Source: Betaproteobacteria bacterium
GTDB taxonomy: Bacteria; Pseudomonadota; Gammaproteobacteria; Burkholderiales; CAIKXV01
Assembly (NCBI GenBank): GCA_947458265.1
Contig: CANGYF010000005.1
Coordinates: forward strand, 62,001 to 126,000
Direction of reading: 5' to 3'
Length of the DNA stretch: 64,000 bases
Positions within the stretch are counted from its first letter, which is position 1; every line of letters starts with the position of its first letter. Below the pieces are notes generated by a model that saw only the letters and a program-made list of their open reading frames with translations, was not told where the DNA came from and did no database searches. A program made the translations under genes and the position numbers. Positions 1-64,000 of the stretch are shown here, in pieces.

Positions 1-83
1 GCGTAGGCCCGCGCGAACTGCCGCTGTCGCCTTCGAAGCTCTGGCACATGATCGACGCCGCGCGCCAGCGCACGACCGCATGA
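1..83 (+). CDS. C-terminal fragment, probable molybdopterin-binding dehydrogenase large subunit (partial)
   Basis: Only the last 26 codons are in the window; the reading frame begins at base 3 and stops with TGA at 81–83. The ending, with ELPLSPSKLW followed by an Arg/Ala-rich helix, resembles the C-terminus of xanthine dehydrogenase/CoxL-type molybdenum hydroxylase large subunits, which commonly end in a 'LP-[ML]-[ST]-P-x-x-[VL]-W' helix. This is a weak, motif-level assignment on a very short piece and could be wrong. The next gene starts 64 bp downstream on the same strand, so the two may share a transcript. Confidence 0.4.
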   Translation, partial: VGPRELPLSPSKLWHMIDAARQRTTA

Positions 84-147
84 TCGAATGAACGAACGGT
101 CGAAGCGACCGAACCATAATCCAGCAGCCCCCACAGGAGTCCGCCGC

Positions 148-1158
148 ATGAGCGAAGCCCCGAACCCCCAGGTCACCCATCCGAACAACGGCGGCGTGCC
201 GATCACCCTGGCCTGCGCGCTGTACGACCGCATGCAGGCGCTTTACACCGGCGAAGTGAAGGCCGAGGGCATCGACCTCACCTTCCGCGTCGAGGATTTC
301 CCGCGCAAGCTGTTCGACCATGCAATGGCCGAGAAGTCATTCGACGTGTGCGAGATGTCGTCGTCGGATTTCATCACCCGCTACGTCGCCGGCACCAACC
401 CGTTCGTGGCACTGCCGGTGTTCCCGTCGAAGATGTTCCGCCACGGCAACATCGTGATCAACGCGAAGTCCGGCATCCGGACGCCCAAGGACCTCGAGGG
501 CAAGCGTGTCGGCGTGATGCGCCACACGATGACCGCAGCGGTGTGGATCCGCGGCCACCTGCAGAACGACTACGGCGTCGACCTGAAGTCGATCAAGTGG
601 CTCGAAGGCTCGATCAACACCCCGGGCATGCACGGCGTGCCGACCATCCACCCGCCCGGCTGGGACATCACGGTCAACCAGAGCGGCAAGTCGCTGAGCC
701 AGCTGATCGACGCCGGCGAGATCGACGCGACCATCGGCACCCACCTGCCCGACTCGCGCAAGACCAACCCGGACGTGCAGCGCATCTTCCCGAACTTCCG
801 CCAGGTCGAGCGCGACTACTACAAGAAGACCGGCATCTTCCCGGTGATGCACCTGATCGCGATCAGGCGCGAGGTGTACGAGAAGAACCCGTCGATCGCA
901 AAGAGCCTGTACGACGCGTTCGAGAAGTCCAAGCGCGCAGCGCTGGTCCGGATGCGCAACTATTCGGCGCTGCGCTACATGCTCCCGTGGCTGCCCGACG
1001 AGATCGACGAGATGGAGCGCGTGTTCGGCGACGACCAGTGGACCTACGGGGTCGAGGCCAACCGGTCGACCTTCGAGACCATGATGAAGTTCATGGTGCA
1101 GCAGGACATGCTGAAGAAGGCACCGACGGTGGAAGAGTTGTTCGTGAAGGTGGATTGA
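148..1158 (+). CDS. 4,5-dihydroxyphthalate decarboxylase-like / NMT1-type substrate-binding protein
   Basis: 336 residues from the chosen start. The family has the periplasmic-binding-protein type 2 fold and is annotated either as 4,5-dihydroxyphthalate decarboxylase (aromatic catabolism) or as an ABC-type substrate-binding protein. Family-like blocks include ALYDRMQAL near the N-terminus, 'FPRKLFDHAMAEKSFDV' in the first lobe, 'GKRVGVMRHTMTAAVWIRG' and the 'ERDYYKKTGIFPVMH' segment. No signal peptide is visible, which argues for a cytoplasmic enzyme or a non-classical binder. ATG at 148 is chosen because AGGAG lies about 7 bases upstream; the in-frame ATG at 88 lacks such a site. A paralogue lies at 2529–3521 on the other strand. 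The substrate cannot be told from sequence. Confidence 0.8.
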   Translation: MSEAPNPQVTHPNNGGVPITLACALYDRMQALYTGEVKAEGIDLTFRVEDFPRKLFDHAMAEKSFDVCEMSSSDFITRYVAGTNPFVALPVFPSKMFRHGNIVINAKSGIRTPKDLEGKRVGVMRHTMTAAVWIRGHLQNDYGVDLKSIKWLEGSINTPGMHGVPTIHPPGWDITVNQSGKSLSQLIDAGEIDATIGTHLPDSRKTNPDVQRIFPNFRQVERDYYKKTGIFPVMHLIAIRREVYEKNPSIAKSLYDAFEKSKRAALVRMRNYSALRYMLPWLPDEIDEMERVFGDDQWTYGVEANRSTFETMMKFMVQQDMLKKAPTVEELFVKVD

Positions 1159-1351
1159 CCAGGCAGCACACAGCGCGGTCGAGGTCAGTGAAAGGACCTC
1201 GACCGCTGGTTCATTGCTGGAGCCAGCGTCGCCGCGGCGTTCTTTGTGCCAACCAGTCTGTCGAGATCCCGCTGCAGCAAGGCCGAGTGAACCTGCAGGA
1301 GATCGTCAAGACACCGGCACGCATTGCGGCCGCTGCGCTGCCCCGACTCGA

Positions 1352-1774
1352 TCAGGGCCCGTCCCAGGGATCGACGACCGGCACCTGAAGGTCCGCGAAG
1401 TGCCGCACGTTTCGGGTTGCAAGCGTCGCCCGCCTGGAAACCGCGATTCCCGCAATCTGCGTATCGCGCATGTCTACAGGCTTGCCAGCGCGCTGTCGGC
1501 AGGCTGCCAAAGCGGCTGCCGCGGCAGCCGCCCCGCGATCGAAGTCCAGCACGCGATCGTCGAGGTCCACCGCAACGATCTGCTCGAAAGCGGCCTCCAG
1601 CGACTGCCGCCGCCGTCCGTCAGGCAGGAGCGCCAGGCCAAGACGCGATTCGAACACCGTGATGCTCGTGATCCAGATCGATTCCGTGGGCTGTCGATCA
1701 AGCCACGCCACGACGGCCACGTCCGGCCTGCTGTTCATCAACGCCGACAGCACGTTGGTGTCGAGGATGATCAT
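1352..1774 (-). CDS. FitB/VapC-type PIN-domain ribonuclease toxin
   Basis: 140 residues, the normal size of a PIN-domain toxin. VapC/FitB proteins are Mg-dependent endoribonucleases held inactive by a cognate antitoxin. The N-terminus MIILDTNVLSALM carries the first catalytic Asp (D5); E42 lies in 'ITVFESRLG'; D101 and D104 lie in the 'KPVDMRDTQIAGIA' segment. At the fourth acidic position the protein has Asn (N122 in ATRNVRHF), a frequent variant. The start codon overlaps the upstream antitoxin stop by 4 bp (ATGA), the usual translational coupling of type II pairs. FitB is the closest family I recognise, because the partner is a ribbon-helix-helix protein of the FitA type. Confidence 0.9.
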   Translation of the reverse strand: MIILDTNVLSALMNSRPDVAVVAWLDRQPTESIWITSITVFESRLGLALLPDGRRRQSLEAAFEQIVAVDLDDRVLDFDRGAAAAAAALAACRQRAGKPVDMRDTQIAGIAVSRRATLATRNVRHFADLQVPVVDPWDGP

Positions 1775-2019
1775 CCGTCGAACTGGGCCGAGCGCGGGTG
1801 CTGGCCGCGCAGTTCAGGCAATTCGGTCGTGAGGCCGATCTTCGCAAAGCGCGCCGCGATCCGGGACCCCAGCTTCGTGACTGGCGGGTTGTCTCCGCTG
1901 ACCGCGTTACGGAGGATCTGGCGGATCTCTTCCTCCATGCTTCGCTTGTGCAGCGCGGCTCGGCGCTTGAGACGTACCTTGACGTCCTCTTCCAGGTCGC
2001 GAACGATGAATTGAGCCAT
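1771..2019 (-). CDS. FitA/VapB-type ribbon-helix-helix antitoxin
   Basis: 82 residues. The N-terminal 40 residues form an Arc/MetJ-like ribbon-helix-helix domain: MAQFIVRDLEEDVKVRLKRR is the DNA-binding strand and first helix, and 'RSMEEEIRQILRNAV' is the second helix typical of FitA. The C-terminal half should wrap the toxin. ATG at 2019 is chosen because GGAGG sits about 9 bases upstream and the domain begins there; a longer in-frame extension to 2133 has no family-like sequence. It is translationally coupled to the PIN toxin. Autorepression is expected in this family, and a perfect palindrome 26–39 bp upstream of the start is a likely operator. Confidence 0.9.
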   Translation of the reverse strand: MAQFIVRDLEEDVKVRLKRRAALHKRSMEEEIRQILRNAVSGDNPPVTKLGSRIAARFAKIGLTTELPELRGQHPRSAQFDG

Positions 2020-2044
2020 CTCCGAGCCTCCAATCCTCTTGGGC

Positions 2045-2058
2045 GCTATCATGATAGC
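2045..2058. promoter_or_regulatory. Palindromic operator-like site upstream of the toxin–antitoxin pair
   Basis: The 14-bp sequence GCTATCATGATAGC is a perfect palindrome just upstream of the antitoxin start. On the minus strand it reads TGCTATCA directly joined to TGATAGC. From memory, Neisseria FitA recognises TGCTATCA and TGATAGCA half-sites separated by a spacer, so the half-site sequence fits while the spacing here is zero. The position fits autoregulation of the fitAB-like operon. Confidence 0.6.
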
Positions 2059-2237
2059 ACTGTGTCCACGGCCCGATCCACGACGGTCAGGCGCACCAGT
2101 GTCGCTGCATGTGAAGGCGCATGCGAGGGGCAAATCAGGGCGCTGGAGCTGAAACTGCGCTTGCTGCCGTGACGACGATCAAGCGCAGGGGATCCCTGAC
2201 CACCTGCGCGATCAGTCGGTAGCGCAGCCGCCCTGCC

Positions 2238-2526
2238 TCACGGCCCCTCCGCCGGCGTCACCTCCGCCCCTACCCGCTCCACGATCAGCTTGTAATGCTC
2301 TGGCCGACGATGCGCAGCGAAGTTGAACATCGTCTTCTTCAGGTCGTTGGCAAGGTCGATATCGGCGTTGAAGCAGACCACCTCGTCCTCCTCGCTGACC
2401 GACTTCGCGACGATCTCGCCGTTCGGGGCGACGATCGTGCCGCCGTCCACGCCGATTTCGACCAGCGGGTCACCCGGTGCTGCGCCGGCGAGCCTCGCAT
2501 TCCGGATGACCAGGTCGATCGGATAC
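2238..2526 (-). pseudogene. Chimeric remnant: amidohydrolase N-terminus joined to nitrilase-family C-terminus
   Basis: Directly after the stop of the upstream gene (2529–2531) the same frame reads a typical amidohydrolase opening (DLVIRNARLAG, then 'PLVEIGVDGG'), but with Ile (ATC) where the start Met would be. Within a few residues it continues as a carbon–nitrogen hydrolase C-terminus: 'GGTIVAPNGEIVAKS', then 'DEVVCFNADIDL' and 'FNFAAHRRPEHYKLIVERVG'. The two families share a short G-G-x-I-V-A string at exactly the junction. About 95 codons remain; all nitrilase catalytic residues are absent. The only candidate start codons are internal (for example ATG at 2450, preceded by the GTG of GVDGG). 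I interpret it as debris from a deletion that fused two genes. Confidence 0.65.
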
Positions 2527-2528
2527 GC

Positions 2529-3521
2529 CTAGATCTTGAACAGGTCGAGCACCGACGGGCAGAACAGTTCCTCCGGTGCGACCTTGCGCGCCGACAGGCC
2601 CTGCTCGAAGTGGTAACGGGTGAAGGTCTCGAGCACGTGGTGGTTCGGCTCCAGGCCGTAGCTCCAGTAGTTCTCGCCCATCAGCTGCTTCGCCTTGTGG
2701 AACTCGGACACGCCCCAGGGCAGGCTCACGAACAGGTGGCCGATCTGGCCCAGCTCGTACAGCGACAGCTCGCGTGCCTGCAGGAAGGCCTTGAACACGC
2801 TGACCGGCAGCCACGGATGCTTCTCGACCAGCGACTTGCGGATGCCGATGATGTGCATCGTCGGGAAGATCTTCGTGCGGCGGAAGTAGTCTTCCTCGGT
2901 GGTACGGTAGTCGGGGAACAGTCGCGCGACGTTCTTCGCGCCGCGCTCGAAGCACGACGGCGCGCGCGCGCTGATCATCGCGTCGATCTCGCCTGCTTCC
3001 AGCATGCCGGACAGGGTCTTGCCGTCGGGCACCTGCTGCAGGTCGACGTCCGGCGGCAGCTTGATCGGTGCGCGCTCGAGCCGGCCCGGGTCTTCGACGC
3101 CGCCGCGGCGCCAGTGGATCGACGAGGGCTTCACGCCGAAGTCGTCCTCGAGGATGCCGCGGATCCAGACGTTGGCGGTGATCTGGTACTCGGGGAGCCC
3201 CACCGTCTTGCCGGCGAGATCCTGCGGCTTGTCGATGCCACGGTCGGTGCGGATGTACACGCCCGAGTGGCGGAACAGGCGCGACACGAAGGCCGGGATG
3301 CCGACATACGCGTTGCTGCCGCGCGAGGTCATCATCGTGTGGCTGGAGATCGACAGCTCGGAGATGTCGAATTCCTGGAAGCCGAACGCGCGATGGAAGG
3401 CCTCCTCCGGTTCGATGTTGACCGCCGCGACATCGCAGCCCTCGATCTGCACCCGGCCGTCGAACAATCCGCGCGTGCGGTCGTAGTCGCATACACCCAT
3501 GCTTACCTGAAGCTTGCCCAC
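2529..3521 (-). CDS. 4,5-dihydroxyphthalate decarboxylase-like / NMT1-type substrate-binding protein (paralogue 2)
   Basis: 330 residues, same family as the protein at 148–1158. It begins 'MGKLQVSMGVCDYDRTRGL', a common opening of this family, followed by a lobe with 'EEAFHRAFGFQEFDISELS' and the segments 'GKTVGLPEYQITANVWIRG' and 'EEDYFRRTKIFPTMHIIGI', which align with the first paralogue. No signal peptide is seen. In known members the fold either decarboxylates 4,5-dihydroxyphthalate or binds small aromatic or pyrimidine-like solutes; the sequence alone does not decide. The neighbouring amidohydrolase/nitrilase remnant suggests it once sat in a catabolic cluster for a cyclic amide or related compound. 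That is inference. Confidence 0.8.
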   Translation of the reverse strand: MGKLQVSMGVCDYDRTRGLFDGRVQIEGCDVAAVNIEPEEAFHRAFGFQEFDISELSISSHTMMTSRGSNAYVGIPAFVSRLFRHSGVYIRTDRGIDKPQDLAGKTVGLPEYQITANVWIRGILEDDFGVKPSSIHWRRGGVEDPGRLERAPIKLPPDVDLQQVPDGKTLSGMLEAGEIDAMISARAPSCFERGAKNVARLFPDYRTTEEDYFRRTKIFPTMHIIGIRKSLVEKHPWLPVSVFKAFLQARELSLYELGQIGHLFVSLPWGVSEFHKAKQLMGENYWSYGLEPNHHVLETFTRYHFEQGLSARKVAPEELFCPSVLDLFKI

Positions 3522-3571
3522 TGAGTCTTCTCCTGTGCCTGTTGCCGTGTGCCGTGTTCTTTCCGACCCGC

Positions 3572-4558
3572 CTACTCCGTTGCCTTGATCCCGAACGCCT
3601 TCACCGCCTTCGACCAGCGCGCCACCTCCGCGCCGAGGAACTTGCCGAACGCTTCGGGCGACACCGGATTCAGGTCGTAGCCGCGCTCGCGCAGCACCGT
3701 CGCAGCCGAGCCGCTGCCCGAGAGGATGCCGTTGATCGTGGCATTGAGCTTCGTCACCACCGGCCGGGGCGTGCCGGCCGGGGCGAGCATGCCGAACCAG
3801 CCGCGGATGTCGGTGCCCTTGAAGCCCGACTCGTCCAGCGTCGGGGTGTCGGGCGCCTGCACGAAGCGCTTGTTGGACGTCACCGCGAGCAGCCGCAGCT
3901 TGCCCGCCTTCACCTGCGGCAACGCAGCGCCGGGACCGGTGAACGTGGTCTGCACCTCGTTACCGAGGTTGGCTGCCATCAGCGGACCGGTGCCGCGGTA
4001 CGGCACGTGCGTCATGTCCAGCTTCGCAGTCGAGTAGAACAGCGCCTGCGACACATGCGAGATGGCCGAACCCGATCCGTAGTTGTACTTGCCCGGGTTC
4101 GCCTGCACCAGCTTCACGAAGTCGACCATCGTCTTCGCCGGTACCGACGGATGCAGCGTGATCAGGTAAGGCTGCTCGACCAGGATGGCGATCGGCGCGA
4201 AATCCTTCATCACGTCGAACGGCGGCGGCGAGATCAGCGCCGGCGAGATCACCGTCGCGGCATCCACGATGGTCAGCGTGTAGCCGTCGTTGATCGCACG
4301 AGCGCCGATCTGGGTGCCAACGACGCCCTGCGCACCGGCACGGTTGTCGATCAGCACCTGCTGCCCGAGCTGCTCGGACAGCTGGGGCGCGATCGCGCGC
4401 ATCACGAAGTCGGTGCCGCCGCCGGGCGGGAACGGCACGATCACGCGCAGCGGCTTCACCGGATAGTCGGGGGCGGCGGCGGCGAAGGCGCTGGTGGCCA
4501 GCACGGCCGACAGGCAGCAGGCGCCGACATGCAGCACGGGGGGGCGGTGCAGTTTCAT
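3572..4558 (-). CDS. TctC/Bug-family tripartite tricarboxylate transporter substrate-binding protein
   Basis: 328 residues. A Sec signal peptide is evident (Met-Lys-Leu-His start, hydrophobic core to about residue 25, cleavage near SAFAAA). The mature start YPVKPLRVIVPFPPGGGTDF is the signature of Bug receptors, followed by 'LGQQVLIDNRAGAQGVVGT', 'YTLTIVDAATVISP' and the late 'GWFGMLAPAGTPRPVVTKLN' block. Bug proteins bind carboxylates in the periplasm; many are orphans without membrane partners, as here. ATG at 4558 is chosen because it opens the signal peptide and has GGAG upstream; the open frame continues to 4828 without family sequence. The ligand is unknown. It lies 50 bp after the previous gene on the same strand. 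Confidence 0.92.
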   Translation of the reverse strand: MKLHRPPVLHVGACCLSAVLATSAFAAAAPDYPVKPLRVIVPFPPGGGTDFVMRAIAPQLSEQLGQQVLIDNRAGAQGVVGTQIGARAINDGYTLTIVDAATVISPALISPPPFDVMKDFAPIAILVEQPYLITLHPSVPAKTMVDFVKLVQANPGKYNYGSGSAISHVSQALFYSTAKLDMTHVPYRGTGPLMAANLGNEVQTTFTGPGAALPQVKAGKLRLLAVTSNKRFVQAPDTPTLDESGFKGTDIRGWFGMLAPAGTPRPVVTKLNATINGILSGSGSAATVLRERGYDLNPVSPEAFGKFLGAEVARWSKAVKAFGIKATE

Positions 4559-4619
4559 GCGTGTTTCTCCGAGGCTCGAACGGCGTTGTTGAGCCTCGGA
4601 ATATAACCCGCCCATCCTG

Positions 4620-5237
4620 TCACCGGACCACGGGCGGCGGCAGCACGATCTGCGTCTGCGTGACGAGCGCGACCAGCCTGCCATCCTCGTTCGTGATACG
4701 CGTCTGCCACACGTTGGTGCTGCGCCCGACGTGCAGCGGCGTCGACTCCGCGAGCAGCACTGGCGGCTGTCCGGCGGCGAAGAAGTTGGTCTTCGACTCG
4801 AGCGTGGTCGTGCGCCAGCCGGGTTCAAGGTTCATCACGGTGCCCGCCGCGCCGAGCAGGTCTGCGAAGGCCATCAGCACGCCGCCGTTGACCCGCTGGC
4901 CGCGATTCATGTGGTACGGACGGATCGGCAGGCGGGCGACGATCTTCGTTCGCGTGGCCGACACCAGCTGCACGCCGAGCCGGCGAGCCGGCTGGCCACC
5001 CATGATCAGGTCGACGCCATCGATGCCGTTCTTCCGGAACGGCGGCGCCTTGGCTGCCGCAGCCGCCTGCCGGGGCTTTGCGGCGGTCTCGGCCTTCTTC
5101 ACGGCGGCCTTCTTCGCTGCGGCCGTCTGCGTCGCGGTCTTCTGCGTCGCGGTCCCGGTCTTCTTCGCCACGGCCTTCTTCGCCGTCCCCCTGCCCACCG
5201 ACTCCACCCCTGCCCCCTTCTTCACAGCTGCGGCCAT
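4620..5237 (-). CDS. PaaI-like hotdog thioesterase with histone H1-like Lys/Ala-rich N-terminal tail
   Basis: 205 residues in two parts. Residues 1–66 are almost entirely Ala, Lys, Thr and Gln, with repeated AKK/KKA units (KKAVAKKTG, AAAKKAAVKKAE), like bacterial histone H1-like proteins. Residues 70–205 are a hotdog domain of the PaaI/YdiI type: 'NRGQRVNGGVLMAFADLLG' aligns with the HGG-x5-D region, with Asn in place of the His, then 'TTTLESKTNFFAAG' and 'RITNEDGRLVALVTQTQIVL'. The catalytic part should hydrolyse acyl-CoA thioesters. The tail may bind nucleic acid or another polyanion. The frame is open through the tail and the start ATG at 5237 is the natural one, so the tail looks real. 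It is divergent from the Aas-like gene. Confidence 0.85.
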   Translation of the reverse strand: MAAAVKKGAGVESVGRGTAKKAVAKKTGTATQKTATQTAAAKKAAVKKAETAAKPRQAAAAAKAPPFRKNGIDGVDLIMGGQPARRLGVQLVSATRTKIVARLPIRPYHMNRGQRVNGGVLMAFADLLGAAGTVMNLEPGWRTTTLESKTNFFAAGQPPVLLAESTPLHVGRSTNVWQTRITNEDGRLVALVTQTQIVLPPPVVR

Positions 5238-5408
5238 CTCTTCCCTGCTCCTGTCGTCTGTATACGGGCGTCACTTTTCGCAGGCGCAGACGATACAGGG
5301 TCGATACCCGGTCTGGCGAGCCTCGGCGCGCGCGCTTTGACGTACCGAGGGGGGCGGACCACAATCCCCCGCCAGCAACCGATCCGGATCCTCGAGCCCA
5401 TTCCAGCC

Positions 5409-7610
5409 ATGACCGACACCCAAGCCTCCCCCGGTGGATTGCGTCCCATGCGCCGCCTCCTGCAGGGGCTGCTGCGCGCCGTCTTCGGCGTGCTGTTCCG
5501 GGTGCGCATCCAGGGCGATCGCAACGGCTTCGATGCGCCGCGACTGCTGATCGTCGCCAACCACGAGTCCTTCCTGGATGGCCTGATCCTGGGCCTCTAC
5601 CTGCCGGTCGACCCGGTGTTCGTGGTGCATACCGGCATCGCGCGCAACCGCTGGTTCAGGCTCGTGCTTTCGCTCACCGACTACCTCGCCGTGGACCCGA
5701 CCAGCCCGATGGCGATGAAGACGGTCGTGCGGCTGGTAGACACCGGGCGACCGGTGGTGATCTTCCCGGAAGGGCGCATCACCGTCACCGGCAGCCTGAT
5801 GAAGGTCTACGACGGGCCCGCCTTCGTGGCGGCGAAGACCGGTGCCACGCTGGTACCGGTGCGCCTGGACGGCCCGGCGCGCACCTGGTTCAGCCGCCTG
5901 TCCGGGCAGTACCCGCGCAGGCTGTTCCCGCAGATCACGATGTCGATCCAGCCGCCGACGCGGATCGACATCCCGCCCGAGGGCCCGGCGAAGGTGCGCC
6001 GGCGCAAGGCGGGCGAGGCCATGCGCAGGGTGATGCAGCAGATGCTGTTCAGCTCCCAGCCCAAGGTCAGCCTGTACTCGTCGATGCTTGATGCGATGGA
6101 CATCCACGGCCGCAGGCACCGGGTGGTCGAGGACGTGAAGCAGATCGAATACAGCTATGGCGACCTGCTGAAGATGACCTTGGCGCTCGGCCGGCTCGCC
6201 TCGCGCCATGTCGCCCCGGGGGAGCACGCCGGGGTACTGATGCCCAACCTCGCGACCACGCTCGGGCTGCTGGTCGGCCTGGGTGCGATGGGCCGAGTAC
6301 CGGCAATGCTCAACTTCACCGCCGGCACCGACGGGTTGCAGAACGCCTGCCTGGCCGCGGGCATCCGCACCATCTTCACCTCGCGCCAGTTCCTCGAGCA
6401 GGCGCGCCTGGAGCCGACGGTGGCGGCGCTGCAGGGCATCCGCGTGGTCGCCCTGGAGGACCTGCGCGGCGAGCTGGGGCTGGGCGACCGGCTATGGCTG
6501 CTGGCAATGATGGCCTTCCCTCGCCTGGCCGGGCGCGCAGTCGAGCCGGAGGACCCGGCGGTCGTGCTGTTTACCTCAGGCTCCGAAGGCAAGCCCAAGG
6601 GCGTCGTGCTGTCGCACCGTGCGCTGCTGTCCAACATCGCACAGATCCGTTCGGTGATCGACATCTCGCCGACCGACAAGGTGCTCAACGCCCTGCCCAT
6701 GTTCCACTCGTTCGGTCTCACCGGCGGTGCGCTGCTGCCGCTGACCACCGGCACCGGCGTCTTCCTCTATCCGTCGCCCCTGCACTACCGGGTGATCCCC
6801 GAGGTCATATACGACCGTGGCTGCAGCGTGCTGTTCGGCACCAGCACCTTCCTCGGAAACTACGGCAAGCATGCACATCCGTACGATTTCTACCGGCTGC
6901 GCTATGTCGTGGCAGGTGCCGAGAAACTGTCCGACACCGTGCGCGATACCTGGGTCGAGAAGTTCGGCATCCGTATCCTCGAGGGCTATGGCGCGACCGA
7001 GACCGCTCCCGTGATCGCGGTGAACACGCCGATGGCGTTCCGGCGCGGCACGGTCGGCCAGTTGCTGCCCTCGATGCAGGGACGCTTGGTGCCTGTGCCC
7101 GGCATCGAGCGCGGCGGCATGTTGCATGTGAGCGGCCCGAACCTGATGTCCGGCTACCTGCGCGTCGAGAAGCCGGGTGTGCTGGAGCCACCGAAGTCGG
7201 CACTGGGCGACGGCTGGTACGAGACCGGCGACATCTGCGACATCGATGCAGACGGTTTCGTCACCATCCTTGGCCGCGTCAAGCGTTTCGCCAAGATCGC
7301 AGGCGAGATGGTGTCGCTGGAGGTTGTCGAAAAGCTTGCAGCCGTGGCATCCCCGGCGGCACAGCATGCCGCCACCGCCATCGCGGACGCACAGCGGGGC
7401 GAGTCGATCGTGCTGTTCTCGACCGACACCGGCCTGAACCGGGAACGGCTGCAACAGGCTGCGCGCAGCGCCGGACTACCCGAAATCGCGGTCCCCCGCT
7501 CGCTCGTGATGGTCGAGGCCCTGCCGCTGCTGGGCACCGGCAAGATCGATTACGCAGCGCTGCGCGCGCAGGCGCTGGCGCGGGCAGGCGCCGCCACGAC
7601 CCCGGCCTGA
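5409..7610 (+). CDS. aas: Bifunctional acyltransferase / acyl-ACP synthetase (Aas-type)
   Basis: 733 residues, close to the 719 of E. coli Aas. The N-terminal 220 residues are a PlsC-type glycerophospholipid acyltransferase with the HX4D motif (NHESFLD, H52–D57) and the 'VVIFPEGRITVTGS' block. The rest is an AMP-forming acyl ligase: the P-loop-like 'VVLFTSGSEGKPKGVVLSH' near residue 385, 'LEGYGATETAPVIAVN', 'GWYETGDICDID' and 'ILGRVKRFAKIAGEMVSLE', ending with the catalytic Lys region GTGKIDY. Aas re-acylates lysophosphatidylethanolamine at the inner membrane using acyl-ACP it makes itself. ATG at 5409 is chosen from the domain start; the open frame extends upstream to 4731 through the neighbouring gene's antisense strand. 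E. coli Aas is the only comparison used. Confidence 0.9.
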   Translation: MTDTQASPGGLRPMRRLLQGLLRAVFGVLFRVRIQGDRNGFDAPRLLIVANHESFLDGLILGLYLPVDPVFVVHTGIARNRWFRLVLSLTDYLAVDPTSPMAMKTVVRLVDTGRPVVIFPEGRITVTGSLMKVYDGPAFVAAKTGATLVPVRLDGPARTWFSRLSGQYPRRLFPQITMSIQPPTRIDIPPEGPAKVRRRKAGEAMRRVMQQMLFSSQPKVSLYSSMLDAMDIHGRRHRVVEDVKQIEYSYGDLLKMTLALGRLASRHVAPGEHAGVLMPNLATTLGLLVGLGAMGRVPAMLNFTAGTDGLQNACLAAGIRTIFTSRQFLEQARLEPTVAALQGIRVVALEDLRGELGLGDRLWLLAMMAFPRLAGRAVEPEDPAVVLFTSGSEGKPKGVVLSHRALLSNIAQIRSVIDISPTDKVLNALPMFHSFGLTGGALLPLTTGTGVFLYPSPLHYRVIPEVIYDRGCSVLFGTSTFLGNYGKHAHPYDFYRLRYVVAGAEKLSDTVRDTWVEKFGIRILEGYGATETAPVIAVNTPMAFRRGTVGQLLPSMQGRLVPVPGIERGGMLHVSGPNLMSGYLRVEKPGVLEPPKSALGDGWYETGDICDIDADGFVTILGRVKRFAKIAGEMVSLEVVEKLAAVASPAAQHAATAIADAQRGESIVLFSTDTGLNRERLQQAARSAGLPEIAVPRSLVMVEALPLLGTGKIDYAALRAQALARAGAATTPA

Positions 7611-7817
7611 GCCGCAGCGGCACATGCGCCGGCACCAATGGCCGGCCCTGGATGGAAGCACTGTCGCCCTCAGGACCATGGGCGGACCATGGGCCCGACC
7701 CGGCCGTCCACCCCTGCAGCGCCGGACGCATGGGCAGGCACTGCCTGGCTCAAGTCTGCCGCAATCTGGACGATAACCTGATCGACGCGCTGCTTCGCGC
7801 GTGCCGCACCCGACCCG

Positions 7818-10334
7818 ATGCCCGCGACCGCAGCTTCCGCAGCAGATACCACCGCGACCGCGACCCGCCCCGGGACCACGGCGGGGAACATATCCCCGTC
7901 CCCGACGTTGAGCGCCCTGCTACCCGGTACCCAGCCGGACAGGATCGGCCGCTTCGAGATCAGCCGCGTGCTCGGCCGGGGCACGCAGTCGATCGTCTAC
8001 CTCGCCACCGATCCGATGCTCGAGCGCGAGGTGGCGATCAAGGCACTGCCCAACACCGCAGCCGCCGATGCCCGGCAGTTACTGGCCGAGGCGCGCATCG
8101 CCGGACGGCTGCGCCACCCGCACATCGTGCCGGCGTTCGACGTGGGCGAGCACGAGGGCCATCCCTACCTGGTGTTCGAGTTCGTCGACGGCGACACCCT
8201 GGCCGGATTCCTGAAGAAGAACGGTGCGGTCTCGCCGCAGCGGGCGGTGTCGATGATGGCGCGCATCCTCGATGCGATCGGCCATGCGCATGAACAGGGC
8301 GTGGTGCACCGCGACCTGAAGCCGGCCAACATCATGGTCGATGAGGACGACTTCCCGCGCGTGATGGACTTCGGCATCGCGCTGCGCGCGAGCAGCCAGG
8401 ACACCCCCGACATGACGCTGGTCGGCACGCCTGCGTACATGGCACCGGAGTATGTCAAGACCGGCACCAGCACGTCGGGCAACGACCTGTTCGCCTGCGG
8501 GCTGCTGCTGGCCGAGATGCTGACCGGCCGCCGGGTGATCGTCGCGGCGAACGCGATCGAGGCGATCCATGCGCTGCTGAACGAGCCGATCGAGATACCG
8601 GACGCGCCACAGCCGATCGATGAACGCCTGGCCGCCGTCGTGCGCAAGGCGATCGCGCGCGAGCCTGCGCAGCGCTTCGCCTCGGCCGCGGAGATGAAGT
8701 CGGCGCTGGAAGGCTGCATGGCGGACCAGACGCAGCCTGCGGCCCACGGGACTGGCGCCGGCAAGGACGCTGCCGGCAACAGCACGCTTGAATTCCTGCT
8801 GCGGCGGATGCGCCATCGCACCGACTTCCCGGCGTTGTCGGGCGCGATCTCGGCAGTGAACAAGGCCCTGACGTCCAGAAACGAGAACATCTCGTCGCTG
8901 GCCAACACGGTCCTGCAGGACTTCGCCCTCACCAACAAGATCCTGCGTCTGGTGAACTCCGTCGGCTTCGGTGGCGGCGGGCGTATCAGCACCATCTCGC
9001 ATGCGGTGCTGATCCTCGGTGTCGACCAGGTCCGCAACATCGCGGTAAGCCTGATGCTGGTCGAACACCTTCAGAACAAGGCGCAGGCCAGTGCCCTTCG
9101 CGACGAGTTCGTGAAGACGCTGTTCTCCGGCGTGCTGGCGCGCAACGTCGCGCCCAAGGTCGCGCTGCGCGACCCGGAGGAGGCTTTCATCTGCGCGCTG
9201 TTCCACAACCTCGGCAGGCTGCTCTGCCTGTTCTACTTCCCGGAGGAGTGGACGGAGATCCAGCGCCTGGTGACCGTGGAGCGCAAGGACGAAGCCGTCG
9301 CGGCCGAGCGCGTGCTCGGCGCCTCGTTCGAGCAACTGGGTCTCGGAACCGCCAGGGCCTGGGGCTTTCCGAAGCAGATCTGCTACAGCATGCTGCCGCT
9401 GTCGACCGGGCCGATCCGCAAGGCGAGTTCCCAGAACGACAGATTGCGGCTGGTGTCGACCTTCGCATCCGATATCTCGGCTGCGGCCGGCTTGAAGGAT
9501 GACGAGCGCGCTGCCGAGTTCGCGCGCATCGGCAGCCGCTACAAGGGCGCGCTGCCGTTCGATACGGACCAGATCGGCACGCTGGTGGCCGACTCACTGT
9601 CGAGCCTGACCACCTACGCCTCGGCAATGAACCTCAACGTGTCGCAGAGCAGCTTCGGGCGCATCCTGCTCGGGCTGGACGACGGTGCGAAGCGAGGCCG
9701 CAAGGCAGCGGCTACCGGCACGGCCGATGCCGGTCAGTCCATCGGCATGGACACCGCCGACCTCGGCGTGCTGCGCGACCCGGCCAGCGTAACGATGGCG
9801 TCGGACGCCTCCGACCAGGTCGATGCACAGGCCGAACTCGCCTCCGGCATCCAGGACCTCAGCAATGCGCTGGTCGAAGGCATGCCGATGAACGACGTGC
9901 TGCGCATTGTCCTCGAGACCATGTACCGCGCGATCGGTTTCCGCCGGGTGCTGCTGTGCGTGCGCGACATCAAGGGCAACGCCATGACCGGGCGCTTCGG
10001 CTTCGGCGACGACGTGGCTGCCATCACGAAGCGGTTCAGTTTCTCGATGCAATTCAAGCCGGACGTATTCTTCGCCGCGCTCACCCGGAATGCCGACATC
10101 CTGATCACCGACGTGGACGACCCGAAGATTGCCTCGCGCGTACCCGACTGGTACCGCAGCGCCGTCGGTGCCAGGACATTCATCGTGTTCCCGCTGGTCG
10201 TCAACGAGAAACCGTTCGGACTGATCTATGCGGACGCCGAACGCGCCGGGCAGATCGATATCTCTCCCAGCGTGCTCAAGCTGCTGCGCACGCTGCGCAA
10301 CCAGGCCGTGCTCGCGATCAAGCAGGCACGCTGA
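7818..10334 (+). CDS. Serine/threonine protein kinase with HDOD and GAF domains
   Basis: 838 residues. Residues 44–300 are a Hanks-type kinase with intact motifs: glycine loop GRGTQSIVY (53–61), VAIK lysine K75, catalytic loop HRDLKPANI (164–172), DFG (184–186) and APE (209–211). Residues about 310–550 are an HDOD domain ('ENISSLANTVLQDFALTNKILRLVNS', 'FICALFHNLGRLLCLFYFP'), a non-catalytic HD-fold module found in signalling proteins. Residues about 680–838 are a GAF domain ('LRIVLETMYRAIGFRRVLLC', then 'TFIVFPLVVNEKPFGLIYAD'). No transmembrane segment follows the kinase, so it should be cytoplasmic. The order suggests that GAF ligand sensing or HDOD contacts control kinase output. Targets are unknown. 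There is no obvious partner gene; it ends 16 bp from the convergent yqjK-like gene. Confidence 0.9.
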   Translation: MPATAASAADTTATATRPGTTAGNISPSPTLSALLPGTQPDRIGRFEISRVLGRGTQSIVYLATDPMLEREVAIKALPNTAAADARQLLAEARIAGRLRHPHIVPAFDVGEHEGHPYLVFEFVDGDTLAGFLKKNGAVSPQRAVSMMARILDAIGHAHEQGVVHRDLKPANIMVDEDDFPRVMDFGIALRASSQDTPDMTLVGTPAYMAPEYVKTGTSTSGNDLFACGLLLAEMLTGRRVIVAANAIEAIHALLNEPIEIPDAPQPIDERLAAVVRKAIAREPAQRFASAAEMKSALEGCMADQTQPAAHGTGAGKDAAGNSTLEFLLRRMRHRTDFPALSGAISAVNKALTSRNENISSLANTVLQDFALTNKILRLVNSVGFGGGGRISTISHAVLILGVDQVRNIAVSLMLVEHLQNKAQASALRDEFVKTLFSGVLARNVAPKVALRDPEEAFICALFHNLGRLLCLFYFPEEWTEIQRLVTVERKDEAVAAERVLGASFEQLGLGTARAWGFPKQICYSMLPLSTGPIRKASSQNDRLRLVSTFASDISAAAGLKDDERAAEFARIGSRYKGALPFDTDQIGTLVADSLSSLTTYASAMNLNVSQSSFGRILLGLDDGAKRGRKAAATGTADAGQSIGMDTADLGVLRDPASVTMASDASDQVDAQAELASGIQDLSNALVEGMPMNDVLRIVLETMYRAIGFRRVLLCVRDIKGNAMTGRFGFGDDVAAITKRFSFSMQFKPDVFFAALTRNADILITDVDDPKIASRVPDWYRSAVGARTFIVFPLVVNEKPFGLIYADAERAGQIDISPSVLKLLRTLRNQAVLAIKQAR

Positions 10335-10350
10335 GCGCCACCGGCCCGGC

Positions 10351-10704
10351 TCAGCGGCTGCCGCGCCAGCCCCGGTAGATATCGAGGACCCTTGGCAGCA
10401 GTGCCCATGCCACGCGCGCGCTCGGCGCGCGCAGCGCGCGCCAGACTGCCCACAACCGAAGACCGCCCTGGGCGAGCGTGGCCACTCCGCGCGGCCGTAT
10501 CAGCGCGATCGCCACCAGCGCGGCGATCGCCGCCGCAGGGTTGAGCCTCAACCAGCGTACGCCGCCGGCCGTACGGTCGATGATCCGCAGCGGCACGTCG
10601 AGGCCACGCATGCTGGCCGCGATCGCCTGCCGCTGCCCGTCCGCGCGCAGGCGCAGCCGCTCCCGCTGCACGGCAATTGCAGTCAGCCGCTCGCCGATCA
10701 TCAC
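10351..10704 (-). CDS. YqjK-like protein
   Basis: 117 residues, third gene of a yqjD–yqjE–yqjK-type operon. The N-terminal third is an Arg/Gln-rich amphipathic helix ('LTAIAVQRERLRLRADGQR'), then a short hydrophobic stretch ('PAAAIAALVAIALI') and a basic C-terminus. The E. coli counterparts are small inner-membrane-associated proteins of unknown function. Its start overlaps the stop of the YqjE-like gene by 4 bp, which strongly supports the pairing. Similarity at the sequence level is weak, so the name rests mainly on position and size. Confidence 0.65.
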   Translation of the reverse strand: MMIGERLTAIAVQRERLRLRADGQRQAIAASMRGLDVPLRIIDRTAGGVRWLRLNPAAAIAALVAIALIRPRGVATLAQGGLRLWAVWRALRAPSARVAWALLPRVLDIYRGWRGSR

Positions 10705-11153
10705 GGTCTGGCCACGCCATCCTGGTCCGCGGCCGTTGCGCCGCCGGACAGCGACTCCCGGTCGCGCGCCAGGGTCTCGATCGTGGCCGCAAACAGGCCC
10801 GGCGCCACCCGCGCATGGCGGCGGGCGAGCAGTGCACAGCCGAGGCTGGCCAGCAGGAAGAAGCCGCTGAGCAGGCCGACCGCCAGCGTCGGGTTGCGAT
10901 CCCAGAACGCGACGATGATCAGCAGCGCTAGGAGTACCGTACCGACGAACAGGCAGAACAGGGCGACCACGCCGTAGACGACGATCGCAGCAAGCCGCCA
11001 GCCCGCCTCCTGGGCATCGGCCGAGAGCAGTTGCAGGCGGGTCTGGAGCGCAGCAACCGCGCTGCCCACCAGGTCGCGCAGGGACTGCAGGACGCCCGGC
11101 GATCCGTCACCACCGGGCGCCGTGCCGGGGCCCGTTCCGGAGGGATCGGTCAC
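10701..11153 (-). CDS. yqjE: Phage holin family / YqjE-like inner-membrane protein
   Basis: 150 residues. After a Gly/Pro-rich N-terminus comes 'LQSLRDLVGSAVAALQTRLQ', the amphipathic helix typical of YqjE/holin superfamily III (DUF1469), followed by two transmembrane helices around residues 52–75 and 85–108 ('VVYGVVALFCLFVGTVLL' and 'LAVGLLSGFFLLASLG'). Despite the family name, chromosomal members in yqjDE operons are not known to lyse cells. It lies 19 bp after the YqjD-like gene and overlaps the YqjK-like gene by 4 bp, so the three are surely co-transcribed. Confidence 0.85.
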   Translation of the reverse strand: MTDPSGTGPGTAPGGDGSPGVLQSLRDLVGSAVAALQTRLQLLSADAQEAGWRLAAIVVYGVVALFCLFVGTVLLALLIIVAFWDRNPTLAVGLLSGFFLLASLGCALLARRHARVAPGLFAATIETLARDRESLSGGATAADQDGVARP

Positions 11154-11172
11154 GGAGCGCTCGGGCTGGTGT

Positions 11173-11475
11173 TCAGCGGCGGGCGATCAACAGGCCGATG
11201 ATCATGCCGACGGCCGCGCCGATGCCGACCGCGGTCCACGGCTTGTCGTGAACGAAATCGTCGGTGGCGCGCGCCGCCTGCTTGGTCTTGTCCACGACCT
11301 GGGCCTCTGCATCGCGCAGCGCCAGCCGCGCCGAACGCAGCGAATCTTCCGCCTTGGCGCGAACTTCTCCGAGTTTCTCGCCTGCCTGGCCAGCGGTGGC
11401 CTTGACCAGCGCTTCTGCGTCGGACACCACGGTCTTCAGGTCGACAATGAGCTTGTCGCGGTTTACGTCATTCAT
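11173..11475 (-). CDS. yqjD: YqjD/ElaB family (DUF883) membrane-anchored ribosome-binding protein
   Basis: 100 residues: a long amphipathic, coiled-coil-prone region (1–75, with 'DLKTVVSDAEALVKATAGQ' and 'AEAQVVDKTKQAARATDDFV'), then the diagnostic 'HDKPWTAVGIGAAVGMIIGLLIARR'-type ending, a single C-terminal transmembrane anchor with GxxxG spacing. In E. coli, YqjD and ElaB bind ribosomes at the inner membrane in stationary phase. It is the first gene of the operon. No convincing promoter was found in the 168-bp gap upstream. Confidence 0.92.
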   Translation of the reverse strand: MNDVNRDKLIVDLKTVVSDAEALVKATAGQAGEKLGEVRAKAEDSLRSARLALRDAEAQVVDKTKQAARATDDFVHDKPWTAVGIGAAVGMIIGLLIARR

Positions 11476-11643
11476 GGAAACCTCTGCCTCGGTCAGCGAG
11501 TCGTAATGTGGGCTTGCAGGCTACCGCAAATGCAAGTGGTGGTGCAATCGAACACCCGATTGCCTGCATGCACAGATGATGCCCGCCGCCACCGCCACCG
11601 CCGAGCCGATCCTGGCCATCCGGACCGGCCGACTGCGCCTCGG

Positions 11644-12582
11644 TCAGGAGATCGCCTGGTAGTAGAGGTTCTGCGGATGGTTGGCCTGGGCGAAGAAGAA
11701 CCAGCGCTCGGCCAGCAGTCCGACGTACTGCACCGCGAAGGCCAGCGCCAGCACCGCCACCGCCCCGCTCGTCGCGCCCAGCCAGAGCAGCGCCGCCGGC
11801 AGCGGGAAGGCGAGCAGCAGGAAGGCCCACTTGATCGAGCGCAGGAAGGCACGCGTGCGGCCGTGGTTGAACTCGCGCGTGTTGAACGATCCGCCCATCG
11901 CGCCCTGCGACTTCTGCTGCACCTTCGGATGCTTCACGCCGATGGCCGACTGCACGGTCGACTTCGGCCGCAGGCGGGCATTGCGTGCCAGCATCGCCGC
12001 ACGCACCACGAGCGCTGCGGTGGTCAGGCCGATCGCCCAGGTAGCCAGCGTTTCGGTGTATCCGGGCGCGAGCAGCGCGGAGAGCAGCGTCGCGAACGTG
12101 CAGCCCGACGCGCAGCCGAGCATGAAGTAGTTCACCAGGGTCAGCGGCGATGCCCACTCCTGCAGGAAGCGCAGGCAGGCGTAGATCATCCCGGTACAGA
12201 CGAACAGCGCCACACAGGCCACCACCGCGACCACTCCGAACAGGTCCGACCAGAGCGAGCCGGTCGCATAGGACACACCGTAGGCTGCGACGCCCACGAG
12301 GAAGGCCGGCAGCACGATCACCTCGCGCGAAAGCCAGGAGGTACGCCACATCGTGGCCGCACGCCATGCACGCTCCGGCCGGCCGAGGTGCAGGAACGAG
12401 GCCAGCAACCCGAGCGCGGCGAACAGCACCGACATCGCGCAGCCGGCGACGATGAACGATGGCATCGGCAGTTCCGACAGCCCGAGGCGCGACAGCACGT
12501 CGATCGAGTACACCGCAAGGAACAGGCCCTGCGCCACGCCGATCAGCGTGGTGAGGAAGATCAACGAGAAGGCCGGATGCAT
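11644..12582 (-). CDS. DmsC/SoeC-type membrane anchor subunit of molybdoenzyme
   Basis: 312 residues with about eight hydrophobic helices, starting 'MHPAFSLIFLTTLIGVAQGL' as in DmsC-family anchors, and containing 'LLASFLHLGRPERAWRA', the conserved region near the quinone site. It passes electrons between the membrane quinone pool and the Fe-S subunit encoded just upstream (1-bp gap). The operon order A-B-C matches DMSO reductase and the cytoplasmically oriented sulfite dehydrogenase SoeABC. I favour SoeC because the A subunit lacks a Tat signal; the substrate is not proven. Confidence 0.85.
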   Translation of the reverse strand: MHPAFSLIFLTTLIGVAQGLFLAVYSIDVLSRLGLSELPMPSFIVAGCAMSVLFAALGLLASFLHLGRPERAWRAATMWRTSWLSREVIVLPAFLVGVAAYGVSYATGSLWSDLFGVVAVVACVALFVCTGMIYACLRFLQEWASPLTLVNYFMLGCASGCTFATLLSALLAPGYTETLATWAIGLTTAALVVRAAMLARNARLRPKSTVQSAIGVKHPKVQQKSQGAMGGSFNTREFNHGRTRAFLRSIKWAFLLLAFPLPAALLWLGATSGAVAVLALAFAVQYVGLLAERWFFFAQANHPQNLYYQAIS

Positions 12583-12583
12583 G

Positions 12584-13345
12584 TCAGCGCCCTCCCCCGG
12601 CCGGTGCCGATGCTGGATCGGCGGCGGCCTGTGCCTCGGCGATCAGCGCCGCCAGCGTGCCCGGGATGCGGCCGTCAACGTTCAGCGGCGAATCGATCCG
12701 GTTCACCTGGTCGGCGTCGACCGCCACCGTGCCCTTGCGCCGCGGCAGGTAGTGATTGGCCGGCTCTGTGCCCCACTCCGGCATCAGGGCATAGCCGCCA
12801 CGCTCACGGATCGCGCGCGACACTTCCGAGTCGGCGTCATGGATGTCGCCGAACAACCGCGCGCTGGTCGGGCAGGCCACCACGCAGGCGGGCTTGCGCT
12901 GCGCCTCCGGGATCGCCTGGTCGTAGATGCGGTCGACGCACAGCGTGCACTTCTTCATCACCTGCTGCTTCTCGTCGATCTCGCGCGCGCCGTACGGACA
13001 GGCCCAGGCGCAGTACTTGCAGCCGATGCACTTGTCGTAGTCGACCAGCACGATGCCGTCTTCCTTGCGCTTGTAGGAGGCGCCGGTCGGGCACACCGGC
13101 ACGCAGGGCGGATCCTCGCAGTGCAGGCACGACTTCGGGAAATGGACGGTCTCGGTGCACGGGAACTCGCCCACCTCGTAGGTCTGCACCCGGTTGAAGA
13201 AGGTCCCGGTCGGGTCCTTGTCGTACGGGTTCTCGTCGCTGAGGAAGCCGGCGACGCCGGAGGTGTTCCATTCCTTGCAGCTGGTGACGCAGGCGTGGCA
13301 GCCGACGCAGACGTTCAGGTCGATGACCAATGCGAGCTGGGTCAA
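12584..13345 (-). CDS. Four-cluster ferredoxin-type electron-transfer subunit (DmsB/SoeB-type)
   Basis: 253 residues with four ferredoxin-like cysteine groups visible: CVGCHACVTSC near residue 12, CLHCEDPPCVPVC near 73, CIGCKYCAWAC near 105, and 'CTLCVDRI' plus 'CVVACPTSA' near 130–160. That is the full set for four [4Fe-4S] clusters. It bridges the molybdopterin subunit and the membrane anchor. The start ATG overlaps the stop of the catalytic subunit by 4 bp. The length is slightly above DmsB (205) owing to a C-terminal Pro/Ala-rich tail after about residue 200. Confidence 0.93.
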   Translation of the reverse strand: MTQLALVIDLNVCVGCHACVTSCKEWNTSGVAGFLSDENPYDKDPTGTFFNRVQTYEVGEFPCTETVHFPKSCLHCEDPPCVPVCPTGASYKRKEDGIVLVDYDKCIGCKYCAWACPYGAREIDEKQQVMKKCTLCVDRIYDQAIPEAQRKPACVVACPTSARLFGDIHDADSEVSRAIRERGGYALMPEWGTEPANHYLPRRKGTVAVDADQVNRIDSPLNVDGRIPGTLAALIAEAQAAADPASAPAGGGR

Positions 13346-16300
13346 CGCGGTTCTCCCTTCTTCAATTCACGGCTGATCGCGGACATCTCGGTCGCCAGTC
13401 CCTTGCCGGCAAAGAAGGCCTGCCAGCCGCGGCGGGTCGGCGTGGTGCCGGGCATCGCCGGCATCGATTCGAACTGCGGGAAGCTCTCCTTCGCCTCGCC
13501 CGGGTCCGCCTTGCTGATGCGCACCCGCACGTCGTACCAGCCGGCCTGGCCAGTGATCGGATCCGAATTGGACAGGCGCGCACCGGAGGCATCGGCCGGC
13601 AGTTCCTCCGATATCAGGTGGTTCAGCAGGAAGCCCTTCTGCGACTCGTTCGCCTGGGGCCCGAGGTTCCAGGCGCCCTTCGCCTTGCCGATCGCATTCC
13701 AGGTCCAGACCGTGCCCGGCTCGACCGCCTCGGTGTAGCGGCACAGGCAGCGCACCTTGCCGTGCATCGACTCGACCCAGATCCAGTCGTCGTCGGCGAT
13801 GCCGGCCGCCTTCGCGGTGGCCGGGTTCACCATCAGGTAGTTGTGCGCATGGATCTGGCGCAGCCAGGCGTTCTGCGAATCCCACGAGTGGTACATCGCC
13901 ATCGGCCGCTGGGTGACCGCGTTCAGCGGATAGCGCTCGCGGTCGGTCGCCTGTGCCTCGAGCGGCGAATACCAGAACGGCAGCGGATCGAAGTAGGTCT
14001 CGACCCGCTCGCGCAGCGCCTCCGGCGGCCGCCGGGTGCTCGGCCCCTTGCCCTGGGCCGCAAGGCGGAACTTCTGGAGCACCTCGCAGTAGAGCTGGAT
14101 CACGACCGGATCGGGATGCATGCGCAGCTTGTTCTTCACCGCCCAGTCGTTGTAGCCCTGGTTCCAGTTGCGCATGTACTGGTGTTCCGGCGGCATCGCG
14201 TAGTGGAACACGCAGTTGTTCTTCGCGTACATCTCCCACTGGTCCGGGTTCGGCTCGCCGACCAGCGCCTTGTCGCCGTTCGCACCACGATAGCCTGCGA
14301 GGAAACCGACGCCGGAGTCGGGCGCGGTCTGGAAGTTGATCACGAAGTCCTTGTAATCCTTGAACTTGCGCGAACCGTCGGCCGCGGTGAACGCCGGAAA
14401 CTTCAGTCGCGAGGCGAGTTCGACCACCACGTCCTGGAACGGCTTGCAGTCGCCCTTGGGCGGCACCACCGGCACCCGAACGGAATCGCACGGCCCGTCG
14501 AACTCGGAGATCGGCCGATCGAGCAGCGACATCGCGTCGTAGCGTTCGAGGTAGGTGGTGTCGGGCAGGACCAGGTCGGCGTACGCGCACATCTCGGACT
14601 GGAACGCATCGCAGACGATGATGAACGGTATCTTGTACTGCCCGTCGGCGTCCTTGTCGTTGAGCATCTTCCGCACTTCGGAAGTGTTCATCGACGAGTT
14701 CCACGCCATGTTGGCCATGAACATCAGCAGCGTGTCGATCCGGTACGGGTCACCGCGCCACGCATTGGTGATCACGTTGTGCATCATCCCGTGCACCGCC
14801 AGCGGATGTTCCCAGGAGAAGGCCTTGTCGATGCGCACCGGCCTGCCTTCGGCATCGATGAACAGGTCGTCGGGCCCTGCCGGGAAGCCCAGCGGTGCAC
14901 CGCCCAGCGGCGTGTCCGGCTTCACCATGTCGGGCGAGTTGGGCACGCGGGCGATCACCGGCGGCGTGCCGCGCGGGTACGGCGCCTTGTGGCGGAAGCC
15001 GCCTGGCCGGTCGATGGTGCCGAGCAGGGTCATCAGGATCGACAGGGCGCGGATCGTCTGGAAGCCGTTCGAGTGCGCCGCGAGCCCACGCATCGCATGG
15101 AAGGCCACCGGGTTGCCCGTTACGCGGTCGTGCTTCTTCCCCCAGGAATCGGTCCAGGCGATCGGCAGCTCGATCCGGTGGTCGCGTGCCATCACGCCCA
15201 GCTCGGTAGCCAGCCGGCGGATGGTCTCGGCCGGGATGCCGGTGATGCCGGCCGCCCATTCCGGGGTGTTCTCGACCAGCCGCTCGGCGAGCAGCTGGAA
15301 GGCCGGCTTCACCGGCGTGCCGTCGTGCAGACGGAAGCTGCCGAACAGCTGCGGATCGCTGTCGCCCGAGTGGTTGACCACCGGCTTGCCGCTATGGCGG
15401 TCCCACCAGAGCTGGTTGTGCTGGCGGAACGGGTTCATGTGGGCGAGGCCCTCGCCGCCCACCGTCATGCCATGCGAATCGCTGTCCGGGTCGATGTTCA
15501 CCAGATGGCCGGCGTTCGAATAGCGCGCGACGAAATCACGGTCGTACAGCCCGAGGCGGATCAGTTCATGGCACAACGCGAGCATCAGCGCGCCGTCGGT
15601 GCCGGGACGGATCGGGATCCATTCGTCGGCGATCGCCGAATAGCCGGTACGCACCGGATTGATCGAGATGAACTTGCCGCCGTCGCGCTTGAACTTCGAC
15701 AGCGCCATCTTCAGCGGGTTCGAGTGGTGGTCCTCGGCGGTGCCGATCATCACGAACAGTTTCGCCCGGTCGAGGTCAGGACCACCGAACTCCCAGAACG
15801 AACCGCCGATCGTGTAGATCATGCCAGCGGCCATGTTGACCGAGCAGAAGCCGCCATGCGCAGCGTAGTTCGGCGTGCCGAACTGCCGCGCGAAAAGGCC
15901 GGTCAGCGCCTGCATCTGGTCACGGCCGGTGAACAGGGCGAATTTCTTCGGGTCGGTCGAGCGGATCTTCCCCAGCCGCTCGGTCATCAGGTCGAACGCC
16001 CGATCCCAGGAGATCACCTCGAACTCGGCCGCACCCCGCTCCGAGCCCGGCTTGCGCAGCAGCGGCTTCGTCAGCCGCGCCGGCGAGTACTGCTTCATGA
16101 TGCCCGAGGCACCCTTCGCGCAGATCACCCCCTTGTTCAGCGGGTGGTCGGGATTGCCCTCGATGTAGCGCACCTCGTCGTTGCGCAGGGTCACCCGGAT
16201 GCCGCAGCGGCACGCGCACATGTAGCAGGTCGTGTTCTTCGTGCGCACGGAACCGCCGGCCTGGCCTTCATGTTCGGCGGGACGGTCGTGCTGCAGGTCG

Positions 16301-16365
16301 AGCGGGGGCGGTGCGGCGGTGTCCAAGGCGGTCTCCGGAGTGTGCGCGGCAGGCAATGGCGGCAC
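13342..16365 (-). CDS. Molybdopterin oxidoreductase catalytic subunit (SoeA-like)
   Basis: About 1007 residues from the GTG at 16365. Near the N-terminus is the Fe-S motif CYMCACRCG with a fourth Cys about 27 residues later ('GVICAKGASG'), then 'PARLTKPLLRKPG', a likely Mo-ligand Cys in 'AAHGGFCSVNMAAG', 'DLFIDAEGRP' and the C-terminal dinucleotide-binding domain ('NAWLRQIHAHNYLMVNP', 'SNSDPITGQAGWYDVRV'). This pattern fits the SoeA/PsrA branch of the DMSO reductase family. There is no twin-arginine signal peptide, which agrees with SoeABC sulfite dehydrogenase acting on the cytoplasmic side. The start is uncertain: the frame opens with a TTG at 16479 inside the upstream gene; other candidates are TTG 16356 and GTG 16248. 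Conserved sequence begins about residue 44. Substrate is inferred only. Confidence 0.88.
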   Translation of the reverse strand: MPPLPAAHTPETALDTAAPPPLDLQHDRPAEHEGQAGGSVRTKNTTCYMCACRCGIRVTLRNDEVRYIEGNPDHPLNKGVICAKGASGIMKQYSPARLTKPLLRKPGSERGAAEFEVISWDRAFDLMTERLGKIRSTDPKKFALFTGRDQMQALTGLFARQFGTPNYAAHGGFCSVNMAAGMIYTIGGSFWEFGGPDLDRAKLFVMIGTAEDHHSNPLKMALSKFKRDGGKFISINPVRTGYSAIADEWIPIRPGTDGALMLALCHELIRLGLYDRDFVARYSNAGHLVNIDPDSDSHGMTVGGEGLAHMNPFRQHNQLWWDRHSGKPVVNHSGDSDPQLFGSFRLHDGTPVKPAFQLLAERLVENTPEWAAGITGIPAETIRRLATELGVMARDHRIELPIAWTDSWGKKHDRVTGNPVAFHAMRGLAAHSNGFQTIRALSILMTLLGTIDRPGGFRHKAPYPRGTPPVIARVPNSPDMVKPDTPLGGAPLGFPAGPDDLFIDAEGRPVRIDKAFSWEHPLAVHGMMHNVITNAWRGDPYRIDTLLMFMANMAWNSSMNTSEVRKMLNDKDADGQYKIPFIIVCDAFQSEMCAYADLVLPDTTYLERYDAMSLLDRPISEFDGPCDSVRVPVVPPKGDCKPFQDVVVELASRLKFPAFTAADGSRKFKDYKDFVINFQTAPDSGVGFLAGYRGANGDKALVGEPNPDQWEMYAKNNCVFHYAMPPEHQYMRNWNQGYNDWAVKNKLRMHPDPVVIQLYCEVLQKFRLAAQGKGPSTRRPPEALRERVETYFDPLPFWYSPLEAQATDRERYPLNAVTQRPMAMYHSWDSQNAWLRQIHAHNYLMVNPATAKAAGIADDDWIWVESMHGKVRCLCRYTEAVEPGTVWTWNAIGKAKGAWNLGPQANESQKGFLLNHLISEELPADASGARLSNSDPITGQAGWYDVRVRISKADPGEAKESFPQFESMPAMPGTTPTRRGWQAFFAGKGLATEMSAISRELKKGEPR

Positions 16366-16438
16366 CTGCGACCGGGCCGATGTTACCGGCCGACCTGCAA
16401 AAACGTACTCAGTATGGTTTATGGGCGCATAAGGGAAA

Positions 16439-17299
16439 TCAGCGCAGGTATTCCTTCTGCCACGCCTTGTAGTCCGCAACCCGGGTCACCGCATCCATCT
16501 GCTCGGCGCTCGCGATCCTCGGCTTGAGGTCGGCCGGCGCACCGCCATTGATCAGGTGGGTATAGACCTCGGTGAGGGTCTTGACCACCGCCGCGGTCGG
16601 CTGGTGCCCCTGGAGCAGCACGCGCCCGCCGTTGGCGGCGAACTGTTCGCGGGTGATCGAGGCCGGAGCCGATCCGATGATCACGGGAAGGCCGGTCGCG
16701 GCACGGATCGCGGCGAGCTGCTCCAGGCTTTCCAGGCCGACCACGAACACGCAGTCGACGCCGGCCGCGGCATAGGCTTTCAGGCGTGCGAGCGCGCCCT
16801 CGATGCCTTCACCGCGGATCGCGGAGGTACGGCCTGCGATCACCAGCGAAGGATCGCGGCGGGCTGCCAGCGCAGCTTTCATCTTGCCGACGCCTTCGGC
16901 GATGGGAATGAAGGTTTCGCCGGCGGATCCGAACGGTGTGGGCAGCGCGGTATCCTCGATCGACAGGCAGGACACGCCCGCATGCTCGCACTCTTCGACC
17001 GTGCGCATGACGTTCAGCGCATTGCCGTAGCCATGGTCGGCGTCGACGATCAGCGACAGGTCGCTCGCACGCTGGATGCGGCGGATCTGGTCGGCGAACT
17101 CGGTGAGCGTGAGCACGATCAGGTCGGGTGCCGCGAGCGTCGTGTTCGACGCCACGGAGCCCGCCAGGATGCCCAGTTCATAGCCGACCGAGCGCGCAAG
17201 CCGGGCCGACAGTCCGTCGAAGACGCTCGCCGGCGACCGGCATTCGGTACCAGCCAGGATGGCGCGCAGCCGCTGCCGCTGCTCGGTTGCACTGATCAT
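16439..17299 (-). CDS. Oxaloacetate decarboxylase-like (isocitrate lyase/PEP mutase superfamily)
   Basis: 286 residues. The metal-binding 'LIVDADHGYGNALNVMRTV' and the following 'SIEDTALPTPFG' are characteristic of the Pseudomonas PA4872-type oxaloacetate decarboxylase, a TIM-barrel enzyme of the PEP mutase/isocitrate lyase superfamily. The isocitrate lyase catalytic KKCGH motif is absent. The opening 'ASVFDGLSARLARSVGYELG' and 'GGSVAS'-like 'AGSVASNTTLAAPD' also match. It should split C–C bonds of 2-oxo-dicarboxylates in the cytoplasm. It lies upstream of the SoeABC-like genes on the same strand, about 75 bp from the assumed start of the catalytic subunit; whether they are linked functionally is unclear. 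Confidence 0.85.
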   Translation of the reverse strand: MISATEQRQRLRAILAGTECRSPASVFDGLSARLARSVGYELGILAGSVASNTTLAAPDLIVLTLTEFADQIRRIQRASDLSLIVDADHGYGNALNVMRTVEECEHAGVSCLSIEDTALPTPFGSAGETFIPIAEGVGKMKAALAARRDPSLVIAGRTSAIRGEGIEGALARLKAYAAAGVDCVFVVGLESLEQLAAIRAATGLPVIIGSAPASITREQFAANGGRVLLQGHQPTAAVVKTLTEVYTHLINGGAPADLKPRIASAEQMDAVTRVADYKAWQKEYLR

Positions 17300-17357
17300 G
17301 CGTGCTCCTCATGTTGCGGTGATACGAATCCGGCGCTGCAACCGCCGGAACAGGGTG

Positions 17358-17939
17358 TCAGGTCGTGCCGCGTTCCAGCCACTTGTTCACCTGCGGCATG
17401 TTGAATGTCGAAAGCTGGTCCATAAGGCGCGCCGGTTCGGTGTCCGTCAGCACCATGCCCCGGTGCTTGGGGTGGACGAACCCCTGGGCCACGCAGTGAT
17501 CGAGGAAGGCGAGCAGCTGGTCGTAGTACCCGGCGACGTTCAGCAGTCCGCAGGGCTTCGAGTGATAGCCGAGCTGCGACCAGGTAAGGACTTCGAAGAA
17601 CTCCTCGAAAGTGCCGATGCCGCCCGGCAGCGCGATGAATGCATCGGACAGCTCCGCCATCATCGCCTTGCGTTCGTGCATCGACTCGACGACATGCAGT
17701 TCGGAGAGGCCGGTGTGCGCCACCTCCTTCTCGACCAGGCGCCGCGGCGTGACGCCGACCACGCGCCCGCCGGCGGCCATGGCGGCGTCGCCCACGACGC
17801 CCATCAGCCCGACCCGCCCGCCGCCATAAACCAGCGTGCAATCGGCCTCGACGATCTGCCGCGCAAGCATCTCGGCAGCCGCACGGTACTCCGGCAGCAC
17901 GCCGGGATTGGACCCACAGAACACACAGACCGCCTTCAT
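17358..17939 (-). CDS. LOG-family cytokinin-riboside-monophosphate phosphoribohydrolase
   Basis: 193 residues, the normal length. The LOG signature is complete: MKAVCVFCGSNPG at the start, 'LVYGGGRVGLMGVVGDAAM', 'ESMHERKAMMAELSDAFIALPGGIGTFEEFFE' (the PGGxGTxxE nucleotide-binding motif) and 'HSKPCGLLN'. LOG proteins hydrolyse nucleoside 5'-monophosphates to base plus ribose 5-phosphate in the cytoplasm. ATG at 17939 is chosen because homology begins there and a G-rich ribosome-binding site lies just upstream; the open frame to 18095 adds unrelated sequence. It is divergent from lemA. Confidence 0.93.
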   Translation of the reverse strand: MKAVCVFCGSNPGVLPEYRAAAEMLARQIVEADCTLVYGGGRVGLMGVVGDAAMAAGGRVVGVTPRRLVEKEVAHTGLSELHVVESMHERKAMMAELSDAFIALPGGIGTFEEFFEVLTWSQLGYHSKPCGLLNVAGYYDQLLAFLDHCVAQGFVHPKHRGMVLTDTEPARLMDQLSTFNMPQVNKWLERGTT

Positions 17940-18267
17940 CCCGTATCCCCCCGCCTCGGTTTCATGCGCTTCCCTGCCCGTCGCCCGGCAGCACACCGGC
18001 CGTCGCGGCGCGCGCGAATTGTCGTATAGATGGTACAGCTTCGCCACCGACGGGCCTGCCGGCGGAGCGCCAACGCGGCCCGATCCCCGCAGCACGTGCA
18101 GCTGGCCTGCATTGTCATACTCCAGACGGTGTAAAGTTTCGCCGCCTCCGGCCGTTCAGGTAGGCGTCGCCGGATGACCGAGGCGGGGTTGCCGCTGCCC
18201 CGGCACCCGGCGACGATCACACCGCGCCGCCTGCCGCCCCGGCCTCTCTCCCGAACGGACCTGCACC
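17940..18267. repeat. 328-bp divergent intergenic region with an imperfect direct repeat
   Basis: The gap between the LOG gene and lemA carries no convincing gene. Two related segments are seen on the plus strand: 18019–18045 starts TTGTCGTATAG and ends GCTTCGCC; 18112–18143 starts TTGTCATACT and ends GTTTCGCC. They share both ends and differ in the middle by about five bases in length. They could be paired regulator-binding sites or duplicated promoter elements for the two divergent genes. I could not assign clean -35/-10 boxes. Confidence 0.35.
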
Positions 18268-18840
18268 ATGATCCTCGTACTCGTGATCCTGCTGGCAATC
18301 GCCCTTGTCGTCGGCGTGTACTTCGTCATGATCTACAACGCCCTGGTCCAGGTGAAGCACAACGTGTCCAAGGCCTGGGCCAACATCGAGGTGCTGCTCA
18401 AGCAGCGGCACGACGAGCTGCCCAAGCTGATCGAGACCTGCAAGCAGTACATGAAGTTCGAGCAGGACACCCTGCAGCGGGTGATCGAGGCGCGCAGCCG
18501 TGTCCATGCGGCCGCGCAGTCGCAGGACATCGCCGCGCTGGGTCCGGCCGAGGGCGCGCTGCGCATGGGGCTGGGCAACCTGTTCGCGCTGGCGGAGGCC
18601 TACCCGGACCTGAAGGCCAACGCGAGCTTCCAGCAGCTGCAGAGCCGCATCAGCGCCCTGGAGGACTCGATCGCCGACCGGCGCGAGTTCTACAACGAGA
18701 GCGTGAACATCAACAACGTGCGCATCGAGCAGGTGCCGGACGTGATCGTGGCGCGCCTGCTCGGCTTCGGCCCGTTCAAGCTGCTCGAGTTCACCGCCGA
18801 GGAAACACGCGACGTCGACGTGAAGCAGCTCTTCACCTGA
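18268..18840 (+). CDS. lemA: LemA family protein
   Basis: 190 residues: an N-terminal transmembrane helix (residues 1–22, 'MILVLVILLAIALVVGVYF') and the LemA domain, with the typical 'YNALVQVKHNVSKAWANIEVLLKQRHDELPKLIE' region, long helices to residue 150 and 'RREFYNESVNINN'. Most LemA proteins share this layout and are inner-membrane anchored; their biochemical role is unresolved. The C-terminus (DVDVKQLFT) is short. The next gene follows after 31 bp and encodes a GIDE-like membrane protein, a recurrent neighbour of LemA, so a joint membrane complex is plausible. Confidence 0.92.
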   Translation: MILVLVILLAIALVVGVYFVMIYNALVQVKHNVSKAWANIEVLLKQRHDELPKLIETCKQYMKFEQDTLQRVIEARSRVHAAAQSQDIAALGPAEGALRMGLGNLFALAEAYPDLKANASFQQLQSRISALEDSIADRREFYNESVNINNVRIEQVPDVIVARLLGFGPFKLLEFTAEETRDVDVKQLFT

Positions 18841-18871
18841 CCCGGCGGCACCCGGCAGCAGGCGCCCGCCC

Positions 18872-19795
18872 ATGTCACTGCACGCCGCTTCGCCGGTCAA
18901 GGCCAAGCCGCGCGGACGGTTCTCGTGGGCGAACTGGACGACCTCGTTCGCCCATGTCGGCCTGCTCGGCATCGCGGCCGAAGCCGAAAGCCGTCCGGTC
19001 ACCGGCGTCTGCCTGCTGCTGATCGCCGCCATCAGCCTGTTCGCCTGGGCCGGGAACTACAGGCGCTGGCGGCTGATCGTCGACACGCCCACCTCCAGCA
19101 TCGACTCGGCCGCGCAAGGCTACGTGGAACTGTCCGGCAGGGCCCGGTTGCCGGACGCACCGCGGGTGGTGAGTGAGCTGACCGGGGAAGTCTGCTGCTG
19201 GTACTGGTTCAAGGTCGAGAAGAAGGACTCGAAGGACCGCTGGACGCACGAGCGCGGCGGCGAGAGCCACCTGCCCTTCGTGCTCGACGATGGCAGCGGC
19301 CATTGCCTGGCCTACCCGTCGGAAGCGGAGGTGCACTCGCACCGGCGCAAGACCTGGATCGACAACGACCGCCGCTTCACCGAAATCACCATCCTGCCCG
19401 ATGACCGTCTGTACGCGATCGGCGCCTTCTCCACGCTGCGCCCGCTCGACGGCGAAGCGGCCGTGCGCGCCGAGATCGCGGCGCTGATGGCCCAGTGGAA
19501 GCTCGACCGTCCGGCCCTGCTGGAGCGGTTCGACCTCGATCGCGACGGCGAGGTAGACCTGAAGGAATGGGAGCTGGCACGGCGGCAGGCACGGCGCGAG
19601 GTCGAGAGGACGCGCGCGAACCGCCCCCGGCCGCCAGCCGTGCACGTGATGCGTCGCCCCCCGGACGGACGCCTGTTCATGCTGTCAAACCTCGACCCTG
19701 AAGCGATGGCCCGGCGCTACCTGCGTTGGAAGTGGTTCCACCTGGGCGTGTTCTTCGCCGGTCTGGGCATCGGCAGCTGGCTGCTGCTGCACTGA
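18872..19795 (+). CDS. GIDE/E3-ligase-like domain membrane protein with an EF-hand
   Basis: 307 residues. A hydrophobic segment at about 44–62 and a C-terminal one at about 288–306 place it in the membrane. Between them is a GIDE-like (MUL1-type) domain: 'ELTGEVCCWYWFKVEKK', 'LPFVLDDGSGHCLAYPSEAEV' and 'FTEITILPDDRLYAIGAF' fit that family. Bacterial GIDE proteins lack the RING finger and have no known ligase activity. Residues 221–232 (DLDRDGEVDLKE) match the EF-hand calcium loop at all key positions (D221, D223, D225, G226, E232). The gene is 31 bp after lemA and probably in the same operon. Confidence 0.8.
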   Translation: MSLHAASPVKAKPRGRFSWANWTTSFAHVGLLGIAAEAESRPVTGVCLLLIAAISLFAWAGNYRRWRLIVDTPTSSIDSAAQGYVELSGRARLPDAPRVVSELTGEVCCWYWFKVEKKDSKDRWTHERGGESHLPFVLDDGSGHCLAYPSEAEVHSHRRKTWIDNDRRFTEITILPDDRLYAIGAFSTLRPLDGEAAVRAEIAALMAQWKLDRPALLERFDLDRDGEVDLKEWELARRQARREVERTRANRPRPPAVHVMRRPPDGRLFMLSNLDPEAMARRYLRWKWFHLGVFFAGLGIGSWLLLH

Positions 19796-19798
19796 GCG

Positions 19799-20776
19799 GT
19801 GAATCATGGTCGAATGGCGGCTGCCGTACCGGACGCGCCGTCCATGCCGAACACCCTGTCCTCCCCGCTGACCGCCTCGCTCGCCGGCTTCTCCGCCGCG
19901 GGCTTCCATCGCATCGCCTATGCGGACTGGGGCGATCCGGACAACCCGCATGTCGTGGTCTGTGCACACGGCCTGACCCGTAACGGCCGCGACTTCGACT
20001 GGCTCGCCCGGCGGCTGGCACCGCACGCGCGCGTGGTCTGCCCCGACATCGTGGGGCGCGGGACCAGCGACTGGCTGCCGGACGCATCGCTGTACGGCTA
20101 TCCGCAGTACCTCGCGGACATGAACGCACTGATCGCGCGCATCGGCGCACCCCATGCACGCGCCGGGCGCCCCTTCACGATCGACTGGGTCGGCACGTCG
20201 ATGGGCGGGCTGATCGGGATGATGCTGGCCGCCGCGCCCGGGTCGCCGATCCGGCGGCTGGTGATGAACGACGTGGGACCGGTGCTGGCACGCGAAGGCC
20301 TCACCCGGATCGGTACCTACGCCGGCGGCGACCCGCGCTTCGACAGCGCGCAGGCGTTCGCCGACTGGTATGCCGGCCTGATGAAGCCCTGGGGTGCGGG
20401 TACGCCGGCGCTGAGCGCCGCGTGCCTGCAACACCTGGTTGCTCATGGCATGCGGCGCTGCGAGGACGCCGCCGGCAAGGCGTACTTTGCGCCCGCCTAC
20501 GATCCGGCGATCGCCGCCGGCTTCCGGGGCAAGGTGTTCGAGCGCGACGTCACCCTTTGGCCGGTCTGGGAGAAAGTATCCATCCCGGTCCTGGTGCTGC
20601 GCGGCGGCGATTCCGAGCTGCTGCGCGAGGACACGGCATGCGTGATGGTCGACGGCCATCCCGATCGCCGGTTGCTGGTCTTTCCCGGCATCGGCCATGC
20701 ACCCGCGCTCGCCAGCGATGACCAGATCGAACCGGTCGCGCAGTTCCTCCTGGAAGATCAGTCGTCCGGCGGGTAG
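19799..20776 (+). CDS. Alpha/beta hydrolase
   Basis: 325 residues from the GTG at 19799; in-frame ATGs at 19814 and 19844 are equally possible and none has a clear ribosome-binding site. The fold shows 'VVVCAHGLTRNGRDFDWLA' (oxyanion-hole HG), the nucleophile elbow VGTSMGG, a catalytic Asp candidate in 'LVLRGGDSELL' and the catalytic His in FPGIGHAPAL near the end. It is a cytoplasmic serine hydrolase of unknown substrate. Its last 19 bp overlap the 3' end of the convergent AI-2E transporter gene. Confidence 0.85.
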   Translation: MNHGRMAAAVPDAPSMPNTLSSPLTASLAGFSAAGFHRIAYADWGDPDNPHVVVCAHGLTRNGRDFDWLARRLAPHARVVCPDIVGRGTSDWLPDASLYGYPQYLADMNALIARIGAPHARAGRPFTIDWVGTSMGGLIGMMLAAAPGSPIRRLVMNDVGPVLAREGLTRIGTYAGGDPRFDSAQAFADWYAGLMKPWGAGTPALSAACLQHLVAHGMRRCEDAAGKAYFAPAYDPAIAAGFRGKVFERDVTLWPVWEKVSIPVLVLRGGDSELLREDTACVMVDGHPDRRLLVFPGIGHAPALASDDQIEPVAQFLLEDQSSGG

Positions 20777-21831
20777 TGGACAGGCGGCGGTGCCTCGCTG
20801 TTTATCCATTGCTGCAACAGGGCAAAGGCCAGCGCCAGCAGGGTCGGACCGATGAAGATACCGATGAAGCCGAAGGCCAGGATGCCACCGAGCACGCCGA
20901 TGAACACCAGCAGGAAAGGCAGGTCGGCGCCACGGCTGATCAGGATCGGGCGCACCACGTTGTCGATCCCGCTGATCGCGAACATGCCCCAGACGGCCAT
21001 GAACACGGCCCAGCCTATCTGCCCCTCGGACACGAGCCAGACCGTGGCGCCGATCCACAACAGCGGCGGCCCGGCCGGGATCATGGACAGGAAGAACGTG
21101 GCGATGGCCAGCACCAGCGCCGCTGGCACCCCGGCGATCAGGAACCCGAGCAGTGCCACCCCCGCCTGTGCCAGCGCAGTGCCGATGATGCCGAACACGA
21201 CGCTGATCACCGTGTTGTGGATGATCTGAACGATGCGCTCGCCCAGTTCGCCGCCCAGCCGCAGGGCGGTCTTGCGCACCGCCCACATCAGCGCGTCGCC
21301 GTCCCGGTACAGGAAGAAGCAGATCAGCACGGCGAGCGTGAGCTGGACGAGCCCCTGCCCCAGGACCGAGCCGACAGCGACCAGCACGGTACGCCCCGGC
21401 TCGATCATCCGCTCGCCGAGCCGGCGCAGTTCGTCCCGGCTCGCGACGACCTGGTGCCAGTAGTCGTCGATCCACTGACCGACCACCGGCAGCTGGCGCA
21501 ACCATTCGGGAAGCTCCGGGGCACCGCTCTTGACCAGGCCGGAAGCGAAGTCGACCAGCGCGGTGACGTTCTCGGTCAGCGCGATCGCCAGCAGTGCCAC
21601 CGGCACGATCACCACCAGCGCGAGCAGCATGGTCATCAGCAGCGAGGCGACTACCGGCCGGTCGCCGACCTTGCGACGGATCCGCAGGAACACGGGCCAG
21701 GTCGTCGAGCACACCACTGCAGCGAACAGCACGGATGCCACGAACGGCGAAACCACGTAGAAAACGCCCACCACCAGCACTGCGACGCCGGCGATCTGTG
21801 CGTATCTTTCCAGCTGATTGCGTTCCAGCAT
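20758..21831 (-). CDS. AI-2E family (PerM/YdiK-like) transporter
   Basis: 357 residues from ATG 21831. About eight transmembrane helices: two at the N-terminus ('AGVAVLVVGVFYVVSPFVASVLFAAVV'), a third near 'LLMTMLLALVVIVPVALLAIA', a hydrophilic periplasmic-type domain with 'WLRQLPVVGQWIDDYW', and a C-terminal bundle containing 'IDNVVRPILISRGADLPFL', the best-conserved motif of the family. Members are proposed exporters or ion/proton antiporters; the AI-2 role of TqsA does not extend to all. A GTG at 21885 is an alternative start. It ends inside the convergent hydrolase gene. Confidence 0.9.
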   Translation of the reverse strand: MLERNQLERYAQIAGVAVLVVGVFYVVSPFVASVLFAAVVCSTTWPVFLRIRRKVGDRPVVASLLMTMLLALVVIVPVALLAIALTENVTALVDFASGLVKSGAPELPEWLRQLPVVGQWIDDYWHQVVASRDELRRLGERMIEPGRTVLVAVGSVLGQGLVQLTLAVLICFFLYRDGDALMWAVRKTALRLGGELGERIVQIIHNTVISVVFGIIGTALAQAGVALLGFLIAGVPAALVLAIATFFLSMIPAGPPLLWIGATVWLVSEGQIGWAVFMAVWGMFAISGIDNVVRPILISRGADLPFLLVFIGVLGGILAFGFIGIFIGPTLLALAFALLQQWINSEAPPPVHYPPDD

Positions 21832-21965
21832 GACGGGTCGGGCAACGGCTCCTGGGCTTGAAGTGGCCGCGGGCGCGGCGCACACTTTCGGTGCGTGGTG
21901 CGACTGCTTGAACAGCGCAGCTGCATCGCGACCTGATCAATAGCATAACCGCCAGGATACTGCCC

Positions 21966-22313
21966 GTGACCAGCTCATCCGATCGTGAACCCTTCGACGC
22001 CGCAAGAGCTGCCCAGGCAGGCCATCGCGAGGACGCGCGCGTGCGCGTGCAGGTGTTCGATGCCAGCACCGACGAGCGCGGGCAGTGGCGGCTGGACGAA
22101 TCGCCCGGCCGCTACGGCTGGGCTGCGGCGATCAAGCAGTTCCTGCTGATCGCGCTGTCGGTCGCGGTCGCCGCCACCCTGTGGGTGTTCGCCTTCGCGC
22201 TGATGCTGGTCCTGCTGCCGCTGGTCGCCCTTGCCGCCTGGTGGATGTGGCGCCGGCTGCGCTCGCTGCAGCGCATGCACCAGGCGCGGCGAAGCGACAC
22301 CGGTCAGGCCTGA
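21966..22313 (+). CDS. Small membrane protein of unknown function
   Basis: 115 residues from GTG 21966. The first 50 residues are polar, with 'VRVQVFDASTDERGQWRLDE'. Residues about 53–95 are a continuous hydrophobic stretch, enough for two membrane helices joined by a tight turn ('FLLIALSVAVAATLWVFAF', 'LMLVLLPLVALAAWWMW'), and the tail is Arg-rich (RRLRSLQRMHQARR), suggesting an inner-membrane protein with a cytoplasmic basic end. I do not recognise the family. The lipoprotein gene follows on the same strand. Confidence 0.65.
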   Translation: MTSSSDREPFDAARAAQAGHREDARVRVQVFDASTDERGQWRLDESPGRYGWAAAIKQFLLIALSVAVAATLWVFAFALMLVLLPLVALAAWWMWRRLRSLQRMHQARRSDTGQA

Positions 22314-22413
22314 TCCCTCCATGAAGCAGCGTCCGATTCCGAACGTCTCCCTGTCGGAGGCTCCGACCACCTTCCACCCGGGCCCAGGCACGGGCGCGGC
22401 AGCCGGTGGACCG

Positions 22414-23179
22414 GTGAATGCATCGCGCCGGCCGCTGCTGGCGATGATCGCCGCCACCGTGGTTTTGGCAGCGTCCGGATGCATGACACTGGAGGGTGGT
22501 GAGCCGGGCCCGGCCGTGGATGCTCCGGCGTCGATGCGCGCCGGCGGCGAACTGTCCTACCGCACCCGCAACGGATACAACGGCGAATTGCGTGCGCCGG
22601 CGGTGCGCCGCTTCGACCCGAACGGTTCCCGCCTCGAAGGCATGGCCTACGAAGAAGCGGGCAATGCCGGCTTCGGACGGTCGGTCGCCCTGCTGGTCGC
22701 CCAGCAGTTCGATGCCGGTGGCAACCTGGTCGCCTGGGAACGCGCCGACGGCAGCCGCACCACGTTCGACCCGCCGCTGCGCACGCTGCCGTTCCCGCTG
22801 GTTCCAGGGCAATCGATCCGGCAGGACGTGCTCGCCCGCGTCGACGGCGAGTCGCGCCCGCGCCGCGTGGTCATGATCGTACGGATCGGCGGCTGGCAAA
22901 CGGTCGACGTGCCAGCCGGGCGCTTTCGTGCGTTGCGGGTCACGCGCGACCTCTGGCTCGGCGACTTCGATTTCCACCGCACCGAGACGCACCGCCAGGA
23001 AATCGACTGGTACTCGCCGGATGCCGGCGCCGTGGTGCGCTCCAGCGAGGACAGCGGCCACCAGGACCTCATGATGGGGCGCAGCCGCTTCGGCGACGCC
23101 CCACCCGCCCGCCGCGGCGACTGGCTGATCCGCGACCTCGATGCGACCCCGGGGTCGACGCCGGGGTCGACGTCGGAAG

Positions 23180-23208
<29 letters not shown>
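22414..23208 (+). CDS. Putative lipoprotein of unknown function
   Basis: 264 residues from GTG 22414. This start gives a classical lipoprotein signal: Arg-Arg, hydrophobic core, then the lipobox LAASGC with the acylated Cys at residue 21. The ATG at 22321 would put 31 more polar residues before it, which is unlikely, although it cannot be excluded. The mature protein has '[18 protein letters not shown]', '[20 protein letters not shown]', '[20 protein letters not shown]' and '[15 protein letters not shown]', a beta-rich pattern seen in many unclassified envelope proteins. The C-terminus contains a short [10 protein letters not shown] repeat, and its last 29 bp overlap the 3' end of convergent glnS. 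Confidence 0.75.
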
Positions 23209-24880
<1,672 letters not shown>

Positions 24881-25052
24881 TGGCGGTTCGGCGATTGCGA
24901 TCCGTCGATTCTAGCGGAACCGGTCGACCCGAAACGCCTCATGCAGTCCAGGGGCGGGCACGGTCGATGCGCAAATCCGGGCGATCACGACAACCCTGGT
25001 TCGCGCCACGGCTTCCTGCCGCGCAAGCGTTCCCGGCAACCCTGGAGAACCC

Positions 25053-25526
25053 ATGCAGAGCTACACCGAAAACAGCCCCGAGGCGATGGCGCAACTGCTC
25101 ACCGCACTGATGGCGGCGGACGACCGTATCGACGATGCGGAGATCGAAGCCCTGGGCGTGCTTGACGCCTATGCCCGGATCGGCATCACCCCGCCGCGGT
25201 TCGCCGATGTGCTGCGCGACTATTTCAAGGATATCGACGCGAGCCACCGCGCCATCGACCGCGTCGACTGCATCGGTGCGTGCATCACCGCACCCGGTGC
25301 CAGGGTGGTGCTCTGGGAGATCATGCATGGACTGGCGAGCGCGGGCGACGACATCAGCCCGGCTGAGATCGCATTCGTGGAACGGGTTGCCGCTGTCTGG
25401 TGGAATGGGTCGCTGCCGGCGCGACTGGCCATGCCCGGGAAGGCGCGAGGATACGTCCCGCACGACCCGCTGCTCCGCAGCCTGGCTCGTAGCGAAACAC
25501 AACGGGAGCCGGCCCGGACCGGCTGA
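25053..25526 (+). CDS. TerB-like helical protein
   Basis: 157 residues. Two related acidic helix pairs are visible: 'LLTALMAADDRIDDAEIEAL' near residue 16 and 'IMHGLASAGDDISPAEIAFVERVA' near residue 90. Both resemble the TerB/DjlA fold, in which Asp-rich helix turns hold divalent metal ('AADDRIDDAE', 'AGDDISPAE'). The C-terminal 40 residues are low in structure. No other ter genes are nearby, so tellurite resistance should not be inferred. ATG 25053 has GGAG about 8 bases upstream. It ends just before a bidirectional terminator. Confidence 0.7.
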   Translation: MQSYTENSPEAMAQLLTALMAADDRIDDAEIEALGVLDAYARIGITPPRFADVLRDYFKDIDASHRAIDRVDCIGACITAPGARVVLWEIMHGLASAGDDISPAEIAFVERVAAVWWNGSLPARLAMPGKARGYVPHDPLLRSLARSETQREPARTG

Positions 25527-25554
25527 GCAGGCCTCGCGCCTGGGACGACGGACG

Positions 25555-25585
25555 AAAAAAAAGCCGGGCATGCCCGGCTTTTTTT
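25555..25585. terminator. Bidirectional intrinsic terminator between the TerB-like gene and cspA
   Basis: AGCCGGGCATGCCCGGCT forms a perfect GC-rich stem (25562–25579) flanked by eight As on the left and seven Ts on the right, so it should work in both directions. It ends the convergent TerB-like and cold-shock genes. Confidence 0.92.
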
Positions 25586-25604
25586 CATTGCCTTGAAGCA
25601 GCGA

Positions 25605-25808
25605 TCAGACGGCCTGGATGTTGGCAGCCTGCTGGCCCTTCTTGCCCGGCACGACGTCGAAGGAGACGCGCTGGCCGTCCTTCAGGGTCTTGAAACCCGG
25701 CATGTTGATCGCGCTGAAGTGTGCGAACAGGTCTTCGCCGCCGCCATCAGGGGTGATGAAGCCGAAGCCCTTCGACTCGTTGAACCACTTGACTACGCCC
25801 GTTGCCAT
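25605..25808 (-). CDS. cspA: Cold-shock domain protein (CspA family)
   Basis: 67 residues, the standard single cold-shock domain. RNP1 is KGFGFI (residues 13–18) and RNP2 is DLFAHF (27–32), with the usual '[20 protein letters not shown]' opening and '[10 protein letters not shown]' end. These proteins bind single-stranded RNA and DNA, melt mRNA structure and can antiterminate transcription. An AAGGA ribosome-binding site lies 7–8 bases before the ATG. The gene has its own strong promoter (25992–26020), a leader of about 175 nt and a terminator-like hairpin within it, and is closed by an intrinsic terminator, so it is monocistronic. Confidence 0.97.
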
Positions 25809-25832
25809 AACTTGATTCCTTGAGAGCTATTT

Positions 25833-25850
25833 AAAAAGCGGGTAACCCGC
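25833..25850 (-). promoter_or_regulatory. Terminator-like hairpin in the cspA leader
   Basis: On the minus strand GCGGGTTACCCGC forms a compact hairpin immediately followed by five Ts, ending about 25 bases before the cspA ATG and after the cspA promoter. It has the shape of a weak intrinsic terminator inside the 5' leader. A neighbouring AGCGG (minus strand, just upstream) could pair with CCGCT and disrupt it. It may be an attenuator or a cold-responsive structure. This is inferred from sequence only. Confidence 0.5.
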
Positions 25851-25991
25851 AACCGCTGTTCACATCCCAAGGCACAACAGCCACCAGCCACCAGCCACTG
25901 CAGGGAGGACCGTTTGATTCGGCCCTTACCCGCTGAAGACGCAGCGGTCGGATTGCAGACTTCGGACACTTAGAGAGGAACAACAGTCTGC

Positions 25992-26020
25992 GATATACCG
26001 GGTAAACGGGCGTGCGTCAA
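25992..26020 (-). promoter_or_regulatory. Sigma70-type promoter of cspA
   Basis: Minus strand: -35 TTGACG (26020–26015), 17-bp spacer, -10 TATATC (25997–25992). Transcription should start near 25985, giving a leader of about 175 nt, similar in length to the long leader of E. coli cspA. Confidence 0.8.
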
Positions 26021-26086
26021 CCAGTTTTTTCTTACCCTCGCAAACGGTGCCCTGCCCGCTCGGGCAACCGCTGTATCGCCAGTCGC

Positions 26087-26680
26087 TCAGAATCCGTGGT
26101 CGCGGCGCCGTCCAGAGCGCCAGCCGACGACCACCGAAAGCACGATCAGGCCGATGAACCAGAGCAGCGTCCAGGCCGGGATGGTCAGCCCGAGCAATCG
26201 CCAGCCGGCCTCCGCGCACTCGCCCGAACCGCGCAACACCAGCGAGAACACCTGGGACATCGGAAACTGCTGCAGCATGAAGTCGAGCCCGGGCCCGCAT
26301 TCCGGCACGCGGTCCTTCGGCAGGTTCTGCAGCCACACGTGGCGTGCAGCCACCGCCGCGCCAGCCGCACCGATCAGCATCGCCAGCGCGCTGTAGAGCC
26401 GCAGGCCGATGCCGCGCGGCGCATGCAGCGCGGCCACCAGGAACACGACGCCCATCCCCATGATCGCCACGCGCTGCAGGATGCACAGCGGGCAGGGATC
26501 CTCCTTGTGCACGTACTGCAGGTACAGCGCGAACCCGATCAGGCAGAAGCAGGCGAATGCCGCCAGGCCGAAGGCCCGCCTCGGCTCGAGCCACCGCTGC
26601 ACCCAGCCGTCACCCGGCGTCGCGAAGATCGCACGCCCGCGGCCGTCGTTCCAGCCATTGCGTCCGTGCCTACCGTTCAT
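26087..26680 (-). CDS. dsbB: Disulfide bond formation protein DsbB
   Basis: 197 residues with four predicted membrane helices. The first redox pair is CPLC ('EDPCPLCILQRVAI'), and the second periplasmic loop carries 'PECGPGLDFML' and 'GSGECAEAGW', the two further cysteines of the DsbB relay to DsbA and quinone. It is the inner-membrane enzyme that re-oxidises DsbA. The N-terminal 25 residues before the first helix are an extra polar extension (Arg/Gly-rich), so a later start is possible, but no other start is better. It lies 10 bp after the DUF6644-like gene. Confidence 0.93.
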   Translation of the reverse strand: MNGRHGRNGWNDGRGRAIFATPGDGWVQRWLEPRRAFGLAAFACFCLIGFALYLQYVHKEDPCPLCILQRVAIMGMGVVFLVAALHAPRGIGLRLYSALAMLIGAAGAAVAARHVWLQNLPKDRVPECGPGLDFMLQQFPMSQVFSLVLRGSGECAEAGWRLLGLTIPAWTLLWFIGLIVLSVVVGWRSGRRRDHGF

Positions 26681-26689
26681 CGTTGTCGC

Positions 26690-27148
26690 TCAGACGTAGG
26701 CGATCATCCGGCCGCAGCCGATGATCGCGATCCACAGGAACAGCGAAGCTGCGGCATGCAGCTTCGCGCCGGCCGGCACGCTGTCCGGCTGCGTCCACCC
26801 TGCCCAGTGCCGTCCGGCACCCAGGTGGAAGGCGATGGCATTGCCCGCTGCCAGCGCCAGCAGGCCGATCTTGAGCACGAACGCGCGGTTGCCGATCAGC
26901 GCGTCGGCATCGACCACGAACATCAGCACGCCGGTCGGCACCACCAGCAGCGCGGCGACCAACGACCATGGCAGCACATGCAGGCCGAGCGGCCGGATCG
27001 CCACCGGCGCATCGCCGCGCGTCGAGGTGATGCCGAGCACGCGCAGGTCGAACAGCATCGCCGCCCCCGCCAGCAGGACGAAGCCGGCGATGTGCGCGAC
27101 CTGCACCATCGGGTAGAGCCAGGTCGATTCGCGCAGCAGTTCGATCAC
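26690..27148 (-). CDS. DUF6644-like small membrane protein
   Basis: 152 residues with four hydrophobic helices; it starts 'MIELLRESTWLYPMVQVAHI' and contains 'AGFVLLAGAAMLFDLRVLG', a pattern of cytochrome-b561-like or DUF2214/DUF6644 membrane proteins. A His in 'VAHIAGF' and another in 'GLHVLPWS' could bind heme or metal, but this is not established. It sits between the exported DUF6152-like protein and dsbB in a same-strand run with 25- and 10-bp gaps, so co-expression is likely. Confidence 0.7.
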   Translation of the reverse strand: MIELLRESTWLYPMVQVAHIAGFVLLAGAAMLFDLRVLGITSTRGDAPVAIRPLGLHVLPWSLVAALLVVPTGVLMFVVDADALIGNRAFVLKIGLLALAAGNAIAFHLGAGRHWAGWTQPDSVPAGAKLHAAASLFLWIAIIGCGRMIAYV

Positions 27149-27173
27149 GGTGCATCGGCGGGTCCCGGGCAGC

Positions 27174-27563
27174 TCACCTGAGTTCGACCGGCTGGCCGCC
27201 CTCGAGCGTGATCCGCTCCGCCCGCATCTCCTGGGCTTCCTTCCGGTGGGGATAGCCGACCACCGTCGCGGTCGCGCCGGCCTTCAGGTTGCCTTTCGGC
27301 AGGCCCCGGGACTCCATCCGCGACGGCGGCGCCAGGATGACCCGCCAGACCTTGTCGCCGGCCTTCAGGCGCACGAACCCGTGCGGATTGTCGTAGCCGG
27401 ACTCGAGGATCGCGCCGGTGACGGTCAGGGTACGGCCGGCGTCGTACTCGCTCCAGCCGTGATGGGCGGAGGCACCGCCCGCGGTGAGCAACAGCACTGC
27501 CGCTGCCAGCAGGGCTGCGCCGGCACTCGGCCGCACGTGCAGCCATGGCTTCGTCGTCGACAT
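27174..27563 (-). CDS. DUF6152-like exported protein
   Basis: 129 residues. A Sec signal peptide spans about residues 1–33, with cleavage after 'TAGGASA' and before HHGWSEYD. The mature domain ('RTLTVTGAILESGYDNPHG', 'KVWRVILAPPSRMESRGLP', 'ATATVVGYPHRKEAQEMRAERITL') is a small OB-like fold typical of DUF6152; the N-terminal His-His-Gly is conserved and may bind metal (copper binding is suggested for related proteins, unproven). ATG 27563 has GAGG 5 bases upstream. Genes on both sides run in the same direction. Confidence 0.75.
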   Translation of the reverse strand: MSTTKPWLHVRPSAGAALLAAAVLLLTAGGASAHHGWSEYDAGRTLTVTGAILESGYDNPHGFVRLKAGDKVWRVILAPPSRMESRGLPKGNLKAGATATVVGYPHRKEAQEMRAERITLEGGQPVELR

Positions 27564-27598
27564 GGGAACCTCAGCAATGGAGAATGGATCGTGGGACA

Positions 27599-28585
27599 TC
27601 AGGGGATCAGCAGCGTGGAGCCGGTCGTGCGGCGCGCCTCGAGGTCGCGATGCGCCTGCGCCGCCTCGGCCAGCGGATAGCGCTGCTGGATCTCGATCTT
27701 CACCTTGCCGGTGAGGACCGCATCGAACAGGTCGGCCGCGCTTGCCAGCAGGTCCTCGCGCGTCGCGGTGTAGCTCATCAGCGTCGGCCGCGTGAAGAAC
27801 AGCGAACCGCGGGAGGCCAGGTCGCCGGTGTTGACCGGAGGGATCGGGCCGGACGCGTTGCCGAAGCTGACCATCATGCCCAGGGGCTGCAGGCAGTCGA
27901 GCGAGGCCGGCCAGGTATCCTTGCCCACCGAGTCGTAGACGACGGGGACGCCACGGCCGCCGGTGATCTCCTTCACCCGCTCGACGAAGTTCTCGCGCGA
28001 ATAGACGATCACGTGGTCGCAGCCATGCGCCTGGGCAAGCCGTGCCTTCTCGTCGGAACCCACGGTGCCGATCACCGTGGCACCGAGCGCCTTCGCCCAC
28101 TGGCAGGCGATCAGGCCGACACCGCCGGCCGCGGCATGCCAGAGGATGGTCTGCCCGGCCTTCACCGGATAGGTGCGCTTGAGCAGGTACTGCGCGGTCA
28201 TGCCCTGCAACATCATCGCCGCCGCCTGCTCGAAGCCGATGCCATCGGGCAGCTTGACCAGCTTGGCCGCCGGCATCACGCGTGCCTGTGCATAGGCACC
28301 GTTGGGCGTACCGGCATAGGCGACGCGGTCGCCCGGGGCCACTTCGGTGACGCCCTCCCCGACCGCCTCGACCACCCCCGCACCCTCCATGCCCAGGCCG
28401 CCAGGCAGCGGCTGCGGGTACAGGCCGGTGCGGAAATACACGTCGATGTAATTGAGGCCGACCGCGTGGTTGCGCACGGTCGCCTGGCCAGGGCCAGGCG
28501 CGGGCAGCGGCATGTCTTCCCAGCGCATCACCTCGGGGCCGCCAACGGCATGGATGCGGATCGCCTTCGTGGTTGCGGTGCCCAT
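27599..28585 (-). CDS. qorA: NADPH:quinone oxidoreductase (QOR type)
   Basis: 328 residues, zinc-independent MDR family. Key segments: the 'NYIDVYFRTGLYP' substrate region, 'GMEGAGVVEAVGEGV', the nucleotide-binding 'LWHAAAGGVGLIACQWAK' Rossmann loop, and 'PVVYDSVGKDTW'. It reduces quinones and related electrophiles with NADPH in the cytoplasm. It is the promoter-proximal gene of a run with the DUF6152-like, DUF6644-like and dsbB genes (35-bp gap to the next). Confidence 0.92.
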   Translation of the reverse strand: MGTATTKAIRIHAVGGPEVMRWEDMPLPAPGPGQATVRNHAVGLNYIDVYFRTGLYPQPLPGGLGMEGAGVVEAVGEGVTEVAPGDRVAYAGTPNGAYAQARVMPAAKLVKLPDGIGFEQAAAMMLQGMTAQYLLKRTYPVKAGQTILWHAAAGGVGLIACQWAKALGATVIGTVGSDEKARLAQAHGCDHVIVYSRENFVERVKEITGGRGVPVVYDSVGKDTWPASLDCLQPLGMMVSFGNASGPIPPVNTGDLASRGSLFFTRPTLMSYTATREDLLASAADLFDAVLTGKVKIEIQQRYPLAEAAQAHRDLEARRTTGSTLLIP

Positions 28586-28777
28586 GTTTGAATGCCCTCC
28601 GGTTCAAGTACGTGGCAGGCCTGCGTGCAGGCCCGATCCCGGATGATAAGCGAAGCCTGCTGCCCTGCCGGGGTGCAGCCGCACGCCCCCGGTGTATAGT
28701 GCGCTCGCGGCATCCGCCGCGCGGTCTAAGCGGTCGAGCAGCCGGGCTGTGCCCGGGTGCACCGGCAGAGAACAACC

Positions 28778-28984
28778 ATGAGCGATTCCTACCGGGCGCG
28801 GCTGCTGGCGCGCGCCGAAGAACTGACGACCGAGCATCGCGACCTTGAACGGCTGCTCGAGACCCTGCTCGCGGAGACGGTCGTAGACCAGTTGCAGGTA
28901 CGCCGGCTGAAGAAGCGCAAGCTGCTGCTCAAGGACCAGGTCGCGCTGCTGCGGCGCGAACTCGATCCCGACGTCAGCGCCTGA
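28778..28984 (+). CDS. YdcH/DUF465 family protein
   Basis: 68 residues, a helical hairpin: 'RLLARAEELTTEHRDLERLLE' then 'QLQVRRLKKRKLLLKDQVALLRREL', the DUF465 pattern of a short coiled coil with a KKRKLxLKD core. Function is unknown; homologues are common in proteobacteria. A -10-like TATAGT lies at 28695–28700 and may be its promoter. arfB follows after 15 bp. Confidence 0.85.
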   Translation: MSDSYRARLLARAEELTTEHRDLERLLETLLAETVVDQLQVRRLKKRKLLLKDQVALLRRELDPDVSA

Positions 28985-28999
28985 ACGACTGGACGTTCG

Positions 29000-29434
29000 A
29001 TGGCTGCCCTGATCCCGGTCGCCCCGGGTGTCGACCTCGATCCGGCCAGCATTGAAGTGCGCTTCGTGCGTGCGTCCGGGCCGGGCGGGCAGAACGTCAA
29101 CAAGGTTTCGACCGCCGTGGAACTGGTCTGCGACCTGGTGCGGTCCGGCCTGCCCTTCGAGGTCCAGCAGCGCGCGATCGCCCTGGCCGGCAGCAGGGCC
29201 ACGCTCGACCGGCGCATCCTCATCAGCGCGCAGCGCCACCGCACCCAGCAGATGAACCGCGACGACGCGATGGCGCGCCTGCTCGAACTGCTGGCACGCG
29301 CCTGCGTGCGTCCCAAGCGGCGCATCGCCACCCGCCCGACCGCCGGGTCTCGCGAGCGTCGCCTCACAGACAAGAAGGCGGTGGGCAGCATCAAGCGCAA
29401 CCGCTCCGGCAGCCGCGGCAGCCTCGACGACTGA
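29000..29434 (+). CDS. arfB: Alternative ribosome-rescue factor ArfB
   Basis: 144 residues. The catalytic GGQ lies in 'ASGPGGQNVNKVSTAVEL', and the C-terminal tail is strongly basic ('RPKRRIATRPTAGSRERRL', 'KKAVGSIKRNRSGSRG'), as needed to reach into the empty mRNA channel. ArfB hydrolyses peptidyl-tRNA on stalled ribosomes. The size matches E. coli YaeJ (140). The gene is immediately followed by a cluster of REP-like repeats. Confidence 0.95.
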   Translation: MAALIPVAPGVDLDPASIEVRFVRASGPGGQNVNKVSTAVELVCDLVRSGLPFEVQQRAIALAGSRATLDRRILISAQRHRTQQMNRDDAMARLLELLARACVRPKRRIATRPTAGSRERRLTDKKAVGSIKRNRSGSRGSLDD

Positions 29435-29436
29435 AC

Positions 29437-29561
29437 AATCAGGGTCAGACACGGTTTTCCTGCCCAACCCGTGTCTGACCCGCATTCTTGCCCTGGGTCA
29501 GACCCCGGCGCAAAAACCGTGTCTGACCCTGATTTCAAAAACCGTGTCTGACCCTGATTTT
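29437..29561. repeat. Cluster of REP-like GTGTCTGACCC repeats
   Basis: The gap between arfB and the convergent nitrilase gene contains five related elements. Two identical 24-bp copies lie in direct orientation at 29512–29535 and 29537–29560 (core CCGTGTCTGACCCTGA). An inverted copy is at 29437–29458, a shortened copy at 29466–29481, and a palindromic GGGTCAGACCCC at 29495–29506. Copy 1 can pair with copy 4 or 5 into a stem of about 22 bp. Such GTCTGACCC elements recur as dispersed repeats in betaproteobacteria and are mobilised by RAYT transposases. None is encoded here. The inverted copies may also end transcription from both sides. Confidence 0.75.
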
Positions 29562-29578
29562 CGACCCCGATTTTCTGG

Positions 29579-30670
29579 TCAGTCGCCGGAGGGGGTGTTG
29601 CCGAGCGAGGGGCGCGGTGCGGACGGGGCGGGCAGTGCCTCGGACGGGGCGCGGATCTCGCGCAATCCGGCCTTCGGTGCCTCGAGGGCGCCGGCGGACG
29701 GGTCCGCATGGACGGTGTACAGCTGCGGCACCTCGCGGTTGATGTGAAGCTGGAAGATGTCCGGTCGGTTGTAGTGTCCGGCGAAATCGTGGCGCAGCTT
29801 CATGTTGATGCCGGCCTCGAGGTTGCATTCGGCATACAGGATGCCCTCCTCCGGCCCCATCGGCCCGGCAACCACGCGGCTGTACGGCGAGACGATCAGG
29901 CTGCCACCGCAGCAGTCGGGGCTGCGCAGGAACTTCTCGCCCTCGGGGCCGACCTCCAGCTTGCGGATGGTGTCCTCGTCGACCGTACCGCAGGCGGAGA
30001 TCACCCACGCCTTGCTCATCTGGGCGAACGCCTGCGAGTCGATCGCAACCCGGTTGCGCAGCGGGTCGCCGCTGGTCGGGAAGTGGTTCGGCCAGCTCAT
30101 CACGTGGATGCGGGTGTGCTCGGCGGTCAGCGCGAAGATGGCCAGGGGATTGGAGTTCTCGCCGCAGATCAGCCCGCTCACCGGGCCGAACTGCGTCTGC
30201 ACCGCACCGAAGGTGTCGCCGAAGCCGCCGGTATGCACCAGTCGCTCACCGACCGTGGGCATGATCTTCTGATGCTTGCCTAGCAGCGTGCCGTCCGGCC
30301 CGAACCACACCTGGGTGTTGAACAGGGTGCCGAGCGTCTTCGGGATCTTCTCGCACACACCGATCACGACATAGGCGCCTGCCGCAGCAGCGGCGGCAGA
30401 CAGCGCAGCGATCTCCGGCCCCGGTATCTCGACGGCGTTCTTGAACAGCTCGACCGCGAACCGGTTGGCCAGCGTGCCGGTCGCCGGATGATGGTGGTAC
30501 CAGATCGGATGCGCCGGGATGAAGCTCTCCGGGAATGCGATCAGTTGCGCGCCGTTGGCGCCCGCCTCGCGGATCAGCCGACAGGCCTTCTCGGTCGAAC
30601 CCTCGCGATCGAGGAACACCGATGCGGCCTGGACGGCCGCGACTTTCACGACGGGATACTGGTCACCCAT
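29579..30670 (-). CDS. Nitrilase (aliphatic nitrilase/cyanide hydratase branch)
   Basis: 363 residues, typical for nitrilases of the plant/bacterial branch. The catalytic triad is visible: Glu48 in IAFPESF, Lys135 in GKHQKIMPT and Cys169 in SGLICGEN. 'TGTLANRFAVELFKNAVEIPG' and 'WPNHFPTSGDPLRNRVAID' are further family blocks. It should convert a nitrile to its carboxylic acid and ammonia in the cytoplasm; the exact substrate is unknown. The C-terminal 50 residues are Pro/Ala-rich. It is convergent with arfB and ends next to the repeat cluster. Confidence 0.92.
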   Translation of the reverse strand: MGDQYPVVKVAAVQAASVFLDREGSTEKACRLIREAGANGAQLIAFPESFIPAHPIWYHHHPATGTLANRFAVELFKNAVEIPGPEIAALSAAAAAAGAYVVIGVCEKIPKTLGTLFNTQVWFGPDGTLLGKHQKIMPTVGERLVHTGGFGDTFGAVQTQFGPVSGLICGENSNPLAIFALTAEHTRIHVMSWPNHFPTSGDPLRNRVAIDSQAFAQMSKAWVISACGTVDEDTIRKLEVGPEGEKFLRSPDCCGGSLIVSPYSRVVAGPMGPEEGILYAECNLEAGINMKLRHDFAGHYNRPDIFQLHINREVPQLYTVHADPSAGALEAPKAGLREIRAPSEALPAPSAPRPSLGNTPSGD

Positions 30671-30703
30671 GCTGCGACTCCTGGGACAGGTATGGTTCGG
30701 ACA

Positions 30704-31444
30704 TCAGGCCGCGCCTGCGGCCACGGTGGAAGGTTCGGCGGCTGGCTGGCGCCACAGCGACACGCCGCGCGCCGCCTTGTCGACCGCGTCCAGCCGTGCA
30801 TCGTGTGCCGCGACCTCGGCTGCATCGGCGGCGATCACCGGCAGCACCAGCGCCGACAGCTCGGCCTCGCTGACCGCAGCCAGCCGGTCGGCCGGTGCCG
30901 TATCGATCACCAGCCGGTCCTGGCCGCGCGTCATCGCCAGGTAGACCTGCGCCAGCAGCCGGGTGTCGATCAGCGCACCGTGACGCACCCGGCCGCTGCG
31001 GTCGATCGAATAGGCCTCGCACAGCGCATCGAGGTTGTTGCGCTTGCCCGGCCGCAGCTCGCGCGCGAGCAGCAGGCTGTCGATCACCGGACCGCAGTAG
31101 CGGGACAGCGGATCCATCCCGGCCAGCGCCAGTTCGGCGTCGAGGAACTCGATGTCGAACGCCGCGTTGTGGATGATCAGTTCGGCGCCGTCGATGAACT
31201 CGACGAGGTCGCGCGCGATCTCCGGGAATGCCGGCTTGTCGGCAAGGAAATCGGTGGTCAGCCCGTGCACCTCGAGCGCGCCCGGCTCGCTGTCGCGGCC
31301 GGCGTTCACGTAGCGATGAAAGTAGACGCCGCTCAACTGCCGGTTGACGATCTCGACCGCCGCCACCTCGATCACCCGGTTGCCGAGCTTCACGTCGAGG
31401 CCGGTGGTCTCGGTGTCCAGCGCCACCTGCCGGATGGTACGCAT
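30704..31444 (-). CDS. dnaQ: DNA polymerase III epsilon subunit (proofreading exonuclease)
   Basis: 246 residues. The DEDDh exonuclease motifs are present: DTETTGLD near residue 10, 'IIHNAAFDIEFLD' near residue 91, and 'RHGALIDTRLLAQVYLAM' near 155 (His and Asp of ExoIII). It removes misincorporated bases during replication as part of the polymerase III core. The C-terminal 70 residues, which contact the alpha subunit, are variable and Ala-rich. It follows rnhA by 12 bp on the same strand, the common rnhA–dnaQ order. Confidence 0.96.
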   Translation of the reverse strand: MRTIRQVALDTETTGLDVKLGNRVIEVAAVEIVNRQLSGVYFHRYVNAGRDSEPGALEVHGLTTDFLADKPAFPEIARDLVEFIDGAELIIHNAAFDIEFLDAELALAGMDPLSRYCGPVIDSLLLARELRPGKRNNLDALCEAYSIDRSGRVRHGALIDTRLLAQVYLAMTRGQDRLVIDTAPADRLAAVSEAELSALVLPVIAADAAEVAAHDARLDAVDKAARGVSLWRQPAAEPSTVAAGAA

Positions 31445-31456
31445 CGCCGTCCCCGC

Positions 31457-31954
31457 TCAGTGGCCGGAAGCCGCGGACACCCCGCGGTTGGCGAGCGCAT
31501 CGGCCCGCTCGTTGCCGGGATGCCCGGCATGGCCGCGCACCCAGAGCCATTCGATTCGGTGCTTCGAGGCCGCCTCGTCGAGCGCCTTCCAGAGGTCGAC
31601 GTTCTTCACCGGCGCCCCGGCGGCAGTACGCCAGTTCTTGCGCTTCCAGCCGTGGATCCAGGTGCTGATGCCCTGCTGCACGTACTGCGAATCGGTATGT
31701 ACCCGCACGACCGACGGCCGGGTCAGGGCCTCCAGTGCCCGGATGACCGCCAGCAGTTCCATACGGTTGTTCGTCGTGTGCGGCTCACCGCCGAACAGTT
31801 CCTTCTCGTGGCTGCCGCGCTGGAGCAGTGCGCCCCAGCCGCCGGCACCCGGGTTCCCCTTGCAGGCACCGTCGGTGAATATGTCGATCGGCTGGTCGCT
31901 GCCCGCCGTGTCTGCGCTGTCTGCTGCCGGCGTCGCCGGGGTCTGCTGTTGCAT
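31457..31954 (-). CDS. rnhA: Ribonuclease HI
   Basis: 165 residues. The four acidic catalytic positions are visible: '[12 protein letters not shown]', the Glu in '[14 protein letters not shown]', '[14 protein letters not shown]' and the Asp in '[17 protein letters not shown]'. It cleaves the RNA of RNA–DNA hybrids. The N-terminal 20 residues are a polar, Ala/Thr-rich extension before the domain. It lies between the methyltransferase gene and dnaQ, all on the minus strand. Confidence 0.96.
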
Positions 31955-31984
31955 GTGTCCTGGGCCTTGGTTCGTGGGGTGGGT

Positions 31985-32785
31985 TCAGTGGCGGTGGCGA
32001 GTATCGCCCGCGGAACGCGCGGCGACACCGTCCGGCTGGTGCACCCGGCGCGGCACGACGCCCAGCGCCGGCTTCACCCGCCGGCGCTCCGACCAGCGTG
32101 GCATGATCACCCGCATGCCGACGACGCGCTTGACCGCCTGCAGGAAGTACACGCCGCCGGCGAACGGCCACCAGCGGTTGCCGGCAGCCTCCATGAAGCG
32201 GCTGCGGCCGAGCCACTTCTGCTGCACGAAGGGCGGTGCATAGCAGGCCATGCGGCCGGCCGTGACCTCGAAACCGAGCAGCGCCAGCCAGTCCTTCAGC
32301 TGCAGCAGGCTGATGTATTCGCCCTGCCAGGGAAAGTCGCCGTCTCCGCCGGCCAGGGTGCGGCGGATGCCCCAGAGGCTCCACGGATTCAGCCCGGAGA
32401 TAAGCAGGTGGCCATCGGGCATCAGGATGCGCTCGACTTCGCGCAGGATCTGGTGCGGATACAGGCTGAATTCGAGCACATGGGGCAGCACGACCATGTC
32501 CACGACGCTGGAAGCGACCGGCAGCGCGGTGTAGTCGGCGCGCAGCCCGGCCGGGGCGACCGGCGCCATCCGCTCGCGCAGCGTCATGCGGCTGGAGCGC
32601 AGCAGGTCGACCTGCGGCAGCCCCACCTGCAGTGCGTTGTAGCCGAACAGGTCGACCACGGCGGCGTCGAAGAAGCGCTGCTCCTGCTCGACCAGGTAGC
32701 TGCCGAGCGGGGTGGCAAGCCAGTCAGCATTCGGCGTACCCGGTCCGGGGGCCTGTGCGTTTACCATCTCCACCTGGTCATCCAT
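31985..32785 (-). CDS. SAM-dependent methyltransferase (YafS-like)
   Basis: 266 residues from ATG 32785; ATG 32767 is a close alternative. It has a class I methyltransferase core with 'DLFGYNALQVGLPQVDLL' in place of a classic GxGxG loop, then 'LPVASSVVDMVVLPHVLEF' (acidic end of beta 4), 'ILREVERILMPDGHLLISGLNPWSLWG', which is typical of this family. In E. coli the same place (gloB–yafS–rnhA–dnaQ) holds yafS, of unknown substrate. The C-terminus is Arg-rich. It is divergent from gloB with a 40-bp gap. Confidence 0.85.
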   Translation of the reverse strand: MDDQVEMVNAQAPGPGTPNADWLATPLGSYLVEQEQRFFDAAVVDLFGYNALQVGLPQVDLLRSSRMTLRERMAPVAPAGLRADYTALPVASSVVDMVVLPHVLEFSLYPHQILREVERILMPDGHLLISGLNPWSLWGIRRTLAGGDGDFPWQGEYISLLQLKDWLALLGFEVTAGRMACYAPPFVQQKWLGRSRFMEAAGNRWWPFAGGVYFLQAVKRVVGMRVIMPRWSERRRVKPALGVVPRRVHQPDGVAARSAGDTRHRH

Positions 32786-32825
32786 CCTGTCAGACACGAA
32801 CGCCTTTCCACCCCGGAGCCTTGCC

Positions 32826-33653
32826 ATGCCCGCCTCGCCCGCCACGCGTCCTGCCGTTCCTTCCCGCCTGCCGGACGGCGTCGCGATCGAGCCGATCACC
32901 GCGTTCAAGGATAACTACATTTGGTGCATCCGAGCCGGCAACCGGGCGGTCGTCGTCGATCCGGGCGAGGCACCGCCGGTGCTGGCGGCGCTGCGTGCGG
33001 CCAGCCTGCAGCTCACCGGCATCCTGCTCACCCACCATCACGCCGACCACATCGGCGGCGTGGCTGAACTGGTGCGCACGCTCGGCCCGGTCCCGGTGCA
33101 CGGCCCGGTCGACGAACGCATCACCGAGGCGACGGTACGCGTGCGCGAGGGTGACCGGGTCGTGCTCGAAGCAATGTGCGAGGGCGGACTCGCCTTCGAC
33201 GTGCTCGAGGTGCCGGGCCACACCTCCAGCCACGTCGCCTTCCACGGACACGGCGTGCTGTTCTCCGGCGACACGCTGTTCTCGGTCGGCTGCGGCCGCA
33301 TGTTCGAAGGAACGCCGCCGCAGATGTCCGCCTCCCTCGACCGGCTGGCAGCGCTGCCGGCCGACACGCGCGTCTTCTGCGGACACGAGTACACCGCCGC
33401 GAACATCGCATTCGCACGTGCAGTCGAACCCGACAACCCGGCCATCGACGCATGGGCAGCCACGGTCGAGCAGTTGCGCACGGCCGGCCGGCCATCGCTG
33501 CCCTCTACGATCGCCACCGAGCGCGCGACCAATCCGTTCCTGCGCTGCGCCGAGCCATCGGTGGCACGCGCAGCAACGGCGCATGCCGGACGCGCATTGT
33601 CCGGTCCGGTCGAGGTGTTCGGCGAACTGCGCGCCTGGAAGAACACCTTCTGA
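32826..33653 (+). CDS. gloB: Hydroxyacylglutathione hydrolase (glyoxalase II)
   Basis: 275 residues. The metallo-beta-lactamase zinc motif is THHHADH in 'LLTHHHADHIGG', with further ligands in 'VPGHTSSHVAFHGHG', 'SGDTLFSVGCGRMFEG' and 'FCGHEYTAANIAFA'. The C-terminal 'NPFLRC' region binds glutathione. It hydrolyses S-lactoylglutathione to lactate and glutathione, the second step of methylglyoxal detoxification. ATG 32826 has GGAG 8 bases upstream; the open frame to 32712 overlaps the divergent methyltransferase gene. Confidence 0.96.
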   Translation: MPASPATRPAVPSRLPDGVAIEPITAFKDNYIWCIRAGNRAVVVDPGEAPPVLAALRAASLQLTGILLTHHHADHIGGVAELVRTLGPVPVHGPVDERITEATVRVREGDRVVLEAMCEGGLAFDVLEVPGHTSSHVAFHGHGVLFSGDTLFSVGCGRMFEGTPPQMSASLDRLAALPADTRVFCGHEYTAANIAFARAVEPDNPAIDAWAATVEQLRTAGRPSLPSTIATERATNPFLRCAEPSVARAATAHAGRALSGPVEVFGELRAWKNTF

Positions 33654-33934
33654 GCCTTGCCCGGCCAGTGGCCGACAATGCAGGCCGACAACGCAGGCCA
33701 GCACCGCAGGCGATTCCGGCTTCTGTCAATAATCCATCTAAATCAGCCAGATACGATTGCACCTGGATGCGCTTCCGCTTGACTCGACCGCCCGGCCCGA
33801 CTAAGCTGCGCGCTCCTTTCTGATCTCTGGCCGTGTGCGATCTTGCATGCTGAAGTGTCGACCCCCGCAGTTGCGATGAATTGACATCGCTGCTCCGGCA
33901 CTCGTGCGCAGTCGTACCGCCGGATGCATGATCG

Positions 33935-35470
33935 ATGGCTGTAACTTCAGCACTGACCGCCCTACCCGCTGCGCACGGTTCACCCGTTGCACCCGTTGCA
34001 CGCGCCGTGGCGTATTCGCGGTCGCCACTGGATCACCGTGTCTTCCGCTCGTTCGTGCTCGCCGCCCTGCTCGCCTGGGGACTGCCGGCCAACGCCGATG
34101 AAGCCGCGGAACCCGCATCCGGACGTGTGAGCCTGATCCCGCCGGCCCCTGCGACCGAGGCGCCCAGCCTGTCGACACTGGGCGCAGGCAACGAGGGCGG
34201 CGGCTTCGGACTGTCCTCCGCCCAGGTCCGCGAGATCAACCTGGTACCGGCGGCCGACCTCACGCAGCCGCCCACCAGCCTCTGGACACGCCTGCGCAAC
34301 GGCTTCGGAATGCCCGACCTGGTGCACCCGGCAGTGCGCCAGGAGGAAGACTTCTACGCCAACCGCCCCGAGCACCTGCGCCGGGTGGTCGAGCGCAGCC
34401 GGCGCTACCTGTTCCACATCGTCGAGGTCGTCGAGCGCCGCGGCATGCCGTCCGAACTGGCGCTGCTGCCGATCATCGAGAGCGCGTTCAACCCGGTCGC
34501 GGTGTCGTCGGCGCGCGCGGCCGGCATGTGGCAGTTCATCCCGTCGACCGGCCTGAACTTCGGGCTGCGCCAGAATGCATGGCTCGACGGCCGGCGCGAC
34601 ATCCTGCTGTCGACCGAAGCCGCCCTCGACTACCTGCAGAAGCTGTACGACATGTTCGGCAGCTGGGACCTCGCGCTGGCCGCGTACAACTGCGGCGAAG
34701 GCTGCGTGCAGCGGGCGATCGCGCGCAATGCACTGCGCGGCGACCGGGTCGACTTCTCCAGCCTGCAACTGCCGGCCGAGACCCGTGCCTACGTGCCGAA
34801 GCTGCAGGCGGTGAAGAACATCATCGCCAACCCGCAGCAGTTCAACATGACGCTCGCGGACGTTCCGAACGAGCCCTTCTTCGGCACCGTCCAGGTCGAG
34901 CAGCACATGGACGTCAAGGTCGCGGCGAAGCTTGCAGGCATGACGATCGAGGAGTTCGTGGCGCTCAACCCGGCACACAACCGTTCGATCATCAACGTCA
35001 ACAAGCTGCCCACGCTGCTGCTGCCGCTCGACCGCATGAACCAGTTCGCCGCTGGCCTGCGCGACCTGGGCGACCGGGCAGCGGCTTCGGTGCGCATCTA
35101 CACCCCGCGCGCCGGCGAGCCGTTCGACCAGATCGCCCGCCGCAACGGCGTCACGCTGGCTGCACTCAGGCGCGCCAACGACCTGTCTCCGAAGTTGCGC
35201 GCGGCGGCCGGCGACGTCGACCTGATGATCCCGACTGGCGCCGCCGCACAGTACGAAGAGCCGGTGCGCGCGGCCCGCCCGGCGGTCGCCGCGCGCGCCG
35301 GTGCTCGCCCGGCCGTTGCTTCAGCCACCGGCCGCCAGGCGCCGAACGCGGCTACCGCACGCAAGGCAAGCCCGCCGCAACGCGTGGCCACCACCGCACC
35401 GCGCAAGGTCGCGCGGCCGACTCCGCCAGCCAAGCCGACCGTCGTCGCCACCCAGGGCCAGCGGCGCTGA
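33935..35470 (+). CDS. mltD: MltD-type membrane-bound lytic murein transglycosylase
   Basis: 511 residues. The SLT domain has catalytic Glu182 in 'LLPIIESAFNPVAVS', followed by 'AAGMWQFIPSTGLNFGL' and 'ALAAYNCGEGCVQRAI'. A LysM-like peptidoglycan-binding segment lies at about 385–430 ('AGEPFDQIARRNGVTLAALRRAN'); E. coli MltD has two. The last 75 residues are Ala/Arg/Pro-rich. It cleaves glycan strands in the periplasm. The hydrophobic signal ('FVLAALLAWGLPANA') begins at residue 40, so a GTG at 34007 may be the true start. There is no lipobox, unlike E. coli MltD. gloB next door is its usual neighbour. Confidence 0.92.
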   Translation: MAVTSALTALPAAHGSPVAPVARAVAYSRSPLDHRVFRSFVLAALLAWGLPANADEAAEPASGRVSLIPPAPATEAPSLSTLGAGNEGGGFGLSSAQVREINLVPAADLTQPPTSLWTRLRNGFGMPDLVHPAVRQEEDFYANRPEHLRRVVERSRRYLFHIVEVVERRGMPSELALLPIIESAFNPVAVSSARAAGMWQFIPSTGLNFGLRQNAWLDGRRDILLSTEAALDYLQKLYDMFGSWDLALAAYNCGEGCVQRAIARNALRGDRVDFSSLQLPAETRAYVPKLQAVKNIIANPQQFNMTLADVPNEPFFGTVQVEQHMDVKVAAKLAGMTIEEFVALNPAHNRSIINVNKLPTLLLPLDRMNQFAAGLRDLGDRAAASVRIYTPRAGEPFDQIARRNGVTLAALRRANDLSPKLRAAAGDVDLMIPTGAAAQYEEPVRAARPAVAARAGARPAVASATGRQAPNAATARKASPPQRVATTAPRKVARPTPPAKPTVVATQGQRR

Positions 35471-35478
35471 CCAGGCAA

Positions 35479-35503
35479 GGTCCCGAGCCAGGCTTCCGGG
35501 ACC
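35479..35503. terminator. Possible terminator hairpin between mltD and the ABC operon
   Basis: GGTCCCG and CGGGACC form a 7-bp stem with an 11-base loop in the 82-bp gap between the convergent genes. There is no T-run on either side, so intrinsic termination is uncertain. Confidence 0.3.
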
Positions 35504-35552
35504 GCAATCAGCTGTCAGGCAGCAGCTGGGCAACTGCAGCCGCAACCAGCCG

Positions 35553-37730
35553 TCAGCGTCGATCGGCGGGTCCGGCCGCCAGGTGCGTGCCGGCGCCGGG
35601 TCCGTGCAGGTGGCAGGCCACCACCCGGCCATCCGGCAGCGCGACGGGTGCCGGATACTGCTGCGCACAGGCGGACAGTGCCAGCGGGCAACGCTGGCGG
35701 AAATGGCAGCCGGCAGGCGGGTCGATCGGCGACGGCGGGTCGCCTGCAATCCGGGCTTCGGCCGGCGCATCGTCACGATCGAGCCTCGGCACGGCGGACA
35801 GCAGCGCGCGCGTGTACGGATGCGCCGGCGCATCCAGCACCGTACGGACAGGCCCCCGCTCGACAATCCGGCCGAGGTACATGACCGCGATCTCGTCGGC
35901 CACCACGTCGACGACGCCGAGGTTGTGGGTGATGAACAGGTAGGCCAGGCCCATCTGCTGCTGCAGGCTGCGCAGCAGGTTCAGGATCTGCGCCTGAACC
36001 GACACGTCGAGCGCACTGGTCGGCTCGTCGCATACCACCAGCCGGGGCTCGACCGACAGCGCCCGCGCAATCGCCACCCGCTGTCGCTGGCCGCCCGAGA
36101 ACTGGTGCGGGAAACGGTTGCCTGCCTCGGCCGGCAGCCCGACCTGCTCGAGCAGCCGCTCGATGCGCCGCCTGCGTTCGGCTGCATTCCATTCCGGGCG
36201 CAACGAGCGCATGCCCTCGTCGAGCGCGTCGCCGACCCGGATACGCGGATTCAGAGAGGCATAGGGATCCTGAAAGACGATCTGCATGCGGGCGCGCAGC
36301 GGACGCAGCAGGGAACGACCGAGCCCGCGCAGGTCGCGGCCCTCGAACTCGACGCAGCCGCCGGTGGGTTCGACCAGTCGGAGCAGCGACTTGCCGACGG
36401 TGGTCTTGCCGCAACCGGATTCTCCGACCAGGGCCAGCGTGCGCCCGGGCGCGAGTTCCAGCGACACGCCGTCGACGGCCCGTACCGCGCCGCGCGGGCG
36501 GCGCAGCAGTCCACCGCGCAGCGGGAAGTGCACCTGCAGGTCGCGCACGACCAGCAACGGCGCCGCTGGTGCCGCTGGCGTCCGCTCCGTCGCCGGGGTC
36601 GTCGCTGGACCGAATGGACCGACAGCCGGAGCCACCGAAGATGCTGCACCTGCAGCCGCCGGGACGGCCTGCGAGGGCGGGTCTAACGCGCCGGCGGCCG
36701 AAGGGCGACCCGATGCCGCATGGAGGTGGCAGCGCACCCGCTGCCCATCGGCCAGGTCGACCAGCGGCGGCAGCGACGTACGGCAGGGTTCGAATGCATG
36801 GTCGCAGCGCTCGGCGAACCGGCAGCCGTCGAACCTGCCATCGAGCGCCGGTACGCTGCCGCGGATCACCGCCAGCGGCGCGTCCCGGCTGCCGCGTTCG
36901 GGCAGCGAATCGAACAGCTTGCGCGAATACGGATGCGCCGGCCCGCGCAGGAAGGTGTCGACCCCGGCCACCTCGACGATCTCACCGGCATACATCACCG
37001 CCACGCGCTGCGCGGTGCGTGCCACCACGCCGAGATCGTGGGTGATCAGCAGCATCGCCATGCCGCGGCTGCGCTGCAGGTCGCGCAGCAGGTCAAGCAC
37101 CTGCGCCTGGATGGTCACGTCCAGTGCGGTGGTCGGCTCGTCGCCGACCAGCAGTTCCGGATCGCAGGCGAGCGCCAGCGCGATCATCACCCGCTGGCGC
37201 ATGCCGCCGGAGAGCTGGAACGGATACTCGTCGAGCCGGCGCACGGCATCCGGGATGCCGACCGCCTGCAGCAGTTCCAGCGCGCGTGCGCGTGCCGCGG
37301 TTCCTGACATGCGACGGTGCCGGTGCAACGCCTCCTCGACCTGCAAACCGACCCGCATCACCGGGTTGAGCGAGAGCATCGGCTCCTGGAAGATCATGCC
37401 GATGCGCGCCCCGCGCACCGCGCGCATCGCATGCTCCGGCAGGTCGAGCAGGTCCTCGCCGTCCAGGCGGACCGAACCGCCCACGACTTCCGCGGCATCC
37501 GGCAGCAGGCGCATGATCGACAGCGCGGTCATGGACTTGCCACAGCCCGATTCGCCGAGCAGCGCCAGCGTCTCGCCGCGCACCAGTTCGAGCGTGACCG
37601 AATCGACCGCACGCACGACCGAGTTGCCACCGTGGATCCAGGTGCGCAGGCCCTCGACCTCCAGCAGAGGGGCCGTACCGTCCTGGCGCACGCCGGCGCC
37701 ACCTGTCCCACCGTCCGGACGCTCGCTCAT
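35553..37730 (-). CDS. ABC transporter ATP-binding protein with two nucleotide-binding domains (YejF/GsiA type)
   Basis: 725 residues, two ABC ATPases fused. First domain: Walker A GESGCGKS near residue 60, signature LSGGMRQRV and Walker B '[12 protein letters not shown]'. Second domain, after an Ala/Pro linker of about 60 residues: Walker [10 protein letters not shown], signature FSGGQRQRV and '[12 protein letters not shown]'. Each ends in the oligopeptide/dipeptide family zinc-finger-like Cys tail ('[15 protein letters not shown]', '[15 protein letters not shown]'). It powers peptide or related solute import. Last gene of the operon: ATG at 37730 overlaps the permease stop by 4 bp. The same frame stays open upstream to 39335, but that extra part lies antisense-in-frame to the permease and has no domain. 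Confidence 0.94.
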
Positions 37731-39208
37731 GCGCTGCCTCCCGCACGGTCCGGCATGCGCGCGGGGCCGATGCGGAACCCCGCCCGGCGCACCGTCGACC
37801 GAGGATCGAACGCATCGCGCACCACGTCGGCGAACAGGTTGGCTGCGAGGACCAGCGCCAGCATGAAGCCGAAGGCCGCCATCAGCGACCACCAGACCAT
37901 CGGCTCGCGCGCCATCTCGAGCCGCGCATCGTTGATCATCGTGCCGAAGCTGATCATGCTCGGATCGACGCCGACGCCGACGTACGAAAGAACCGCTTCG
38001 GCCAGCACCAGGCCGGAGAAGCCCATCACGGCCGAGATCAGCACGATGTGCAGCATGTTGGGCGCGAGGTGGCGCACGATGATCCGCCAGTGCGACACGC
38101 CGAAGGCGTGCGCCGCCTGGACGTACTCGAGCTCGCGCAGCTTCAGTGCCTCGCCGCGCAGCAGGCGGCAGAGTCCGGTCCAGTTGGCGAGACCCAGGAT
38201 CACGCACAGCATCAGCAGCCGGAAGTCCGCACGCTGCGCCGAGGTCTCGAACAGCCCCGGGCGGGTTTCCATGTACACCTGGATCAGCAGCACGCCGGCG
38301 GCGATCAGCAGCACCGACGGGATCGACTCGATCGTCGTGTACACATACTGGATCAGGTCGTCGACCCAGCCCTTGAAGTAGCCGGCGGCGATGCCCAGCA
38401 GCACCGCGAACGGCATCAGCACCAGCGTGGTCAGGGTACCGATCACCAGGCTGGTGCGGATGCTCTTGAGCGAGAGATAGAGCACGCTCTGCCCGATCTT
38501 CGAGGTGCCCAGCACGTGGTACTGCATGGACAGCACGGCGATTGGTGCCGCCAGCACCAGCAGCACCGACGCGGTGAGCAGGAAGGCACGCCAGTTCGCG
38601 CCACCGGATGTGCCGTGCAGGACATCGGCCAGCGTCACACGCAACGACGATCGCCGCGACAGCGCGAGCAGGCCGATCCACAGCGCACAGAACGCAGCCG
38701 CTGCCACCAGCCCCGCCAGCAGCCCGGCGGCGGCGCGCCACGCGATGTCCGCAGGGGCGTCGGCGGGATCGGCCAGGTGGGCGCCGCCATGGCGCAGCCG
38801 GGGGAACTCGCGCGCCTGCGTGCCGTCCGGCCGCTCGATGGTCTCCTTCTGGAACGCCACCGCCGCCAGCGGCGCCGAATAGGTGCGTTCGCGGCGCTCC
38901 CGCAGCGGTGCCACCAGCACGTCGAGCACGCTCAGCACGTCGACCGAGTATGCGACCTTGCCGCCCTCGCCTGGCTTGTCGAGCGCGGGCCGGAAATGCA
39001 GCGAGTCGAGCAGGCCGATGGCTACGAACAGCGCGAGCACGACTGCCGAGCCCATGCCGATGCCGCTGGCCGCCACCCGCGCCCAGCCCCGGCGCAGGTT
39101 CTCGCTGCGCCAGCACGACCAGGCGAACAGGCACAGCACGCCGACCAGCAGGAACACCAGTGCATCGGTCCACAGCAGCACCGGCATGAACGTGCTCGTG
39201 TCGCTCAT
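37727..39208 (-). CDS. ABC transporter permease, DppC/YejE type
   Basis: 493 residues. The N-terminal half holds two or three transmembrane helices and a long extracytoplasmic segment ('[19 protein letters not shown]', '[16 protein letters not shown]'), as in YejE-like permeases. The C-terminal half is the BPD_transp_1 core: '[20 protein letters not shown]', '[17 protein letters not shown]', the EAA loop '[20 protein letters not shown]', and '[19 protein letters not shown]'. It pairs with the permease encoded just upstream. Both junctions in the operon overlap by 4 bp. Confidence 0.92.
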
Positions 39209-40182
39209 GAGAAGCGCACCCTCGGATCGACCCAGGCATAGGACAGGTCGGTGAGAACCAGCCCGAGGATGTACAGCACCGAGCCGAGGAAGACCATCGC
39301 ACGCACCACGCCGAAGTCCTGTGCGTTGATCGCATCGATCGTGTAGCTGCCCAGGCCCGGGATGCCGAAGAAGGACTCGAACAGTAGGCTGCCGAGGAAG
39401 AGCGACGGGATCACCACCACCACCCCGGTGAGGATCGGGATCATCGCGTTGCGCAGCACGTGCCCGAACAGCACCCGGATCTCGGACAGCCCCTTGGCGC
39501 GCGCCGTGCGCACGTACTCGCGCGCCATCTCGTCGAGGAAGATCGTGCGATACCAGCGGGTGCTGCTGCCCAGCCCCGCGACCACGCCGATCACCACCGG
39601 CAGCAGCAGGAACGGCACCATCGCCGCGCCGTCGGCGAAGCCGGAGATCGGCGCCAGGCGCCAGGCCTTGCTCACCAGGTACTGCCCGCCGATGATGTAG
39701 AACATCGCGGACACCGACATCAGCACCACGCAGGCGACCACCCCGGCCAGGTCGAGCACGGTCTGGCGGAAGAACACCAGCAGCAGCGCCGCGCAGAGAT
39801 AGGCAAACAGGCCCAGCACGAACACCGGCAGCGCGATCGCCAGGCTGGGACCCATCCGCTCACGGATCTCGCGGCCGATGTCGCGGCCGTCGTCCGAGAA
39901 GCCGAAATCGAACACGAACAGGCGTACCGACTTGTCGAAGAAGATGGTGTCGGTGAAGCGTGCAGTGCCCTCGGCCGATGCATTCACGAACAGCGGCCGG
40001 TCGTAGCCGCGCTCCCGCTTCCAGTCCTCGATCGCCTCCGGCGTCACCCGCTTCACGCCGAGTTGCATGCGCGCCATGTCGTCGGGCGTGTTGACCATGA
40101 AGAACAGCGCGAAGGTGAGCAGGTTCACCCCGACCAGGATCGGGATCGCATAGAGCAGGCGACGCAGCAGATAGCCGATCAT
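39205..40182 (-). CDS. ABC transporter permease, DppB/YejB type
   Basis: 325 residues with six transmembrane helices. It begins '[19 protein letters not shown]', the classic DppB opening, and its cytoplasmic EAA loop is '[20 protein letters not shown]'. Near the end is '[20 protein letters not shown]', also diagnostic. An unusually long segment between helices 1 and 2 ('[19 protein letters not shown]', '[19 protein letters not shown]') matches the YejB type. It forms the membrane channel with the second permease. It overlaps both neighbours by 4 bp. Confidence 0.93.
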
Positions 40183-42521
40183 TTCCCGTGCGCTCCCCGG
40201 TTGCTGGTGCCGGGGCCAGGGCCGGGACCGCCGTCGCCGATACGACCCAGCCGGCGCTCGCGCTGGCGGTAGCCGGCCCAGGCCGGCACCGCCAGCGCGG
40301 CCAGGGCAAGGGCGGCCAGGCCGATCGGCCAGGTCACCGGCGCATTCCAGGCTACCTGTGCGGCCGCGCGCGCCGGGCCGTCGATCCGGTGGAACTTGAG
40401 TTCGTTATGCGCCATCGAGTTCGGCTTGCTGTTGAGCAGCCAGCCGTGGCGCAGCTTGTAGTCCACCGGGTGCAGCCCCCAGACCCACGGGGCGTCATGG
40501 CGTGCGATCTCCACCATGCGGTCGATCACCTGCTGCCGTGCGGGGCCATCCTCCATGCCCTTCATCTGTTCGAACAGCCGGTCGTACTCCGGATTCGAAT
40601 AGTTCGCCGAGTTGTTGCCGTCGCGTCCAGCCTTGGCTTCGGGCCCGTAGAGCAGGAACAGGAAGTTCTCCGGGTCCGGGTAGTCGGCATTCCAGCCGAG
40701 GAAGAACAGCTGCACGTTGCCCTGCCGAAGCTTGTCCTGGAAACGGTTCCAGTCGGTCAGGCGCGGCACCAGCTGCACGTCGATCTTCTGCAGCTGGCGC
40801 ACGTACCACTCGATACGCGAGCGCGCGCCCGGGCCGCCGCCGGTGGTGTCGAGGTAGAGGACCAGCGGCTGCCCGGTCTTCGCATCGCGGCCGTCCGGAT
40901 AGCCGGCCTCGGCCAGCAGGCGCTTCGCCTCGGCCAGCGGCTTGCGCCGCGCTGCGCCGTCCACCCAGTCGTAGATGTAGCGGTTGAGGCCGTCCTCGCC
41001 GTCCCGGAAGCCGATGATGCCCGGCGCGATCGGCCCCTGGGCCGGGATCGCACGGCCATTGCGGAAGATCGAGATGAACTCCTCCTGGTCGATCGCGAGC
41101 GACACCGCATGGCGCAGCTTGCGCGCACGCTCGCGCTCCGCCGGGCCCGCCTTGCCGCCGGAGCCGACCACCGGATCGTTCCAGTTGAAGCCGACATAGA
41201 ACACCGACGTGGCGACCGAGGTCTGCAGCCGGATGCCACGCGCGGCCATCTCGTCGCTGATGCCGATGTCGCCCGACTCGTTCATCTGCACCGCCTGGTC
41301 GAAGGCATCCGAACTGATGCCGGAACTGTCGAACCATCCCTGCAGGAACTTGTTCCAGTAAGGAATCTGCTCCTTTTCTAACGTGAACACGATGCGCGAG
41401 GTGAGCGGGAGCGGCCGGCCGGCGTCGACGAGCAGGCCCGCCTCGCGGTCCCCTGGCGCGCCTTCGGACGGGTAGACCTCGCCCGCATAGTGCGGGTTGC
41501 GTGCAAGCACCATGCGCCGGTTGGGATCGTGCTCGGCGAGCATGTAGGGTCCGCTGCCGATCGGGTACCAGTCGAGCGAGATGTTCTTCTTCGCAAGCCC
41601 CGGCTGGGCGTAGAAGCGATCGGCCTCGGGCGGCATCGGGGCGAAGAACGGCATCGCGAGCCAGTACACGAACTGCGGGTACTTGCCCGCCAGCCGCACG
41701 CGGAACGTATGGCGGTCCACCACCTGGACACCCTCGATCGAATGCTTCTCGAGGTCGATGAACGCATCGCGCGGCAGCGACTTCGCCTGTTCGCGCAGCG
41801 TACCGGCCAGCGGCCCGAGCCCGACGATGTAGTTGGCCATCTTGCCCAGGATCGGCGACTGCAGCCGCGGATGGGCGAGACGCTTGATCTGGTGCACGAA
41901 ATCGGCGGCCACGACCTCGCGCGTGCCGGTCTCGCGGAAATCCTGCAGCGTGTGGATGGCCGCGAGTTCGCGCTCGCCCAGCGCATGGTAGAGCGGGCGT
42001 CCCTGCGCATCGACGGCCAGCGCGGGATGCGGCTGGTAGCGCAGGCCCGGGCGGATGCGCACGTCGTAGACACTGAACGCCACTTCCGACGCCGGGGCAT
42101 CGGCTGGCAATTCCCTGCCCTGCCGGTCGAGGTAGCGCGGCTTCGGCACCTCGGCAGCCGCAAACCCGGTGAGTTCGAACGGCCGCTTCAGGTAGTGGTA
42201 CTGCAGCGGCGGCTGGTAGATCTGTCCGACGAACACATACGCATCCGAGGTGTACGCACGTGCCGGGTCGAGATGCTTCGGCCGCGCACTGAAGGCCGAA
42301 TAGAGCGTCTGCGCGCGGACCTCCGCGCTGTCGTCCGGATAGGGATCGTTCCATGCGCCGCCGCAGCCAGCGAGCAGCAGGCCGGAACACAGCCATGCGG
42401 CGCTGCGCCGGACGATCCGCGCAAGGACGGAACGCGGCACGACAGAACGCGGCACGACAGAACGTGGCAAGACAGAACGTAGCAAGACAGCGCGCGCGGT
42501 GACGGATCGGGAGGCTGGCAT
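40179..42521 (-). CDS. ABC transporter solute-binding lipoprotein (family 5) with C-terminal membrane anchor
   Basis: 780 residues from ATG 42521, long for the family. After a repetitive Arg/Ser/Val/Pro segment comes a lipoprotein signal ending LLLAGC, with the acylated Cys near residue 53. The solute-binding family 5 body follows: '[19 protein letters not shown]', '[20 protein letters not shown]', '[18 protein letters not shown]' and '[20 protein letters not shown]'. At the C-terminus, '[21 protein letters not shown]' is a transmembrane helix and the rest is Gly/Pro-rich. It captures peptides or similar solutes for the permeases. The start is uncertain because each upstream repeat offers a GTG or TTG in frame. 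First gene of a four-gene operon. Confidence 0.88.
42426..42490. repeat. Tandem 15-bp repeats at the 5' end of the ABC receptor gene
   Basis: Four units of consensus GACAGAACGYGGCAM (42426–42485) plus a partial fifth. They are in frame with the receptor gene and encode RSVVP-type units before the signal peptide. Each full unit keeps the frame and most contribute a GTG or TTG codon on the minus strand. Confidence 0.8.
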
Positions 42522-42587
42522 CTCCACTTCAGTGTAGCCAAATCACCCCGCGTCCGGTCAAGCAATCGCCGCGCCGGAGCCCGGCGC

Positions 42588-42593
42588 TATACT
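42588..42593 (+). promoter_or_regulatory. Possible -10 element of fabI
   Basis: TATACT lies 32 bp before the fabI ATG in the 104-bp divergent gap. I see no good -35 at the right distance, so the promoter is only suggested. Confidence 0.35.
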
Positions 42594-42625
42594 CCGCGCA
42601 CCTTCATTTGCGTACGGGACACACG

Positions 42626-43408
42626 ATGGGCTTTCTCTCAGGCAAGCAGATCCTGATCACCGGCATGCTCAGCAACCGGTCGATCGCCTACGGCATCGCA
42701 AAGGCCTGCGCACGCGAAGGTGCGGAGATGGCGTTCACCTACCAGGGTGAAGGCGTGAAAGACCGTGTCGTCGCGCTCGCCTCCGAGTTCGGCTGCGACC
42801 GCGTGTTTCCCTGCGACGTCGCCAGCGATGCCGACATCGACCGGCTGTTCGCCGACCTCGGGCGCCACTGGGACCGGCTCGACGGCCTCGTGCATGCGAT
42901 CGCCTTTGCCCCGCGCGAGGCGCTGTCCGGGGAACTGCTCGACGGCCTCGACCGTGAGGGCTTCCGTATCGCGCACGACATCAGCTCCTACAGCTTCGCC
43001 GCGCTGGCGAAGGCTGCAAGGCCGATGATGGGTGCAGGCGGCGCGCTCCTCACCCTGTCCTACCTCGGCGCCGAGCGCGTGGTGCCCAACTACAACGTGA
43101 TGGGGCTGGCGAAGGCCAGCCTGGAAGCGAACGTACGCTACCTGGCGGCCAACCTCGGTCCGCAGGGCATACGCGTGAACGGCATCTCCGCTGGTCCGAT
43201 CAAGACCCTGGCTGCGGCGGGCATCGGCGGCTTCGGCAAGATCCTGAAATTCGTCGAGGAGAATGCCCCGCTGCGCCGCAATGTCACCACCGAAGACGTC
43301 GGCAATGCGACGGCATTCCTGCTGTCGGACCTCGCCGCCGGCATCACCGGCGAGATCACCTACGTCGATGCCGGCTTCAACGTCATGGGCGCGGGCATCC
43401 CGCGCTGA
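42626..43408 (+). CDS. fabI: Enoyl-[acyl-carrier-protein] reductase FabI
   Basis: 260 residues. '[20 protein letters not shown]' is the typical FabI opening with the modified NAD-binding loop. The active-site Tyr and Lys are in '[19 protein letters not shown]' (Y-x6-K), and 'FNVMGAG' closes the protein. It performs the last reduction of each fatty-acid elongation cycle with NADH and is the triclosan target. ATG 42626 is preferred over the upstream ATG at 42608 because FabI normally starts at MGFL. It ends 12 bp from convergent ppiD. Confidence 0.96.
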
Positions 43409-43420
43409 CGGCAGAGCAGG

Positions 43421-45316
43421 TTACTGCGGACGTTCGACCGCTGCCGGGGCGAGGGTCACCTTGGCAGACCTCCGCAGCGCATCGATGTAGGCGCCGACCT
43501 GTTCCTGGGCAGCCAGTTGATAGGCCTGCCGCACGAAGCCGGCGCGCGCATTCGGATCGATGCCGCGCGATTCGACCACGCGCGACACGCGCAGCAGCAG
43601 GTAACCGCCACCCGGCTGCTCGACACCGGCATAGGCCGGAAGCTTCGATGCATCGGCACGGAACACCTGGCGTACCGCCACCTCGGGCAAGGACCCCGGC
43701 TTCTGGCGGTTGAGCAGTTGCGGCGCCGACCAGCCACTGCCTGCATCCTTGCCGGCCCGCAGATCGGCCAGCCGCTTGCGTCCCTCGTCGATCGCCAGTT
43801 CGGATGCACGCTGCAGGCGCAGCCGCTTCTCGAGGGCCTCGGCCACTTCCGCCAGCGGCCGCAGGCCGGCAGGCTTGTTTTCGACTACCCGCGCAGCCAT
43901 CAGCACGCCTGGGGCGACTTCGATCGCGGCCGTGTTGCGCTTCTCGCGCAGCACGTCCTCGGCAAACACGGCACTGAGGAGCCGGTCGCTGGAACCCTTC
44001 GGCATATCACCGCCCTGCCGGCTGAACCAGCCGCTGGTCTGTATCGGCTGGTTCAACTGGTCCGCCGCCGGCTTCAGCGTATCCGACTGTTCGAACACGG
44101 TGTTCGTCAACGACTCGGCCAGTTCCGCGAAGCGCCGGGATGCGCGCGACCGGCGCAGCTCTTCCTCGACCTTCGGCCGCACCTGCTCGAAACCCGGACC
44201 GGCGTCGCCACGCACCCCCGCCAGTCGTATCACGTGGAAGCCGGCCTCGGTCTCGATCGGACCGGCGATCTCCCCCTGCTTCATCGAAAACACCGCCTGA
44301 TCGAAGGCCTTGAGCATCGTGCCGCGGGCAAAGAAGCCCAGGTCTCCGCCCTGGGCCGCGGAGCCCGGGTCTTCCGACGACTTGCGCGCGACGTCGGCGA
44401 AGGTCTGCGGAGCCTTCTTCACCTGCTCGGCGAGTGCGGCTGCGCGCTCGCGCGCCGAAGCCTTCGCCTTCTCGTCGCTGCCCGCAGGCACGCGCACCAG
44501 GATGTGGCTGGCCTGTCGCTCTTCGGCGCCGCGGAACTGCGCAGAGTTCTGGTCGAAATACTCGCGTACATCCTGTGGCGTCACGGACACCTGCGCGGCC
44601 AGCGCAGCCTGCGACAGCATCACGTACTCGACACGTACCTGCTCGGGGATCTCGAACTCCCTGCGGTTCGCCTCGTAGAACTTCTGCACCGCGCCCGGCT
44701 CCAGCGTGACCTGCTTCAGGAAGGTTTCCGGCGACACGACCAGCTGGCTGGTTTCGCGCTGCTGGTCGAGCACGCGCACCACGCGGTCGACCACGCTCGC
44801 TGGCAGGATCGTACCGGCCGTGAACGCGGCCTGGACCTGCGACAGCGCCAGTTCGGTGCGCACGCGTTCCTGGTACATCGTCTCGCTCATGCCAGCGGTG
44901 CGCAGCAGCGACTGGTAGCGCGGCAGAGAGAACGCGCCGTTCTCCTGGAACTCGGGCTGCCCGGCGATCACCGCCTGCAACTGGGTATCGGTCACGCGCA
45001 GGCCGGATGCGTCGGCGGCACGCTGAAGCAGCCGCTCCTGGATCATCCCTTCCAGTACGGCGGTACGGAACTCGGCCCCCTCGAACATCTCGGGCCGGGC
45101 CTGCCCACCCAGCGCCTCGCGCATGCGGTCCTGCTGCTCACGCAGCCGTCGGTCGAAGTCGCGCTGCAGGATCTTCTCGCCCGCAACCTCTGCCACGTGC
45201 GCCTCGCGGCCGCCCCCCTGGAAGTAGCTCTCCATCCCGAAGAACGCGAACGGGAGGATCAGCAGCGCCAGGATGATCTGGGCAATCCGCTTCTGCTTGT
45301 GGACGAAATCGTACAT
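43421..45316 (-). CDS. ppiD: PpiD-type periplasmic chaperone / peptidyl-prolyl isomerase
   Basis: 631 residues, matching PpiD (623 in E. coli). An N-terminal signal anchor ('IAQIILALLILPFAFFGMESYF') follows the cytoplasmic MYDFVHKQKR. Then a SurA-like N-domain and one parvulin domain with 'RQASHILVRVPAGSDEKAK', 'SEDPGSAAQGGDLGFFARG' and 'GPIETEAGFHVIRLAGV'. It helps fold proteins leaving the Sec translocon. ATG 45316 is chosen as the family start; the open frame to 45415 covers a terminator hairpin. It is last in the conserved tig–clpPX–lon–hupB–ppiD series. Confidence 0.95.
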   Translation of the reverse strand: MYDFVHKQKRIAQIILALLILPFAFFGMESYFQGGGREAHVAEVAGEKILQRDFDRRLREQQDRMREALGGQARPEMFEGAEFRTAVLEGMIQERLLQRAADASGLRVTDTQLQAVIAGQPEFQENGAFSLPRYQSLLRTAGMSETMYQERVRTELALSQVQAAFTAGTILPASVVDRVVRVLDQQRETSQLVVSPETFLKQVTLEPGAVQKFYEANRREFEIPEQVRVEYVMLSQAALAAQVSVTPQDVREYFDQNSAQFRGAEERQASHILVRVPAGSDEKAKASARERAAALAEQVKKAPQTFADVARKSSEDPGSAAQGGDLGFFARGTMLKAFDQAVFSMKQGEIAGPIETEAGFHVIRLAGVRGDAGPGFEQVRPKVEEELRRSRASRRFAELAESLTNTVFEQSDTLKPAADQLNQPIQTSGWFSRQGGDMPKGSSDRLLSAVFAEDVLREKRNTAAIEVAPGVLMAARVVENKPAGLRPLAEVAEALEKRLRLQRASELAIDEGRKRLADLRAGKDAGSGWSAPQLLNRQKPGSLPEVAVRQVFRADASKLPAYAGVEQPGGGYLLLRVSRVVESRGIDPNARAGFVRQAYQLAAQEQVGAYIDALRRSAKVTLAPAAVERPQ

Positions 45317-45329
45317 GGAAGCCTGCGCG

Positions 45330-45357
45330 AAAAAAAAGGCGAACACTGGTTCGCCTT
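45330..45357 (-). terminator. Intrinsic terminator between tRNA-Asp and ppiD
   Basis: On the minus strand AAGGCGAACC and GGTTCGCC-like arms (AAGGCGAA…TTCGCCTT, 45336–45357) form a stem of 8 bp followed by eight Ts. It lies 14 bp before the ppiD ATG, so it ends the tRNA-Asp transcript or attenuates read-through into ppiD. Confidence 0.8.
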
Positions 45358-45421
45358 GCTTGACCTCGGAACCTCTCCGGGTATCCATCGGGATACCTCC
45401 GGGAGGGGGCAACACAGCGGC

Positions 45422-45498
45422 TGGCGGAGTGGACGGGACTCGAACCCGCGACCCCCGGCGTGACAGGCCGGTATTCTAACCAACTGAACTACCACTCC
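45422..45498 (-). tRNA. tRNA-Asp (GTC)
   Basis: The cloverleaf is complete: acceptor GGAGTGG/CCACTCC, D-loop AGTTGGTTA, anticodon stem-loop CCTGTCACG with anticodon GTC, and TPsiC arm with GGTTCGAGTCC. The discriminator is G and the CCA end is encoded (45422–45424). 77 nt. Confidence 0.97.
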
Positions 45499-45585
45499 AG
45501 CTGCTCTCTGCTGCGCTTGCCGCTACTTCCCTGCTCGCTGCTAGTTCCGGCAGCTGCGACGTGAATCACGACTGCCGAGCCCCCG

Positions 45586-45615
45586 ATTATAACCACGCTT
45601 TGATGTACTGGTCAC
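45586..45615 (-). promoter_or_regulatory. Promoter of tRNA-Asp
   Basis: Minus strand: perfect -10 TATAAT (45591–45586) with a moderate -35 GTGACC (45615–45610) at 18 bp. It lies about 88 bp before the tRNA 5' end and separates this tRNA from the tRNA-Val transcript. Confidence 0.7.
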
Positions 45616-45684
45616 CACCCGCATTCGAAACTGTCGTCCGCAAGCTCGGGGACAAGCGAAACGTATTGCGGGTGGTGTATCAAC

Positions 45685-45760
45685 TGGTGGGTGCTGACGG
45701 GGTCGAACCGCCGACATTCGCCTTGTAAGGGCGACGCTCTACCAACTGAGCTAAGCACCC
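45685..45760 (-). tRNA. tRNA-Val (TAC)
   Basis: Complete cloverleaf: acceptor GGGTGCT/AGCACCC, D-loop AGTTGGTAGAG, anticodon loop CTTACAA with anticodon TAC, TPsiC arm with GGTTCGACCCC, discriminator A and encoded CCA (45685–45687). 76 nt. It follows hupB on the same strand. Confidence 0.97.
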
Positions 45761-45828
45761 GAAAACGGTCTCTGCACCGGGCTGCATCGAGCGTGCGCGT
45801 GTGCGTCGCCCGGGCCGCCCGGCCTTGA

Positions 45829-46101
45829 TCAATTGATCGCATCCTTCAGCGCCTTGCCGGCGCGGAACTTCGGGACCTTGGCTTCCTTGATGTTGATCGC
45901 ATCGCCCGTGCGCGGGTTGCGCCCGGTGCGAGCCGCACGCTTGCCGATGTAGAACGTGCCGAAGCCGACCAGGGCAATCGTGCCTTCCTTCTTCAGCGCG
46001 ATGCGGATCGAGTCGAGCGTCGCGTCGAGCGCACGTCCTGCGGAGGCTTTGGACAGGTCCGCCGACTCGGCGATCGCGTCGATCAGTTCTTGCTTGTTCA
46101 C
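45829..46101 (-). CDS. hupB: DNA-binding protein HU
   Basis: 90 residues, standard HU. From GTG 46101: '[18 protein letters not shown]', the dimer core '[26 protein letters not shown]' (beta-arm with RNP), and '[16 protein letters not shown]'. It bends DNA and compacts the nucleoid. GTG is chosen because it aligns with the usual MNK start and has AAGGGGA upstream; the frame is open to 46185 without homology. It has its own promoter at 46327–46355. Confidence 0.96.
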
Positions 46102-46326
46102 CAGGTTCCCCTTGCTCTTGTACGAATCCGGAAAAAATCGTTTTGCTGCCGGTGTCTGCGACACCTGCCGGGCGGACCGGTGCACAACCAGGCAGCGACA
46201 GTATCGTCACCGTGTTCCGTGACGGGGTCGCGCCTTCGATGTGCAACCCACGCTCGCTGTCCAGTGCACGCTGCGCCCTCCCTCCCGCAGTCGAAACACT
46301 GATCAACGATCAAAAACCGAACCCGG

Positions 46327-46355
46327 TTTATAGCGGCGCCCCCGGGGAGTGTCAA
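46327..46355 (-). promoter_or_regulatory. Strong sigma70 promoter of hupB
   Basis: Minus strand: -35 TTGACA (46355–46350, consensus), 17-bp spacer, -10 TATAAA (46332–46327). Transcription should start near 46320 and give a leader of about 218 nt. The remainder of the 378-bp gap between hupB and lon shows no gene. Confidence 0.88.
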
Positions 46356-46432
46356 GCCACGCCCGGGCAGGCATCTACTGCCTGCACACCTGCTCAGGCG
46401 CCCCTCTGGCGACAGCAATGCGAAGCTACCGA

Positions 46433-46454
46433 CGCCCGGGACGACACCCGGGCG
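46433..46454. terminator. GC-rich hairpin downstream of lon
   Basis: CGCCCGGG and CCCGGGCG pair with a 6-base loop, 25 bp after the lon stop. No T-run follows, so it is a possible Rho-type or weak terminator. Confidence 0.45.
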
Positions 46455-46479
46455 CCGGCGACTTCAGTGCCTCAGTGCC

Positions 46480-48993
46480 TCAGTGCTTCATGCCGGGCGT
46501 GGGCGCTGCCTCGTCCACCGGCCCAGGCAATGCCACTGCCGGTGCCGCCGGGTCCGCAGCCGGTTCGGGCAGCGGCTCAGGCGCTCGCTCGAGTGCGAGT
46601 TCCAGCACCTCGTCGATCCACTTGACCGGACGGATCTCGAGCTTCGACTTGATGGTGTCGGGTATGTCGGCGAGGTCCTTCACGTTCTCGGTCGGGATCA
46701 GCACGATCTTGATGCCACCGCGCAGCGCCGCAAGCAGCTTCTCTTTCAGGCCACCGATCGGCAGTACTTCGCCGCGCAGCGTGATCTCGCCGGTCATCGC
46801 GACATCGGCACGCACCGGCACGCCGGAGAGCACCGATACCATCGCCGTGCAGATGCCGACGCCCGCGCTCGGACCGTCCTTCGGGGTCGCCCCCTCCGGC
46901 AGGTGGATGTGGATGTCGTTCTTCTGGTAGAAATCGTCGGTCAACCCGAGCTTGCGCGCACGTCCCCTGACCACCGACAGCGCCGCCTGGATCGACTCCT
47001 GCATCACGTCGCCGAGCTTGCCCGTGGTGGTCATCTTCCCCTTGCCGGGCAGCACCACCGCCTCGATCGTCAGCAGTTCACCACCGACCTCGGTCCAGGC
47101 CAGGCCGGTGACCTGGCCGACCTGGTTGTGCTTTTCAGCGATGCCGTAGGTGTACTTGCGCACGCCCAGGTAGTTGGCCAGGTTGCGCGCCGTGACGGTG
47201 ACCTTCTTCTGCCCATCCTTCGCGCCGCCCTCGACCGCCTTGGCGTCGGCGGCCTTCGCCTTGCCGGCCTTCGCGGTGGCAGCGTCCTTCTGCACGATCG
47301 CCTTCACCACCTTGCGGCAGATCTTGGAGATTTCGCGCTCGAGCGAGCGCACACCGGCCTCGCGGGTGTAATGCCGCATCACGTCGCGCAAGGCGCTATC
47401 GGTCACCACCAGTTCGTCATCCTTGAGCCCGTGGTTCTTCATCTGCTTGGGCACGAGGTAGCGGGTCGCGATGTTGACCTTCTCGTCTTCGGTGTAGCCG
47501 GCCAGCCGGATCACTTCCATCCGGTCGAGCAGCGGCGCCGGGATGTTCAGCGAATTGGCGGTGGCCACGAACATCACGTCGGACAGGTCGTAGTCGACCT
47601 CGATGTAGTGGTCGGCGAACGTGTTGTTCTGCTCCGGGTCGAGCACCTCGAGCAGCGCCGAGGACGGATCTCCGCGGAAGTCCATGCCCATCTTGTCGAC
47701 CTCGTCGAGCAGCAGCAGCGGGTTGCGCACGCCGACCTTGGTCATGTTCTGCAGGATCTTGCCCGGCATCGAGCCGATGTACGTGCGCCGGTGCCCGCGG
47801 ATCTCGGACTCGTCTCGCACACCGCCCAGCGACATGCGCACGAACTTGCGGTTCGTGGCACGAGCGATCGACTGCCCGAGCGAGGTCTTGCCCACCCCGG
47901 GCGGCCCCACCAGGCACAGGATCGGCGCCTTCACCTTGTCGACACGCTGCTGGACTGCCAGGTACTCGAGGATGCGTTCCTTCACCTTTTCGAGGCCGTA
48001 GTGGTCGGCATCGAGCACTTCCTCGGCCGCATTGAGATCCTTGCTGATCTTGCTCTTCTTCCTCCAGGGCAGGTTGACCAGCGTCTCGATGTAGTTGCGC
48101 ACGACGGTGGCCTCGGCCGACATCGGCGACATCAGCTTGAGCTTCTTCAGCTCGCCCTCGGCCTTCTTGCGGGCTTCCTTCGACATGCCCGAGCGCTTGA
48201 TGCGCTTGTCCATCTCGTCGAGGTCGGCGCCGTCTTCCATGTCGCCGAGTTCCTTCTGGATCGCCTTCACCTGCTCGTTGAGGTAATACTCGCGCTGGCT
48301 CTTCTCCATCTGCCGCTTCACGCGGCCACGGATGCGCTTCTCGACCTGCAGGATGTCGAGTTCGGTCTCGACCTGGGTCATCAGGTGCTCGAGCCGCTTC
48401 TTCACGTCGAACATCTCGAGCACTTCCTGCTTCTGCTCGAGCTTCAGCGGCAGGTGGGCAGCGATCGTGTCGGCCAGACGGCCTGCCTCGTCGATGCCCG
48501 CGATGGAGGTCAGGATCTCGGGCGGGATCTTCTTGTTCAACTTCACGTACTGGTCGAACTGCGTGACCATGGTGCGCCGCATCGCCTCGACTTCGGTCGC
48601 CTCGGGGCCGTCAGCCGGCGGCACCGGGTCGGCGACCGCGGTGAGGAAGCCGGCGCCCTCCTGGACATCGGACAGGTTCGCGCGCTGGTTTCCTTCGACC
48701 AGCACCTTCACCGTGCCATCGGGCAGCTTCAGCATCTGCAGGATGTTGGCGATACTGCCGACCGAATAGAGGTCTTCGGCACCCGGATCGTCCTTGGAGG
48801 CGACCCGCTGGGCGGCGAGCAGGATGCTCTTGCCAGACTCCATCGCGGCCTCGAGCGCCTTGATCGACTTCGGACGCCCGACGAACAGCGGGATCACCAT
48901 GTGCGGAAAGACCACGACATCGCGCAGCGGCAGCAGCGGCAGTGCAATCGCAGGCGATGGTGCGGTGGGATCGGAGTTCTGATTGGGCGACAT
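46480..48993 (-). CDS. lon: ATP-dependent protease Lon
   Basis: 837 residues. The LON N-domain begins near residue 15 ('[20 protein letters not shown]'), the AAA+ Walker A is GPPGVGKTS, Walker B region '[10 protein letters not shown]', and the proteolytic Ser is in '[15 protein letters not shown]' with the Lys about 43 residues later. It degrades misfolded and regulatory proteins. A Lys/Ala-rich insertion of about 30 residues ('[20 protein letters not shown]') sits between the AAA+ and protease domains, unlike E. coli. ATG 48993 has AAGGA upstream and a sigma32-like promoter. Confidence 0.97.
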
Positions 48994-49024
48994 GTGCGTC
49001 CTTGAAATGGGTCTCTGGGACGTA

Positions 49025-49051
49025 AGGTGGGGCTTCAACGTCCGTGTTCAA
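49025..49051 (-). promoter_or_regulatory. Putative sigma32 (heat-shock) promoter of lon
   Basis: Minus strand: -35 TTGAAC (49051–49046), 13-bp spacer, -10 CCCCACCT (49032–49025). Sigma32 consensus is CTTGAAA and CCCCATNT. The predicted start is about 25 nt before the lon ATG. Confidence 0.7.
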
Positions 49052-49119
49052 CCCACATGCTACAAGGTCACGCGCCTGCGTGCGCGCACACGCGCTCTGC
49101 AGATGCGATGGCGGAATCG

Positions 49120-49142
49120 AAAATGCCGGCTTTCGCCGGCAT
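49120..49142 (-). terminator. Intrinsic terminator of clpX
   Basis: ATGCCGGC and GCCGGCAT form an 8-bp stem with a GAAA tetraloop on the minus strand, followed by TTTTCG. It lies 33 bp beyond the clpX stop. Confidence 0.8.
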
Positions 49143-49174
49143 CCGAGGAGTTTCGAGGGCGCTGCCGGGTCGCA

Positions 49175-50446
<1,272 letters not shown>

Positions 50447-50558
50447 GGTGTCCTGTGCCCTTGACGCAGCCCCCCGGTGGTGGGGCGGCTGCAGTCCGAA
50501 GTGTCAGTCGTCGATGCGTGCTGCCCTGCGCGATGGTCGCCGGCAACCGCGATGCCGG

Positions 50559-51227
50559 TCAGCCGGCCGTGCGGGTCATCAGCACCTGGTCGACGACACC
50601 ATACTTCATCGCATCTTCCGCGCTGAGGAAATTGTCCCGGTCGCTGTCGCGCAGGATGGTGTCCACCGGCTGCCCGGTGTGTTTCGACAGCAGCTCGTTC
50701 AGCCGCTGCTTCAGGTACAGGATTTCCTTCGCGTGGATCTCGATGTCCGAGGCCTGGCCCTGGAATCCGCCGCTGGGCTGATGGATCATCACGCGGGAAT
50801 TCGGCAGGCAGTAGCGCTTGCCCTTCGCACCGGCAGCAAGCAGGAAGGCACCCATGCTGGCCGCCTGCCCGATGCACAGCGTGCTCACGTCGGGCTTGAT
50901 GAACTGCATCGTGTCGTAGATCGCGAGCCCGGCCGACACCATGCCGCCCGGCGAGTTGATGTAGAACGAGATGTCCTTGTCGGGATTCTCCGACTCGAGG
51001 AACAGCAACTGCGCGACGACCAGGTTGGCCGTCTGTTCGTTCACCGGCCCGACCAGGAAGATCACCCGCTCTTTCAGCAGCCGCGAGTAGATGTCGTAGG
51101 CGCGTTCGCCCCGGCCGCTCTGCTCGATCACCATCGGCACCATGCCGAGGCCCTGGGGTTCGATCCGCTCTCCGCCCTGCCCGTTTCCGCTGCCGGCCGT
51201 GAAGCCCGGACTGTTCCAGTTGATCAT
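50559..51227 (-). CDS. clpP: ATP-dependent Clp protease proteolytic subunit ClpP
   Basis: 222 residues. Catalytic Ser is in '[15 protein letters not shown]', His in '[13 protein letters not shown]' and the Asp in the '[15 protein letters not shown]' region. The N-terminal 30 residues before '[20 protein letters not shown]' are a short propeptide-like extension (Gly/Gln-rich). It forms the tetradecameric protease chamber with ClpX or ClpA. It lies 33 bp after tig. Confidence 0.97.
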
Positions 51228-51260
51228 CTGAGACCCGACTCTCCAGTAATGGCGCGCCGT

Positions 51261-52574
51261 CTAGGCCGCCGACTCCGTGCCCATCAACTCATCGAAGGGC
51301 AGAGGCTTGTCGACGACCGTCGCCGCGCCGAGCGCCCATTCAACGACGTTCGCTTCGACCACCATGGCCTCGACTTCCGACAGTCGCTGGGCTGAACCAT
51401 AGTACCACTTCACTACTTCCTCGGGCCTTTCATAGCTCTCGGCGAGGCCCTGGATCTCTGCCTTCACCTGCGCGGGTTTTGCGTGCAGAGCGTGCTTCTT
51501 CACCGCTTCGGCGAAGATCAGCCCGAGACTGACGCGGCGACCGGCCTGGGCCGCGAACAGGTCATCCGGCAGCGGTGCATTGCCGACCGACATCCCGCGC
51601 GCTTCCATGTCGCGGCGCGCCATGTCCTTCAGGCGTTCGACCTCCTCGGCCACCAGTGCCTTCGGCACCTCGACCGGCGTGGCCGCCAGCAGCGCCTCGA
51701 CCACCTTCTCCTTCAGGCGCGCCTTCACCCGGCGATCGACTTCCCGGCGCACGTTCGCCTCGACCTCGGTGCGCATCCGTGCGAGGTCGCCATCGGCGAC
51801 ACCCATCTGGCGGGCGAACTCGCTGTCCAGCGCCGGCACGACCTGCCCGGAGACTTCCTTGACGGTCACCACGAAGCTGGCCGTCTTGCCAGCCACTTCA
51901 CGCCCGGCGTAGTCCTCGGGAAAGCTGACCGGGAAGGTCCGGGTCTCGCCCGCGTTCATACCGACCAGCGCGGCCTCGAATTCGGGCAGCAGGCGCTTCT
52001 TGCCGAGCACGAACCGTGCATCCTGGCCGGTGCCGCCATCGAATGCCACACCGTCGATCGTGCCGGCGAAATCGACCGTCACCTCGTCGCTGGCTTCCAC
52101 CGGACGCTCGACCTTCTCGTAGGTCGCCCGCTGGGTGCGCAGGATGTCGATCGTGCGGTCGATGTCCGCCGCACCGACCTCGACCACCGGGCGTTCGATG
52201 GTGGCCTGCGCCAGGTCGCCGAGTTCCAGGTCGGGGTAGACCTCGAACGTGGCGCTGTAGGCGAACTGGCTGGCATCGGGCGCGTCGCCGGCGGCCTCGA
52301 ATGTCGGCATGCCTGCCACCCGCAGGTTGCGCTCGCGCACCGCGTCGCCGAAGCTCTTCTGCACGGTGTCGCCCACGACCTCCTGGCGCACCTGGGGGCC
52401 GTACTGCTGGGCAACCAGCCTGAACGGCACCTTGCCGGGACGGAAGCCATGCAGCTTCACGGTGCGCGCCAGTTTCTTCAGCCGCTCGTCGACTTCGGAA
52501 TCGATCTGGGTGATCGGCAGCGACACGTTGACGCGGCGCTCGAGGTTGCTCAGGTTCTCAACGGATACGTTCAT
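51261..52574 (-). CDS. tig: Trigger factor
   Basis: 437 residues. Ribosome-binding N-domain: 'VSVENLSNLERRVNVSLPIT' and the 'GFRPGKVPFRLVAQQYG' signature (GFRxGKxP). PPIase domain: 'VTVDFAGTIDGVAFDGGTG', 'FPVSFPEDYAGREVAGK'. The C-domain is a long helical chaperone region. ATG 52574 is chosen since homologues begin MxVSVENL; a GTG at 52586 also opens the frame. It chaperones nascent chains and isomerises prolines. tRNA-Leu lies just upstream. Confidence 0.96.
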   Translation of the reverse strand: MNVSVENLSNLERRVNVSLPITQIDSEVDERLKKLARTVKLHGFRPGKVPFRLVAQQYGPQVRQEVVGDTVQKSFGDAVRERNLRVAGMPTFEAAGDAPDASQFAYSATFEVYPDLELGDLAQATIERPVVEVGAADIDRTIDILRTQRATYEKVERPVEASDEVTVDFAGTIDGVAFDGGTGQDARFVLGKKRLLPEFEAALVGMNAGETRTFPVSFPEDYAGREVAGKTASFVVTVKEVSGQVVPALDSEFARQMGVADGDLARMRTEVEANVRREVDRRVKARLKEKVVEALLAATPVEVPKALVAEEVERLKDMARRDMEARGMSVGNAPLPDDLFAAQAGRRVSLGLIFAEAVKKHALHAKPAQVKAEIQGLAESYERPEEVVKWYYGSAQRLSEVEAMVVEANVVEWALGAATVVDKPLPFDELMGTESAA

Positions 52575-52668
52575 TGGCTGGGTCACGACAAGAGGAAGGG
52601 AACGATACAGGCCCGCTGCCGTACAGGCGCAGGAGGGAAACGCGATGGCGGTGTCGCGCGGGGGACCG

Positions 52669-52753
52669 TGGTGCGAAAGGAGAGACTCGAACTCTCACGC
52701 CTTTCGGCGCTGGAACCTAAATCCAGTGCGTCTACCAATTCCGCCACTTTCGC
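52669..52753 (-). tRNA. tRNA-Leu (TAG)
   Basis: 85 nt class II tRNA: acceptor GCGAAAG/CTTTCGC, D-loop AATTGGTAGACG, anticodon loop TTTAGGT with anticodon TAG, a long variable arm (CGCCGAAAGGCG), TPsiC arm with AGTTCGAGTCT, discriminator A and encoded CCA. It precedes tig. Confidence 0.97.
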
Positions 52754-52996
52754 CGCGACACTCCGCAGTCTGCCCGAGTTTAAACTACCGGGCGGCGGAC
52801 TGTGGCCGCTGCGGCGCAGCACAACCCGACATTCTGCCGCAGGCGAGGCGCGTCCGCCCGGAAAATCGCGGTGCAGCCGGCCCGGCGACGGCGCGGCCGG
52901 GTGGTATCGTCGGGCGTCGTTTGTCCTCCCGCACATCCTCCCGCCACGCCCGTCCTGTCTTCGCCCGTCCTGTCCTCGCCCGTCCGCCCAGCAACG

Positions 52997-53851
52997 ATGC
53001 CCGTCGATCACTACGAGAATTTCCCGGTCGCCTCATGGGTGATGCCGGGCCGGCTGCGGCGCCCGGTGGAACTCATCTACGCCTTCGCACGCTCCGCCGA
53101 CGACATCGCCGACGAGGGCGACGCAGCCCCCGGCGCGCGCCTTGCGGGGCTGGATGCCTACCGGTCAGAACTTGACCGCATCGAAGCCGGAGAGATGCCG
53201 CAGGGCAGACTGTTCCGCGACCTGGCGCAGGTGATCGCCGTGCACCGGCTGCCGCTGGACCTGTTCCGCGACCTGCTCGATGCGTTCGCGCAGGATGTGG
53301 TGAAGACCCGCTACGCCACCTTCGCCGAGGTGCTCGACTATTCGCGCCGCTCGGCCAACCCGGTCGGCCGGCTGATGCTGCACCTGTTCGAGCGCACCGA
53401 AGCGCCGATGCCCGAGTGGTCGGATTCGATCTGCAGCGCGCTGCAGGTGATCAATTTCCTGCAGGATGTCGAGGTCGACTGGCGCAAGGGCCGGGTCTAC
53501 CTGGCACAGGACGAACTGGCCGCGGCCGGGATCGACGAGTCCTGGATCGCGCAGCAGCGGGTCGACGACCGCTGGCGCGCGTTCATGTCGGCACAGGTCG
53601 GACGCGCCGGGGCGATGCTCGCCTCGGGCGCCCCGCTCGCCCGTGCGCTGCCGGGACGCGTCGGGCTGGAACTCCGGATGATCGTCAGCGGCGGGCTGCG
53701 CATCGTGCGCAGGCTGGAGCAGGTCGACGGCGATGTGTTCCGCCATCGGCCGGTGCTCGGTGCGCTCGACTGGCTGGCCATCGCCGGCCGCACGCTCTGG
53801 TTCCCGTCCGGCGCCACGCGGCCGGTGGCCTCTTCGGGAGCAATGCGTTGA
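52997..53851 (+). CDS. hpnC: Squalene synthase HpnC
   Basis: 284 residues of the trans-isoprenyl diphosphate synthase family. First Asp-rich motif: 'YAFARSADDIADEGD'; second: 'QVINFLQDVEVDWRKG RVYL'-type region. HpnC works with HpnD and HpnE to turn farnesyl diphosphate into squalene via presqualene and hydroxysqualene, for hopanoids. ATG 52997 opens 'MPVDHYENFPVASWVMPGR', the family start. Its TGA overlaps the TTG start of hpnD. Confidence 0.95.
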   Translation: MPVDHYENFPVASWVMPGRLRRPVELIYAFARSADDIADEGDAAPGARLAGLDAYRSELDRIEAGEMPQGRLFRDLAQVIAVHRLPLDLFRDLLDAFAQDVVKTRYATFAEVLDYSRRSANPVGRLMLHLFERTEAPMPEWSDSICSALQVINFLQDVEVDWRKGRVYLAQDELAAAGIDESWIAQQRVDDRWRAFMSAQVGRAGAMLASGAPLARALPGRVGLELRMIVSGGLRIVRRLEQVDGDVFRHRPVLGALDWLAIAGRTLWFPSGATRPVASSGAMR

Positions 53852-54702
53852 CGCCGGACGAATACTGCCAGCAGCGCACCGCAGCCAGCGGCTCCAGCTT
53901 CTACTACAGCTTCATGTTCCTGCCGCCGGAGCGGCGGCGGGCGATCACCGCGCTATACGCATTCTGCCGCGAGGTCGACGATGTGGTCGACGAGGTCACC
54001 GAGGACCGTGTCGCCCGGCTGAAGCTCGACTGGTGGCGCCACCAGGTGGCGCTGGCGTTCGGTGCGGCCGCCGCGCCATCCGACGGGGAGACACCGCATC
54101 CGGTCACGCGCGCCCTCGGCCCGGCCATTGCCGCATTCTCGCTGCCGCGCCTGCCGTTCGACGAGATCATCGACGGCATGCAGATGGACCTCGACTACAA
54201 CCGCTACGAGACCTTCACCGACCTGCGCCTGTACTGCCATCGGGTGGCTGGCGCGGTCGGCCTGCTCTCGGCGCGCATCTTCGGCTATTCGAACCCGGCC
54301 ACGCTCGAGTACGCGGACCGGCTGGGCATCGCGCTGCAACTGACCAATATCGTACGCGACGTCGCCGAGGACGCGCAGCGCAATCGTATCTACCTGCCGC
54401 TGGAAGACCTGTCGCGATTCGGCGTCGCCGAGGACGATCTGGTCCGCCGGCGCGACGGTCCCGCGGTCCGGGACCTGGTCACCTTCCAGATCGACCGCGC
54501 AGAGCAGCACTACGCCGAGGCGCTCGCGCTGCTGCCGCAGGAAGACCGCCGGGCCCAGCGCACCGGCCTGATCATGGCCGCCATCTACCGTACCCTGCTC
54601 GCGGAGATACGCGACGGCGGCGCGAAGGTGCTGAGCGAGCGCACCTCGCTCACGCCACTACGCAAGCTCTGGATCGCGTGGAAGACGGCACGCGCCCGGT
54701 GA
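53848..54702 (+). CDS. hpnD: Presqualene diphosphate synthase HpnD
   Basis: 284 residues from TTG 53848, whose last two bases are shared with the hpnC stop TGA. It opens 'LTPDEYCQQRTAASGSSFYYSF', exactly as HpnD proteins do. Asp-rich motifs: 'FCREVDDVVDEVTED' and 'LTNIVRDVAEDAQRNRIYLP'; the 'QMDLDYNRYETF' segment is also typical. It condenses two farnesyl diphosphates to presqualene diphosphate. The TTG start plus overlap suggests translational coupling. Its stop overlaps the GTG start of hpnE. Confidence 0.94.
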   Translation: MTPDEYCQQRTAASGSSFYYSFMFLPPERRRAITALYAFCREVDDVVDEVTEDRVARLKLDWWRHQVALAFGAAAAPSDGETPHPVTRALGPAIAAFSLPRLPFDEIIDGMQMDLDYNRYETFTDLRLYCHRVAGAVGLLSARIFGYSNPATLEYADRLGIALQLTNIVRDVAEDAQRNRIYLPLEDLSRFGVAEDDLVRRRDGPAVRDLVTFQIDRAEQHYAEALALLPQEDRRAQRTGLIMAAIYRTLLAEIRDGGAKVLSERTSLTPLRKLWIAWKTARAR

Positions 54703-56030
54703 GCCAGCCGGTCGTCGCGGTGGTCGGTGGCGGCTACGCCGGCATGGCGGCCGCGGTGGCGCTGGCCGAGGCGGGCGTCACCGTGTGCGTCTACGAGGCC
54801 GCGCCGGAACTCGGCGGCCGGGCCCGGCGCGTGACGCACCGGTCGACGGTGCTCGACAACGGCCTGCACATCGGCATCGGCGCCTATTCGAGCCTGCTCG
54901 CCATCGGCCAGCGCGTGCGCCGCGCGGCCGGCTTGCCCGGCGATGGCTGGCAGCGCCGGCCGCTCGAGTGGCATGTGCACGGCGGCCTGCAGATGCGCGC
55001 ACCGCGCCTGCCGGCCCCGTTGCACCTGGCAGCCGCACTGGCCGGTGCGCGCGGCCTGCCCTTCGGCGCGCGGGCCGATGCCGTTCGGCTGATGCTGGCG
55101 CTGCGCCAGTCCGGCTACCGGCTGGACGTGGACACGACGGTACAGGCATTCCTCGCTGCACACCGGCAGCGTCCGCCGATCGTCGAGAGCCTGTGGGCAC
55201 CGCTGTGCGTCGCCGCGCTGAACACGCCGCCGGAACGCGCCTCGGCGCAGGTGTTCGCGAACGTGCTGCGCGACAGCCTCGGCGCGGCGCGCGGGGACAG
55301 CGACCTGCTGCTGCCCGCTGCCGACCTGAGCGCACTGTTTCCCGACCCGGCAGCGGTGCAGGTCGAAGCGATGGGTGGAGCGGTCCACCGCGGCCACCGC
55401 GTGGAGCGGATCGAACCGGCGGGCGACGGCTGGCGCCTGCTGTTCGGCCAGCAGCGCTCACCGCCGGCAGGGCCGTTCGCCGGCGTGGTGCTGGCGGTGG
55501 CACCGCGCGCACTGGCCGAGCTCACGGCCGGCTGGCCGGCGCTGCAGGCGGTGCATGCCTGCGTCGCGGCCTACGCACACGAGCCGATCACCTCGGTTTA
55601 CCTCCAGTATCCGGCACCGGTGGCGCTGCCGCATCCGATGACCGGGTTCATGCACGGCCCGGGCCAGTGGGTGTTCGATCGCGGCGCACTGGCCGGGCAG
55701 CCGGGCCTGCTCGGCGTGGTGATCAGCGCCTCGACTGCCCAGCGTTCGCTCGATGCAGCGACGCTGGCGGCCGAGGTGCACCGGCAACTGTGCGGGCTGC
55801 TGCCCGGCCTGCCGGTCCCGTCGTGGACCAAGGTGATCACCGAGCGGCAGGCGACCTTCGCCTGCGTACCGGGCATGCAACGGCCGAGTACGCTCACCGA
55901 GCTTCCCGGCATCGTGCTGGCGGGCGACCATGTCGCGAGCGACTATCCGGCGACGCTGGAGGGTGCGGTGCGCAGCGGACTGCGTGCAGCCGAGGCCCTG
56001 CTCGGCCATCTGCGTCCAGACCGAGGATAA
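54699..56030 (+). CDS. hpnE: Hydroxysqualene dehydroxylase HpnE
   Basis: 443 residues from GTG 54699, which overlaps the hpnD stop (GTGA). The FAD-binding Rossmann motif is 'VVAVVGGGYAGMAAAVALAE', followed by 'YEAAPELGGRARRV' and 'LDNGLHIGIGAYSSLL'. The C-terminal 'LAGDHVASDYPATLEGAVRSG' closes the FAD site. It reduces hydroxysqualene to squalene, the last step of the HpnCDE route. The shc cyclase is not in the window. Confidence 0.95.
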   Translation: MSQPVVAVVGGGYAGMAAAVALAEAGVTVCVYEAAPELGGRARRVTHRSTVLDNGLHIGIGAYSSLLAIGQRVRRAAGLPGDGWQRRPLEWHVHGGLQMRAPRLPAPLHLAAALAGARGLPFGARADAVRLMLALRQSGYRLDVDTTVQAFLAAHRQRPPIVESLWAPLCVAALNTPPERASAQVFANVLRDSLGAARGDSDLLLPAADLSALFPDPAAVQVEAMGGAVHRGHRVERIEPAGDGWRLLFGQQRSPPAGPFAGVVLAVAPRALAELTAGWPALQAVHACVAAYAHEPITSVYLQYPAPVALPHPMTGFMHGPGQWVFDRGALAGQPGLLGVVISASTAQRSLDAATLAAEVHRQLCGLLPGLPVPSWTKVITERQATFACVPGMQRPSTLTELPGIVLAGDHVASDYPATLEGAVRSGLRAAEALLGHLRPDRG

Positions 56031-56096
56031 TCCCCGCCCCCGGCCGCCGCGCATATGCCGTCGCGCCAGAACCCGCCGCACCCAGGACCCGACGCC

Positions 56097-56885
56097 ATGG
56101 ACGCCATCCGAATCCCCGAATCCTATTCACCCACGCCAGGTTGCCTGCGCGACCGGGTCGTGATGGTCACCGGCGCCGGACAGGGCCTGGGCCGGGCAGT
56201 GGCCATGGCCTGTGCCCGCCAGGGTGCGCAGGTGGTGCTGCACGGCCGGCGCCAGAAGAAGCTCGATGCGGTGTACGACGAGATCGTCGCCGCCGGCGGA
56301 CCCGAACCGGTGCAGTTCCCGCTCGACCTGGCGAAGGCCGGCGACGCGGAGTTCCAGGCGATGGCGGCGGCCATCGGCACGCAGCTCGGCCGTCTGGACG
56401 CGCTGGTGCACTGCGCGGTGCAGGTCGACCAGCTGCGGCCGCTGGACGACGAGACCGTCGATCGCTGGCTCACGATGCTGCGCGTGAACGTGGTCGCCGC
56501 AGCGGCGCTGAACCGCGCCTGCCGGCCGCTGCTGCAGGCCTCGCCGTCCGCTTCCGTGGTCGTGACGGTCGAATCGCATGCGCTGTCTCCGTCCATGTTC
56601 TGGGGCAGCTTCGCGCTGGCCAAGCAGGCACTGCTGTCGATGGTTGCCGTGCAGGCGCAGGAATGGCGCCTGCACGGCAACCTGCGCATCAATGCGCTGC
56701 TGCCCGGCCCGGTCGCCACGCCGCAGCGCAACCGCACCCATCCGGCCGAGGACGCGACCGCCCTGCCCACGGCCGACACGATCGCCGCCGGCTACCTGTA
56801 CCTGCTCGACCCGGCCGGTGCATCGGCCTCGGGTGCCCTGCTCGACCTGCGTGCCGACGGGTCCGCAGGCATCAAGGCTGCGTAG
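56097..56885 (+). CDS. YciK-like short-chain dehydrogenase with altered active site
   Basis: 262 residues. The cofactor loop is TGAGQGLG (25–32), and the overall pattern ('RDRVVMVTGAGQGLGRAVAM', 'VNVVAAAALNRACRPLL', 'INALLPGPVATPQRNR') matches YciK-type SDRs. The active site departs from the norm: where SDRs have Y-x-x-x-K the protein has F172-A-L-A-K176, and the usual NNAG/NAG segment reads HCAV. The Lys and the Asn in VNV remain. It may bind NAD(P) but lack dehydrogenase activity. ATG 56097 is taken from the family start; 56055 is upstream in frame. Confidence 0.8.
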   Translation: MDAIRIPESYSPTPGCLRDRVVMVTGAGQGLGRAVAMACARQGAQVVLHGRRQKKLDAVYDEIVAAGGPEPVQFPLDLAKAGDAEFQAMAAAIGTQLGRLDALVHCAVQVDQLRPLDDETVDRWLTMLRVNVVAAAALNRACRPLLQASPSASVVVTVESHALSPSMFWGSFALAKQALLSMVAVQAQEWRLHGNLRINALLPGPVATPQRNRTHPAEDATALPTADTIAAGYLYLLDPAGASASGALLDLRADGSAGIKAA

Positions 56886-56948
56886 ATCGAAGCCGGGCGC
56901 AGCCGGCCAGGCCGCGCCGCGCGCGCCGCGCTCCTCCAGCCTGCCCTG

Positions 56949-57410
56949 TCAGGCGCGCGCCTTCGGCAGGTTGTCCCGGATGCGGTCCGGGATCGGCGTC
57001 GACTTCTGCGTCTGGTGGTCGATCCACACCATCACGGCCTCGCCCTGCGCATAGACGAGCGAGGCATCCTTCGCGTCACGCATCACGTAGCGGTGGCGGA
57101 AGCTGCTGCGACCGGGCACCGCGCAGTAGACCAGGATCTCGAGCGTGGCCGGATAGACCACGGAGCGGATGTAGCGGCAGGACGTCTGCGCGACCACCGG
57201 GCCGCGCCCTTCGCCATGGCGATCGGGCGCGAAGTGGTCGAACCACTCGATGCGCGCCTGTTCGGTGAAGCGGAAGTACTGCACGTTGTTCACGTGACCC
57301 TGGGCATCCATGTCGCCCCAGCGCACCGGCAGCGACACGGTCAGCATCAGTTCATGGTCGTCGGTGAAGGACTGGGGGTTCGAAGGCGGCTGCGTGGCTT
57401 CTGCGGGCAT
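56949..57410 (-). CDS. Acyl-CoA thioesterase, 4HBT/YbgC type
   Basis: 153 residues. The 4HBT motif 'VRWGDMDAQGHVNNVQYFRF' holds the catalytic Asp, followed by 'QARIEWFDHFAP' and 'FRHRYVMRDAKDASLVYAQGEAVMVWID'. It is a cytoplasmic acyl-CoA thioester hydrolase of unknown chain specificity. ATG 57410 is chosen as the domain-proximal start; no strong ribosome-binding site is seen and the frame is open upstream. It is divergent from the ETF-QO gene. Confidence 0.88.
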   Translation of the reverse strand: MPAEATQPPSNPQSFTDDHELMLTVSLPVRWGDMDAQGHVNNVQYFRFTEQARIEWFDHFAPDRHGEGRGPVVAQTSCRYIRSVVYPATLEILVYCAVPGRSSFRHRYVMRDAKDASLVYAQGEAVMVWIDHQTQKSTPIPDRIRDNLPKARA

Positions 57411-57628
57411 GGTGGTCGATGTCTTGGAGGTCGTGGAGGTCGTCGAGAACGGATGAGCCAGGAGGCGGTGCCCGGACTGGCTCGCCTTTCCGTCAGCGGG
57501 AAGAAACGTTCCGATAGAATGCGAGGCTACCCTGCGCGAGATTACCCGACCGGAAGCCAAACGGCGTCTCCCCGCCGCCACCGGCCCCGCGCACGGGCAT
57601 CGACCGATCCGACACGACGGAGTCTGCA

Positions 57629-59338
57629 TTGAGCGCACCACACGACGGTTCCATCCCCGCTGCCGGCACTGCGGCACCCGCGCGCACCGACCGCGAGTCG
57701 ATGTCCTACGACCTGGTGGTCGTCGGCGCCGGCCCGGCCGGCCTGTCCGCTGCAATCCGTGCCAGGCAGCTCGCTGCCGAGGCCGGCCGCGAGCTCAGCG
57801 TCTGCGTGATCGAGAAAGGGTCCGAGGTCGGCGCGCACATCCTGTCCGGTGCGGTGATGGATCCGCGCGCCATTGGCGAACTGCTGCCCGACTGGAAGGA
57901 GATGGGGGCGCCGCTGCAGGTCGAAGTGAGCGAGGACCGCTTCCTGTTCCTCACCGGGACCAGCCACTACCAGGTACCGAATGCGCTGCTGCCGGACTGC
58001 TTCCGCAACCACGGCAATTACGTGATCAGCCTGGCCAACGTGTGCCGCTGGCTGGCCACCCAGGCCGAGGCGCTGGGCGTCGAGATCTTCCCCGGGTTCG
58101 CGGCGACCGAGGTGCTTTTCGACGAGGCCGGGGCAGTGCGCGGCGTCGCCACCGGCGACATGGGCGTGGACCGCAGCGGCGAGCGTACCGCCGCATTCCA
58201 GCCCGGGATGGAGCTGCATGCCTCCTACACCCTGTTCGCCGAAGGTTGCCGCGGGCAACTCGGCCGCCAGCTCGAGGCACGCTTCGACCTGCGCGCCGAC
58301 CGCGATCCGCAGACCTACGGCATCGGCCTGAAGGAGCTCTGGCAGATCGACCCGTCGAAGCACCAGCCAGGCCTTGTGGTGCATACCGCCGGATGGCCGC
58401 TCGACCGCGATACCTACGGCGGGTCGTTCCTGTACCACCTCGACGACAACCAGGTGGCCGTTGGCTTCGTGGTCGGCCTGGGCTACCGCAACCCGTACCT
58501 CAGCCCGTTCGACGAGTTCCAGCGCTACAAGCAGCATCCGGCCATCCGCTCCTTCCTCGAGGGCGGCAAGCGCATCGCCTACGGCGCCCGCGCGATCGCG
58601 GCTGGCGGGCTGCAGTCGCTGCCGAAGCTGGTCTTCCCCGGCGGCGCGCTGGTCGGCTGCGATGCCGGCTTCCTGAACGCCTCGCGCATCAAGGGCAGCC
58701 ATGCTGCGATCAAGTCCGGCATGCTGGCCGCCGAGGCGGCGTTCGCCGCCCTCGGCGAAGGGCGCAGCGGCGACGAACTGGATGCGTATCCTGCCGCCTT
58801 CGAATCCAGCTGGCTGCACGACGAGCTGCACCGGGCGCGCAACTTCAAGCCGGCGCTGTCGAAAGGCCTGTTCACCGGCGCGCTTCTGGTGGGCATCGAC
58901 CAGCTGCTGCTGCGCGGCAAGGCGCCGTGGACGATGCACCATGCCTACGCCGACCACGAGACACTGGTCGACCGGCGCGAGGCCCGGCCAATCGCCTATC
59001 CGAAGCCCGATGGCGTGATCTCGTTCGACCGGCTGTCTTCGGTGTTCCTGTCGAACACCAACCATGCGGAAGACCAGCCGGTGCACCTGACGCTGAAGGA
59101 TCCGACGGTGCCGGTGCGCATCAACCTCGAACGATACGATGCGCCGGAGCAGCGCTACTGTCCGGCCGGAGTCTACGAGATCGTGCACGAAACGGTCGAC
59201 GGAAGCGATTCGCCGCGGCTGCAGATCAATGCGCAGAACTGCGTACATTGCAAGACGTGCGACATCAAGGACCCGACGCAGAACATCGTCTGGGTGGCTC
59301 CCGAGGGCGGCGGCGGCCCGAACTATCCGAACATGTAG
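57629..59338 (+). CDS. Electron transfer flavoprotein-ubiquinone oxidoreductase
   Basis: 569 residues from TTG 57629, preceded by GGAG at about 8 bases; ATG 57701 is the alternative. FAD site: 'YDLVVVGAGPAGLSAAIRAR', 'EKGSEVGAHILSGAVMDP'. The membrane-binding and quinone region follows ('GGSFLYHLDDNQVAVGFVVG'), and the [4Fe-4S] cluster is at the C-terminus: CPAGVYE, then NCVHCKTCDIKDPTQNI. It passes electrons from ETF (fatty-acid and amino-acid dehydrogenases) to ubiquinone at the inner membrane. No ETF genes are in the window. Confidence 0.95.
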   Translation: MSAPHDGSIPAAGTAAPARTDRESMSYDLVVVGAGPAGLSAAIRARQLAAEAGRELSVCVIEKGSEVGAHILSGAVMDPRAIGELLPDWKEMGAPLQVEVSEDRFLFLTGTSHYQVPNALLPDCFRNHGNYVISLANVCRWLATQAEALGVEIFPGFAATEVLFDEAGAVRGVATGDMGVDRSGERTAAFQPGMELHASYTLFAEGCRGQLGRQLEARFDLRADRDPQTYGIGLKELWQIDPSKHQPGLVVHTAGWPLDRDTYGGSFLYHLDDNQVAVGFVVGLGYRNPYLSPFDEFQRYKQHPAIRSFLEGGKRIAYGARAIAAGGLQSLPKLVFPGGALVGCDAGFLNASRIKGSHAAIKSGMLAAEAAFAALGEGRSGDELDAYPAAFESSWLHDELHRARNFKPALSKGLFTGALLVGIDQLLLRGKAPWTMHHAYADHETLVDRREARPIAYPKPDGVISFDRLSSVFLSNTNHAEDQPVHLTLKDPTVPVRINLERYDAPEQRYCPAGVYEIVHETVDGSDSPRLQINAQNCVHCKTCDIKDPTQNIVWVAPEGGGGPNYPNM

Positions 59339-59396
59339 CATGAAGCGTGGCATGCCGCTGCGCGCCTGATCCCGCCAACCACCGAGGCAGGCCCCG

Positions 59397-61034
59397 TTGA
59401 GTGCACTGACCGATTCCCCCGCCTGGAAAGCGCTCGCAGCACACCAGCGCACCATCGCGACGAGACACCTGCGCGAGTGGTTCGCTGCTGAACCCGGGCG
59501 TGCAGCGCACCACTCGTTCGAGGGTGCAGGCGTGTTCGCCGACTTTTCCAAGCACCGGATGGACGACACCACGCTCGACCTGCTGCACCGGTTCGCGCTG
59601 CAGCAGGATGTCGTCGGATGGCGCGACCGGATGTTCGCCGGGGAAAAGATCAACACCACCGAAGGACGCGCCGCCCTGCACACGGCGCTGCGCAGGCCGC
59701 CCTCGATGCCGCTGCAGGTCGACGGGGTCGACGTGATGCCGGCGGTGGCCGGGGTCCTCGGCCGGATGCGCGGGTTCTGCGAAGCGGTGCGCAGCGGCGA
59801 ACGCCGCGGCCATACCGGCCGGCGCTTCACCGACGTGGTCAACCTGGGCATCGGCGGCTCGGACCTCGGGCCGGCGATGGTGACCGACGCGCTGCAGCCG
59901 TACACCTCGGCAACGCTGCGCGTGCACCATGTATCGAACGTCGATGCGGCCGACCTGGTGCCGCGGCTGGCGGTACTCGATCCCGAGACCACGCTGTTCA
60001 TCATCTGCTCGAAGACGTTCACCACGATCGAGACGATCACCAATGCCGATACCGCACGGCAATGGCTGGTTGCCGCGCTCGGCGACCCGCGGGCGACCGG
60101 CGCGCACTTCGTCGCAGTCAGCACCAACCTCGAGGGCACCCGGCAGTTCGGCATAGACCCGGAGAACGTCTTTGGCTTCTGGGACTGGACAGGCGGGCGC
60201 TTCTCGCTCTGGTCCGCGGTCGGGCTTTCCGTGATGCTCGCCGCAGGCCCCGAGGCGTTCGATGAACTGCTGGCCGGCGCGCGCGCGATGGACGAGCACT
60301 TCCTGCAGGCGCCGCTGGAGCGCAACCTGCCGGTGCGCATGGGCCTGCTCGGTGCCTGGTACACGAACTTCTTCGCTGCGACCTCGCACGCGGTGCTGCC
60401 CTACGACCAGCGGCTGCAGCGACTGCCGGCGCACCTGCAGCAGCTCGAGATGGAGAGCAACGGCAAGTCGGTCGATCGCCAGGGACGCCGCGTCGATTAC
60501 GCGACCTGTCCGATCCTGTGGGGCTCGCCGGGCACCAACGGCCAGCATGCTTTCTACCAGCTGCTGCACCAGGGGACGCTGCTGGTGCCGTCCGACTTCA
60601 TCGTCGCCCGCCAGCCGCACCATGCAGATCCACTGCACCACCGGCTGCTGGTCGCCAACTGCCTGGCACAGACCGAAGCGCTGGCCTTCGGCAAGACCGA
60701 GTCAGAGGCGCGCGCAGAACTCGCGCAGCGCGGCACCAGCGACGACCGAACGGACCTGCTCGCAGCGAACCAGACCTTCGCCGGCAACCAGCCGACCACC
60801 ACCCTGATGGTCGAACGGCTCGATCCGCGCGCCGTCGGCGCGCTGGTCGCCCTGTACGAACACAAGGTGCTCGTACAGTCGGCACTCTGGAACATCAACC
60901 CGTTCGACCAGTGGGGCGTCGAGCTGGGCAAGAAGCTCGCCTTGCGCATCGGCACAGGCCTGCTGCCGGGAGCAGTGACGATCGAAGGCATGGACGGATC
61001 GACGCGCGCCCTGATCGACCGCTTTCGAACATGA
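59397..61034 (+). CDS. pgi: Glucose-6-phosphate isomerase
   Basis: 545 residues from TTG 59397 (a GAGG lies about 12 bases upstream). Catalytic and signature segments: 'VNLGIGGSDLGPAMVTDAL', 'FIICSKTFTTIETITN', 'VSTNLEGTRQFGI', 'GRFSLWSAVGLSVML' (PGI signature), the Glu in 'QRLPAHLQQLEMESNGKSV', 'WGSPGTNGQHAFYQLLHQGT' and 'INPFDQWGVELGKKLA'. It interconverts glucose 6-phosphate and fructose 6-phosphate in the cytoplasm. The stop TGA overlaps the ATG of the next gene by 4 bp. Confidence 0.97.
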   Translation: MSALTDSPAWKALAAHQRTIATRHLREWFAAEPGRAAHHSFEGAGVFADFSKHRMDDTTLDLLHRFALQQDVVGWRDRMFAGEKINTTEGRAALHTALRRPPSMPLQVDGVDVMPAVAGVLGRMRGFCEAVRSGERRGHTGRRFTDVVNLGIGGSDLGPAMVTDALQPYTSATLRVHHVSNVDAADLVPRLAVLDPETTLFIICSKTFTTIETITNADTARQWLVAALGDPRATGAHFVAVSTNLEGTRQFGIDPENVFGFWDWTGGRFSLWSAVGLSVMLAAGPEAFDELLAGARAMDEHFLQAPLERNLPVRMGLLGAWYTNFFAATSHAVLPYDQRLQRLPAHLQQLEMESNGKSVDRQGRRVDYATCPILWGSPGTNGQHAFYQLLHQGTLLVPSDFIVARQPHHADPLHHRLLVANCLAQTEALAFGKTESEARAELAQRGTSDDRTDLLAANQTFAGNQPTTTLMVERLDPRAVGALVALYEHKVLVQSALWNINPFDQWGVELGKKLALRIGTGLLPGAVTIEGMDGSTRALIDRFRT

Positions 61035-64000
61035 ATGGCAGGTCGCCCTCCGGGCCAGCACGCCAGCGGCATACGACCGACCTTCTGGTCATCCTTGCAG
61101 GGATGCTGGTCTTCGTCATCGTGGCTGCGTTCGCTGCATCCGACCAGAACGACCGTCGGGCCCTGTCGGAGTTCCGGCGCGCAGTGGATGCCTACCAGGC
61201 CGAGGTCGAAAGCCAGCTGCGCTTGCTGCAGGCGGTAACGCTCGGCATGGCTGCGGGCGCCGCCACCGACAGCCAACCGATGACAAGGGCGCGCTTCGAC
61301 CGGATGGCCACGGCGCTGACTGGCGGTGCCCCCCCCAGCGCGCTGGGCTCGATCGCCCTGCTCGACCGGACCGACTCGCGCGACGTGCCGGCAGCGCTCT
61401 TGGCCATGCGCCGCCAGTATCCGGAGTTCGACCTGCCGCCGGAGGGGACCGGTCCGGCGCCGGGCGAGCGGCTGCTCGTGCGCAATCGCTGGCCGGCGTG
61501 GATGGCCTACGATGCGATCGGCCGCGACGTGGCCGATCGCCTGCAGCCGGTGGCGAGCGCGATCGAGGCCCATGGCTCCCGGTCACCGATGCTGAGCGGC
61601 CTGTTCGTCGAGAAAACCCCGGACGGCCCGATCACCACCTACGTGATGATGGCACCCGTGATCCCGGTCGCCAATGCAGGACCTGCAAGCAAGTCCGCGC
61701 CACCGTACCAGACGGCGAGCGGCGCCGGCGCAGGCCAGTGGGTATCCACGATCGTGCTCGCCGGCGAACTGTTCCGCAGGCCGATCGCTCCGGTCGATGC
61801 CCGGATAGCGGTGCACGTGGTCGACGTGGACGCCCCCGATTCATCGCTGCAGGTCGTGTTCGATTCGCACCAGGGCAGCCACACGGTAGCCACACGCTTC
61901 AGCGAGGGCAGGACACTGTCGGCGCTGGGCCGGACCTGGCAGATCACGTATGCCACCACGCCGGCCTTCGAGGCCGCGAACCGGGACCATGCGAGCCTGG
62001 CGATCGGGCTGTCGGGACTGCTGATCGGCTGCGGGGTGCTGCTGGGCATGCTGCGCCTGCGCCGTGCCGAGCGCGCGGCCAGCGCCGAGCAGGCACTGAG
62101 CGAAGCACGCTTCGAGCGGCTCAATTCAATGCTGCCGATCGGTGTGTTCGAGATCGACGCCACTGGCCGGCTCACCCGGGCGAACGAAGCCGCCTGCCTG
62201 CTGGCGGCGGTACCGGCGGCACGCCTGGCCGGCCGCGGCCACCTTCGCCGAGTCAGTGCCACCGACCGGCGATGGCTGCTGGACACATGGCGTGCGTTCA
62301 CCACCGACGGAGAGCCGTTCCGAGTGGAACACCGGCTGCACGGCGACGATGGGCGGGACCGGTGGATACTGACCGAAATTGTGCACCAGGAGGGCTACGA
62401 CGGCATGCCGGGCGGCTTCGTCGGCACCTGCATGGACATCAGCGACCGCCGCGAATTCGAACTGGACCTGCTGGACGCGCAACGGCGCGCGATCGCTGCA
62501 GAGGCCAGGCTGGTGGCGGCGATCGACGCGATGGACTCGACCTTCGCGCTGTACGGCCCGGATGAACGCCTGGTGATCAGCAATGCGAAGGAGCATGGCC
62601 TCTTCGGCTCGCGCGTGGGCGAGGTCCGCCGAGGGATACACCGCGATGAAGTGCTGCACCTGCTCTACGAATCGCTGTCTGGCGGGACCGACCCGCAGGG
62701 CGAGGAAGCGTTACGGAACCGGCGCGATGCGCTCGCGCAAGCGACCTCCAGTACGGTCGAGGAACGCATCGGCGAACGCTGGTTCAGGGTCACCCGCAGG
62801 CGCACCTCCAGCGGCGACGTCATGTCGCTGCGCTCCGAGATCACCCGGCAGCGGTCGTACGAGCAGGAGATCCAGAAGCTCGCCGCCGTCGCCAGCCAGA
62901 TTGCAGACGGCGTCGCCCTGCTTGATCTGCAGGGCCGCATCCAGTGGGTCAATGCCGCCTACGAGCGGCTGACCGGCTTCACGCTCGACGAGATTCGCGG
63001 CAGGCGCGGCCGCGACTTCCTGGTGGGCCCGATGACCGATCCGGTCGCCAGCAGCACGATCCTGGCGGGCACCGATTCGCACCAGCCGTTCCAGGTCGAG
63101 ATCGTCCACTACACCAAAAAGCGCGATCCGGTCTGGTTCCACGTACGCAGCCAGCCGCTGCGGGACGCCGACGGGCAGCTGAGCGGCGCGATACAGACCC
63201 GGTTCGACATCGGCGAACGCAAGGCGGCAGAGGCTGCGGCAAAGGCGGCCCAGTCCGAGCAGCGGCGGGCGGAGGCTCGCCTGCGCGAGTCGATCGAGGC
63301 GCTCGACGCAGCATTCTCGCTGTTCGACCCCGGCGAGCGACTGGTCGTCTGCAACGGCCTGTATTCGAGCCTGTTCGGCTCCGTGGCGGACCAGATCGTG
63401 CCCGGCATGCTCAAGGCACAACTCCTCGATCTGCTGTGGCAGCAGGTCTTCCCGGCAGCGTCGGCTGATGCCGGCGCAGATCGGCTGGCCGAGCGCTCGG
63501 CCTGGGTCGACGCACGGCTCGCCGAGTTCCGTGCCGCGAACGGGTCCAGCGAATACGCGATCGGCCGACGGTGGTACAGCTCCACGTATCGGCGGACCCC
63601 GCATGGCGATACCGCCACGCTGCGCATCGACATCACGGATTCGCGCGTGCGCGAGGCAGAGCATCGCCGGCTGGCGATGGTCGCGCGCGAGACCAACGAC
63701 GGCGTGCAGGTGCTGGACACCGAGGGACGGGCGGTCTGGGTCAACAGTGCGTTCGAACGGCTCACCGGCCATTCGTTCGAACAGATACGCGATCGCCGTG
63801 CCAGGGACTACCTGTCCGGTTCGGGTACCGACCCGGCCACGCTGGAGCAGATCGACTGCCAGATGGCGTCCCTGCTGCCCTACCGGGCGGAGATCCTCAA
63901 CTACACCCGTACCGGCGAACCCGGATGGTGGGACGTGCGCGGGCAGCCGCTGTTCGACGACGCCGGCAGCCACCTCGGATACTTCGAGATGCGCTTCGAC
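61031..64000 (+). CDS. CHASE-domain sensor with at least five PAS domains (partial, C-terminus off window)
   Basis: 990 residues are in the window and the frame is still open at 64000. A transmembrane helix at about 17–37 ('DLLVILAGMLVFVIVAAFAA') is followed by a CHASE periplasmic sensor to about residue 290 ('VDAYQAEVESQLRLLQAVTLG', 'VMMAPVIPV'), and a second helix at about 322–343 ('LAIGLSGLLIGCGVLLGM'). Then come PAS domains starting near 361, 493, 617, 750 and 880. The last four form two related pairs, so one PAS–PAS unit was duplicated. The output domain (histidine kinase, GGDEF or EAL) is outside. ATG 61031 overlaps the pgi stop. Confidence 0.88.
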   Translation, partial: MNGRSPSGPARQRHTTDLLVILAGMLVFVIVAAFAASDQNDRRALSEFRRAVDAYQAEVESQLRLLQAVTLGMAAGAATDSQPMTRARFDRMATALTGGAPPSALGSIALLDRTDSRDVPAALLAMRRQYPEFDLPPEGTGPAPGERLLVRNRWPAWMAYDAIGRDVADRLQPVASAIEAHGSRSPMLSGLFVEKTPDGPITTYVMMAPVIPVANAGPASKSAPPYQTASGAGAGQWVSTIVLAGELFRRPIAPVDARIAVHVVDVDAPDSSLQVVFDSHQGSHTVATRFSEGRTLSALGRTWQITYATTPAFEAANRDHASLAIGLSGLLIGCGVLLGMLRLRRAERAASAEQALSEARFERLNSMLPIGVFEIDATGRLTRANEAACLLAAVPAARLAGRGHLRRVSATDRRWLLDTWRAFTTDGEPFRVEHRLHGDDGRDRWILTEIVHQEGYDGMPGGFVGTCMDISDRREFELDLLDAQRRAIAAEARLVAAIDAMDSTFALYGPDERLVISNAKEHGLFGSRVGEVRRGIHRDEVLHLLYESLSGGTDPQGEEALRNRRDALAQATSSTVEERIGERWFRVTRRRTSSGDVMSLRSEITRQRSYEQEIQKLAAVASQIADGVALLDLQGRIQWVNAAYERLTGFTLDEIRGRRGRDFLVGPMTDPVASSTILAGTDSHQPFQVEIVHYTKKRDPVWFHVRSQPLRDADGQLSGAIQTRFDIGERKAAEAAAKAAQSEQRRAEARLRESIEALDAAFSLFDPGERLVVCNGLYSSLFGSVADQIVPGMLKAQLLDLLWQQVFPAASADAGADRLAERSAWVDARLAEFRAANGSSEYAIGRRWYSSTYRRTPHGDTATLRIDITDSRVREAEHRRLAMVARETNDGVQVLDTEGRAVWVNSAFERLTGHSFEQIRDRRARDYLSGSGTDPATLEQIDCQMASLLPYRAEILNYTRTGEPGWWDVRGQPLFDDAGSHLGYFEMRFD

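Follow-up and report, generated by a model that had tools for sequence, protein, structure and literature searches.

In the window, i.e. the whole 64,000-nt stretch of DNA analysed here, a lemA gene was followed after 31 bases, on the same strand, by a gene encoding a GIDE/BAM-type membrane protein with one EF-hand (Table 1). The EF-hand was present in 169 of 172 non-redundant GIDE-family genes, and 154 of these 169 EF-hand GIDE (EF-GIDE) genes had lemA immediately upstream, in the same orientation and with less than 400 nt between the open frames. The EF loop is very probably a true metal site. That calcium regulates a LemA complex through the GIDE-EF protein is the reading favoured here, and it is held with moderate confidence.

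The lemA and GIDE-type genes and their products

The lemA product was a clear member of its family (149.8 bits with PF04011, for which the cut-off is 26.2) and had a solved relative, 2ETD (E 3.9e-23). Against the MamQ model NF040966, whose equivalog cut-off is 250 bits, it scored 75.1 bits, which rules it out as MamQ. LemA genes were widespread: of 120 genomes sampled in the order, 79 had one. The flanks of the N-terminal anchor contained on average 0.00 K+R before and 1.91 after the hydrophobic segment in 76 relatives, and 0.08 and 1.91, respectively, in a second set of 79; by the charge-bias rule, this suggests that the LemA bundle of the class-2 type is cytoplasmic.

Table 1. Features of the lemA-GIDE region and its flanks (positions in the window)
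Feature	Position	Strand	Evidence
Large molybdopterin oxidoreductase	13342-16479	-	PF00384
LOG/'lysine decarboxylase' family protein, divergent neighbour of lemA	17358-18095	-	PF03641
lemA, LemA-family protein, 190 aa, class-2 (signal-anchored, EF-GIDE-linked)	18268..18840	+	PF04011 match; groups with EF-GIDE-linked LemAs
LemA N-terminal membrane anchor, residues ~3-22, read by eye	18274..18333	+	Charge bias suggests N-out/C-in
GIDE/BAM-type membrane protein with one EF-hand, 307 aa	18872..19795	+	PF12483 via homologues; AlphaFold2 mean pLDDT 90.6
Two N-terminal helices, residues 19-38 and 41-71, holding the first two predicted membrane segments	18926..19084	+	Model helices; hydropathy and charge bias
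GIDE beta domain, first part, residues 72-189, OB-like in model	19085..19438	+	Model strands; VIA-align
EF-hand helix-loop-helix module, residues 209-250, before the last GIDE strands; apparently an insertion	19496..19621	+	Model helices 195-211, 213-220, 230-250; paralogue comparison
EF-hand calcium loop DLDRDGEVDLKE, residues 221-232	19532..19567	+	Conservation counts; PDB profile search
GIDE beta domain, closing strands, residues 257-272	19640..19687	+	AlphaFold2 model
Third, C-terminal transmembrane helix, residues 276-306; no RING after it	19697..19789	+	AlphaFold2 model; protein end at 307
Alpha/beta hydrolase, directly downstream of the GIDE-type gene	19799..20776	+	PF00561, E 1.9e-12

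Alone, the GIDE-type protein of the window scored 16.4 bits against PF12483, under the cut-off of 23.6. In an alignment of 18 homologues sharing 28% to 85% identity with it, PF12483 was matched at E<=0.01 by all 18 members (best 4.1e-11), and other members of the EF-hand GIDE family exceeded the cut-off; judged from these relatives, the window protein is a diverged GIDE/BAM protein. The AlphaFold2 model, built on a 70-sequence alignment, placed the GIDE domain (residues ~72-272) between the two N-terminal membrane helices (19-38 and 41-71) and the C-terminal one (276-306). A fold search of the model with Foldseek gave no match at E<=0.001, and VIA-align returned OB folds (RPA, MCM, and SSB) with Z up to 8.2, a level that, according to the tool, may reflect only a common arrangement, so that "OB-like" is a lead only. 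The GIDE-type protein had no match in the plasmid collection.

The same PF12483 family includes human MAPL/MUL1, in which a GIDE domain is likewise flanked by transmembrane helices. The window protein differs from MAPL/MUL1 in possessing two helices before the domain instead of one, in carrying an EF-hand within the domain, in a charge bias that suggests a cytoplasmic location, and in having no RING. No RING family was among the family matches down to E 1 and the chain ends at residue 307; a reading of the protein as an E3 ligase was thus ruled out, and there is no reason to expect ligase activity.

Among the flanking genes, the alpha/beta hydrolase had a relative within the stretch examined at 37 of 180 loci, some genomes being counted twice, and it is an optional neighbour outside the core pair. 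A very long frame (13330-16527) opposite the molybdopterin oxidoreductase gene was probably spurious.

Conservation of the EF-hand loop

Homologues were taken from 80 loci, mostly of Betaproteobacteria with a few of Gammaproteobacteria, and from 100 stretches of the same order and class. They yielded 183 GIDE-family proteins of at least 200 aa including that of the window, and 173 remained after rows with identical last 120 residues had been dropped, near-copies being retained. The 172 genes mentioned above are these without the window protein, whereas counts over 170 rows include it and set aside three sequences with no EF module (L269, L275, and L276). Identity to the window protein among the 170 rows was 26% at the lowest, with a median of 41%. 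One homologue, with 73% identity to the window GIDE gene over 234 residues, was from a MAG contig titled Bordetella parapertussis (L030), a title that may be a mislabel.

A canonical EF-hand was defined as a 12-residue loop with oxygen ligands at positions 1, 3, 5, and 12, glycine at position 6, and a hydrophobic residue at position 8, and the window loop, DLDRDGEVDLKE, conformed to it. Throughout the 170 proteins, position 1 was D, position 3 was D, N, or S, position 8 was hydrophobic, and position 12 was E. Position 5 was D, N, or S in 169 of them and position 6 was G in 166, with an asparagine there in L054; positions 1, 3, 5, 8, and 12 were all canonical in 169. Ranked by conservation among the 299 alignment columns, D221 was 2nd and E232 7th; positions 3, 5, and 9, at which D, N, and S interchange, came at 50 to 56, and the non-ligand positions 2, 4, 7, 10, and 11 at 102 to 245, position 2 being mainly L (113/171). 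Near-invariant ligands combined with drifting non-ligand positions are the signature of selection for a metal site.

Background rates were far lower: the strict loop pattern was present in 165 of 173 real proteins versus 5 of 17,300 shuffled ones, and neighbouring reading frames, spurious ones among them, gave 18 occurrences over 1.13 million residues. When the ligand spacing was slid along the alignment, residue 221 scored 0.99 and no other position more than 0.62. In the AlphaFold2 model, helices 213-220 and 230-250 flanked the loop, with a confidence of 91 to 96 over the module. Compared with all PDB sequences, the family profile had 54 matches at E<=1. The loop (profile positions 216-227) was spanned by 52 of them, and about 90% were named as EF-hand proteins (centrin-type Cdc31, polcalcin, GCAP, MICU1, and troponin C), only the best match, Cdc31 at E 3.4e-4, being below 0.001. 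The window protein itself scored 18.2 bits against Pfam EF-hand_5 (cut-off 25.9), and 15 of the 18 homologues in the alignment matched this family with E<=0.01, the lowest E being 2.3e-5.

By sequence and by model, each window chain had one EF-hand. EF-hands normally work in pairs, and calcium affinity may be low because only one is present per chain. Glutamate at loop position 12 is usual for calcium rather than magnesium.

Within the GIDE domain, the EF-hand has the look of an insertion, since one paralogue (L022/L269) from the same genus (genome G010), on which this comparison rests, had 16 residues between landmark positions 184 and 263, versus a median of 78 (range 50 to 81) in the EF family. 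This paralogue without the EF insert (L269, nt 3818-4675) had no LemA in the stretch examined.

Some of the homologue samples were found with an EF-containing profile and thus favour the EF-hand, whereas searches with PF12483 do not. Of 300 genomes sampled from the order, 19 matched the latter model, the window's own genome not being among them, and 18 of the 19 had the EF-hand, the exception being G564. In one of these 18, G456, the EF-GIDE gene (L265, nt 3989-4927) was broken by an in-frame stop, indicating either a pseudogene or a sequence error. Across the phylum, 10 of 398 genomes passed the PF12483 cut-off, nine with the EF-hand and one with a fusion protein described below. The EF-containing profile matched in 103 of 399 genomes of the order, a few of the matches being fragments or non-EF relatives, and in 16 of 398 across the phylum, 11 with the EF-hand; the EF-less ones among these 16 were LemA-linked in G334, G348, and G416, and two more were weak or fragmentary.

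Linkage to LemA and a second LemA system

Beyond the 154 EF-GIDE genes with lemA immediately upstream, LemA was near and on the same strand in five cases and elsewhere in the locus in three, and the locus was cut by a contig end in two. No LemA was seen in the stretch examined at the other five of the 169 (L179, L212, L233, L237, and L244); for three of these five, a LemA of the class-2 type was located elsewhere in the genome (G021, G641, and G667). LemA was the sole widely conserved neighbour of EF-GIDE, found at 155 loci, the next real neighbour being found at 37; a neighbour group of 122 loci was, on inspection, the opposite-strand shadow frame of lemA. Among 31 genomes matching both the GIDE-family and the LemA searches, the lower-scoring LemA type shared a contig with GIDE in 29. 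The exceptions were G021, with LemA on another contig, and G004, in which LemA was not found and the GIDE gene was cut by a contig end. At two loci (L223, nt 3947-5895, and L235, nt 3112-6175), two EF-hand GIDE genes faced each other with LemA upstream of one only.

In genome G334, a natural GIDE-GIDE-LemA fusion of 759 residues without the EF-hand was encoded (L118, nt 790-3066, and L275, nt 3290-5566, both minus strand). This fusion is direct support for a functional link between LemA and GIDE, and synteny together with the fusion suggests that the two proteins make physical contact. Besides the fusion (L118/L275), LemA-linked GIDE proteins without the EF-hand were observed at L119/L276, L120, and L021. 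The LemA-GIDE link therefore does not need calcium in general and, since EF-less GIDE proteins adjoin LemA, it seems to predate the EF-hand or not to depend on it.

The original prediction had described LemA as paired with a GIDE-like membrane protein and had placed a canonical EF-hand loop at residues 221–232. The gene coordinates proved exact, both family assignments were borne out by the PF04011 score and by PF12483 in all 18 relatives, and the loop lies in a helix-loop-helix of the AlphaFold2 model. It had also reasoned that the match would be accidental if the EF-hand positions were not conserved in close homologues; positions 1, 3, and 12 were kept in every one of the 170 sequences and the conserved EF-hand is tied to LemA-linked GIDE, so this objection fails. 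As to how often the EF-hand accompanies LemA-linked GIDE proteins, which it had proposed to check, the 154 of 169 given above is the count for EF-GIDE with LemA directly upstream, and EF-less cases exist.

A second LemA was encoded outside the window in the same genome (L318, nt 3485-5189, minus strand). It was of the lipoprotein type and was followed by a TPM-domain protein (PF04536, E 4.8e-41); this is likewise a two-gene LemA module, but LemA is a lipoprotein there and the partner has a TPM domain. Relatives of this LemA (class 1) were sampled as 30 of the top-scoring LemA loci plus the second copy of the window's genome, 31 chosen loci with about 1.5 kb on each side of most. A lipobox-like signal was present in 19 of the 21 relatives whose start could be placed, and TPM was on the same strand in the stretch examined, mostly adjacent, at 28 of the 31 loci. 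None of the 31 stretches examined contained a GIDE protein, and no TPM match was found in the EF-GIDE loci. In a LemA tree, classes 1 and 2 were split on one branch with a support of 83/85; the split in the tree is provisional because of this support, long branches, and an unsettled bootstrap, and the differences in lipobox, TPM, and EF-GIDE carry more weight.

Since a lipoprotein LemA-TPM pair and an anchored LemA-EF-GIDE pair share a genome, one bacterium may possess two LemA modules, one on either face of its inner membrane. TPM domains may bind calcium. One could imagine LemA as a general scaffold on both faces, each with a metal-binding partner, i.e. lipoprotein LemA with TPM in the periplasm and anchored LemA with EF-hand GIDE in the cytoplasm, the two jointly reporting how calcium differs between the two sides of the membrane, or the collapse of this difference when the membrane is damaged. 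This extension, drawn from gene content and models, is improbable as it stands; among the open-licence articles listed, no support for a link between TPM and calcium was found.

Membrane side and a possible role of calcium

Mean K+R over the 170 GIDE-type sequences, counted in segments of our choosing, was 0.6 between TM1 and TM2 and 3.0 after TM2, and 2.8 before TM3 and 0.4 at the C-terminus. Before TM1 it was 1.9 in residues 12-24 and 1.7 when counted from the last methionine (136 rows); a higher N-terminal value, 2.7, was obtained over stop-to-stop frames, in which residues upstream of the actual start may have been counted. In the fusion of G334, two hydrophobic stretches, read by inspection, separate the second GIDE domain from LemA, and GIDE and LemA would therefore share one side of the membrane. 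From the charge bias and the domain order in the fusion, we infer that the GIDE-EF domain is on the cytoplasmic side.

In the mechanism proposed, LemA and the GIDE-EF protein would form a two-gene inner-membrane module, in which LemA, a membrane-anchored helical bundle, would act as the scaffold, and the GIDE-EF protein would be held by three membrane helices with its OB-like GIDE domain in the cytoplasm and its EF-hand looped out ahead of the closing strands. On a rise of calcium near the membrane through influx, membrane damage, or a local store, the EF loop would bind it, and the calcium-bound EF helices would reorient or would pair with the EF-hand of a second copy. Such a change would alter the assembly of the LemA-GIDE complex, and the cellular process served would probably be the organisation or repair of the envelope. 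That calcium is the true ligand, that the role is regulatory and not structural, and that dimerisation occurs are likewise proposals.

The main rival to calcium regulation is a structural site, at which a permanently bound calcium would stabilise the GIDE fold or oligomer and nothing would be sensed. The EF-hand is single and unpaired, lemA is the only conserved gene nearby, and near-invariant ligands would be equally expected at such a site. Resting free calcium in the cytoplasm is normally low. With the charge bias pointing to the cytoplasm, a weak single hand would be mostly empty there, and the paralogue L022/L269, in which the insert is missing, still has its GIDE domain, so the EF-hand is dispensable for the fold. 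A structural site is thus a serious candidate, although rather unlikely.

Another possibility is that the GIDE-EF protein faces the periplasm, where it would be loaded with calcium at millimolar levels in the manner of envelope EF-hand proteins. Precedents, as given in the accessible parts of the articles, are the BAM domain of human MAPL, which faces the intermembrane space (PMC4457424), and Caulobacter CaBP, a periplasmic EF-hand protein (PMC13171946). The charge bias of the 170 sequences favours the opposite side, and two helices precede the GIDE domain here versus one in MAPL. Furthermore, Cys108 was kept in 170 of 173 sequences, 26 of which had no Cys145, which argues against an obligatory disulfide between the two. 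A periplasmic site is accordingly considered improbable.

That the loop binds a different metal, i.e. magnesium, manganese, or a lanthanide, is more doubtful still. Methylotroph genera or families (Methylobacillus and Methylophilaceae) contribute some of the relatives, and lanmodulin is among the weak PDB profile matches. However, the glutamate at position 12 is invariant and the EF-GIDE family, judged by record titles, is not confined to methylotrophs. Position 2 of the lanmodulin loop is proline, unlike the leucine that predominates here. The last reading, an accidental match of an acidic stretch without metal-binding function, has the sub-threshold Pfam EF-hand score of the window protein in its favour and next to no probability, being contradicted by the homologue conservation, the background rates, the helix-loop-helix of the model, and the PDB profile matches.

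The bacterial EF-hand proteins EfhP and CaBP share the canonical EF-hand loop with the window protein but have, as far as the accessible text of the sources goes, two and three EF-hands, respectively, versus one in the window protein, inside a LemA-linked, membrane-bound GIDE domain. Neither LemA with GIDE nor an EF-hand GIDE protein appeared among the matches listed in a search of open-licence full-text literature. The accessible main text of an article on BAM/GIDE evolution (PMC4457424) does not mention LemA, the EF-hand, or calcium, and that of one on bacterial EF-hand architectures (PMC7016017) mentions neither LemA nor GIDE. The GIDE/BAM, LemA, and EF-hand families are known, and their combination was not seen among the open-licence matches listed. 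For the earlier statement that LemA–GIDE neighbourhoods are known, no backing was found among the literature matches listed.

Little is known of the job of LemA outside magnetosomes, MamQ, a proposed membrane hub, being the only LemA-family member tied to a process according to the accessible part of a 2016 article (PMC4902198), and the ancestral job of the BAM/GIDE domain is called open in that of PMC4457424. A near-invariant calcium loop in the partner of LemA offers one chemical handle on the function of both LemA and BAM/GIDE, and a conserved EF-hand next to LemA makes a calcium-sensitive LemA membrane complex a concrete, testable idea.
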